A stretch of DNA of 39,720 nucleotides from an uncultured Clostridia bacterium. Its GTDB lineage: Bacteria > Bacillota > Clostridia > Oscillospirales > Ruminococcaceae. The position numbers and the translations under genes are program-made. The stretch covers positions 1 through 39,720 of the forward strand of contig CAMVGH010000012.1 in assembly GCA_947166945.1 (NCBI GenBank), read 5' to 3'. Below are positions 1-39,720 of this stretch, in pieces. The notes beneath the pieces were generated by a model that searched no databases, was not told the DNA's origin, and was given only the letters and a program-made list of their open reading frames with translations. Each line of letters begins with the position of its first letter. Positions within the stretch are counted from its first letter, which is position 1.

Positions 1-352
1 CTTTTCTCAAAAGCTTGTCGTTGGAGATAACCCCATTGTGTGCAAGCGCGAAATGCTGCGTTCCTGCCCTGCCGGGGAACGGGTGATTGTTGTAGTTCAA
101 CTTCTCGCTGCCCTGTGTTGCCATGCGCGTATGCCCCATGACAGCATAGACTTCATCGGGCAAGTGCAGGTGCATCTTCCTTGCCGGAAGCGGTCTCTTA
201 AAAATGGAGATGTGACCGTTGTGGTTAAATGCAAAGCCGGTTGCATCAGTACCTCTGATCTCGCATTCTTTCGACAACACTTTTAAGATTTTCTCTTTCG
301 CCCTTGTTGTAAGGCGGTGTTCGTAATCTATCAGACCAAATATCGCACACAT
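1..352 (-). CDS. Class II glutamine amidotransferase, 3' end outside window
   Basis: The minus strand reads MCAIFGLIDYEHR at the start, so Cys2 would be the N-terminal nucleophile after Met removal. Further motifs of the Ntn-type glutaminase domain follow: RGTDATG near residue 34, GHTRMAT near 73, NNHPF near 87 and ALAHNGVISN near 101. About 117 residues lie in the window and the rest runs off the left edge. There are two possible in-frame starts. The ATG at 358 overlaps the stop of the upstream gene (ATGA), but AGGAGG sits only 1 nt from it. It sits 7 nt from the ATG at 352, which also puts Cys at position 2, so I chose 352. The domain releases ammonia from glutamine, and the partner is probably the amidoligase encoded just upstream in the same operon. 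The acceptor substrate is unknown. Confidence 0.85.
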   Translation of the reverse strand, partial: MCAIFGLIDYEHRLTTRAKEKILKVLSKECEIRGTDATGFAFNHNGHISIFKRPLPARKMHLHLPDEVYAVMGHTRMATQGSEKLNYNNHPFPGRAGTQHFALAHNGVISNDKLLRK

Positions 353-354
353 AA

Positions 355-1479
355 TCATACCTCCTCGCTTTCATCTTCAATCGGTTCGTTCACATACAAC
401 CTGCGTTCTTTGAGATACATGATAAGCTCTGGATATTCGCTCTCCGGTATCGAGAGAACGAAGTCAGTCCAGCTTAACTTTGAAATCTCGTCATCGCTGA
501 ATTTCACGGCCATATCGCACACGATGTTTACAAGTTCAAGAGTTGCTATTATCGTATTAACTTTCAGTGTGCCACGAAACATTCTGAATTCGATTGTATT
601 GTAGTTAGTAAGATTAACGCAAGCATAGCGTCCTATCCCCTTCTTCTTAGCATTATCCATAACCTCCCTTGGACTGTCCTTATAGCCGTATCGAGCTGCC
701 CAACGATTCATTTGCGATTCCGTTCTTCTGCTGAATTTCAGAAGCTCCTCCCAGTGATGCTCGACAAAATAAAGAACCCGCGAAACGCAGTCATCTTGCG
801 CTTCACGGGTCTGTCCGAATGTTGTTCTGTTGACGTGGATATGTAATCCACAGGTGCTTGTTTTGTGGCTCAGATAATCAAGTCGCAGAGCCTCATCTGC
901 AACAGCAATCCACGGCATTTTGTTTTTATGGAAATCCAGAGACATCGGGTGTGTGACTATTTCCAATCCCTCATTTAAAGAGCCGTCCGACTTAATGTAT
1001 ATAAGTTCACTGCTTCCGTTAACTGCATCAAGAATGGTATCGGCGTTATCCTTGTCTTTCCCTCCGCCGTCGATTTCCAACTCCACACCGAAGAATCTGT
1101 CGCTGTCTCCATAGAATACCGGCTCCGGCTTGTAAGCATAGTCATGAATAGGGCTGGAACAGCAATCGTGATAACAGTGATAGCAATATGGTGTGTCGTC
1201 ATCGTCGTAATAGACATCATCATTATTGAGAAGTGTGTCACAATGGTAACAGCGGGTGTAGTTCTCATCACGACAACTCTCACAAAGACAAATGCTATCA
1301 TCACCGTAGTCGTTCTCGTTCCAGATACGATCACCGCAGCATTCACACACAACTGTGCGATCATCAAGGCACTCCCTGCACATCGTAACGCCGTCGAATT
1401 CGCATACTTCATCAACTGTCAGCTCTCTTCCGCAATGCTCGCAGAAAGTAACTTCCGCATTCGTAGTTTTTTCGCTCAT
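355..1479 (-). CDS. Amidoligase-family protein with N-terminal zinc ribbons
   Basis: 374 residues. Residues ~12-105 contain repeated CxxC pairs (CEHC, CREC, CECC, CESC, CYHC, CYHC) that look like three small LIM-like zinc ribbons. The following part (RFFGVELEIDGGG, EIVTHPMSLD, CGLHIHVNR, NTIEFRMFRGTL) matches the glutamine-synthetase-like COOH-NH2 ligase fold known as Amidoligase_2. This family is known to form amide bonds and to occur beside class II glutamine amidotransferases, exactly as here, where the two genes overlap or abut. The start has AGGAGG about 8 nt upstream. What peptide, cell-wall or DNA-linked carboxylate it amidates cannot be read from the sequence. The two-gene module is typical of accessory regions. 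Confidence 0.75.
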   Translation of the reverse strand: MSEKTTNAEVTFCEHCGRELTVDEVCEFDGVTMCRECLDDRTVVCECCGDRIWNENDYGDDSICLCESCRDENYTRCYHCDTLLNNDDVYYDDDDTPYCYHCYHDCCSSPIHDYAYKPEPVFYGDSDRFFGVELEIDGGGKDKDNADTILDAVNGSSELIYIKSDGSLNEGLEIVTHPMSLDFHKNKMPWIAVADEALRLDYLSHKTSTCGLHIHVNRTTFGQTREAQDDCVSRVLYFVEHHWEELLKFSRRTESQMNRWAARYGYKDSPREVMDNAKKKGIGRYACVNLTNYNTIEFRMFRGTLKVNTIIATLELVNIVCDMAVKFSDDEISKLSWTDFVLSIPESEYPELIMYLKERRLYVNEPIEDESEEV

Positions 1480-1500
1480 AATAGTGTCCTCCTACAACAC

Positions 1501-1534
1501 AAAAAACGCCCGCTGTGGACTGCACCACAGCGGG
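1501..1534 (-). terminator. Intrinsic terminator or attenuator ahead of the amidoligase gene
   Basis: A perfect 10-bp stem (CCCGCTGTGG, 1509-1518, with CCACAGCGGG, 1525-1534; 6-nt loop) is followed on the minus strand by a run of six T. It lies between a good minus-strand promoter (1585-1612) and the amidoligase Shine-Dalgarno (about 1487-1492). It could therefore act as a transcription attenuator for the amidoligase/amidotransferase operon, or simply stop transcripts arriving from the CRISPR array. Confidence 0.7.
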
Positions 1535-1584
1535 AAAATTGTTTATGATCCGAATATTTCGGGTCTGCGCATATCACAGACACT

Positions 1585-1612
1585 ATTATAATATATAATT
1601 ATAAATTCTCAA
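1585..1612 (-). promoter_or_regulatory. Promoter of the amidoligase operon
   Basis: On the minus strand TTGAGA (1607-1612) and TATAAT (1585-1590) are separated by 16 nt. Transcription would start near 1578 and cross the hairpin at 1509-1534 before reaching the start codon at 1479. Confidence 0.6.
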
Positions 1613-1642
1613 AATAACGTGATATATCAAGAGAGTTTTTCA

Positions 1643-2074
1643 GTTTTACTACCCTATAAAATTACACTACTCTCAAACCCGGCACCGAGTGTCTCCCCGA
1701 AGCTTTTCGTTTTACTACCCTATAAAATTACACTACTCTCAAACGGAGACTGTGCTGTACCGTTTACTGATATGGTTTTACTACCCTATAAAATTACACT
1801 ACTCTCAAACCTGTAACATTTCTGTTCAATGTTCCTGCCGGTTTTACTACCCTATAAAATTACACTACTCTCAAACTGTGAGTATGAAATTCGCTATCTG
1901 TTGTACGTTTTACTACCCTATAAAATTACACTACTCTCAAACGGAATAACCGTTCCGTTTTCCAGTGTGAAAGTTTTACTACCCTATAAAATTACACTAC
2001 TCTCAAACTTCTTCATCAGCGTCCTTTCTCGCTCTTTGGTTTTACTACCCTATAAAATTACACTACTCTCAAAC
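1643..2074 (-). CRISPR. Type II-A CRISPR array, 7 repeats and 6 spacers
   Basis: Seven identical 36-bp repeats start at 1643, 1709, 1775, 1841, 1907, 1973 and 2039. In plus orientation they begin GTTTTACTACCC and end CTCTCAAAC. The six spacers are all exactly 30 nt (1679-1708, 1745-1774, 1811-1840, 1877-1906, 1943-1972, 2009-2038). The crRNA is read from the minus strand: the tracrRNA anti-repeat on the plus strand pairs with the repeat read as GTTTGAGAGTAGTG, the strong leader promoter lies at 2132-2160 pointing left, and the type II-A leader-anchoring sequence ATTTGAG touches repeat 1 at 2075-2081. The newest spacer is therefore 2009-2038. No degenerate terminal repeat is seen at the 1643 end. 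Confidence 0.98.
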
Positions 2075-2160
2075 CTCAAATTTGAGAAAAATGACACTAC
2101 TCATCCGCATAAATTACAGGGTTTTTATATAATTATACCAAATTTGGTATTATTTGTCAA
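2075..2160 (-). promoter_or_regulatory. CRISPR leader with consensus promoter and leader-anchoring sequence
   Basis: On the minus strand a perfect TTGACA (2155-2160), 17-nt spacer and TATAAT (2132-2137) would start the pre-crRNA near 2125. A 16-bp perfect palindrome, ATACCAAATTTGGTAT (2135-2150), fills most of the promoter spacer and part of the -10 box, which looks like an operator. The leader ends with ATTTGAG directly against the first repeat. This is the sequence known from streptococcal type II-A loci to anchor spacer integration. It lies inside a 12-bp palindrome, CTCAAATTTGAG (2075-2086). A repeat-like fragment is present at 2087-2102. Confidence 0.85.
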
Positions 2161-2236
2161 CATTTTTTATATAACGCATCTATCGTTATCTATGATCACC
2201 CTCTTCTCATACCGGGTGTTGTTGTGTTCACAATTT

Positions 2237-2593
2237 TCAATTTCTGGTCAGTTCATAAATATAGCTTTCGATACTTGACATAAGATCATAGGTCTGCCTT
2301 ATCATAGTTTCAGCCATAGCTTCCCTTGCAAGAAAAGTGTATATTTTATTCAGCAATTCTTTGCTGTTTGCAGAGAATGGAACAAACTGAGTAATTATTT
2401 CTGCGTTTTTATAAATCGGGATAGACTCATAATTTTCTGACATCACAAAGTTTCCGGACATACCTTCTGTTTGTGAAGATATGTCCGAAACTATATCGTA
2501 GAATACTCCCGGATGCTCTATTGTCATCGTCAGGATCTCATCATCCTTAGTCTCCATGCACAGATTTACAGGCGGATAAGCTATCATTCTCAT
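2237..2593 (-). pseudogene. csn2: Truncated Csn2 (N-terminal half)
   Basis: 118 residues, against roughly 220 or more for Csn2 proteins. It sits in the place of csn2 between cas genes and the array, and its first ATG overlaps the stop of the cas2 remnant (ATGA), as in intact type II-A operons. The first ~100 residues resemble the Csn2 N-terminal part in layout (short start, then TMTIEHPGVFYDIV and a helical stretch ending in SYIYELT). After TRN the frame hits a stop; shifting frame gives only ~26 more codons that do not look like Csn2. Csn2 normally forms a ring on DNA ends during spacer acquisition. This fragment is unlikely to do that. Assignment rests on position plus weak similarity. Confidence 0.6.
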
Positions 2594-2721
2594 AATATGA
2601 TCAGCCTTTCATCACTGTCAATAATATCGGTACTGAAACTGCCGGAAATAAATTCCATTTTTGAAAACTGCTTTTCTGTTATTGTAAGCAGCATTACAGA
2701 ATAACTACCGTTCTCCAGCTC
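2590..2721 (-). pseudogene. cas2: Cas2 remnant (C-terminal ~43 codons)
   Basis: Directly after the cas9 stop codon, in another frame, the minus strand encodes MLLTITEKQFSKMEF and then DIIDSDERLIIL before a stop. This matches the C-terminus of type II-A Cas2 proteins (pattern LTxTEKQFxxM followed by SDxRxxxL; S. pyogenes Cas2 has ILTVTEKQFARM and SDSRIVFL). No start codon with a Shine-Dalgarno precedes it, and the N-terminal ~60 residues are absent. cas1, which normally lies between cas9 and cas2, is also absent. The simplest reading is one deletion running from just behind cas9 into cas2. Confidence 0.8.
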
Positions 2722-5700
2722 ATAAGTCAAGAAGATTCACGGATCTCTTTTCGAATAATCCGGTGGGTGATTGGTCAATAATCGAAATGGATTCAATATT
2801 ATTGATTTTATATAAATTCATATTCAATACTTTTACACCCATATTCTTTTTGCCTCCAATCAGCAAAAGATCAACACTTGTCTTTCTTCCTGTTTTTAAC
2901 AATCTGACCATTTCAGAAAGAACAAACAATTGATCAAGAAGGTCCAATCGTTTAAATTCAGCTTCTTTTTCAATAAATAATTTACCGATATCCGAGTACA
3001 TTTTCACAAAAGGCACTGTATTACATTTTTGCATCAAGCATTCATATAACGCAATATTATCATCATTGGTGATAATATCTGACGGGACAGGATATTTTTT
3101 CCCTCTCACGCTTTTTTCTAAAAAAGAGCTTATCCTTTTGTAATATTTCTCCTGCACTGGAGGTAAAATCAAAGATTCTGCAGATGTATATTTTATACTG
3201 GAATTGGTTTTAGCTACAATATTGACACGGTAGCCGTCAATATCAAAAACAGTATTTATTTTTATGATACGATTATTTAGAGGGAATGACACCATATCTT
3301 TATCGACTTTTTTATTTAACGCATTACTTAATTTATTCGCTACATACTCTTTTGCGTAATCTAAATCACTCACATACTTATCTGCAATTATCAATTCTAC
3401 TGCAATTAAAATACAGCCAATACCACTACATTGAACAATAGAAAAGAATGAAATTGTTGCATTATCATAGCCACCGTATTTCTCAATCGAAAGGTTCTTT
3501 TTTAACGGAACCATTCCTTTCCCTTTTCTCAGTGGATTCTGATCAAAAAATCCCCCGTTTTGACCATGTTTTCTCCTATAGCAATACCTAACATAACGTA
3601 TGCTGTTCTTTCCCATCATTTTTCGCACAATGTCAAAAGATGAATCCGGATCCCATGCTATCAAACCATTTCTCTGGATCTTTTTTGTAAGCATACCCTT
3701 CGGTTCGCCTTCGCTGTCAGATTTGAACAGATTCATTGTATAAAGCGTGTTGGACCTGACAAAATTAAGAGGGTTCTTTGTAAACATAACATCATATACG
3801 TTTCCGACAACAATGTTCAGATATGCGTCTTTAGCGTGATGCAGGTCGTTGATCTCGCGGCACTTGAGCATATCGAATTCTTGTCTGAATTCCAAGACAA
3901 GTCCTGCTTTTACATATACGATATCACTATCGGGACAGATTTCTTTGAGAAGCTCTGCCACTGCTTTTGTAGATTGACGCGTCTCTACAAGCTGCCTTGC
4001 TATAAAACCTGACAACTCTTCTTCCGTAAATGGTGTATTTCGGTTAAGTCTCTGGTATTTCTTTTCGCTGATGAGTTCCTTGGCCCGGAGCATTGCCCAG
4101 AATCCGTTCATTTTATTGCGTATTTCTGATGATATGGGGTAGTTGTCTCCTTTGGCACCGTTGACTTTCGTGTTGACCAGCACCTTGTTGTCTATACTGT
4201 CGTCTTTCGTTTTAGCCTGCGGCCAGATGTGATCAATATTCCACCTGTGATTGTCAGCTATCTCATCAAACGGAATATCCTTTCCGGTATACATACATTT
4301 TCCGAGCTGCATAAAATATAGAAAATACTTATCACTGCGAAGCTGCCCGTCATCTGTCCTGGCAAGCTCTCCTTCCAGTCTGCCCGCATCATCTCCGCCT
4401 GCAGCCTTTAGCCAGTCGGTTATCCTATCTCTTCGTGAAACAGTGCGGCTGCCCTTAGGTGTGTCACCTGTACCTCTCGGCATTTCAATAAAGATCTTAT
4501 CGGGATCTTTATTCAGAATACCTTTGAGTTCCTTAACAATATCAACAGTCCTTGTGATGGATCTTCTGACAGATGTAGGAATATACATCTCTTTCATTCT
4601 TTCGTCGATCGTTTTGCAATTCTCCGGTATTTCATAATACACTTTGTTGAAATGATTTACTCCATTAATATAACCGTATTTAAGGCCAAGCAGCTTCATA
4701 AGATTTTCATTCGTTTCCCAAAGCATTGTGATTATATTTTTATCACTTATGACCTCTCCGGTATCCGCATCGATCGCATAGATCTCTTCAAAGAATTTGC
4801 GTGAAAGTCTGCCGTAATCTTTATACCCAAGTCTGGAGATATACTTGATATCATCATCAGAAAGCGTATTATAATTACTTTTAAGCCATTTTTTCAGCCG
4901 CATTGTATCTGTAGTAACAGTGATTCTTTCAATGATCGCCTCAACATCATTCTCAGTCAGTTTACCGTCTGTAAGCATTTTTTTGAAATCAAGGTATGGC
5001 TTTAATGAAGACTTTACATTATCATCGATACCGGAAATTTTCTGCCCTTTCGTCATATTTCCTGTATTGATCAAGAAGTCTTCTATTGCCTTTTTGGTAA
5101 CTTTCTTTTTCTGCATAAAAAGCTCATTATAAATACGCTGTTTCAAATCAACAGATATCATAACGCCTTCTACACAAATATTATTTATCTCATTCAGAAC
5201 ATTGAACTTGCTATAAAGCAATGAGTGCTTCGGTAATACGTCTTCTCCGGCAAGATATGTACATTTGCAGGTCATTCTACGAATAAACTCATTCTCGGTT
5301 TTTTCGTGATCAACTATTTCATTAAAATTCCATGGATAAATCTTACCATCTGCTTTTCTTATCATCCATGCATTATTACTTCTGTTGCTGCTAACAAGCG
5401 GGCCCACATAGTAAGGTATTCTGAACTCCATTATGCTTAAGATCTTATCGGCAACCGTACCGTATTGATCTTTTTCATTAAGAAAAGGAAGATATTCTTT
5501 TGCATTTTCAAGTATCTTTTTCAACTCTACGTAATACAGCTGATATGGAATCACTCTGTTATCTGTGGTCACTTGTTTTGGACAGAGTGTTTTATCATTG
5601 CATTTCTGTAACAATTCGTCAAGATCGTCCTTGTCAGATACATTCGGTTTGATCCCGGAAATATATCCCTGAATAAATTTACAGAATTCCCCCTGATCTT

Positions 5701-6835
5701 TGCATTTTTTATATTTCTCCGGTCGTGAATCGGACGGAGCGTTGTAAACATAACTTGCATAATTAGGTTTATCACATATATCTTTGAATATTGCTTTATA
5801 ATCGGCAACAATAAGATACTTTTTACATATACGCTTAAGTTTTACCAAATCGCTTTTATGCTGTTCATAAATATCAACTTTTGCTTCCGATATCATACTA
5901 TGATTACCAAGTATATCTACAAGGAGCGACCAATCGTACATTGCTTTTATATTCTCTATCAGTCTGAATTCAGTTTCTTCTATCTGACCATAAAGCATCT
6001 CCAATGTATCACTGAAATCTGCAGAAGATACGCTTACTGTATTTTTCTCAAGTTCTTTGTACTCTTCCTTTCTGAATAATTCGGACAGTTTTACACTTCC
6101 TCCGGAAATCATTTTAATCATAAGATCGATCCGGATCTCATACTCATCCTTCTTTGGTCTCTTACCGCCGAAAAACAGTCCGAAAAATTGCTCTTCTTTC
6201 TTTGTTATCGAACGTCCAGAACGAAGTATATCAGCTACAGGATCTGAATCCGAATCAAATGGCACTGTATCTAATATATCACTAATACTGTCATAAAAAT
6301 TAGAATAGATCTCGGAGAAATCATTTATCTGTGATATATTGTCTTTATCAACTTCAAAAAGGAAATGCCCTCTATGTCCAAGAATGTATGCACAAGCAAG
6401 ATATACAAGCCGCACATCGTGAGGACTCCTGTTATTCATGAGCGAGCATATCAAGTGATGAATGGTTGGGTACTGTTTGTAATACTCTTTGTCAGTATAA
6501 TTCGGATCGTCAAAGAAAATGCTTTTATTTCGATTTTCAGCATCCTCAGGTAGAAGTCCGCTTTCTTTAATTCTAAGAAAAAATTGTGGATCTATTTTTA
6601 TAATATCTTCACCGAAGAACTCCTTCAACAGCTCCAATCGCTGCTTTTTTCTATCTCCTCTTCGTCTGGCAGTTCGAAAAGAACGTCTTTCAGCAGATTG
6701 TGACGCTTCATCAAACAGATTTACGCCCCACATCAGATTATTGCGAAATTTTTTTAGTTTGTAATTATCATCAGTAACTGCCCAACCTACCGAATCGGTA
6801 CCAATGTCCAATCCAATAAAATATTTTTCATCCAT
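2720..6835 (-). CDS. cas9: CRISPR-associated endonuclease Cas9, type II-A
   Basis: 1371 residues, the usual length for type II-A. RuvC-I has D10 in FIGLDIGTDS. The Arg-rich bridge helix is at ~49-67. RuvC-II has E784 in IFIEMPRG. The HNH domain has H869 in WNIDHIWP, N883 and N892. RuvC-III has H1000 and D1003 in INDLHHAKDAYLN. The C-terminal PAM-interacting domain ends with the usual TGLFEK motif. All nuclease residues are present, so the protein should cut both strands of targets guided by crRNA and the tracrRNA at 6874. The start has AGGAGG 11 nt upstream. Its promoter is at 6984-7012, giving a ~140-nt leader antisense to the tracrRNA. The downstream adaptation genes are broken (cas1 absent, cas2 remnant, csn2 truncated). 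Confidence 0.97.
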   Translation of the reverse strand: MDEKYFIGLDIGTDSVGWAVTDDNYKLKKFRNNLMWGVNLFDEASQSAERRSFRTARRRGDRKKQRLELLKEFFGEDIIKIDPQFFLRIKESGLLPEDAENRNKSIFFDDPNYTDKEYYKQYPTIHHLICSLMNNRSPHDVRLVYLACAYILGHRGHFLFEVDKDNISQINDFSEIYSNFYDSISDILDTVPFDSDSDPVADILRSGRSITKKEEQFFGLFFGGKRPKKDEYEIRIDLMIKMISGGSVKLSELFRKEEYKELEKNTVSVSSADFSDTLEMLYGQIEETEFRLIENIKAMYDWSLLVDILGNHSMISEAKVDIYEQHKSDLVKLKRICKKYLIVADYKAIFKDICDKPNYASYVYNAPSDSRPEKYKKCKDQGEFCKFIQGYISGIKPNVSDKDDLDELLQKCNDKTLCPKQVTTDNRVIPYQLYYVELKKILENAKEYLPFLNEKDQYGTVADKILSIMEFRIPYYVGPLVSSNRSNNAWMIRKADGKIYPWNFNEIVDHEKTENEFIRRMTCKCTYLAGEDVLPKHSLLYSKFNVLNEINNICVEGVMISVDLKQRIYNELFMQKKKVTKKAIEDFLINTGNMTKGQKISGIDDNVKSSLKPYLDFKKMLTDGKLTENDVEAIIERITVTTDTMRLKKWLKSNYNTLSDDDIKYISRLGYKDYGRLSRKFFEEIYAIDADTGEVISDKNIITMLWETNENLMKLLGLKYGYINGVNHFNKVYYEIPENCKTIDERMKEMYIPTSVRRSITRTVDIVKELKGILNKDPDKIFIEMPRGTGDTPKGSRTVSRRDRITDWLKAAGGDDAGRLEGELARTDDGQLRSDKYFLYFMQLGKCMYTGKDIPFDEIADNHRWNIDHIWPQAKTKDDSIDNKVLVNTKVNGAKGDNYPISSEIRNKMNGFWAMLRAKELISEKKYQRLNRNTPFTEEELSGFIARQLVETRQSTKAVAELLKEICPDSDIVYVKAGLVLEFRQEFDMLKCREINDLHHAKDAYLNIVVGNVYDVMFTKNPLNFVRSNTLYTMNLFKSDSEGEPKGMLTKKIQRNGLIAWDPDSSFDIVRKMMGKNSIRYVRYCYRRKHGQNGGFFDQNPLRKGKGMVPLKKNLSIEKYGGYDNATISFFSIVQCSGIGCILIAVELIIADKYVSDLDYAKEYVANKLSNALNKKVDKDMVSFPLNNRIIKINTVFDIDGYRVNIVAKTNSSIKYTSAESLILPPVQEKYYKRISSFLEKSVRGKKYPVPSDIITNDDNIALYECLMQKCNTVPFVKMYSDIGKLFIEKEAEFKRLDLLDQLFVLSEMVRLLKTGRKTSVDLLLIGGKKNMGVKVLNMNLYKINNIESISIIDQSPTGLFEKRSVNLLDL

Positions 6836-6838
6836 CTC

Positions 6839-6867
6839 TTGACAAACCTCCTCAAATATGCTATTAT
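6839..6867 (+). promoter_or_regulatory. Promoter of the tracrRNA
   Basis: Plus strand: TTGACA (6839-6844), 17 nt, TATTAT (6862-6867), with a start expected near 6874. The box overlaps the leader and Shine-Dalgarno of cas9 on the opposite strand, so tracrRNA transcription initiates inside the cas9 translation-initiation region. Confidence 0.75.
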
Positions 6868-6873
6868 ATATTC

Positions 6874-6970
6874 ATAGGATTTACTACCCTATAAAATTAC
6901 ACTACAAAGTTCAAATAAAAATTCTTTCAAATCGTTCGGTTATTCCGTTCGCACAAGTGTTGTGCATTTA
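6874..6970 (+). ncRNA. tracrRNA for the type II-A Cas9
   Basis: The anti-repeat (6880-6905) is identical to 26 nt of the repeat in plus orientation and so pairs with the crRNA, which is read from the minus strand. After the upper duplex comes the typical bulge (AAAG opposite GA) and a second pairing segment, GTTCAAAT, matching the GTTTGA start of the crRNA repeat. A nexus-like hairpin (CGG TTATT CCG, 6937-6947) and a hairpin GCACAA-GTG-TTGTGC (6951-6965) follow. The 3' end is not certain: it could be just after 6965, or extend to the terminator at 7029-7060. Confidence 0.88.
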
Positions 6971-6983
6971 TTGGAATATACAA

Positions 6984-7012
6984 ATTATAACATATTTTTT
7001 GTAATATTTCAA
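6984..7012 (-). promoter_or_regulatory. Promoter of cas9
   Basis: Minus strand: TTGAAA (7007-7012), 17 nt, TATAAT (6984-6989). The start near 6977 gives a long cas9 leader that is the full antisense of the tracrRNA. Confidence 0.7.
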
Positions 7013-7028
7013 CATTTTAGTGAATTTT

Positions 7029-7060
7029 GGTTCAGTTTTTTTGCTGAACCTTTTTCTTTT
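7029..7060 (+). terminator. Terminator downstream of tracrRNA
   Basis: The stem GGTTCAG (7029-7035) with CTGAACC (7044-7050) has an 8-nt T-rich loop and is followed on the plus strand by TTTTTCTTTT. It fits the end of any long tracrRNA transcript. Confidence 0.7.
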
Positions 7061-7596
7061 ATGTCACGCTTGCTTAACGGAGCACTAAGATGGCTTTTCC
7101 ATTCGTTCATCATTACTTTTACGTTTTGTATAATTATTTAACTTTTATTATAGGTTAATTTCAATCCATTTCACTTGCAACTCGCTTATTTTGTCCAAAA
7201 GCCCAACACTTATTGCCAAATACAGTAATGTATGGGAAAGTGTATTATTAAAGGATTTGCGGCGAGTATTGTAAAGTATTCAATAGCATTTTCAGTTGAC
7301 CAAAAGTAACTTTGTTGACCACGAGTTGACCCAGCAATCATAGTTAGACAGCCGAATATTCAAGAACAGGACAGGCGATGATCTCACCTGTCCTGTTTTC
7401 TGCACCGAGAAAAATATAGCGTTTTAAGCCCGCCAAGGTGTCGGGTAGGGTAAGTATATTACCCACCGATTCCTGTCGGTTTACAGCGTCAAAAATAGCC
7501 GTTTTTCTTCCCGGATTTGCCCCGAAAACGAACAGTTTAGGAATACCCAGTATTGTTATTGCTGCTATTATTACTATATTTTGAGATAACAAATAT
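7061..7596. other. Intergenic region without a convincing gene
   Basis: AT-rich sequence. A minus-strand ORF of 82 codons (7344-7592) has a hydrophobic start and then a peptide without recognisable domain. It has no clear Shine-Dalgarno and could be a decayed fragment or chance. An 11-bp inverted repeat, AACAGGACAGG (7365-7375) with CCTGTCCTGTT (7387-7397), lies at its 3' end and could form a weak terminator on either strand. Short direct repeats of GTTGACC/AGTTGACC occur at 7297-7331. Confidence 0.4.
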
Positions 7597-10383
7597 TCAT
7601 TTTATCTTTTTAACAGCATGATTCTCGAGTTCTATAAAGTCTGTCTTAAGGACTTCCTCATTCCATATCCGGATAACATTCTGATCAAAAACATATTGAA
7701 TTTTTCTCATAATATTCGAGGTATCATACATATTTTGATCCATAACAATTTTGGGTATTGTTGGCAACATTGGCGTGCCTTTTTGTTCCTTATTAGATAA
7801 AATATACTTTTCTAACAATGGCAGTTTTCCTTTGTTTTTTGCTTCAAGGTATTTTTTAGATAAATCGGGTTCTTTGTCAGCTAAAAGGCTTTCAATATCA
7901 TCATATTTTAAACGCGCCAGCATATCCAAAGCCCAGTAAATTGTAATATCACCAAATCTTGGATCAATATGAATATGACTATAAAATGATATATCTATAA
8001 TACAACCGTGTACGCGCCCTTCTCCCCCGAATGATTTTACCTCTTTGGCGATGGCTTGTAATGTATTATAATATGGTGAAATAGCAGTTTTTACTTTTCG
8101 TCCGTATTCTTCCATATTATTGTAATAATAATCTATATCAGTGTTATCCATTTTTCGTCTACCTCCCCCGTTTAATAGACATAAGCTTCTTGTGCTTTTC
8201 AAAAGGAATAAATATGTGCCGCTACGCTTTAACGCATATATTTGTCCGGGACAATTACATCCTTCGCATTCAATGCCCATTCCTCTATTAAAATCAAGAT
8301 AATCCTGTAATGTGATTTTATGTATACCATCTTCGTAATACTTAAATGGGTCATACCAACCGGATAATGTGAATCCTTTTAATGACCATTTTTGAGGCTT
8401 ATATCCAATTTGATTATCGAACAATACGGTCGGCCCATTCTTCTCAATGATTGCATTATTATTGTGAGTATGACCATTTATATAGATCCAATTGGGATTA
8501 TATTGTTCATGGCTCCAATCACTCATAGGGTTATGAGTTAAAACGATAACCTTAAGATGTCCGGCACATCTAATCAACTTATCGTGTATTCTTCTAAATT
8601 TCTCTGTTTCCTCCCTATCTTCCTGTATAGTTTTTATTGTCGACCTGTAAATTCCTTTATCAGCATTATATACAGGGTTATATCCAGAAAATCCTGTTCC
8701 TCCTAAAATAATAAGTGATGATTTTTCACACAATTCTTTTAAATTCTCACATAAAGAAGTGTTTATCTGCTGTTCAGTAATAATACGAGAGCCACATCCC
8801 TTGTAAGTTATAAGAATGGAATTATGAAGATAAGTGATATGATTATTTCTGCCTGAAATAATATAGTCTTGCACAATTTCTTCAACATTCCTGCCATTAA
8901 AGCTAATATCGCTAACTGGATTACCGTCCCACAACTCATGATTTCCTAAAATTGAAATAATACGTCCTTTCCATTTTTCTGAAAGCCGCTGATAAAATAA
9001 TTCTGACAGTTCAATGCTATAAGAGACATCTCCCCCAATGAGAAGCATATTTGAAGTATCAACATTTTCACACATTTCATCTAATTTTAAGTCAATTGCA
9101 GATGAAATTTCAGAATAAGTTGAACTTATATTCATAGCAGATAACTGGTGTTCTAAGTGTAAATCACTTATATAATAAATCACCTTTTCATTTAAGTAAT
9201 TTGTTTCTTCCAATAAACGAATTTCATTTTTGCTCTTATTAACGGAAACAGCTTCATTGTCTGAAATGTCAGGAATTACACTTTCTACAGGAGTGATAGA
9301 TAACTTAGCTTCACTAGCTAAACCATCAGAAAATCCACTTTCCAATGGCGTGATAGATAATGAAGATTGATTAGACAAATAAAGAGACCTATGACTGGTC
9401 ATTCTATCATTTACCGCTGTATTGTATGCTTCGATTTTTTTCTCAATATAATTTCTACTTTCTTCTGACAGTTTATTTAATATACCTTCGGTAAAACCTC
9501 TATGATTTAATATTTCGTATGGAATTTTAACGAGAATACCCATATCACTAAATAATATATTAGGAATATTATTAAGAATACTTACTCCTTCTTCTAATAA
9601 AACAGACCTTTTATAAGAATAATCCGATGAAAACAAATCGGAATTAAACTTGTTGATTGCTGTTATACACATTTGACGAGTAATAAGCCTTTGTGGTATT
9701 ACTTTTATTACCTTGTAATTTTCTTCAAATGCGTCTTTATACATTTCTTCTGTAACATATTCCTCAGGTATCCATTCAATTGCCGACTTGTTATTTTTAT
9801 ACGCCATCATACATATATCTTTTGTTCGTTTATGGGCAGGAACAAATTCTAAAGTGAGCGGCTCACCGTTAATAGCAATATTTATTAATTCTTTTGTGAT
9901 AAATCTTTTGGGAATATCCCTCAAACTTTCCGGATTGTTTGTGACTGACATTTTGACCAAGTCTTTTGTAATAAGAACCTTAGGTACATAGCCGATTGGA
10001 TATTTATAATGTTTTCCGGTACAGTTATTGATCGCTTTTACTGCAAGATCAGCCGTAATATAGTCTGTATCTATATATGCTATAAGCGATCCGTCAACGT
10101 CTAAAGCAAATTCACATAATCTCTTTGTCTTATACTTGTCCGGTATATAGTAAAAAGAAGAGGGTTCTTGTAGTATTGCCTGTTCACAAAGATATTCGTC
10201 AATCAGTTTTCTTGACACAGATTTTATAGAATTCCCATCATGTTGAACAGCATATAATGCAAGTTCATAAGTCTGTTCTGCTTTAGGAATCCTTCTAAAG
10301 CAGAACTCCTTAGGGTTATTCATAAAAACTTCATATGGCGTTAATTCTCTTAATCCTAATTCATCTTCAAGTTTGTTCGACAT
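7597..10383 (-). CDS. Metallophosphoesterase with N-terminal DUF4116-like repeats
   Basis: 928 residues in two parts. Residues ~10-245 hold about six or more imperfect repeats of ~35-45 residues around the phrase IPxxxxTxELxxxAI (for example VPKVLITKDLVKMSV, IPKRFITKELINIAI, IPQRLITRQMCITAI), like DUF4116 repeats. After a linker with two short copies of LSITPxES, residues ~400-680 form a calcineurin-type metallophosphoesterase: DLHLEH, GGDVS, GNHELWD, LTHNP and GHTHNN are the five metal-site motifs. The C-terminal ~240 residues match nothing I recognise. No signal peptide or membrane segment is seen. AGAGGTGAT precedes the ATG and a promoter lies at 10405-10433. Substrate unknown; phosphodiester or nucleotide hydrolysis is the family activity. 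Confidence 0.75.
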   Translation of the reverse strand: MSNKLEDELGLRELTPYEVFMNNPKEFCFRRIPKAEQTYELALYAVQHDGNSIKSVSRKLIDEYLCEQAILQEPSSFYYIPDKYKTKRLCEFALDVDGSLIAYIDTDYITADLAVKAINNCTGKHYKYPIGYVPKVLITKDLVKMSVTNNPESLRDIPKRFITKELINIAINGEPLTLEFVPAHKRTKDICMMAYKNNKSAIEWIPEEYVTEEMYKDAFEENYKVIKVIPQRLITRQMCITAINKFNSDLFSSDYSYKRSVLLEEGVSILNNIPNILFSDMGILVKIPYEILNHRGFTEGILNKLSEESRNYIEKKIEAYNTAVNDRMTSHRSLYLSNQSSLSITPLESGFSDGLASEAKLSITPVESVIPDISDNEAVSVNKSKNEIRLLEETNYLNEKVIYYISDLHLEHQLSAMNISSTYSEISSAIDLKLDEMCENVDTSNMLLIGGDVSYSIELSELFYQRLSEKWKGRIISILGNHELWDGNPVSDISFNGRNVEEIVQDYIISGRNNHITYLHNSILITYKGCGSRIITEQQINTSLCENLKELCEKSSLIILGGTGFSGYNPVYNADKGIYRSTIKTIQEDREETEKFRRIHDKLIRCAGHLKVIVLTHNPMSDWSHEQYNPNWIYINGHTHNNNAIIEKNGPTVLFDNQIGYKPQKWSLKGFTLSGWYDPFKYYEDGIHKITLQDYLDFNRGMGIECEGCNCPGQIYALKRSGTYLFLLKSTRSLCLLNGGGRRKMDNTDIDYYYNNMEEYGRKVKTAISPYYNTLQAIAKEVKSFGGEGRVHGCIIDISFYSHIHIDPRFGDITIYWALDMLARLKYDDIESLLADKEPDLSKKYLEAKNKGKLPLLEKYILSNKEQKGTPMLPTIPKIVMDQNMYDTSNIMRKIQYVFDQNVIRIWNEEVLKTDFIELENHAVKKIK

Positions 10384-10404
10384 TGTAAATCACCTCTTTC
10401 TGCC

Positions 10405-10433
10405 ATTATAACACAATTATGTAATATTTACAA
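10405..10433 (-). promoter_or_regulatory. Promoter of the metallophosphoesterase gene
   Basis: Minus strand: TTGTAA (10428-10433), 17 nt, TATAAT (10405-10410). The 5' leader is about 20 nt and contains the Shine-Dalgarno AGAGGTGAT. Confidence 0.65.
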
Positions 10434-10440
10434 TAGAAAT

Positions 10441-10836
10441 CTGACAAAAATGATTTGTTGAAATGGTCAGTCACGGAGAGTAGCAAGCATATGATTTGAG
10501 TACTCAAACCAACTTTTTCGGCATTTTTCTTTCAGGAAATCTTGAAATTATTTTCAGAAAAAAAAAACACTGACGGCAGGAAGTGCGCACTTATATACCA
10601 CAGATGTGGTATCGTGCGGTTTCTGCGGAAACAAAAATGATCTCGCACTGCTGCTCGATGAAAAATCTCGCTCACTGATTTGAATAAAAAGCTGAAAAAG
10701 CAGAGAATCTTGAACAAGCTGATGAAAAATTTTCCCAAAAATCACTTTTCTACTAGCTTTATATGAATATATATTTTCTGACTTTAAAACCATGATTTTC
10801 CAATTAGTTGTCATATTTTTAGAAACAGTTGGCAAA
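10441..10836. other. Intergenic stretch with two tandem hairpins
   Basis: No convincing protein gene. At 10586-10618 an extended hairpin forms (outer CGCAC/GTGCG, inner ATACCAC/GTGGTAT, loop AGAT), directly followed by GTTTC-TGCG-GAAAC (10619-10632). ORFs here (minus 10532-10738 and 10554-10937) lack Shine-Dalgarno sites and look like chance. The rest shows nothing I can name. Confidence 0.4.
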
Positions 10837-10841
10837 ATATC

Positions 10842-11108
10842 TTGAATGTTGGCAAGTTTGTTGCTATAATTGAAGCAAGGAGATAAGGCTATGCAGCCAG
10901 TAATGATTAAATAATTATTACAAAGGGATTGAACCATAGAGTTTCAAATCACAGAGCGTTGAGTTTAGATCGAACACAACTGCTATCCAACAAGACTGTA
11001 TCGGAAAAGCCCAAAAGCTCGCACCAGAGATACTATAGCGTCCCGTAAATCAGCTATTTTCTCGTTCTTACATCAAAAATCCCTATGTGGCATCCACATA
11101 GGGATTTT
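10842..11108 (+). ncRNA. Possible small transcript with its own promoter and terminator
   Basis: Plus strand TTGAAT (10842-10847), 17 nt and TATAAT (10865-10870) form a good promoter. A strong hairpin with a 15-bp stem (11076-11090 with 11094-11108) closes the unit about 230 nt later. The only translatable item is a 7-codon ORF, MQPVMIK, preceded by AAGGAG. No longer protein follows. It could be a small RNA, a leader peptide left from a lost gene, or a decayed locus. Confidence 0.35.
11076..11108. terminator. Bidirectional terminator
   Basis: AAAATCCCTATGTGG (11076-11090) pairs perfectly with CCACATAGGGATTTT (11094-11108) around a 3-nt loop, and there are T-runs on both strands. It ends the kinase gene from the right and the possible small transcript from the left. 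Confidence 0.8.
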
Positions 11109-11176
11109 CTGTCTATGAACTTATATATGGCTTTACGCATATCGCTAACATTTCCGTAAATAGTAAATATTTCTTT

Positions 11177-11845
11177 TCACTTTATGATCGAGCGAAACTT
11201 TCTTTTACATATGCTGATAAGATCTGCCTTTACATCTTCTATGCTCTGATATCTTTCCCAGGGCAATTCAGCTGTACAGTTCTTTATTACCTTATACAGA
11301 CCGGGATCGTATCTGCGATTAAGTGTATCAACAGTCTGTCCGAAGGAATACACATCTGCCCTGCCGTCCACATAAATAACATTATACTGCTCCGGCGGAG
11401 AGTAGGAATCTGTACCGTTGAACCATACTTCAACAGGAAACCCGTTCGGAATACTTCTTACAGATTCAAAGTCCTTTATTATTACCTGACCATTACTGTC
11501 GATCACAAAGTCGCTCGGCTTGATATCAAGATGTATAATTCCTATTCTGTGAAGCTCTGATATTGCCTCGCATATCTTTACAAGCATAGGATAGAGTTCC
11601 TGTTCCGGCAGAACTGCGCCATTCAGAAAAGTCCCTTCAACATACTCCGACAGCAGATAGTTTCTGGAATAATCCAGTATATGAGCCGTGTGCGGAGGCT
11701 TGAACTTTGAGATCGTTTTAAAAGCCTCTGTGTCAAAATAGCCTTCTTTCAGATAGTACTTCTTACCTTTATCGTCAGTGAGAAGTGACCCTCTTCTGAT
11801 GATGTCATCGTACAATAATTTCCGGCTTACAAAATTGATATCCAT
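11177..11845 (-). CDS. Small Ser/Thr protein-kinase-like protein
   Basis: 222 residues, cytoplasmic, kinase domain only. HLDIKPSD (105-112) stands for the HRDLKPxN catalytic loop (Arg changed to Leu, Asn to Asp), KDFES (124-128) replaces DFG, and YSPPEQY marks the APE region. The N-lobe is short: the Gly-rich loop is not evident and YYLKEG may carry the ATP-site Lys. The changed HRD Arg and DFG Gly suggest weak or altered activity, possibly a partner of the larger kinase upstream. The ATG has AAGGAG 9 nt upstream, and that site can be hidden in a hairpin (see 11848-11909). Confidence 0.8.
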   Translation of the reverse strand: MDINFVSRKLLYDDIIRRGSLLTDDKGKKYYLKEGYFDTEAFKTISKFKPPHTAHILDYSRNYLLSEYVEGTFLNGAVLPEQELYPMLVKICEAISELHRIGIIHLDIKPSDFVIDSNGQVIIKDFESVRSIPNGFPVEVWFNGTDSYSPPEQYNVIYVDGRADVYSFGQTVDTLNRRYDPGLYKVIKNCTAELPWERYQSIEDVKADLISICKRKFRSIIK

Positions 11846-11847
11846 TT

Positions 11848-11909
11848 AAGTAATCTCCTTGATTGATTTATTATCTCTAAGCGTCTTTAAGCGTTATCAG
11901 AGATTACTT
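11848..11909 (-). promoter_or_regulatory. Hairpin that can hide the kinase Shine-Dalgarno
   Basis: In the 5' leader of the small kinase gene, AAGTAATCTC is followed downstream by GAGATTACTT (plus coordinates 11900-11909 and 11848-11857). The two form a perfect 10-bp stem that takes up most of the AAGGAG ribosome-binding site. A translation switch is possible. No known riboswitch class is recognised. Confidence 0.4.
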
Positions 11910-11929
11910 TTATGTTATATCATAAATAG

Positions 11930-11965
11930 AAAATCACAAGAATTTATAATAATTCTTGTGATTTT
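11930..11965. terminator. Bidirectional terminator after the large kinase gene
   Basis: AAAATCACAAGAATT (11930-11944) pairs with AATTCTTGTGATTTT (11951-11965) around a 6-nt loop. It separates the two kinase genes, so the second one probably has its own promoter. Confidence 0.75.
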
Positions 11966-11979
11966 TCAAAATGTTGGTA

Positions 11980-13347
11980 TTAGCCGGCTTCTATCTCAGA
12001 GAAACTCAGCTGGCACTGCGGAAACATACTGTTCTTTTCAGTATCTTCAACATACACCATGGATATATATCCGTTGTAAAGAGCCGGATCCGTGCATTTC
12101 CACTGCACTGTTCTTCCAAGTCTTGTGAAATTATCCTCAATCAGAGTACTTTCACCAAGCCATGCTGTTATGCTTTCAGCAAGGTCATAAGCTGTATCCT
12201 TATCGAGTTTTTCCCATATTACTTTCTTCACATGGTTCTTGTCATCAAAACTTGATATTCCTTCAGGAAGCTCAGGGAATCCTCCAGGAACAAAAGGCAG
12301 ATCAATCACTACGTTTTCTTCTGTAATTAATGATTCAGAAACAGTTTTCGGTTGAAAAGTAGTGGTTGTAGTTTCAGAAGCTGTTATAGTTTCCGATGTT
12401 GAAAGAAGCGTTGTAGTATCAGCAGTTTCAGGCTGTTCAATATTGCTGATCTGAGCAGTTGACGATTCCGAATAAAGTTCATCATTGGTTGTCCCATCAT
12501 CTGAAGTTGTTGTAGTTGCGATTATTTCAGAGATCTGAGTCGCAGGCACTTTGCTTATATCTGTTGATGCCGATGTTGTGATTTCAATGATATTAATAAC
12601 AGGCTCTGAAACAGAAATACTCTTGGTATTATTCAGAGGTATCAGAGTACCAACAAATACACCAGCACCAAAAACTGCTGCACAACAAACAATTATCGCC
12701 GTCCTATGCTTTCTGAATTTTAAGGCAATTTCTACCTGATCAACGCTTTTGTAACGCTTATCGGGATCGAAACGCATACACTTTTCTGCTACCTTGCGGA
12801 ACTTAGAACTTTCATATTTATCCCTCAGCAGCAGCTTTATTGTTACTCCCAAAGCATAGATGTCACTGCGTTCATCGGTCTGCGTGAATCCATACTGCTC
12901 AGGAGGGGCAAATCCGTCTGTGCCTATGAATGAAGTGTCTTTGTCAGCATCAGGCTTCTTTATTCTTGCAGCATCAAAATCAATTATTCTTATATGCCCG
13001 TCATTGGAAAGCATAATATTCGACGGCTTAATGTCACGATGTATTACTCCGGCGCTGTGCAATGCCGCAAGCCCTTTGCATATCTCGCATATCACTTCAA
13101 AGAGCTGTTCCTGCGGTATAGATATCTCTGATAACGGCTTTCCGGAGATGTATTCCATTATTACCTGCGATTCGGAATATGATTCAATCTTTGCTATGTA
13201 AGGAGAATCGATTTTTGATATTGCAGAAAGAGCCTCGGCGCTGAATTTCCCCGTTTTGCGGACATACTCATTTCCGTTTTCATCTGTTACAAGAGCTATC
13301 TCACCATGCTCCGATCTGTGCAGAACTTTTTCATCTGTGAATTCCAT
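11980..13347 (-). CDS. Membrane-bound Ser/Thr protein kinase with extracellular domain
   Basis: 455 residues. Residues ~5-210 are a kinase domain with VIHRDIKPSN (101-110), IIDFDAAR (121-128, DFD in place of DFG), FAPPEQYG (146-152) and SDIYALG (161-167). A single membrane segment follows at ~217-237. Residues ~240-345 are a Ser/Thr-rich, probably extracellular linker. The last ~100 residues form a small outer domain that I do not recognise. The layout is that of PknB/PrkC-type receptor kinases but without PASTA repeats. AGGGGGGGAG precedes the ATG. The gene is divergent from an XRE regulator and shares a control region with it (13372-13449). Confidence 0.88.
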   Translation of the reverse strand: MEFTDEKVLHRSEHGEIALVTDENGNEYVRKTGKFSAEALSAISKIDSPYIAKIESYSESQVIMEYISGKPLSEISIPQEQLFEVICEICKGLAALHSAGVIHRDIKPSNIMLSNDGHIRIIDFDAARIKKPDADKDTSFIGTDGFAPPEQYGFTQTDERSDIYALGVTIKLLLRDKYESSKFRKVAEKCMRFDPDKRYKSVDQVEIALKFRKHRTAIIVCCAAVFGAGVFVGTLIPLNNTKSISVSEPVINIIEITTSASTDISKVPATQISEIIATTTTSDDGTTNDELYSESSTAQISNIEQPETADTTTLLSTSETITASETTTTTFQPKTVSESLITEENVVIDLPFVPGGFPELPEGISSFDDKNHVKKVIWEKLDKDTAYDLAESITAWLGESTLIEDNFTRLGRTVQWKCTDPALYNGYISMVYVEDTEKNSMFPQCQLSFSEIEAG

Positions 13348-13371
13348 TGTCTCCCCCCCTGATACATTTGC

Positions 13372-13449
13372 ATTATATCATTTTCTGCAATAAAAGTCAA
13401 CTTTGTAAGCTGTCAGCTAATTGACATTGACTGTGATTCCATGTATAAT
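13372..13449. promoter_or_regulatory. Divergent promoters with shared palindrome
   Basis: Kinase promoter (minus): TTGACT (13395-13400), 17 nt, TATAAT (13372-13377). XRE promoter (plus): TTGACA (13421-13426), 17 nt, TATAAT (13444-13449). Between the two -35 boxes lies GTAAGCT-GTC-AGCTAA (13405-13420), an imperfect palindrome suited to a dimeric regulator. A better copy is at 16493-16509. Confidence 0.7.
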
Positions 13450-13465
13450 AAAACAGGGTGATATT

Positions 13466-13894
13466 ATGGCTGAAAAAACTACAGACGAACTTATGAACGA
13501 GATCAGGCAGACAAACGAGATCGAAACTTTTCTCAAAAAAAACAGTGCAGAGTTCCATGAGAAACCTCTGCACAAGTATCTGAATGATATTATTGACAGC
13601 TCCGGTGAATCCAAAGCTGATATTATTGCACGCAGCAGCCTGAATCGTATCTATGCTTATCAGATACTTTCCGGCAAGCGTCTTCCCTCCCGTGATAAGC
13701 TGTTGGCATTTGCGTTCGGTCTCAAACTCGGGCTCGATGATACTGACAGACTGCTGAAATATGCCGGATATTCTCCTTTGTATGCAAGGAACAAGCGTGA
13801 TGCTATTATTATTTCTGCTATCGACAAGAAAGGGAGTATCTTTACTGTTAATGAGATGCTATATGATAATAGGTTTAAGATATTGACTACATAA
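13466..13894 (+). CDS. XRE-family helix-turn-helix regulator
   Basis: 142 residues starting MAEKTTDELMNEIRQ. An earlier TTG start at 13421 would lie within the promoter's -35 box, so the ATG at 13466, with GGGTGAT upstream, is preferred. Residues ~45-105 hold an HTH (ESKADIIARSSLNRIYAYQI, then a PSRDKLLAFAFGL helix) of the Cro/CI type. The C-terminal part, NKRDAIIISAID, is commonly seen in small clostridial XRE proteins. Being divergent from the kinase gene with a shared palindrome, it may regulate both. The gene ends at a strong terminator (13898-13921). Confidence 0.8.
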   Translation: MAEKTTDELMNEIRQTNEIETFLKKNSAEFHEKPLHKYLNDIIDSSGESKADIIARSSLNRIYAYQILSGKRLPSRDKLLAFAFGLKLGLDDTDRLLKYAGYSPLYARNKRDAIIISAIDKKGSIFTVNEMLYDNRFKILTT

Positions 13895-13897
13895 AAC

Positions 13898-13926
13898 TGC
13901 CCGCAGTTTTATCTGCGGGCAACTTT
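13898..13926. terminator. Bidirectional terminator between XRE gene and RiPP cluster
   Basis: TGCCCGCAG (13898-13906) pairs with CTGCGGGCA (13913-13921). On the plus strand ACTTTTT follows; on the minus strand GTTTTA follows. It ends both the XRE gene and the RiPP-like operon. Confidence 0.8.
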
Positions 13927-13929
13927 TTC

Positions 13930-14106
13930 CTAATATGGATCTTCAGACCCGTCATTAGGTCCGCATTCACCCTCCGGACTACAATCCAGTCCATAATCCG
14001 GATGGCATTCACCCTCTGGGCTGCAACAATCCGACCAATCATCCGGATCACATTGCATAGTGGTGTTGCCTTCGAAGCAATCACTCAAACATTCAAATTC
14101 AAACAT
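13930..14106 (-). CDS. Candidate RiPP precursor peptide 2 (Cys/Asp/Pro-rich)
   Basis: 58 residues starting MFEFECLSDCFEG. The core half is dense in Cys, Asp, Glu, Pro and Gly with two copies of CSPEGEC and a CDPDDW motif, ending GPNDGSEDPY. It shares its start (MxEFxCL) and the order C-x-P-x-D-W, CSPE, C-x-PND with the peptide at 15398-15559. The start ATG at 14106 has GAGGT 5 nt upstream and lies 7 nt behind the maturase stop. An upstream ATG in the same frame would overlap the maturase and has no Shine-Dalgarno. No signal peptide. The likely role is a substrate for the radical SAM enzyme. I do not recognise the class. Confidence 0.7.
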   Translation of the reverse strand: MFEFECLSDCFEGNTTMQCDPDDWSDCCSPEGECHPDYGLDCSPEGECGPNDGSEDPY

Positions 14107-14113
14107 TTTTACC

Positions 14114-15340
14114 TCATTGCTTGTCATCATTAAGTATTTGAGATATAAAGCTGTTTTCATCTAGCCATTCTCCAATATATGGATCGTACGTGCAGTACCA
14201 CGGCTTGGCATAAACATCATCTGAAAGAGAGTCTGGTCTGCAATCAAAACAACAATATCTAAACTCGCAATCCTTACATCCTTCAACATGATCTTTACTA
14301 ATATTAAAAATTTTCGGTTTTACAACTTCTTCCAAATGTTTATTGTGTAAAGAACCATGCTTTATTCGTCTTTCCATAACGCATGGATATACATCAAGGT
14401 TATATGATATATACAGTCTGTGTGAAAAACAGTTGTGCCCTGATATTGTTTTATTAAACAGTTTCATATTGATAGGACGTTCAAAAGATTTCCTTGTAAT
14501 CAGCTTTCGCTTAAGCAGATTCGGATTTAACAGTTTAAGATTTGCTCTTCCTATCATACGGACAATATCCTTTTGAGGATTAATGGTAAATAAATCTGTG
14601 TTTTTGTTTCCTGTATCTACTCCGTCCATATATACGGTAGCAGTTCGGTATTTTATTTCATTTATCTTTAATAATTCTATACTATGTACTGTTTTTGAAA
14701 AAGAAGTCGGAATCCCGGTGACTTTATCATGCATTTCGGGGATATATGAGTAAATTGACAAGGCAATCTTAACATCATACTGCTTAAAGGTATCAATCCA
14801 ATTTTGGTTAATTAACGTTCCATTTGTAAATACTTCAATTCCTTGAAACAGCTTTGATGCATAATCTATCATACTTTTCAGCTTATCTCCGAGTACTAAT
14901 GGTTCTCCGCCTATAAACTGAATGTTTTTAACTCCATAATCATACAGCTCATCTGCAACGTATTTAAAATCTTCAACCGACATTTCACCTGTGCACTTGC
15001 TTGAAGCTTCATCGTAGCAATGTTTGCAAAACAGATTGCATCGTGTTGTAACCTCTATCCATACCATTGTAATGTCAGAATTATTTTTTTCAATATTTAT
15101 TTTGCCATCATTAAATTCTTTTTCCGACGTTTCTGTAATAATGCCGCAACTCATCAAGAAAGACAATGCGGTTTTCTCTGTTTCATTTAATTGTAATTGG
15201 CTTGAGTCTTTTCCTATAACATAGGATAAAAATTCTTCTTCAAGTCTTTGGTAATGGTATAACTTATTTGAGTTAAAATCATAAATACATGAATTCACTG
15301 CACCACTGCACATGAAAACATTTTTATTAAATGAAATCAT
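14114..15340 (-). CDS. Radical SAM/SPASM peptide maturase
   Basis: 408 residues from the ATG at 15340, which has AGGAG 9 nt upstream. The first ATG at 15373 lies inside a terminator stem and is rejected. The N-terminal ~90 residues look like a peptide-recognition (RRE-like or PqqD-like) part. The radical SAM motif CNLFCKHC gives C101, C105 and C108 for the [4Fe-4S] cluster, followed by QFIGGEPL. The C-terminal Cys-rich part (~355-383, GCKDCEF, CCFDCRPDS, YCTYDP) is a SPASM/twitch-like domain for extra clusters. Enzymes of this build install thioether, cyclophane or epimer modifications on ribosomal peptides. Two Cys-rich small peptides flank the gene, which supports that job. No transporter or protease lies nearby. 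Confidence 0.85.
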   Translation of the reverse strand: MISFNKNVFMCSGAVNSCIYDFNSNKLYHYQRLEEEFLSYVIGKDSSQLQLNETEKTALSFLMSCGIITETSEKEFNDGKINIEKNNSDITMVWIEVTTRCNLFCKHCYDEASSKCTGEMSVEDFKYVADELYDYGVKNIQFIGGEPLVLGDKLKSMIDYASKLFQGIEVFTNGTLINQNWIDTFKQYDVKIALSIYSYIPEMHDKVTGIPTSFSKTVHSIELLKINEIKYRTATVYMDGVDTGNKNTDLFTINPQKDIVRMIGRANLKLLNPNLLKRKLITRKSFERPINMKLFNKTISGHNCFSHRLYISYNLDVYPCVMERRIKHGSLHNKHLEEVVKPKIFNISKDHVEGCKDCEFRYCCFDCRPDSLSDDVYAKPWYCTYDPYIGEWLDENSFISQILNDDKQ

Positions 15341-15360
15341 TGTATTTGTCTCCTGTTTTG

Positions 15361-15395
15361 AAAAAATCTCCATGATTTTGTCATGGAGATTTTTT
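15361..15395. terminator. Strong hairpin between precursor 1 and the maturase
   Basis: AAAAAATCTCCATGA (15361-15375) pairs with TCATGGAGATTTTTT (15381-15395) around a 5-nt loop. On the minus strand the hairpin is followed by TTTTTTC. It lies in the middle of the operon, so partial read-through would give more precursor than enzyme, as is common in RiPP operons. Confidence 0.8.
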
Positions 15396-15397
15396 GA

Positions 15398-15559
15398 TTA
15401 GTCATTAGGATCACAGCTTGGCATGCAAGGCGACATCTCAGATTCTGGAGAGCAGCCATCTCTATCTCCCACATCGGGACCACATACCCAATCTCCAGGA
15501 CCGCAAATGTCATTAGACATAGATACAGACTCAAGTGTCAAGCATTTGAATTCGAGCAT
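15398..15559 (-). CDS. Candidate RiPP precursor peptide 1 (Cys/Asp/Pro-rich)
   Basis: 53 residues starting MLEFKCLTLESVSMSNDI, then ICGPGDWVCGPD, GCSPESEMSPC and a tail SCDPND. It has seven Cys, and its C-P-D-W and CSPE elements line up with those of the peptide at 13930. AAAGGAGGT with a good distance to the ATG gives one of the strongest ribosome-binding sites in the window, as expected for a precursor. It is the first gene of the minus-strand cluster (precursor, terminator, radical SAM enzyme, second precursor). The modified residues are unknown. Confidence 0.7.
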   Translation of the reverse strand: MLEFKCLTLESVSMSNDICGPGDWVCGPDVGDRDGCSPESEMSPCMPSCDPND

Positions 15560-15727
15560 AAGTATACCTCCTTTCGAATTACTATATTATTATATTTTAT
15601 GATTCCACCACTTAGCTTATCAAAAAACCGGGTGTAACGTCATGCTTCCTCAGGTCAAGAGCTTAACCCTTGTTCCGTCTGCAAAGACAGCGCGTAAGCG
15701 CCCTGGTAAGTTATTGAGGTAATCACA
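15560..15727. other. Intergenic region upstream of the RiPP-like cluster
   Basis: It holds the AAAGGAGGT site of precursor 1 and an AT-rich patch with TATAAT on the minus strand, though no -35 box at the usual distance. Further right is a GC-richer piece (about 15620-15715) with the short hairpin GCGC-GTAA-GCGC. The latter resembles a foreign scrap rather than promoter DNA. I cannot name it. Confidence 0.3.
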
Positions 15728-16012
15728 TTATATATTATATATTTTGGGGTGAACAAAAGGTGAAATTGTGTCTTTTTTCTTATATCTTTTTACATCAAAA
15801 TCACCCTCAATCTCCTCACACTGAAATTCTCCTTCTTCTACTAATTCATGAAAGACTCTCCCTATGTTTGTTAAATCATTTTCTTTAGCCATATCATCTC
15901 CAAGCAAATCATGGAGAGTAAAAACAGAGTTTGCGGGTAATTCTGTAATTTTTTCTTTAAGACGGTCAATAACTGCTTTGCCATTTTTTAGTGTTAAGTC
16001 GCTCATCAACAT
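15728..16012 (-). CDS. Small hypothetical protein, winged-helix-like
   Basis: 94 residues, or 92 if it starts at the second Met (MSDLTL). Acidic and soluble, with the pattern RLKEKITELPANSVFTLHDLLG then IGRVFHELVEEGEF. This resembles small DUF1413-like/winged-helix proteins in which a helix pair is followed by a beta wing. The gene lies divergently from the XRE regulator at 16138. It may be an accessory or regulatory protein. Function not recognised. Confidence 0.55.
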   Translation of the reverse strand: MLMSDLTLKNGKAVIDRLKEKITELPANSVFTLHDLLGDDMAKENDLTNIGRVFHELVEEGEFQCEEIEGDFDVKRYKKKDTISPFVHPKIYNI

Positions 16013-16137
16013 ATGCTACTCGATCCTTTTATTTTTTATAATTATATCACAACCTATGTGTTTTGTCAATAACAACATTTTTATTTTTTATTTTACACCC
16101 GATTTTTGTTATAATAAACAAAAAGGAGGCGTTATTT

Positions 16138-16461
16138 ATGGTAAAAAACCTTAAAGCTCTGCGAGAAGAACACGGTCTGTCACAGCAGAAGCTTGCCGAG
16201 CAGCTTGGGCTCACACAGCAAGCGATCTACAAATACGAACGAACTTCTGTCGAACCGGACATAGATACCCTTATCGCAATGGCGGAGCTGCTGCACACCA
16301 CAGTTGATCACCTTATTGGTAACGATACAGACAGCGATACCGGTATGAATCTGACTTCGGCAGAAGCTGACCATATAAGGCACATACGAAGACAGCCGCC
16401 TGATGTAAGGGAGAACATCTTCCGGCTTGCCGAAAGCATGGACAGCTACCATAATTCCTGA
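16138..16461 (+). CDS. XRE-family helix-turn-helix regulator (SinR/HipB-like)
   Basis: 107 residues from the ATG at 16138, which is preceded by AAGGAGG at 7-8 nt. Residues ~1-62 form a classic HTH_3 domain (LKALREEHGLSQQKLAEQLG, TQQAIYKYERTSVEPDIDTL, then LLHTTVDHLIG). The C-terminal tail of ~45 residues ends in a helix (PPDVRENIFRLAESM), probably for dimerisation. A TATAAT at 16110-16115 may be its -10 box. It is divergent from the small gene at 15728. Confidence 0.88.
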   Translation: MVKNLKALREEHGLSQQKLAEQLGLTQQAIYKYERTSVEPDIDTLIAMAELLHTTVDHLIGNDTDSDTGMNLTSAEADHIRHIRRQPPDVRENIFRLAESMDSYHNS

Positions 16462-16492
16462 ATATATTATAGCTTATTTTTTTGGTGTTGCG

Positions 16493-16509
16493 GTAAGCTG
16501 TCAGCTTAC
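16493..16509. promoter_or_regulatory. Palindrome, possible operator
   Basis: GTAAGCT-GTC-AGCTTAC is a perfect 7+7 inverted repeat. Its first 14 bases recur at 13405-13418 between the divergent kinase and XRE promoters. It may be bound by one of the XRE regulators or form part of the XRE gene's 3' end. Confidence 0.3.
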
Positions 16510-16644
16510 AAACTAAACGCCCGGACAAGAATTCATACGATTCCTGCCCGGGTACTTTAATATCGTAATTATATCAAAAATGAACTTTTATCCGACAAAT
16601 TTCGCTTAAAATAATTTTATGAGACATTTATCAGAATATTCCTA

Positions 16645-16673
16645 TTGACATTTTCTTATAAATGTCGTATAAT
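16645..16673 (+). promoter_or_regulatory. Promoter of the AlbA_2 gene with internal inverted repeat
   Basis: TTGACA (16645-16650), 17 nt, TATAAT (16668-16673). The spacer carries GACATTT-TCTTAT-AAATGTC (16647-16666), which overlaps the -35 box and looks like a repressor site. GAGGTGAT follows before the ATG. Confidence 0.75.
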
Positions 16674-16692
16674 TTGATTGTGAGGTGATATT

Positions 16693-18144
16693 ATGCTTGA
16701 GAGTGAAGTAATCGAACTTGTTTCTCAGTTACAAAAGAATAAAAGCGAAAGCAACTATGTCGAAGTAAAATCTGCAAAAGCAGGCTGCCCGAAGATATTT
16801 GATACACTTTCATCGTTCTCCAATCAACATGGCGGCGGCAAGATATTATTCGGCATAGATGAAAGCAGACGTTATGAAATATGTGGGGTCTATGATGCTG
16901 CCGATCTACAAAAGAAGATAATGGAGCAGAGCATACAAATGGAGCCACCCGTCAGACCTCTGTGTACAGTTGTTGATATCGAAGGTAAAACTGTCGTATG
17001 CGCAGAAATACAAGAGATAGACAACTATCAGAAGCCGTGCTTCTATAAAGGCGCCGGCAGACTTAAAGGCTCCTATGTCAGGGTCGGTGATGCAGACCGC
17101 CAGATGTCGGAATACGAGGTTTACAGCTACGAAGCCTTCAAAAAGAAGATACAGGACGAGCTGCGTATTACAGAACGAGCTGCCGCCGATGACCTTAAGA
17201 CCGTAGCATTGGAGAAGTACCTGCTTGATGTGAAGATGAAGAAGAAAAACCTTTCGGCTCTTTCTGATGAAAAGATTTGCAGACTGCAAGGCTTTACAAT
17301 TGACGATAGACCTACTCTTGCAGGTATAATGCTTTTCTCCGACTATCCTCAAGCCTTCTATCCCCAGCTTTGTATTACGGCTGTATCTGTCCCGGGAACG
17401 GAGATGAGTATGGTCGGTAGCGTCGGTGAGCGTTTCATCGATAACAAGCGCATTGATGGTACTATAACACAAATGCTCGATGAAGCTATCCTTTTTGTAC
17501 GCAAGAATACCCGTCAGAAAACTATAATAGACCCCGTGACCGGAAAGCGGAACGACAGGACAGACTATCCGACAGAAGCTGTCAGAGAACTGATACTTAA
17601 TGCTCTGATACACCGTGATTACAGTATTCACACAGATTCGGCACCCATAACAATTCGGATATACAGCGACAGGTTGGAAATAGAGAACCCCGGCGGTCTG
17701 TATGGAAGAATGACGCTTGACCAGCTCGGTAAGGTGTCTGCTGATACCCGCAACCCATTCATAGCTAACGCTCTGGAGCTTATGGGGGTGACCGAGAACA
17801 GATACAGCGGTATTCCCACAGTTCTCGCGGCAATGGAGGAATATCATCTTCCCGCACCGATATTTGAGAGCGAGCGAGGAATATTCAGAGCAACACTTTA
17901 TAACAGCGATGCCGAGCCTCGCAGTGTTGTTTATCTCGATGATAACGAGAAGCTGATACTGGATTATTGCACGACACCTCGCAGCCGTAATGAACTGGAG
18001 GAACTTTTTAACGGCAAGATGACAATAGCTTATGTTATGAGCAAATATATTCACAAGCTCATAGAAAGCGGGCAGCTTAAGCTTACAATACCGGAAAAGC
18101 CAAAGAGCAAGCTGCAAAAGTATGTCACAGCCGATCTCAGATGA
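16693..18144 (+). CDS. AlbA_2/Schlafen-type ATP-binding regulator
   Basis: 483 residues. Residues ~15-130 are an AlbA_2 (AAA_4) domain with NYVEVKSAKAGCPKIFDTLSSF and GGGKILFGIDE. Residues ~290-400 carry the HATPase_c_4 part typical of RecG-related transcriptional regulators (TEAVRELILNALIHRDY, IEIENPGGLYG-like IENPGGL, NPFIANALELMG). A small winged-helix-like C-terminus follows (~415-470). Such proteins occur in defence and mobile regions, often as single genes. Its own promoter has an inverted repeat, which suggests autoregulation. Confidence 0.85.
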   Translation: MLESEVIELVSQLQKNKSESNYVEVKSAKAGCPKIFDTLSSFSNQHGGGKILFGIDESRRYEICGVYDAADLQKKIMEQSIQMEPPVRPLCTVVDIEGKTVVCAEIQEIDNYQKPCFYKGAGRLKGSYVRVGDADRQMSEYEVYSYEAFKKKIQDELRITERAAADDLKTVALEKYLLDVKMKKKNLSALSDEKICRLQGFTIDDRPTLAGIMLFSDYPQAFYPQLCITAVSVPGTEMSMVGSVGERFIDNKRIDGTITQMLDEAILFVRKNTRQKTIIDPVTGKRNDRTDYPTEAVRELILNALIHRDYSIHTDSAPITIRIYSDRLEIENPGGLYGRMTLDQLGKVSADTRNPFIANALELMGVTENRYSGIPTVLAAMEEYHLPAPIFESERGIFRATLYNSDAEPRSVVYLDDNEKLILDYCTTPRSRNELEELFNGKMTIAYVMSKYIHKLIESGQLKLTIPEKPKSKLQKYVTADLR

Positions 18145-18167
18145 CATAGAAACCCTGTAAAATAATC

Positions 18168-18196
18168 TTGACTGTTGACTGAATTTATGCTACAAT
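18168..18196 (+). promoter_or_regulatory. Orphan plus-strand promoter near the recombinase end
   Basis: TTGACT (18168-18173), 17 nt, TACAAT (18191-18196). It points into the 3' end of the minus-strand recombinase gene and has no gene of its own downstream. It may once have served a gene now separated by insertion of the element. Confidence 0.5.
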
Positions 18197-18300
18197 ATAG
18201 TTGCTTTTCCGTTCCGATGTTCCATTGTTCCGGGTGTGTAATATGTTTTCCAAAACTTGTTTTTGGGCAACCGGTGTTTTTTCAGGCTGAAAGCAATGAA

Positions 18301-18339
18301 TTATAAAAAAATAACAAACCCGCTGTTTATGCGGGTTTG
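18301..18339 (-). terminator. Terminator embedded in the last codons of the recombinase
   Basis: CAAACCCGC (18315-18323) pairs with GCGGGTTTG (18331-18339). On the minus strand the hairpin is followed by TTATTTTTTTATAA. The ORF's stop codon (TAA) comes only at the end of that T-run, so the hairpin and T-run encode the terminal residues. Confidence 0.75.
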
Positions 18340-20007
18340 AAGGGTCGTGGGTAACACTGGGCGCGGCTCACCTCGACCAATTTTTCTCACAACTTTTTCG
18401 GAGTTGTGAGAATTTTTATTTTCATCGGCTGTTTCAGCTGTCCCGGCAGCCGCAGTCATGATACGCTCGTAGATAAAGCGTGGAAGTGTATTTACATACA
18501 CTTCCACATACTGCTCATACACCACCACCTTTTCGAGGTAGAGATTGATGAGCTGCCGCTTCTCCTCGGGGCTGCCGCTCAGGAACAGCTCCCTCGCTTT
18601 TCTGTAAGCCGCGGTCAGCTCTTCCTCGCTTATCAGCTCACCGTTCAGCCGTGACTTCACATCATTCAGCTCGTTTTCGATACGGGCTTTTTCTTTTTCC
18701 AGAGCTTCAAGCTCGGTGAGGAGCGCATCGCTTCCGGTCTTGCTGATGACCTTTACTATGTTCCCGATCTTGGTCGTGAGCTGTCTGATATTGGCTTCCA
18801 TACCCGCGATCTCGGTGTTCGATGCCGAGAGCCTTTCGGAGTAGCTATCCCTGTATTTCTTCACAAGCTCCGGTATCCGCTCGTCCGCAAGCACCACACG
18901 AAGTATCTCCTTTATCACGAAGTCCTCCAGCTCGTCGCGCCTGATATCTCTGTTCTTACAGGTGTCGTAGGTCTTATTGTGCTTGTTGCAGCAGCTGTAT
19001 GAGATGTACTCGTACAGCTTATCCTTGCCCGCGTGCTTGGTGCCGCCTGTGTACCTGTGACCGCAGAGCCCGCAGACTATCTTGCCTGTCAGAAGGTATG
19101 TGCGCTTGTGTTTCTTTATCGGATTGAGGTCGCTGCGGCGTTTCATTATCTTAGTCACCGACTCGAACAGCTCGTCCGAAACGATCCTCGGTATGCCGTC
19201 CTCGATACGGATTATCTCGTCGGGATATTTGTTTGCGTGGCTGTTGACATGACCGTAAGCGTCCTTTGACGGGCGGCGGTTGAAGATATACACACCCTTG
19301 TATTTCTCGTTCGTGAGGATACTGTTTAGCGAATTTTTCCCGAAGTCATTACCCGCATGGGTCTTATACCCCATGCGGTTCAGCTCCTTTATCACCTGCT
19401 CGTATGACATTCCCTCGGCTATGCTTTCGAAGATGAAGCGGACTGCGGGAGCCTCGTCCTCGTTGATCTCGTACTTTTTCGTTTCCTTGTTTATTTTAAA
19501 TCCGAAGGGAGCGATGCCTCCGTTGGTCTGACATTTCAGAGCGTTCTCGGTCATACCCTTGCGGACTTCTCTTGCAAGATTTCTCGAATAATACTCTGCC
19601 ATGCCTTCGAGAACCGACTCCATCATGATGCTCTCGGGGCTGTCGTCAAGGTTTTCAAGGACGCTCACAAGCACTACTCCGTTCTTCTCCAGCTTGCGGC
19701 GGTAGTGGGAGCTGTCGAACCTGTTCCGTGCAAATCTATCCAGCTTGTGGACGATCACAAGATTGAATTTGCCCTCTCCCGAGTCCTCGATCATTCGCAG
19801 GAACTCGGGTCTGTCATCGGTAGTAGCCGACCTCGCACGGTCTATGTATTCCCCGACAACTACAATCTCGTTCTGTTCACAGTATTTCTGTATCGCCCTG
19901 AGCTGAGCGTCGATGCTCTCGTCGCGCTGGTTGTCCGAGGAGAAGCGGGCATAGACTGCCGCTTTCGGAATTATACCTCTTGCCTTCATTTTATCAACTG
20001 CCTGCAT
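18301..20007 (-). CDS. Large serine recombinase
   Basis: 568 residues. The resolvase domain (~14-160) has the catalytic Ser in VYARFSSDNQ (S23) and HKLDRFARNR. The Recombinase domain (~170-290) follows, then a zinc ribbon (CGLCG near 330, later CC and CKNRD) and a coiled coil at ~395-470. This is the TnpX/TndX type that integrates and excises clostridial elements. The start at 20007 has AAGGGG upstream and overlaps the preceding small ORF by 14 nt. The last ~25 residues read through a terminator hairpin, so the true stop may have been lost (see 18301-18339). Confidence 0.92.
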   Translation of the reverse strand: MQAVDKMKARGIIPKAAVYARFSSDNQRDESIDAQLRAIQKYCEQNEIVVVGEYIDRARSATTDDRPEFLRMIEDSGEGKFNLVIVHKLDRFARNRFDSSHYRRKLEKNGVVLVSVLENLDDSPESIMMESVLEGMAEYYSRNLAREVRKGMTENALKCQTNGGIAPFGFKINKETKKYEINEDEAPAVRFIFESIAEGMSYEQVIKELNRMGYKTHAGNDFGKNSLNSILTNEKYKGVYIFNRRPSKDAYGHVNSHANKYPDEIIRIEDGIPRIVSDELFESVTKIMKRRSDLNPIKKHKRTYLLTGKIVCGLCGHRYTGGTKHAGKDKLYEYISYSCCNKHNKTYDTCKNRDIRRDELEDFVIKEILRVVLADERIPELVKKYRDSYSERLSASNTEIAGMEANIRQLTTKIGNIVKVISKTGSDALLTELEALEKEKARIENELNDVKSRLNGELISEEELTAAYRKARELFLSGSPEEKRQLINLYLEKVVVYEQYVEVYVNTLPRFIYERIMTAAAGTAETADENKNSHNSEKVVRKIGRGEPRPVLPTTLQTRINSGFVIFL

Positions 20008-20182
20008 AAACTGCCCCTTTCTTTATTTTGCCGATGTACTTGTCGATGAGCCCCATAAGGAAGCTGTCATCGTATATGTCAACGACCTCGTCGGTCTTTG
20101 ATACTGTATTTTCCGCATTCTCAAACCTGTTGTTCTTCAGGTCATCGCGGGATATTTTTAAGATCATTTTTTTGTATGTCAT
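19994..20182 (-). CDS. Small partner ORF upstream of the recombinase
   Basis: 62 residues, charged, starting MTYKKMILKISRDDLKNN. GGGAGG lies 3 nt before the first ATG; the Met at position 6 is an alternative start. It overlaps the recombinase start by 14 nt, which suggests translational coupling. No domain recognised. Confidence 0.5.
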   Translation of the reverse strand: MTYKKMILKISRDDLKNNRFENAENTVSKTDEVVDIYDDSFLMGLIDKYIGKIKKGAVYAGS

Positions 20183-20683
20183 AGTCCTCCCATATTTCCC
20201 GAAGTTTCACTCTTCAAAGGGTTTGACCCCTGCACTCGCCCTGCCGAACGGCTCAACCGTGCGGTTCGTCGGCTCACTGAACCGATTTTGACTCCCGGAT
20301 TTGCGAAACTCCGTAATTTTGGCGTGTAAATGCCGATTCTGCAACTCCCTCAACGGCGGGCTTTGCCCGACGAAGGTGGACATGTTGGCATCAAAAAGAT
20401 GCCAACTGTTTTTCCTGCATAAAAATCATACTTCGCACGCCGCTACTCCTGTTCTCGAACCGATACTTTCTGCGTATCGGACTTGTTTTGTTCTATGCCC
20501 CAAACGGGCTCGGAAACGGGTCAAATTTCGCTTTTGACTGCCTTGGCGGGTAGTTTCTCCACCCGTCCTGCAAAAGCCCCGCAAATCGGCGGACATTCGG
20601 CTCTGAAAAAATGATCTTTTTTACTTTCCAATATACCACATTTCCGAGCCTCAGTCTATCACGAAACTGACCGAATTTTACCG
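20183..20683. other. Hairpin-rich noncoding stretch of the element
   Basis: No protein gene is supported. Several stems are visible: GCCGA/TCGGC (20243-20247, 20269-20273) around AACCG-TG-CGGTT (20255-20266), CGGGC-TTT-GCCCG (20357-20369), GTTGGCATC-AAAAA-GATGCCAAC followed by TGTTTTT (20384-20412, a plus-strand terminator), and CCGATAC/GTATCGG (20460-20480). The position between recombinase and replication ATPase would suit an origin or transfer site. That is inference only. Confidence 0.4.
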
Positions 20684-21787
20684 TCACATTTTGGTGTTAT
20701 TATCTTCTACCGTCACAGAGGTATTCCCGCTCTGTGAAAGGGTTTGCGGATTTTCACTGACAGAAGGGACGGCAGAAACAGGCATACCCTTTCTTCCGTC
20801 ACTACCGTCACAGTTATCTTCTTTATATGTTATCTCGATATATCTTTTCCCGCCTGTGCGGTACGATTCAACAACCACTCCGTGCTCCGTGAGCAGGTAT
20901 GCGTACTGCATCAGCGAACGGGTTATTCTGTTTGCATAAAGTGTGTCTCCGAACAGCGGAGAGAGCAGCTCTATCAGCTCCGTGGCATTGCCCTTGAAGT
21001 GTTTTCTCTCTTTCATAAATCCAACCGTCTTGTCAACGAAGATGATGCTTTCATCGGGCTCCTTCTCCACAGGCTCGGTGCGTTTCCAGCGGTGAGTGGT
21101 CTTGTCGAACACAAGCTCTGTCTCCTTGTTCTCTATGTCACGTCCGGTGCAGTACAGAACAGCTTCGCGGGTACCTCTGCCTTTCTCATGCAGTATGAAT
21201 TCTCCGTCCGCACAGCCGGTGATCGCTGTCGTTCCCGATACCATATCGAACGGGTCAGCCGATTTCGTCTTGCGGAGATGATGAACTGCCACTATCGCAA
21301 TGTTGTTCCTGTCCGCAAGAGATTTCAGCACCGACAGTTCTTCATAGTCCGAAGCGTAAGCAGTATCCTGGGACGGCTCGCGGACTTTCTGAAGTGTGTC
21401 GATGAAAACAATTCGGGTATCGGGATGCTCCGCTATGAATGTTTCGATTTGTTCTACCAGTCCGCTTTTGATCGTTCCTGCCATGATCGCGAGGTGAAGG
21501 TCGTCGGTAGGATCGTTCGTCAGCGCATAGAGTCTGCGCTGCATTCTCGACAGGCTGTCCTCAAGGCAGAGATACAGCGCTGTGCCTTTCAGCGTATCAA
21601 CGCCCAGCACCTTTTCTCCCTTAGCAATGCTCAGGCAGATGTCCAGTGAGAGCCACGACTTCCCGACCTTCGGTGAGCCTGCAAGAATGTACAGACCCGT
21701 GGTGATGAGCCCTCCGACAAAGAACAGCGGCGGCTTCATCGGTGTGTTCATGAGTTCTTCGCATGTGATCGTGTTTAGTTTTTTCAA
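20684..21787 (-). CDS. RepA-like AAA ATPase (AAA_25)
   Basis: 367 residues from a TTG start codon at 21787: AGGAGG lies 7 nt upstream and there is no ATG at a suitable place. Walker A is AGSPKVGKSW (~37-46), Walker B is RIVFIDTLQ (~125-133), and VAVHHLRK with SGTTAITGCAD completes the RecA-like RepA helicase/primase fold. The C-terminal ~110 residues form a winged-helix-like part and a Ser/Thr/Gln-rich tail. Such ATPases are common replication or mobilisation proteins of clostridial integrative elements. It is downstream of the sigma-like gene, with a hairpin in between. Confidence 0.85.
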   Translation of the reverse strand: MKKLNTITCEELMNTPMKPPLFFVGGLITTGLYILAGSPKVGKSWLSLDICLSIAKGEKVLGVDTLKGTALYLCLEDSLSRMQRRLYALTNDPTDDLHLAIMAGTIKSGLVEQIETFIAEHPDTRIVFIDTLQKVREPSQDTAYASDYEELSVLKSLADRNNIAIVAVHHLRKTKSADPFDMVSGTTAITGCADGEFILHEKGRGTREAVLYCTGRDIENKETELVFDKTTHRWKRTEPVEKEPDESIIFVDKTVGFMKERKHFKGNATELIELLSPLFGDTLYANRITRSLMQYAYLLTEHGVVVESYRTGGKRYIEITYKEDNCDGSDGRKGMPVSAVPSVSENPQTLSQSGNTSVTVEDNNTKM

Positions 21788-21839
21788 ATATGTTCCTCCT
21801 TAAAAATTTCGGATCACGAATGTGATCTCCATTGTTTTT

Positions 21840-21884
21840 GAGAACAAAAAGAACACCTACCTTTTTAGCAGGTGCTCTTGTTCT
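21840..21884 (-). terminator. Hairpin between sigma-like gene and RepA-like gene
   Basis: On the minus strand GAGCACCT and AGGTGTTC form a stem with an A-rich loop, followed by TTTTTG. It lies about 200 nt behind the sigma-like gene and about 55 nt before the RepA-like start, so it may also act as an attenuator. Confidence 0.6.
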
Positions 21885-22071
21885 CATTCCGATAATCAAG
21901 CGCGGATAAAAATACAGTCCCGACTTCTGTATCTTTTTTCGCCCTCTATAATATAACAGATGTTTGCGGAGGTAAAATATTCCTGAAAATGATAAAAATT
22001 CTAAAGTTTGTTTATTTTGTATATTTTGAAAAGAATTTTATATGCAATTTCACAACAGCGATGTGCAATTA

Positions 22072-22860
22072 TCATTCAGAAAAGTCTGTTTTCAGTTTTT
22101 CACCGATCTTCTTCTCAAGCTTGGAAACATAACTCTGCGACAGACCAAGTTCCTTTGCTATCTCAGCCTGCGTGTAACCATAAAGCTTCATCTCGACGAT
22201 CTTCCTGTCTCTTTCATCAAATGAATTCAACACCGTTTCAACCATGATCTTACTTATAAGCTGCCCGATCTGATCTTCCTCCGATGCAAGATCTTCCGGG
22301 AGTTCCTCCAGCCTTACCTTTTTCAGCTGTTCGGCTTCAGTATGATTGAAGCGTTTGTTGTGATCTTCTTTTGCAAAGTTTGTTCTTTTGGTATTACTGA
22401 AATCCTCGTCACAGGAAAACTCCTTTTGTACGTTTGCAATCTCGCTGTAATTCATTGTATCCAAAAGCAGTGACATCACATTTCCAAGTATTTCATCGCC
22501 GTCCTTCCCTGACAGCCATGCGGGGACAATAAATGTTTCAGTTACCTCACGAAGTTTATCCTCATCCATAGCAATTTTTAACACGTTTTCTGCAATGATA
22601 TCACCGATGCGATTTCTTAACAGCTCTGTCGGAGCATCCTTCGTGTAATTCCATGATCGGTATTTCATTCCTTTCTTTTTTGCGGATTCATCCCAGCTTT
22701 TATTCAGATATCCGAAGATCCACTCGCGGAATTCTGCCTGATCCTCATCAAGTTTTCCGACATCCCACGTTGGCATACTTGTAAAGTCGTTCTTTTCCTG
22801 AAAGAATTTCCGTAAACCTTCAACACATATTTCGCCGTCGTATATTTCTTTTTTAGGCAT
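22072..22860 (-). CDS. Sigma-70-like regulator with C-terminal region 4 HTH
   Basis: 262 residues. The C-terminal ~65 residues (NSFDERDRKIVEMKLYGYTQ, then AEIAKELGLSQSYVSKLEKK) are a clear sigma region 4 helix-turn-helix. The N-terminal ~180 residues do not show the usual sigma region 2 motifs but are helical and acidic. It may be an element-encoded sigma factor or a sigma-like transcription regulator controlling recombinase and replication genes. GGGAGG stands 6 nt before the ATG, and the promoter is at 22888-22916. Confidence 0.75.
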   Translation of the reverse strand: MPKKEIYDGEICVEGLRKFFQEKNDFTSMPTWDVGKLDEDQAEFREWIFGYLNKSWDESAKKKGMKYRSWNYTKDAPTELLRNRIGDIIAENVLKIAMDEDKLREVTETFIVPAWLSGKDGDEILGNVMSLLLDTMNYSEIANVQKEFSCDEDFSNTKRTNFAKEDHNKRFNHTEAEQLKKVRLEELPEDLASEEDQIGQLISKIMVETVLNSFDERDRKIVEMKLYGYTQAEIAKELGLSQSYVSKLEKKIGEKLKTDFSE

Positions 22861-22887
22861 AGCTGACCTCCCGTGAACATTTTTTTC

Positions 22888-22916
22888 ATTATATCATATC
22901 CCGAAAGGATTTTCAA
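22888..22916 (-). promoter_or_regulatory. Promoter of the sigma-like gene
   Basis: Minus strand: TTGAAA (22911-22916), 17 nt, TATAAT (22888-22893). Confidence 0.65.
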
Positions 22917-23034
22917 GAGTCAAAAGAATAACTGTTCCGGATTTGGAACAATTGATTCAGTGACAACTCGTAAATCCAGCGTTGTGTTTCACGACGGCAG
23001 GTCATTATTAACGATTGGTTAATTCTGAAACGAC

Positions 23035-23120
23035 AAAGGTCGGATATCACGACCTTTGGGGTGAACCGGATTCACCTCATGAAAACCAAACAGGATATCC
23101 AATTGTCGGGCATCCTGTTT
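23035..23120 (-). terminator. Row of three hairpins behind the small DUF6809-like gene
   Basis: AAAGGTCG/CGACCTTT (23035-23042, 23050-23057), GGTGAA/TTCACC (around 23060-23075) and AAACAGGAT/ATCCTGTTT (23088-23096, 23112-23120) lie in series. The third is followed on the minus strand by GGTTTTC. They probably stop transcription from the DUF6809-like gene. The remainder of 22918-23153 shows only small inverted repeats such as GTTCC/GGAAC. Confidence 0.5.
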
Positions 23121-23153
23121 GTGCATTTTAGACGAAACGGTTCGTTCCCTCAG

Positions 23154-23420
23154 CTATTCGATGCCCTTGAACACATCTATCATGAACAGTGCTCCGAGTC
23201 GAAAGCCTTTGCTAAACGCGGTTTCAATCTCCGTTCCGGCAAGTCTGCCGTTCTTGTCGCGGTATTGATCGAGCAGTTGCTTCAGCTCCGGACACTTCTC
23301 AAGCATTTCCTTTTCGATATCGTCAATTTCCGATGTTATCTTCTTGAACCTGTTGTCGGTGGCCGGAGTCTCGCATGGTGTGATGTTGCCGTAGTAAAAT
23401 TGTTCGAGTATGCTTTTCAT
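23154..23420 (-). CDS. Small DUF6809-like protein
   Basis: 88 residues from the ATG at 23420, preceded by AGGAGAG. It starts MKSILEQFYYGNITPCE, contains a charged helical middle (KKITSEIDDIEKEMLEK) and ends SKGFRLGALFMIDVFKG. This is the layout of a family of small clostridial proteins (DUF6809), where the conserved end looks like a helix with FxxGFxLGxxLxxE-type spacing. Function unknown. It follows a DUF6550-like gene on the same strand, a pair often seen in mobile elements. Confidence 0.7.
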   Translation of the reverse strand: MKSILEQFYYGNITPCETPATDNRFKKITSEIDDIEKEMLEKCPELKQLLDQYRDKNGRLAGTEIETAFSKGFRLGALFMIDVFKGIE

Positions 23421-23448
23421 TTTGTCTCTCCTGTCTACGAACATAAAA

Positions 23449-23470
23449 ATGACGGGCATGATCCCGTCAT
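23449..23470 (-). terminator. Terminator at the end of the secreted Thr-rich protein gene
   Basis: ATGACGGG (23449-23456) pairs with CCCGTCAT (23463-23470) and is followed on the minus strand by TTTTTATG. The stem overlaps the stop codon of the gene ending at 23467. Confidence 0.75.
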
Positions 23471-23973
23471 CCAAAGTATCCGATTTTATTGCCGTTACAG
23501 TACATCTCGTAGTTGACCGAGCCTTCTCCGCCACCGCCTTCGTTAAATATCCAACCGAATCCTATGCAGTAGATGTAGTCTCCGCTCGTCTGCCCGTTGT
23601 ACGGCTCGGCAGGTGCCGGAGCAGTTGTGGTCGCAGAAGTCGTTGTCGTGGTCGGCGGAACAGTTGTGTCTGCGGCTGTGGTCTGTTCTGTCGTTGTGGT
23701 GGTAGTTTCCGTGGTTGCGCAGGTCACGGTTGTCGTGATCTGAGGCTCTGTGGTGATTTCCGCAGTTGTGGTCACGGGCGTTTCCGTTGTCAACGGAGCA
23801 GTGGTGGTACTGGTCACAGTCGGCTGCGATGTTGCTGTGGTCGTGGTTACTATCACACGATGCACTGCTTTTTCTTCTCTCGCAGCTCCATTGCAGGCTC
23901 CCGCCGCGCACAGCACTGCGATGCAAGCCGCTGCCGCGCTTATTGCCAGTCCCGTTTTTCTTTTCTTCGTCAT
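23467..23973 (-). CDS. Secreted or membrane-anchored Thr-rich protein, DUF6550-like
   Basis: 168 residues. The N-terminus has KKRK followed by a hydrophobic stretch (~8-28) ending AAGACNG, which could be a signal peptide or, with the Cys, a lipoprotein signal. Residues ~40-120 are almost only Thr, Pro, Ala and Ser, a spacer as in ruminococcal surface proteins. The last ~45 residues (GFGWIFNEGGGGEG and NGNKIGYFG) match the end of the DUF6550 family as I remember it. Role in the element unknown; cell-surface display is likely. Confidence 0.7.
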   Translation of the reverse strand: MTKKRKTGLAISAAAACIAVLCAAGACNGAAREEKAVHRVIVTTTTATSQPTVTSTTTAPLTTETPVTTTAEITTEPQITTTVTCATTETTTTTTEQTTAADTTVPPTTTTTSATTTAPAPAEPYNGQTSGDYIYCIGFGWIFNEGGGGEGSVNYEMYCNGNKIGYFG

Positions 23974-24139
23974 AATGATCCCTCCGTTTCTGTGATGTTG
24001 TGGTTTTCTGTACCACCCACAATACCACAGAGCGGAGGGCTATGTCTATCAAGATTTCGCAGATTCTACCTTTTGCACTGAAATGGGGAGGAAAAGTTGT
24101 TGATATGTACGAATAAACAACCGTTTTGCTTTACAATTC

Positions 24140-24168
24140 TTGACTTTTTTCACAATATATGGTATATT
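24140..24168 (+). promoter_or_regulatory. Promoter of the BREX/phosphorothioation operon
   Basis: TTGACT (24140-24145), 17 nt, TATATT (24163-24168). The start would be near 24175, about 28 nt before the first ATG, with GTGGTGAT as ribosome-binding site. No other strong promoter was seen in the operon. Confidence 0.7.
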
Positions 24169-24202
24169 TAAAATAGTTATGTTTTTATTATGTGGTGATT
24201 AG

Positions 24203-26650
24203 ATGTCAGTGAGAATTCCGTGGGATAAGTACGAAGCCGCAATTTTGCTTGACGGCTGGCTCAAAGTTAAAGAAGGTATTCCTAGAAATGAAATAGTAAC
24301 TTTAGTATCCTATAAACTCCGAAAAAAGGCTGCTAATCAAGGCATCGCTATAGATAGTGTTTTTCGCAACACGAATGGTATTATCTTTCAACTAATGAGC
24401 ATGGCATCCGCTTTTGAAGCATCTGATATGGGAAAAGCTCCTTCCAAACTATTTATGGAAGTTGCCGATCTCTACCATAATGATTATGCTTCTTATTCTG
24501 AACTAATAGAGGAGGCAATGCAGATGCTCGAAGGCACATCTGAACTGCGGGATAGCTTTATTCAATTTCTTCACAAGCAAACTCCCGATAAAGAAGATAA
24601 AATTCTTGCTGCTATAAAGATCATAGACGAATTTGCAATAGCAACTAAAGCATTGCCCTGTTCTTTTTTTGATGTTTTATCAAAAGATACCATATCCATA
24701 CTCAGAAAAAAGGTACTCAACCATAAATTCTTCATTGTAAGACATAGGCGTTTTCAGGAATATTCTGTACTTGCTTTGTCTCTTTTGGAAGAGTTTATAT
24801 TGAATACAGGCGATACTTCTGTCACAAATGGCAGTCAACAGACTGAAAGGTATCATACTGCTGAGGAAGGACAAGTGGATAATGATAATAAACAGATAAA
24901 AAATATCAGCTTTGCCGATTGGATTACGCAGTATGAAGGATTAAGTCCGGCAACAGCAAGAAGTTACAGATCAGCTCTTAACACATGCGATGCTTATGCT
25001 TTTGAGAGTCAGCTATATTCAGAAAGCATAACGCTTTGCACGACATACAATGATTTTATAATAAAATACAATGCCCTTATGAATGATGAAGGGTTCTTGA
25101 AACTTAGCGAAACGAAGCATAACTACCTTGTAGCGGCTCTGAAAAAGTATCATGACTATTTCTATGCTATGGATACAGGCTTTGTTTCAAGTGTTTCTCC
25201 CTCAAGAACTGTTCGACCGGAGGAACAGCCGTCCGTATCTGATGAGGTGAAGAATAATTGCAACAGCATTCTCAGTCAGGATTTTGAGGACGGTTATCAG
25301 ATTGGCGACTATATGCACCAAATGCGTTTCTTATCATGCTATGAAGATACTTTCGGAAGTGAACTTGATATTACAGAAGATGAACTTGATCGCTTATTGA
25401 AATTTGTTGGGCAAATCCGTGACGGTCGTATTTTCTGCAAAGGTAATACCGACACTCCACTTCTTTCTTCGATCTTTACAGATGTGGAGAATGCCTTTGA
25501 GAATGGTGCATCAGCAGTATTCTTTGAGTGCGTCTATGAAAGTTATGCGGATAGCTTGATTTCCGCATTGAATGTATACAATGCGGATGCGTTAAGGGAC
25601 ATAATGAAAAATGATAACCGCTTTCAGGCAGACTATCATATTGAACGATCTGCTATTGTAAAAAACGGGACAAGCGGTGATACAACTAACGAAATCAGAA
25701 AAATTTTACAGAGCAGTCATACCCCTTTGACTTTTGAAGATTTCAAAGAGCGACTTTGGTATGTGCCTATGGATAGGATCAAGTCCGAACTTGCGCGCTT
25801 GTCTGAAGCTGTATGCGTTGATAGGGGTACATACCTCTATGCTTTGAATTTCTACATCTCACCTGACGAGAAGATTGCCTTAATAAAGGCTATGCGCTCT
25901 GCGATTTACAGCAACGGTTATCTTGTATCAAAGAATTTGCGTGAAGTATTCAATAATGCCTGCCCATCGGCTGCACTTGACGCTGAATACCTCAAAGACT
26001 ACGCAATCAGAGATATTCTCAAGATAATCCTCCAAGATGAATTTGATTTCAGTTCTTCCGTGATAACGGAGAAAGGCAATCCTCTTGATATAGGGCAGTT
26101 GTACCGAAATTACGCAGCCGAACACGAACAACTTACGCTCCGAGAAATCAAGGAATTTCAAGATTCCATCGGTATGCCGATATATTGGGGCGATATTCTA
26201 AAGGAAATGGTACGTATTTCCGCTACGGAACTGATCCGCAAGGATAGGGTTCAGTTTGATGTCGATGCCGTAGATAATGCTTTGGAGAAGATGTATCCCA
26301 ATGAATACACTGCATTAAAGGATATTACGCTTTTCCTGTCATTGCCGGCTGCTTCTGTTCGTTGGAACGGATATGTACTCGAAAGCTACCTGAGAGACTA
26401 CAGCAAGAAATTCAGATTAGTTCAGGTCAGCATATCAAATGATGATTATTACGGCGTTATGCTCAAAGGTACATCTGGTTTGGAGAGCTATAATGATGTT
26501 GCCGCAGATATGCTTGCCAAAACCGAAGGCTGGACTGATGAGAAGTCCGCTTTGAGATGCCTTGTTGATGCAAAATTTCAGCAGAGGGCAAAAAACAGTA
26601 ATATCTCTGCGATTGTCAAGGCGGCAAGACAAAAGCGAGCAAATATATAA
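24203..26650 (+). CDS. Uncharacterised 815-aa protein, first gene of the BREX operon
   Basis: It begins RIPWDKYEAAILLDGWLKVKEG; the first ~105 residues look like an N-terminal domain I associate with many clostridial defence-linked proteins (a pattern of LLD-W, LRKKA, I-FRNTNGI-FQL-SM). A middle section (~225-305) has a phage-integrase-like SAM fold feel: FADWITQYEGLSPATARSYRSAL. The rest contains an HTH-like stretch (EIRKILQSSHTPLTFEDFKE) and many charged helices. No ATPase, nuclease or methylase motif is visible. It is 19 bp from brxP and shares its promoter, so it probably works with the BREX proteins, perhaps as DNA-recognition or regulatory subunit. That role is inference. Confidence 0.65.
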   Translation: MSVRIPWDKYEAAILLDGWLKVKEGIPRNEIVTLVSYKLRKKAANQGIAIDSVFRNTNGIIFQLMSMASAFEASDMGKAPSKLFMEVADLYHNDYASYSELIEEAMQMLEGTSELRDSFIQFLHKQTPDKEDKILAAIKIIDEFAIATKALPCSFFDVLSKDTISILRKKVLNHKFFIVRHRRFQEYSVLALSLLEEFILNTGDTSVTNGSQQTERYHTAEEGQVDNDNKQIKNISFADWITQYEGLSPATARSYRSALNTCDAYAFESQLYSESITLCTTYNDFIIKYNALMNDEGFLKLSETKHNYLVAALKKYHDYFYAMDTGFVSSVSPSRTVRPEEQPSVSDEVKNNCNSILSQDFEDGYQIGDYMHQMRFLSCYEDTFGSELDITEDELDRLLKFVGQIRDGRIFCKGNTDTPLLSSIFTDVENAFENGASAVFFECVYESYADSLISALNVYNADALRDIMKNDNRFQADYHIERSAIVKNGTSGDTTNEIRKILQSSHTPLTFEDFKERLWYVPMDRIKSELARLSEAVCVDRGTYLYALNFYISPDEKIALIKAMRSAIYSNGYLVSKNLREVFNNACPSAALDAEYLKDYAIRDILKIILQDEFDFSSSVITEKGNPLDIGQLYRNYAAEHEQLTLREIKEFQDSIGMPIYWGDILKEMVRISATELIRKDRVQFDVDAVDNALEKMYPNEYTALKDITLFLSLPAASVRWNGYVLESYLRDYSKKFRLVQVSISNDDYYGVMLKGTSGLESYNDVAADMLAKTEGWTDEKSALRCLVDAKFQQRAKNSNISAIVKAARQKRANI

Positions 26651-26669
26651 GCGAAGGAAGAATTGACCA

Positions 26670-29000
26670 ATGTACGAATATATATGGGACAATCAGACAG
26701 GAGGAATACTACTGACCACGAATCAGTCGAAATTCAGCAAAGAACCTCGACCTGTCTACTCCCGTGAGCTGGATATTCTTGGTTTCAATCAGTATTGGAA
26801 TTATCCGCATGATGATTCTGCTCCGATTATGTGGGCAGAAGCTACAAACTACTACTACAGAGGAAAACTTGTCGCCAAAACAAAAGGCGGTTCATTATAT
26901 ACCAAACCTGAAATCATCATTATCGACAATGCCCCTGAACCCGTAGGCGAACTGCTGAAACTTGTAGACATCAAGGCTATGTGTAATAAGAATAGAAATA
27001 TCCTTGAAACGCTGGTTCAGGAGACTATTCAGAAAATCTATAACACTTTCATGGAATACAGAAAGAAGATAGATATTTATTATGTGGCTTTTAGCGGTGG
27101 CAAGGATAGTGTCGTTACACTTGATCTTGTTCAGCGAGCTTTGCCGCATGATGCGTTCAAAGTAATATTCAGTGATACAGGAATGGAGTTTTCGGATACT
27201 TATGATTTGATAAACGAGATCAAGTCATATTGCAGTAACGAAACTATAGATTTTCTCATATCAAAATCGCACTTTGATCCTACAGAGAGCTGGGGGTTAT
27301 TTGGCCCGCCTTGCTCAGTTACTCGTTGGTGCTGTAGTGTTCACAAGACAGCACCTCAGATTCTATTGTTACGACAAGTGCTTAATAAACAGGATTTCAC
27401 AGGTATGGCTTTTGTCGGGGTAAGAGCTGATGAGAGTTTAGCAAGAAGCAAATACGATTATGTCACATACGGTGGCAAGCATAGAGGTCAATATAGTTGC
27501 AATGCTATTCTTGAATGGAGTTCTGCTGAAATTTTCTTGTATATATACGACAACAACTTGCCGTTTAATGAAACATACAAAAAAGGAAACAGACGAGCCG
27601 GTTGTTTGATTTGTCCTCGTGCCGCTGAAAGAAATGATTATATGAATCATTTCTGTTATAGTGAGCAAGCTGATGTGCTGGTTAATTCTATAAAATCAGC
27701 ATATAGCAAAGCCTTTGCCAAAAAAGAGCAGCTCACCCAGTTTATTGAAGCAGGCGGTTGGAAAGCAAGAAAAAATGGTCGTGACATTGATATTCCGCTT
27801 AATTACAAGGAAGTTCGTAATAAAGACAATTCTTTGATTATTCAGATAGAAAGTCCGAGAACAAATTGGAAACAATGGATTAAAACGATTGGTATCTTAG
27901 CAAATGAACAATCACCTTTTACGATCAAATATCACGAAGCAATTATTAGCTTTGATGTTGACGAAAGCGATAACACAGTCAAGGTATTTGTCAGCGCAAA
28001 AGTATGTAAGGAGAACGCAGAGTTTGTTAAGTTGCTCAAAAACGTGTTTAGGAAGGCAGCTTGTTGCGTTGGGTGTAAGGAATGTCAAGCGGACTGTCCC
28101 TATGGGAACTTAACTTTTGAAAATGGTGAGGTAATCATAAGTGACGCTTGTAAACATTGCGCTCAATGTCATAAGGTTGAAAAAGGCTGTTTAGTATATA
28201 AATCACTTGAACAGGTCAAAGGAGGAAGTAAAGTGGCTGGAAAGAATATAAGTTTGAATAGTTACTCACATTTTGCACCGAAAGCAGATTGGATCAAGCA
28301 ATACTTTACATATAAAAATGATTTTGATGATAATCATGATTTGGGAACACAAATGTACAGCTTCTTCAAGCGCTTTTTACGAGATGCCGAACTCTTAGAT
28401 AATACGGGCTTTTCTAAAACTGCCGAGGTTTGCGAGAATGTCGGTTATGAAAGTGAAACTGCATGGGGAATAATTTTCACGAACCTTTGCTACACTCCTC
28501 AAACAAACTGGTATGTCAGAACAGTTGGATTCGATAGTGAGTATTCAAAGGCACTCCTGACTACACTCATGGTTGAATCGGGAGCGAAAGATTCATGGAC
28601 TAATGATATATTCAGTGCTATTTCAAGAATTTCGGAACTTCCTATTGGTAAGATCGGATATGGTGTAGCTGTCAAAGACAAAAAGAAGGCAACAGGAATT
28701 ATCCGCTCAAAGTGGGAAAATCCCGTTCCCGAAGTAATCCTCTACTCTCTTTTCAAGTTTGCCGAAGCGTGTGACGGATACTATCAGTTCTCCCTCTCTA
28801 CGCTTATGGACAATTCGCTTGAACGAGAAGGTATTAGCCCTTCTCGTATGTTCGGACTTGACAGAGACACACTGATAGGGCTTCTTAACAACCTTAGTAC
28901 ACACTATCCTGAGTTTATCCGTACTTCATTCACGCTTGACCTTGAAACGATCACGCTTTCAGAAGATAAGTCGACTGAGGATGTACTTAATCTGTTTTAA
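26670..29000 (+). CDS. brxP: BrxP: PAPS-reductase-like protein with ferredoxin and DUF4007-like parts
   Basis: 776 residues. The PAPS reductase/DndC-type domain has the PP-loop SGGKDS at 142-147, the core PPCSVTRWCCSVHKTAP and RRAGCLICPRA. A two-cluster ferredoxin segment follows at ~462-505 (CCVGCKECQADCP and CKHCAQCHKVEKGC). The last ~240 residues (from FKRFLRDAELL) resemble DUF4007, a domain linked to phosphorothioation systems. In type 4 BREX a PAPS-reductase protein stands where other types have a methylase. With the cysteine desulfurase at the operon end, sulfur insertion into the DNA backbone is the likely chemistry. Confidence 0.85.
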   Translation: MYEYIWDNQTGGILLTTNQSKFSKEPRPVYSRELDILGFNQYWNYPHDDSAPIMWAEATNYYYRGKLVAKTKGGSLYTKPEIIIIDNAPEPVGELLKLVDIKAMCNKNRNILETLVQETIQKIYNTFMEYRKKIDIYYVAFSGGKDSVVTLDLVQRALPHDAFKVIFSDTGMEFSDTYDLINEIKSYCSNETIDFLISKSHFDPTESWGLFGPPCSVTRWCCSVHKTAPQILLLRQVLNKQDFTGMAFVGVRADESLARSKYDYVTYGGKHRGQYSCNAILEWSSAEIFLYIYDNNLPFNETYKKGNRRAGCLICPRAAERNDYMNHFCYSEQADVLVNSIKSAYSKAFAKKEQLTQFIEAGGWKARKNGRDIDIPLNYKEVRNKDNSLIIQIESPRTNWKQWIKTIGILANEQSPFTIKYHEAIISFDVDESDNTVKVFVSAKVCKENAEFVKLLKNVFRKAACCVGCKECQADCPYGNLTFENGEVIISDACKHCAQCHKVEKGCLVYKSLEQVKGGSKVAGKNISLNSYSHFAPKADWIKQYFTYKNDFDDNHDLGTQMYSFFKRFLRDAELLDNTGFSKTAEVCENVGYESETAWGIIFTNLCYTPQTNWYVRTVGFDSEYSKALLTTLMVESGAKDSWTNDIFSAISRISELPIGKIGYGVAVKDKKKATGIIRSKWENPVPEVILYSLFKFAEACDGYYQFSLSTLMDNSLEREGISPSRMFGLDRDTLIGLLNNLSTHYPEFIRTSFTLDLETITLSEDKSTEDVLNLF

Positions 29001-29017
29001 TACAAAGAGGTATAGTA

Positions 29018-32000
29018 ATGGCTGAGAAAAAGTTATACAAAGAATACTTCCAGATAGATCCAAAATACTTTCCGCAGGTAACCGAAGCTCTCATCAAAGA
29101 GGGCAAGGTTAATTGGAAGAACTATTTTGCGAACGATTCGTTTATCGCAGTTCTGAAACAGGCTTGTGATATGGTAAACGGATTGAGTCCTCTCTCTATG
29201 TTCACATGGGGACCGTATGGTTCGGGTAAGTCGCATCTGTTGCTTACCCTTATCTCTATGCTCAAAGCAAAGGATGAGGAAATCATCGATTACTTTACAG
29301 ATCAGAACCTTTCAAACGATCTCCTCAATAAGTTCATCGCCATGAAGAACAGCGGAAAGATCATCACTATCCATAGAATCGGTTCTTCTGATATTACGAC
29401 TGAAACCGATCTTGTTCTTGCTGTTCAGCAGAGCGTTATGGCGGCTCTCGACGAGAACGGTATTGATAATCAAGGTTCTGCTTCTATGAAGGACTCCTTC
29501 CTTGAATATATCAGCAAGCCTATCAACAGAACATACTTTGACAGCCTTATCAAAGAGGATGACTATGCATGGGAGTTTCCTAAGATGTCTGTTGATGATG
29601 TCGAGAAAATCATTTCCGGCGATAATGCAAAGAAGTCTGAGGAAATGCTCCGTAAGGTAATGACCGTTATGAAGAATATCGGTCAATACGGTATTCTGAA
29701 AGACACCAATGCTATGTCCGACTGGATCAAGGACATTATCGAGAAGAACAATATCAAGGCTATTATCTTTGCGTGGGACGAGTTTTCGGAGTTCTTACAG
29801 AACCACCCTATGGGACTTACAGGCTTTCAGACTTTGCTTGAGATCAGCAACTCGCACCCGTTCTACTTTATTATCGTAACACATGAAGCTGAAAAGGTAT
29901 TTGCTGATTCTAAGGCTGCCAAGAAGTTCCTTGATAGATTCCAGAAACCCGTAGAAATATCTCTGCCTGAGAATACCGCTTTCAAACTGCTGCATCAGGC
30001 AATGAAAATCACAAGCGATCCCGTGCTTTCTGAGGAATGGAATACAAAAATCCTTCCTACTGTCAACGGCAGACTGTCTGATGTAAGAAAGCGTATATTG
30101 AGCTTTGAAAGAGCTTCGTCAAGCAAGAAGTCGAGTTTTACGGACGATGATCTTCAGGGTGTTGCACCTATCCACCCTTATGCTGCCCTGATACTCCGTC
30201 AGATTGCAAGTATGTTCAATTCCAATCAGCGTAGTATGTTTGACTTCATTATAAATGAAAGCAGCGATTCACAGGGCTTCAAGTGGTTTATCAATAACAA
30301 CAGTCCCTTTGGCAAGACAACTATTCTGACCGTTGATATGTTGTGGGACTTTTTCTGCGGAAAACAGGTAAGCGGTCTTAGTGACGATGTACGGGGAATT
30401 TTCCTTAGCTATGACGGTCTGAAATCCGAAAGTCTTCTTCCGGAGGAACAAAAGGTATTAAAGACCATTCTGATTTTACAGGCTGTTTCCGTAAGAATAT
30501 CGAATGACGATTTACTGTCACCTAATGCCGAAACACTTGATCTTTCATTCAGAGGTACAGATTGGAGTGTTGGTAAGGCTAAGGCTATCGCAGAGGGACT
30601 CCGTGAAAAAGGTCTTATCTTTGAGAAGCCTATGGCAAATGGCAAGAAGGAATACTGCGTCGCAAACGGTAATGTTGGCGACGGCATTAAGAAATACCGT
30701 GATCAGGCTATTGCTGAAACTAAAACAACAAGCCTGATTACCATTGCCGGATTAGCTGAATCTGTTGCTATTCCTAAGCCTGTTGAAATGAGATATAAGC
30801 CTGAATATGCATCAGAAAGTGGTTTTACGACTGCATTGAATAATCAGCTCAGACATTCCTATACGGAAAGATTCAAGATTATTATCACATTCGCTTTGAA
30901 TGATATTGAAGCACAGCAAGTAAAAAATCATATTCTGAAAGCTGTTTCTTCACCGAATAACGATGTTCTCTTTATTGAAACACTAACGCCTATGGGGAAA
31001 GACCTCTATGACCAGTACATAGAAGCTCTTGCATTCAGTAAGTATTATTCAACAAAAGACGGTAATCAGGCGAAGCACTTCCAAGATCAGGCTGACGGTG
31101 TATTACGGCAATGGAAACAAAACATTACGAACGGAGCATTCACATTCTTTACTCCTCAGAATACTAATGGTGAGAGAAAAGCTAACCTGTCTGATTTACA
31201 GGAAGCTCTGAAACGCTACGATTTTCAGACATACGTTTCCTGTCTTGAGCAGTATAACCTGAATGCTACGCTGTATAGCGCATTTAATCTTTCTCAGGGT
31301 GCTGAACTCGGTATAAAGCAGGAAACCAAGAGCGCATACCATGTTGGAAATAAAAATTTAAGCATTGAGAACGCACTCTCAGGAGCATGGAAAGTCGATG
31401 ATTACTGGAAGGACAGCACCAAGCAGAGCCTTGTAATTGTTAAGGTAAAAACAAGAATCGAAGAAATCATTGCCGAGAGTTTTAATAATAATAACGGTGA
31501 AGTCAGCATTATGACCCTACTGAACGAGATGGAGAAACAACCGTTTGGATTTATGCCGACTTCTATTACCTCATTTGTACTCGGATTCTGTCTTAAGGAA
31601 TATGCTACCTCGAATTACTTCTGGAGCAATCATTCTAATACTGAAACTATGACCGTTGACAAAATGAAGATGATGATTGCCAATGCTCTGAATCAGAAGA
31701 ACAACCCGACAAAGAACTATAAAGACGAGTATATTGTTACAATGACCTCAAGCATGAGGAGTTTCCTCAAAGGTTCTTCTGCTATATTCAGTATTCCTGA
31801 GTCTATGTGTACTTCTATTGAAGCGACCAGAGATCAGGTCAGAATTAAAATGAAGAACTTACAGTTCCCGATTTGGTGCGTAAAAAACCTTCTTGATAAC
31901 GAACAACTTACTAATCCGAAATCCACTATTGAAGAAGTAATTGATTGCTACACAAGTATAGCCAATACAGCAAATGGTAATCAGGAATCAGAAAGCAAAC

Positions 32001-33235
32001 TTGCAGAACGTATCGGAGAGTCTTTTGAAGAATCACCGTCTTTGATCGATGATCTTAAGAGCTTGATGACCGACAGTAAGTGCAGAGACGGTATGATTGC
32101 ATACATAGAACAGTATAAAGGAGGAGAACTGAGACGATTAGCCGCTGAAATCAACGATAACGGAGCTTACATTGATGAAGTAAAGAAAAAGTTCAATGCA
32201 GGAGACGGCAATTGGGTATGGAGTACGCAAACAGCAGACGAAAAAATCTCGGATGTAATTCTTGAATACAAAATCATCAAAGAAAGCAACAAGAGCCTTT
32301 CCTCTTGTGCCACATTGCAGGATACAATATCCGAGTGGAACAGACGTACTAACAACATTAAGATGCCTTGTGAGGTTGTGGCAAAGCAGGTTGGCGATTT
32401 AGGGCTTTTCCTTTGGGAATTAAGTTCTATTAAGAGAAACAACGCAATTGCAGAGCAGAATAAGCAGAAGTTCTATGATCTGCTTCTTACTCAAAGAGAA
32501 AACTTCGATGCTTTCTATAAGGATCAAGTTCCGTATTTCAAGACAGATGCAAACTCTTTACTTAGTGATCTGAGTGATTCCGAAATCGCTGAAATCTATA
32601 ACAGTCTGCCTGCCGGACAATTTACTAAGGGTAAAACCGAGTATTATAATTTTGTTCAGGGCAAGATCGACGAGTATATCCTTAGCCAATGGAAGAAGAA
32701 AATGCAGGCACTTTGGCTTGAAAAGACTGGCACCAAAGATCCCGTGGAATGGTCTGAAAAGTATAATACCCCCATTCTCTGCATGGTTTCAGAGGAACAG
32801 CGACCGATTGCTCGTAGAATTTTCGATATTATTAAGAGTTCAAATCCCTCTGAAGATGATGCTAAAGTTGCAATTGAGTTTATGAACGGTGCTGATTTCT
32901 ATGATCGGTTATCGGACAGCAGTGAGAGAGACAGACTCTTTATGGAGCTTATTGTAGGCACAAATGCTGTCCTTTTGACCGATGTCAACGATATAAGAAG
33001 CAAACTCAGAGCCAAACTCTTACAGGAGTCGCCTTACTATTGGTTCGGCAGCAGTGAAGTCCAGAAATATCTGAAGTCTATGGTTGATAAGGAGTATAAA
33101 CTCCGAGGAAGTGAAATGGCAAGTCAGATAATTGATCGAATGGATACCGCTCAACTCCGTGAGTATTTGAAACGCAGAATTGATGAAGATGCTGAATTCG
33201 GCATACAGATTCTTAAAGGAGAAGATGGTAAATAA
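29018..33235 (+). CDS. brxC: BrxC-like P-loop ATPase
   Basis: 1405 residues. The N-terminus has a Walker A, WGPYGSGKSH (64-73), and a Walker B, AIIFAWDEFSEF, near residue 250, followed by a sensor-like FYFIIVTHEAEK. A long C-terminal region of helices has no further recognisable domain. The size and layout match BrxC/PglY ATPases of BREX systems. It lies between brxP and pglZ, with its stop overlapping the next start (TAATG). Confidence 0.85.
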   Translation: MAEKKLYKEYFQIDPKYFPQVTEALIKEGKVNWKNYFANDSFIAVLKQACDMVNGLSPLSMFTWGPYGSGKSHLLLTLISMLKAKDEEIIDYFTDQNLSNDLLNKFIAMKNSGKIITIHRIGSSDITTETDLVLAVQQSVMAALDENGIDNQGSASMKDSFLEYISKPINRTYFDSLIKEDDYAWEFPKMSVDDVEKIISGDNAKKSEEMLRKVMTVMKNIGQYGILKDTNAMSDWIKDIIEKNNIKAIIFAWDEFSEFLQNHPMGLTGFQTLLEISNSHPFYFIIVTHEAEKVFADSKAAKKFLDRFQKPVEISLPENTAFKLLHQAMKITSDPVLSEEWNTKILPTVNGRLSDVRKRILSFERASSSKKSSFTDDDLQGVAPIHPYAALILRQIASMFNSNQRSMFDFIINESSDSQGFKWFINNNSPFGKTTILTVDMLWDFFCGKQVSGLSDDVRGIFLSYDGLKSESLLPEEQKVLKTILILQAVSVRISNDDLLSPNAETLDLSFRGTDWSVGKAKAIAEGLREKGLIFEKPMANGKKEYCVANGNVGDGIKKYRDQAIAETKTTSLITIAGLAESVAIPKPVEMRYKPEYASESGFTTALNNQLRHSYTERFKIIITFALNDIEAQQVKNHILKAVSSPNNDVLFIETLTPMGKDLYDQYIEALAFSKYYSTKDGNQAKHFQDQADGVLRQWKQNITNGAFTFFTPQNTNGERKANLSDLQEALKRYDFQTYVSCLEQYNLNATLYSAFNLSQGAELGIKQETKSAYHVGNKNLSIENALSGAWKVDDYWKDSTKQSLVIVKVKTRIEEIIAESFNNNNGEVSIMTLLNEMEKQPFGFMPTSITSFVLGFCLKEYATSNYFWSNHSNTETMTVDKMKMMIANALNQKNNPTKNYKDEYIVTMTSSMRSFLKGSSAIFSIPESMCTSIEATRDQVRIKMKNLQFPIWCVKNLLDNEQLTNPKSTIEEVIDCYTSIANTANGNQESESKLAERIGESFEESPSLIDDLKSLMTDSKCRDGMIAYIEQYKGGELRRLAAEINDNGAYIDEVKKKFNAGDGNWVWSTQTADEKISDVILEYKIIKESNKSLSSCATLQDTISEWNRRTNNIKMPCEVVAKQVGDLGLFLWELSSIKRNNAIAEQNKQKFYDLLLTQRENFDAFYKDQVPYFKTDANSLLSDLSDSEIAEIYNSLPAGQFTKGKTEYYNFVQGKIDEYILSQWKKKMQALWLEKTGTKDPVEWSEKYNTPILCMVSEEQRPIARRIFDIIKSSNPSEDDAKVAIEFMNGADFYDRLSDSSERDRLFMELIVGTNAVLLTDVNDIRSKLRAKLLQESPYYWFGSSEVQKYLKSMVDKEYKLRGSEMASQIIDRMDTAQLREYLKRRIDEDAEFGIQILKGEDGK

Positions 33236-35628
33236 TGCGTTGTTACGATGCAGAATGCTGTTTCAACGAGATAATCGCTTACTTTAATTCTGAGGTAAGC
33301 GGTTATCCGTTCATAGCTAATATTGATGATGCAACGATATTGCAAGATATATATTCAAAAATGCAAGCAGACAGCAACAAGACGATCATTAGGGTATCCG
33401 ACTATTGTAATGGAGACAATCTTCCTAATGAAAGCGAATTACTATCAGATGTAGCTTCTGCTGATAATGGAGTCGTTCTCGGCTTATCGTCATATTATAT
33501 GCTTCGTGGTGAACAGGCATTAAAGAAATCTGTATCTACGCTTTTGCAGATGTCGGTTCATGGTCATGTTGTTATAATCATCTATGGTTGTAGCAGCATT
33601 CTGAGCAATGCCATTAGTGCGGACGGCGGAAGACCGGATCACCGCACAATTATATTAGAGAAACCGCAAATCTGCTTGCCTAAGATAACTTTAACGCAAT
33701 CATCTGAATTAGAGAAGGACTCTGCGGTAATAAAGGGAATCTCTAAACTCTTTTCTATATTAGAGATTATGTCCTATTGCAACAAATCATTTACAGAATC
33801 CGAGCTTATTGTTCATACGCATTACTCCTCTACGCTGTTCAAGAACGCAATGATGCCTGTAGACACCATAAATGGTATTTTTGCGATTATATGCAGGAAG
33901 TATCCGGAAATAAGGGCATCTTTAGAACAAGGCTGGGGTACTAACGCTCAATGGACGAGCTTATCAAACAAATTAAAAGAACATGGCTCGCTTTCTGCTG
34001 CTATAGACGCAGTATTAGGCAGTACCGTTAATCTGTCGATGCTGATTGATGATATTTTTGACGATCTAAAATCGGAAAAAGCATGGTATCTTTGGCTTGC
34101 GATGAAGATATTTGATGTAAAGGAAAACACATATCTCTCGCTTGCCGTAAAGAAAAGCTGTTCCTTAAACGAGCTTATCGATCTGATCTATATGATGCTG
34201 TTAGATTATAAGCATGACGATTCAAATTTCGTATCTTTGTATAAAGAAAGAAAACGAATTATTGAAAAGCTCCCTGATAACAGCGTATTAACGCAAGATT
34301 ATTGTGATCATGTCGGCAAATACGAGAAAAACGCTATCTATTATCTTACTGATTTAAGCTACAAAGAGAAACGAGCATTCCTGTTCTATCTCGGAAAATC
34401 GGAATATTCGTATACCGAATCTGAAATCCGTACTGTTACCGAATATGCCTTCCATGACCTATATGTTTATCTGAATGGATTTACATTTGATGAGCGAAAT
34501 ACACCTAACCCGTCAAATGACACGGAATTGCTGTCAATGCTTACAAACTATTTCCATGATTATAAACTTCAAAAGGTCACAAACAGGATTCATCCTGAGT
34601 TCATGGAAATGGTTGATAAAAACGCAGTATTACGTCCATTTACTAAGTTACTGCCAAGAATCAGTATTGTAAATGATATTGATAGAAGTGAAGCTCAAAT
34701 TCATTTCTTTGATGCTTTGGGCGTTGAATACTTAGCATACATAATTGAGCGATGCAAAATGCATGGATTGCAGTTTGTAATTCATGTAGCTCACTGCGAA
34801 CTTCCTTCTATAACATCACAAAACCTTGAATTCAAAAAATTCTTCAAACTTGTTCCTGATGAGAAAGGCGAATTAAAGCTGCCAGGCACTAAGAAACTTG
34901 ACGAGCTAAAGCATCATAGCGAAGAATTTGACTATCGAAAATGCAAAGAACCTGTTCATCTGTTTTTAGAGCTTGAAATTATTGATAAAGAATTGAAGAA
35001 GCTCAAAGAGATGCTTGTAAATCAGGAATTCAAGAAAATAATCATTATATCGGATCATGGTGCAAGCAGATTATCTGTAATACACAAGTCTGAGTGCAAA
35101 ATTCACACCTTAGAATGCAATGGTAATCATAGCGGAAGATGCTGTCCTGTTTCTTCTGATCCTAATATTTCTGAGGTTGTGTACGAGAATGGCTTTGCAA
35201 TCCTTGCTAATTATGATCGTTTCAAAGGTGGTCGACCGGCAAATGTAGAGGTACATGGAGGAGCAACGCTTGAAGAAACTGTTGTTCCCATTGTCGAGCT
35301 TACATTAAAGCCGGAAAAGGCAGATATTTATCTTGTAAGCAAATATATTGAGTTTCATAACAAAGAAATTGTTTCTGTTGTGGTTCATTCTAACTTGATG
35401 ATAGCAGCTCCAAAGCTAATAATCAAGGGCATTACAAATCCTGCATTTTCCTGTGAGTGCAGTTGTAGTGGAAATGTCGATACTAAGCACTACAAGTTTG
35501 ATATTCCTGAAATAAAACGTAGTGGTAAATTTACTGCCGATTTGTATGATGGTGATTCACTCATACAACAAGATATGCCGTTTGAAACAAAGAAGGCAGT
35601 AGGCACAGCAAAGGATTTCTTTTCATAA
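33235..35628 (+). CDS. pglZ: PglZ-domain protein
   Basis: 797 residues. The C-terminal half carries the alkaline-phosphatase-like PglZ domain: FFDALGVEYLAYI near residue 490, IIIISDHGASRLSV near 602, then RPANVEVHGGATLEETVVPIV. The N-terminal ~480 residues are helical without known motif. PglZ is the hallmark protein of BREX. The start overlaps the brxC stop by one base, so expression is coupled. Confidence 0.88.
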   Translation: MRCYDAECCFNEIIAYFNSEVSGYPFIANIDDATILQDIYSKMQADSNKTIIRVSDYCNGDNLPNESELLSDVASADNGVVLGLSSYYMLRGEQALKKSVSTLLQMSVHGHVVIIIYGCSSILSNAISADGGRPDHRTIILEKPQICLPKITLTQSSELEKDSAVIKGISKLFSILEIMSYCNKSFTESELIVHTHYSSTLFKNAMMPVDTINGIFAIICRKYPEIRASLEQGWGTNAQWTSLSNKLKEHGSLSAAIDAVLGSTVNLSMLIDDIFDDLKSEKAWYLWLAMKIFDVKENTYLSLAVKKSCSLNELIDLIYMMLLDYKHDDSNFVSLYKERKRIIEKLPDNSVLTQDYCDHVGKYEKNAIYYLTDLSYKEKRAFLFYLGKSEYSYTESEIRTVTEYAFHDLYVYLNGFTFDERNTPNPSNDTELLSMLTNYFHDYKLQKVTNRIHPEFMEMVDKNAVLRPFTKLLPRISIVNDIDRSEAQIHFFDALGVEYLAYIIERCKMHGLQFVIHVAHCELPSITSQNLEFKKFFKLVPDEKGELKLPGTKKLDELKHHSEEFDYRKCKEPVHLFLELEIIDKELKKLKEMLVNQEFKKIIIISDHGASRLSVIHKSECKIHTLECNGNHSGRCCPVSSDPNISEVVYENGFAILANYDRFKGGRPANVEVHGGATLEETVVPIVELTLKPEKADIYLVSKYIEFHNKEIVSVVVHSNLMIAAPKLIIKGITNPAFSCECSCSGNVDTKHYKFDIPEIKRSGKFTADLYDGDSLIQQDMPFETKKAVGTAKDFFS

Positions 35629-35640
35629 TCGGAGGTCTGT

Positions 35641-37104
35641 ATGAGCGAATTAGAATATCAGAGTGCTGACTTCATTGATAGACTTCGAGATGCGTTTGAT
35701 GAAATGGTTCTGTATAAAGACCTGAAAAAGAGCAACTTCATTTCCTCATTCAAATTGCCATCATTTATGCGTGATTGGGTAATTAAGCGCTTTCAAGATG
35801 AAGATGGAGAGATAGACACAGACGGTGCGAGTGAGTTTATTAAGCAATTCATTCCAAAGAAAGAAGAATGGAAAAGTATTCTGAACCGTGTTGTGAATTT
35901 CCATGAGACAGTCAAATTCTTGGGAAAAATCTCTGTAAACATAAATATCAAGAATCAGCTTGTCACGTTTAGGCTGCCGGATTTCGGTCTTGAGTTCAAA
36001 GAAACAATTATTCCGAGAGAAGTTTGGGATGAATGTTGCGATGAGCTATTGAAATCCGAGGAGAATTGGGGCATTATTGAAATAGGATACTATATGCCCG
36101 AAGATGAAAAAGATCCTGGCAAGATCAAACTTGTAAGCTATCAGGATTTTTGTCCCTATGAAGTATCATTGGAAGATTATAAGTCTGCAAACGAGGACTT
36201 CTCTCTGACAGAGTGGGTAGACATTATACTTTCTGCTATTGACTATAATCCGGAAGGATATGAGTCCTTTGAGCAAAAGCTCACTATGATTCAGCGTCTT
36301 CTGCCTTTCGTTGAAAAAAGAGTTAACCTTATGGAACTTGCTCCTCCTGGAACGGGTAAGTCTTATCTGTTTGGTCAAATTTCAAGATATGGTTGGCTTG
36401 TTTCGGGAAAAGTTACACGCTCAAAGTTGATATATGATCTAACTACTAAAAAAGACGGTGTTGTCGCTTTCAGAGACTATGTTGCTTTGGACGAGATAAG
36501 AGAAGCAGAGTACATGAAGGATGCCGAGATTCAATCTGCACTTCAAGCAATTATGGAGAATGGTAAATACCGTGCCCCTGATAATCATGAAGTGAATGTC
36601 GATGCAGGAATCATATTTCTTGGCAACATATCTTCTGATAGGCAGAACGAATATGTCAATATGTGTACTGAACTGCCAAAGCCATTCCATCAACCGCAGT
36701 TTCTTGACAGAATTCATGGCTTTATTAAAGGCTGGGATTTGCCGAGAATGAAGGATGATATGAAAGCATCGGGCTGGGCGCTTAACTCAGAATACTTTGC
36801 AACAATAATGCATGAGCTTCGTGATGATGCATCATATAGAGTTATTGTTGATAAGCTAATTGTAATGCCGCCTGACTCGGATACAAGAGATACAGAAGCA
36901 ATTAAAAAAATTTGTACCGCTTTCTTGAAGCTGTTATTCCCAAAAGTCAGAAAACCTGATGATATTAGTAGAAACGACTTTTGGAATTATTGTTTAAAAC
37001 CTGCAATGGATATGAGGGCAATAGTCCGTATTCAAATGGGCTTTTCTGATGAAAAATTACAAGGGAAAACGGTTCCCGATTTTGATGTAGAGGAACTTGA
37101 ATAA
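35641..37104 (+). CDS. brxL: BrxL-like AAA ATPase without visible Lon protease part
   Basis: 487 residues. The N-terminal ~190 residues resemble the BrxL DNA-binding part (short helices and RLPDFGLEFKETIIP). The AAA module has Walker A ELAPPGTGKSYL (~231-242), Walker B YVALDEIREAEY (~280-291) and a sensor-like IIFLGNISS. It ends at PDFDVEELE, soon after the AAA lid. The type 1 BrxL I know carries a further Lon-type protease domain that is missing here. Twelve bp separate it from pglZ. Confidence 0.82.
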   Translation: MSELEYQSADFIDRLRDAFDEMVLYKDLKKSNFISSFKLPSFMRDWVIKRFQDEDGEIDTDGASEFIKQFIPKKEEWKSILNRVVNFHETVKFLGKISVNINIKNQLVTFRLPDFGLEFKETIIPREVWDECCDELLKSEENWGIIEIGYYMPEDEKDPGKIKLVSYQDFCPYEVSLEDYKSANEDFSLTEWVDIILSAIDYNPEGYESFEQKLTMIQRLLPFVEKRVNLMELAPPGTGKSYLFGQISRYGWLVSGKVTRSKLIYDLTTKKDGVVAFRDYVALDEIREAEYMKDAEIQSALQAIMENGKYRAPDNHEVNVDAGIIFLGNISSDRQNEYVNMCTELPKPFHQPQFLDRIHGFIKGWDLPRMKDDMKASGWALNSEYFATIMHELRDDASYRVIVDKLIVMPPDSDTRDTEAIKKICTAFLKLLFPKVRKPDDISRNDFWNYCLKPAMDMRAIVRIQMGFSDEKLQGKTVPDFDVEELE

Positions 37105-37106
37105 GA

Positions 37107-37316
37107 ATGAAGAAAGCAACAGCACCATCTTGTATATCGTGTGGCAAAAAAGATTTATCAAAAGATGAAGTGGGTATCAATCTGAAACTTATTGGAAGGG
37201 ATATCCAAAACTTCTACTGTCTTGATTGTCTTGCAAGCGTATTTGAGGTAAGTGTTCAGGATATATTAGATAAGATTGAAGAATTCAAAGAAGAAGGCTG
37301 TACGCTGTTTTTGTGA
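37107..37316 (+). CDS. Small zinc-ribbon protein in the BREX operon
   Basis: 69 residues. CISCGKKDLS at the start and FYCLDCLAS in the middle give two CxxC pairs that could bind one zinc. A helix (VSVQDILDKIEEFKEEGC) follows. It starts 2 bp behind brxL and ends 8 bp before the cysteine desulfurase, so it is part of the operon. It could be a sulfur or metal carrier, or an adaptor. No known family recognised. Confidence 0.65.
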   Translation: MKKATAPSCISCGKKDLSKDEVGINLKLIGRDIQNFYCLDCLASVFEVSVQDILDKIEEFKEEGCTLFL

Positions 37317-37324
37317 GGTGATGT

Positions 37325-38446
37325 ATGGTGATATACGCCGATAATGCGGCAACAACTCAATTAGATATAGATGCATTTGAAGCTATGAAACCGTTTCTGC
37401 TTGAAAACTTTGCTAATCCATCAGGATCATATAGCTATTCAAAGAAAGCAAGGCAGGCTATAAAAGCAGCTCGAAATACGATTGCTGAATGTATTAACGC
37501 TGAACCCGAACAAATCTATTTTACATCTGGAGGTACAGAAAGTGATAATTGGGCTATTAAGGGCTTCGCCTTTTCTGATTATAATTATAGAACTATTATC
37601 ACTTCGCAAATAGAACATCACGCAATCTTGAATTCATGTTATGCTATTGAAAAGCTTAGATACCCTGTTGCATATTTGCCAGTAGACGACAAAGGCATTG
37701 TAACATCAGACACATTAAACAGGTACATATCAGATCAAACAGGACTCGTTTCCATTATGACAGCGAACAACGAAATTGGAACGATTGAACCTATCAAGGA
37801 ACTTGCGCAAATAGCACACCTTCATGGTACATTATTTCACACAGATGCAGTTCAAGCAATCGGTCACATCCCGATTGATGTAAAAGAACTTGGAATTGAT
37901 ATGTTATCTGCATCCGCTCACAAGTTTAACGGTCCTAAAGGTATTGGTTTCTTGTACTGTAAAGAAGGCATACTACAGCCTTTTCACAATGGTGGCTCAC
38001 AAGAGTTCGGTATGAGATCTGGAACAGAAAATGTGCCTGCAATCGTTGGAATGGCTGTTGCATTAAAGAATAACATAGAGGAAATGGAACAGAACAGAAG
38101 GCATGTGCGTCGATTAGCTGAGGTATTCCTTTCAATAATTGAAGCATCAAATGTTCCGTACATTCTCAATGGGCATCAGCAAAATAGACTTCCTGGCAAT
38201 ATAAACTTGTCGATAAAAGGAAAAACAGGTGAAGGGCTAATGCATCTGCTTGATCTTAAAGGTATCTGTATTTCTACGGGATCGGCTTGTGACAGCCATA
38301 ATCAGCAAGTATCTCATGTAATACAGGCTATCGGTGTGCCGGAAGATTTTTGCGAAGGGACAATCCGTATTACTTTCAGCAAGAACAACACCGAGCAAGA
38401 AGCGAGAACTATAGCCGGAACCATTATAAAAGCATTGAAATTATGA
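37325..38446 (+). CDS. Cysteine desulfurase (IscS/NifS/DndA type)
   Basis: 373 residues. MVIYADNAATT at the start, FTSGGTESDNWAI, SQIEHHAIL, HTDAVQA, the PLP Lys in SASAHKFNGPKG (~199) and the active Cys in STGSACDSH (~320) are all present, so it should be an active PLP enzyme that takes sulfur from cysteine. As the last gene of an operon with BrxP it most likely feeds sulfur for DNA phosphorothioation, as DndA does in Dnd systems. A general iron-sulfur role cannot be excluded. Confidence 0.9.
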   Translation: MVIYADNAATTQLDIDAFEAMKPFLLENFANPSGSYSYSKKARQAIKAARNTIAECINAEPEQIYFTSGGTESDNWAIKGFAFSDYNYRTIITSQIEHHAILNSCYAIEKLRYPVAYLPVDDKGIVTSDTLNRYISDQTGLVSIMTANNEIGTIEPIKELAQIAHLHGTLFHTDAVQAIGHIPIDVKELGIDMLSASAHKFNGPKGIGFLYCKEGILQPFHNGGSQEFGMRSGTENVPAIVGMAVALKNNIEEMEQNRRHVRRLAEVFLSIIEASNVPYILNGHQQNRLPGNINLSIKGKTGEGLMHLLDLKGICISTGSACDSHNQQVSHVIQAIGVPEDFCEGTIRITFSKNNTEQEARTIAGTIIKALKL

Positions 38447-38539
38447 AATAACTAACAGTAGATCCACTTTATATTTTTTTGCTCGCCTGAATACTTTTAC
38501 AAAATCTCGCAAAAGTTTTCAATCAAGCCCACAACTGTC

Positions 38540-38568
38540 TTGACTAATCTCCCGCAAGATGCTATACT
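38540..38568 (+). promoter_or_regulatory. Promoter of the Fic-like gene
   Basis: TTGACT (38540-38545), 17 nt, TATACT (38563-38568). GAGAGGTG stands before the ATG at 38591. The gene is thus separate from the BREX operon. No clear terminator is seen between 38447 and 38539. Confidence 0.7.
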
Positions 38569-38590
38569 TGAACCATTGAGAGGTGTTTCT

Positions 38591-39463
38591 ATGAACTACA
38601 TCACAGTCGCTCAGGCGGCTGAAAAATGGGGGATATCCGAGCGGCGGGTGCGCGACTACTGTGCCAACGGGAGAGTCACGGGCGCTCGTATAAAGGGCAA
38701 CAAGTGGGTGCTGCCGGAGACTGCCAAACAGCCTGAACGCAAAAACTCCACTAAGAAAAGCAGCCTGCTCACTGACGCTCTCTCCGAGGCTGTCATGACA
38801 GGAATACCAAACAGCGTCTACGAATATGTCAAGGTGAATTTCACCTATCATTCCGTGGCAACGGACGGCAGCTCCGTCACTCTTAAACAGGTGCAGAAAG
38901 GCTTTGCAGATCGCAAATTCAACTTGCTGCTGCCTGACATCAACACTGACGACACGCTTACAGCCGCGAATCATTTTCTTTGCATCGACAAGGTCATCGA
39001 GGAATACCGCGAACCATTGAGCGTGGATATGGTAAAAGAGCTGCACAGCGCTCTCGGGATAATGACCGAAAGATATCAGAAAAACACCCGATCCTACGAC
39101 GGCTACCGGACATTCGACTGCAAGGTCGGCAATCGGAAAGCGACTGCCCCGGAGCGGATATATAAGGAACTCCCCATACTTATTGAACAGTACGAAAGCA
39201 AAGAAATAATAACACTGGAGGACATTCTCGACTTTCATTACCGGTTCGAGCGTATCCGTGCGTATGCCGAGAACAACGGTCTAATCGGCAGACTGCTGAT
39301 CTTCAAGGAATGTCTGCGTAACGGCATCACACCGTTCATCATTGACAGCTCCGACAGACAGAGATACTTTGACGGATTGGACAAATGGGAGCGTGACCGG
39401 CGTGAGCTTATCGACCTTTGCCTTGACGCGCAGGTGAAATTCAAGCATGATCTGAATATATGA
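38591..39463 (+). CDS. Fic-fold protein with degenerate active site and N-terminal HTH
   Basis: 290 residues from the ATG at 38591. Residues ~3-45 form a MerR/excisionase-type HTH (ITVAQAAEKWGISERRVRDY). The C-terminal Fic domain has HYRFERI (216-222), but the motif HPFx[DE]GNGR reads RAYAENNGL (223-231): the catalytic His is Arg and the nucleotide-binding Gly and Arg are changed. The inhibitory helix motif SxxxEG is SVATDG (88-93), with Glu replaced by Asp. AMP transfer is therefore unlikely. It may act as a DNA-binding regulator. Confidence 0.7.
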   Translation: MNYITVAQAAEKWGISERRVRDYCANGRVTGARIKGNKWVLPETAKQPERKNSTKKSSLLTDALSEAVMTGIPNSVYEYVKVNFTYHSVATDGSSVTLKQVQKGFADRKFNLLLPDINTDDTLTAANHFLCIDKVIEEYREPLSVDMVKELHSALGIMTERYQKNTRSYDGYRTFDCKVGNRKATAPERIYKELPILIEQYESKEIITLEDILDFHYRFERIRAYAENNGLIGRLLIFKECLRNGITPFIIDSSDRQRYFDGLDKWERDRRELIDLCLDAQVKFKHDLNI

Positions 39464-39464
39464 A

Positions 39465-39495
39465 AACGACCTTTGGATTTGCTCCAAAGGTCGTT
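39465..39495. terminator. 13-bp hairpin at the end of the Fic-like gene
   Basis: AACGACCTTTGGA (39465-39477) pairs perfectly with TCCAAAGGTCGTT (39483-39495), starting 2 nt behind the stop codon. There is no T-run on either side, so it may stabilise the mRNA end rather than terminate. Its core CGACCTTTGG recurs in the hairpin at 23035-23059. Confidence 0.55.
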
Positions 39496-39505
39496 ATGTT
39501 ATCGG

Positions 39506-39664
39506 TTAGTTTTGATCGTATTTGTTATCATTCAGCTCGGCTTCTATCTCTTCGATAATAGGCAACGAGCCTTTGAGATCATCGGGTATAATCATTGTCA
39601 GATTTAAGTATTTTTCCTTTCTTTTATTTTGTTTTTTGAAAATATCCTGTGTTATGCATACCAA
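39506..39664 (-). CDS. Possible small ORF of unknown function
   Basis: From a TTG at 39664 it gives 52 residues; from the ATG at 39595 only 29 (starting MIIPDDLKGSLPII and ending in an acidic helix). No good ribosome-binding site stands before either start. Low confidence. Confidence 0.3.
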   Translation of the reverse strand: MVCITQDIFKKQNKRKEKYLNLTMIIPDDLKGSLPIIEEIEAELNDNKYDQN

Positions 39665-39720
39665 CGTGCAGCAGATAAATTATATCACATAAACCCGCAT
39701 CTGCGTCAGACCGAATATGT

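Follow-up and report, generated by a model that had tools for sequence, protein, structure and literature searches.

A radical SAM/SPASM enzyme gene that lies between two genes for short, cysteine-rich peptides raises the question of whether the peptides are substrates of the enzyme and, if so, what the enzyme makes of them. Such a group is found on the minus strand of the window, i.e., the whole stretch of 39,720 nucleotides from an uncultured Clostridia bacterium analyzed here. A preliminary description had reported two Cys-rich peptides around one radical SAM/SPASM enzyme, and the coordinates and shared motifs were all confirmed. The features, read along the minus strand, are as follows.

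15594..15623, minus strand: promoter-like TTGATA-18-TAAAAT upstream of pepA, from a site scan, at chance level
15398..15559, minus strand: pepA, putative precursor peptide of 53 aa with 6 Cys, five of them in C-x-P
15361..15395, minus strand: perfect 15-bp hairpin in the gap between pepA and the enzyme gene, with an A-tract/T-tract stem, terminator- or attenuator-like
14114..15340, minus strand: radical SAM/SPASM enzyme of 408 aa, start chosen by AGGAGA
13930..14106, minus strand: pepB, putative precursor peptide of 58 aa with 8 Cys, five of them in C-x-P
13893..13926, minus strand: stable hairpin (by folding energy) directly 3' of pepB, end of the unit

The peptide sequences are MLEFKCLTLESVSMSNDICGPGDWVCGPDVGDRDGCSPESEMSPCMPSCDPND (pepA) and MFEFECLSDCFEGNTTMQCDPDDWSDCCSPEGECHPDYGLDCSPEGECGPNDGSEDPY (pepB). 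pepA has a strong Shine-Dalgarno sequence, GAAAGGAGG, while the ribosome site of pepB, GAGG, overlaps the stop codon of the enzyme gene, which is separated by 7 bases from the pepB start. An alternative, in-frame ATG at 15373, upstream of the chosen enzyme start, would give a protein of 419 aa and falls within the hairpin at 15361-15395; the start at 15340 is preferred because it is preceded by AGGAGA and because the starts of relatives (e.g., L045-L047) align there. The hairpin between pepA and the enzyme gene has a folding energy of -18 kcal/mol (z -6.9; equally stable shuffles, 0/200) and the one behind pepB -20 kcal/mol (z -5.4). A consensus terminator scan called the pepB hairpin (13898-13921) on the plus strand only and did not call the other. 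Promoter-like sites in the region are not above chance (15 found vs. 11.6 expected, sd 3.4), and no RNA family reached its gathering score within the window. The layout would be compatible with a precursor produced in excess over the enzyme.

Short ORFs are common (the window contains 254 with a length of 35-200 aa), and it could be argued that pepA and pepB are chance ORFs adjoining an unrelated enzyme. The two peptides share an MxEFxCL start, C-x-P-x-D-W, CSPE, and C-x-P-N-D; the unit common to these motifs, C-x-P, contains 10 of the 14 Cys of the pair, and the remaining 4/14 lie outside it. When the residues were shuffled, the observed number of C-x-P was matched in 0/10000 cases for pepA and in 1/10000 for pepB. 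The same unit recurs in other genomes: an adjacent short Cys-rich C-x-P peptide is present in 15/15 enzyme relatives with readable flanks (L007, the sequence of which begins inside the enzyme gene, was not counted). The RiPP-like pairing that had been proposed from the window was thus upheld once co-occurrence was checked.

These fifteen loci differ in the number and size of their peptides. Two peptides (L008a and L008b) lie beside the enzyme of L008, and one intact peptide, counted among the fifteen, beside the broken enzyme gene of L009. L026 has one peptide (7/7 Cys as C-x-P), L031 has two (9/9 and 7/7), and L027 has one of 161 aa (28/29), to which the peptide of L028, partly masked by N, is similar. 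The eight loci of the genus g108 (L034-L041) carry one peptide each, checked by start and core; in L041 the contig stops within the enzyme gene, and the peptide is visible. Finally, the peptide of L053 has 33 aa and two of its three Cys as C-x-P. Start codons within longer frames were picked by hand for L008a, L008b, the g108 peptides, and pepB.

The C-x-P rule was quantified in three ways. First, in a set of nine peptides, which contains one g108 peptide and leaves out L053, 47/53 Cys are in C-x-P, against a mean of 7.5 and a maximum of 17 in 10000 shuffles. Second, in a chosen set of eleven, which contains two of the eight g108 peptides (L043 and L045) and omits L028 for its masked stretch and L027 from the totals, 52/63 Cys are in C-x-P and 11/63 outside it, with Pro making up 12.3% of residues overall. 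Third, a filter set after the peptides had been seen (ORFs of 35-200 aa with at least 3 C-x-P and at least half of their Cys in C-x-P) was passed by 16/1602 ORFs in 14 loci totaling 232 kb (the window, L008, L009, and L042-L052). All sixteen lie beside the enzyme, in 13 of the 14 loci. L043 fails because the reading frame continues upstream, its peptide having been seen separately; L053, with two C-x-P, was outside the scan and would fail the filter. No ORF passes in 22 control loci, namely the 15 Bacteroidota loci L010-L024, the three weaker relatives L029, L030, and L032, and four other radical SAM matches of the source genome itself (L002-L005).

The first C-x-P starts at residue 17-20 in 10/11 peptides, the exception being L008a (residue 24), which suggests a short leader of approximately 18 residues; in the L027 peptide, outside the eleven, it starts at residue 48. 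In addition, the window pair, L053, L008a, and the g108 peptides have a common start, M-x-E-[FLM]-[EK]-[CL]-[LM]-[TS], and that of L053 (MFEFECLT) is almost identical to that of pepB (MFEFECLS). The L031 and L027 peptides are without this shared start. The initial impression that the peptides have no clear leader/core split is therefore contradicted by the position of the first unit and by the shared start. The eight g108 peptides begin with M-[FLP]-E-[LM]-E-[CL]-L-T and have the core CVPDCPCQPDQRE[NS]EC[WF]PYF. Their dN/dS is 0.06-0.36 in 25/28 pairs and undefined in three, values which are rough since many dS exceed 1 and which indicate purifying selection. Such a near-fixed core would suit a conserved signal or tool rather than an arms-race toxin. 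At the level of the family, the pairing, shuffling, and selection tests refute chance ORFs, an explanation to which we attach negligible probability.

The enzyme system is rare and patchy, and it is common in one genus, g108. The source genome contains one copy of the enzyme, the other four matches having E-values of 1e-12 or weaker. With this genome included, matches were found in 3/396 genomes of the family, 1/394 of the order, 6/391 of the class, 3/388 of the phylum, and 1/71 of the genus; there was no match in the other genomes sampled from the order, nor in the 70 other genomes of the genus. Around other genomes, with the central genome included, the counts were 8/30 in the genus of G337, 2/11 in the family of G778, 1/22 in the family of G806, and 1/20 in the class of G1240; they were 0/16 in the family of G1048 and 1/255 in the family of G779. 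In these searches the E limits varied from 1e-20 to 1e-40, and the larger groups were samples in which scoring was limited to a few top candidates from each genome, so that misses are possible. The spread covers one class, in several of its families, and at least one genome from another class in the phylum. Relatives occur in five other genera (g108, g298, g303, g582, and g873), leaving aside where L008 and L009 belong. Among named genomes, 17 loci were recovered, comprising two close ones and 15 Bacteroidota proteins. L008 belongs to a Ruminococcus flavefaciens MAG (enzyme identity, 50%) and L009 to a Lachnospiraceae MAG (49%), in which the enzyme gene is frameshifted; the 15 Bacteroidota proteins match the window enzyme from residue 301 on.

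In a tree of 22 rows, several controls of which sit on long branches, 12 enzymes with C-x-P peptides form one group (support 90/90). L049 and L050, which carry the L027 and L028 enzymes, fall outside it, so that 2/15 peptide-bearing enzymes do not group, and how this pair branches relative to the grasp-with-spasm proteins and to the twelve is unsettled. The C-x-P label needs two changes on the tree, and one change in 10% of the bootstrap trees; because two are needed, a single origin of the C-x-P pairing is unsupported by the tree. Weaker relatives (L029, E 8e-33; L030, E 3e-31; L032, E 1e-56) have no C-x-P peptide beside the enzyme and served as outgroups. As this division was drawn with the results in view, the border of the family is partly defined by the peptide. 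The pairing across distant relatives points to what may be a little-explored family of enzyme-modified peptides. A phage or viral origin was also considered and rejected: no relative was found in viral_contigs, the nine matching phage records had less than 60% identity over at most 70% of the query, and all 164 plasmid records were below 60% identity, the top-ranked one having 22.9% over 95% of the query.

As regards the enzyme, Pfam Radical_SAM matches it with 66.4 bits (cut-off 29.5) and Pfam SPASM with 19.2 bits, below the cut-off of 21.5. The CX3CX2C motif lies at residues 101-108 (C101, C105, and C108) and is nearly invariant in the 14-row alignment A3, one row of which is a fragment without that part; the seven SPASM Cys (C304, C320, C355, C358, C364, C367, and C383; spacing of the middle part, CX2CX5CX2C) are invariant in it. 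The first ~85 residues precede the radical SAM barrel. A profile of this N-terminal part found no match in the PDB (best E 0.34), and Pfam PqqD matched 1/14 family members, weakly (E 0.16). From the position of these residues and from a known pattern, we suspect that they contain a putative recognition element.

When the family profile was compared with solved chains, SkfB came first (6efn, E 3e-25), followed by 5wgg (E 4.5e-15), which we take to be the ranthipeptide/SCIFF maturase CteB. Directly behind 5wgg come the anaerobic sulfatase maturase 4k37 (E 4.9e-15), then viperins, MoaA, and others; since these are non-thioether enzymes, it is chiefly SkfB and the Cys rule that connect the family with thioether chemistry. 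Radical SAM/SPASM enzymes catalyze many reactions, and it could be that the Cys are not crosslinked at all, the enzyme instead epimerizing residues, forming C-C crosslinks, or oxidizing Cys or Pro, with C-x-P as a recognition code. The non-thioether enzymes among the solved relatives after SkfB would agree with this, as would the best NCBIfam scores of the window enzyme, which are spread across unrelated functions. Nevertheless, it is Cys that is conserved, and SkfB, first among the solved chains, forms thioethers; we regard such alternative chemistry as unlikely.

Short Cys-rich peptides with a radical SAM maturase are also characteristic of the CcpM/CLI_3235 and Clo7bot systems. The window enzyme scores 54.1 bits with the maturase model TIGR04068 (cut-off 500), and its peptides match no model. 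More generally, ten peptides (two from the window and eight from relatives) had no match in NCBIfam (June 2026) at E up to 1, or up to 0.1 for the L027 peptide. For the window enzyme, 67 models matched (E up to 1), the best 25 of which all fell short of their cut-offs; among these 25, the relatively nearest were TIGR04193 (64.1 of 175 bits) and viperin (60.3 of 180). For the sactipeptide maturases, it reaches 90.2 of 850 bits with AlbA and 64.2 of 625 with StsB, and the L008 and L026 enzymes are far below the cut-off of the SkfB model. No SCIFF maturase model is among the best 25 of 67, and the peptides match no SCIFF precursor model. The likeness to the systems of SkfB (sactipeptide) and the presumed CteB (SCIFF) (PMC8326336, PMC11002830), the best and second solved matches of the profile, extends to the peptides, which are likewise short and Cys-rich.

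The C-terminal half shows another affinity. The window enzyme shares the signature CKDCEFR-x-x-C-x-DCR with the SPASM protein of grasp-with-spasm systems, TIGR04193 (named in PMC8939145), and the 15 Bacteroidota loci match in this region; two scanned Bacteroidota proteins are TIGR04193 members, with 289 and 404 bits. In contrast, four translated Bacteroidota proteins, two of them short or truncated, are without CX3CX2C, and 15/15 Bacteroidota loci are without a C-x-P peptide. With TIGR04193 (cut-off 175), the window enzyme and those of L026 (59.5 bits), L008 (65.8), L006 (45.7), and L027 (112.8) are all below the cut-off, and no ATP-grasp ligase was found by Pfam among five neighboring proteins of the window. 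In the literature consulted, no C-x-P radical SAM RiPP was found; PMC9062424 refers to 22 unexplored pathways, some of them only in its supplement, which might include one. The suggestion that the peptides lie outside described families is in line with these comparisons. The further suggestion of a new RiPP class is too strong for a modification that is so far predicted; the evidence extends to a putative new family among the radical SAM RiPPs.

We hypothesize, with slightly more than even confidence, that the locus encodes a minimal RiPP system in which the enzyme forms one thioether ring per C-x-P unit. pepA and pepB would be precursors, each composed of a leader of ~18 residues (M-[FL]-E-F-[KE]-C-L-[TS]...) and a core of C-x-P units. 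The leader would be bound by the enzyme, probably via its first ~85 residues; a 5'-deoxyadenosyl radical, generated at the CX3CX2C cluster, would lead to abstraction of hydrogen from a residue within or adjoining each C-x-P unit, and that residue would then be coupled to the Cys sulfur with the help of the SPASM clusters. The product would be a core in which each successive unit is closed into one small thioether ring. Sactipeptide and ranthipeptide maturases attach Cys at the alpha, beta, or gamma carbon of a variety of acceptors (PMC8326336), and PapB forms Cys-Asp and Cys-Glu thioethers in CX3D/E and accepts Cys-Xn-Asp with n = 0-6 (PMC9413430). By analogy with these enzymes we expect one thioether per C-x-P; the thioether chemistry and the recognition of a leader are likewise inferred. 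Since PapB closes rings over such short distances (n = 0-6; PMC9413430), a ring as tight as C-x-P would be sterically possible.

Which residue would accept the sulfur is a separate matter. The likeness to PapB suggests that the system may be a ranthipeptide proper, with the Cys sulfur joined to an Asp or Glu 3-5 residues downstream and Pro only shaping the turn. The freyrasin pair PapA-PapB likewise combines a radical SAM/SPASM enzyme with a small peptide of repeated Cys units (PMC9413430), and its chemistry, with 0-6 residues tolerated between the partners, could accommodate the window units, 10/10 of which have Asp or Glu at +3 to +5. The code there is C-X3-D/E, whereas here it is C-x-P, and many units of other members are without Asp or Glu. 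Over the eleven peptides, 34/52 C-x-P are followed by Asp or Glu within +3 to +5 (24/42 without the window), vs. ~27/52 expected from composition (51%; hand calculation with a background of 21.4%); in the L027 repeat peptide the count is 0/28, and the last C-x-P ends the protein. Furthermore, the PapB model NF047865 (cut-off 340) is not among the best 25 of the 67 models matching the window enzyme, the lowest of which scores 51.7 bits, and the L026 enzyme has 58.5 bits with it. A PapB-like ranthipeptide is, on balance, improbable. The 0/28 of L027, together with the absence of Trp from several peptides (e.g., that of L053), also led us to reject Asp or Trp as a family-wide acceptor, and the Asp and Trp crosslink sites envisaged in the preliminary description fall with it.

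The peptides of L027 and L028 both terminate with NCAP as their final unit, which leaves no residue after Pro as an acceptor there. Pro is the only near-universal partner of Cys (52/63), so that either Pro or the residue between accepts, or Pro imposes a turn and different residues act as acceptor. For the one-ring-per-unit system, we tentatively suggest, at clearly less than even credence, that the acceptor is the proline at +2 or the residue between, which would produce strings of very small thioether rings, and, as part of the same reading, that the C-x-P code would work for anything between 2 and about 28 units in one peptide. To our knowledge, proline as the acceptor of a radical SAM thioether would be new.

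If the proposed system is correct, it would represent a radical SAM peptide family of compact build, with a leader-length rule and a C-x-P substrate code of unusual simplicity, and one without a name among the NCBIfam models scanned. Its short leader and single enzyme would make it an easily tested system, and a C-x-P ring code, if true, could serve to build tightly constrained peptides.

The surroundings of the enzyme bear on the fate of the product. Among ORFs of at least 90 aa in the 14 loci and positions 8001-24000 of the window, the enzyme is the only family common to most lineages; a shared transporter, protease, or immunity gene was sought among these ORF families and rejected. No protease or peptide exporter tied to the pair was seen, mostly by eye and, for five window neighbors, by Pfam, which implies housekeeping ones or no export. 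Alternatively, pepA, pepB, and their counterparts could be metal-binding or redox peptides, the enzyme acting on something else; their high Cys content, the lack of an evident exporter or protease, and the near-fixed g108 core, more that of a conserved tool than of a diversifying bacteriocin, are consistent with such a role. Against this, a peptide-modifying type of enzyme is paired with them in 15/15 relatives and the leader length is nearly fixed, and we consider a metal or redox function very unlikely.

Other ORF families shared between loci are of a generic or local kind, namely response regulators (L046 and L048) and a family of secreted proteins (L042, L043, L051, and L049), and there is synteny between L049 and L050. 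One Walker-A protein (ABC-type) is encoded near the L050 enzyme, and downstream of the L026 enzyme (L047, 10391-15046) lies a set of lipoprotein and ABC transporter genes that, by eye, has the look of nutrient uptake.

Genes surrounding the CxP-type enzymes, the radical SAM/SPASM partners of short Cys-rich putative precursors with C-x-P units, were located in relatives as follows:

L053, 419–1477, minus strand: second, distinct radical SAM gene
L007, 577–2010, plus strand: second, distinct radical SAM gene
L009 (Lachnospiraceae MAG), 3533–3703: undisrupted CxP peptide
L009, 3700–4985: enzyme gene disrupted by frameshifts
L049, 10568–15589, minus strand: secreted-looking protein, about 1670 aa
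L050, 1566–6602, plus strand: secreted-looking protein, about 1670 aa

In both L053 and L007, the second radical SAM gene lies immediately downstream of the CxP-type enzyme gene. In L009, the CxP peptide is intact despite the frameshifted enzyme gene. In L049 and in L050, the large secreted-looking protein lies immediately upstream of the long CxP repeat peptide.

The 15 Bacteroidota loci (L010–L024) that match the C-terminal part of the window enzyme correspond to grasp-with-spasm-type proteins, as confirmed by TIGR04193 for two of them. The four that were translated retain the SPASM cysteines and lack the CX3CX2C motif; these four look like radical SAM relatives devoid of the radical cluster.

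In the window, the peptide cluster (pepA, enzyme, pepB) has the following neighbours:

1643–2084: CRISPR-like array adjoining Cas9
2720–6835, minus strand: Cas9, 1371 aa
11177–13347, minus strand: tandem kinase-like genes adjoining the peptide cluster
18301–22860: large serine recombinase, then RepA-like ATPase and sigma-factor-like ORF
24203–26650: 815-aa ORF preceding the BREX-type cluster
26670–38443, plus strand: BREX-type defence cluster (consecutive BrxP, BrxC, PglZ, BrxL and DndA/SspA-like cysteine desulfurase)

The larger kinase-like gene matches Pfam Pkinase, and the smaller was judged by eye. The combination of a large serine recombinase (called with Pfam) with the RepA-like and sigma-factor-like ORFs (both judged by eye) suggests an integrated mobile element, and this stretch separates the peptide cluster from the defence cluster. 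The latter resembles BREX type 4; no PADLOC model matched the preceding ORF at E 1e-5. Within the stretch searched, the CRISPR-like array comprises seven copies of a 36-bp repeat, spaced at 66 bp.
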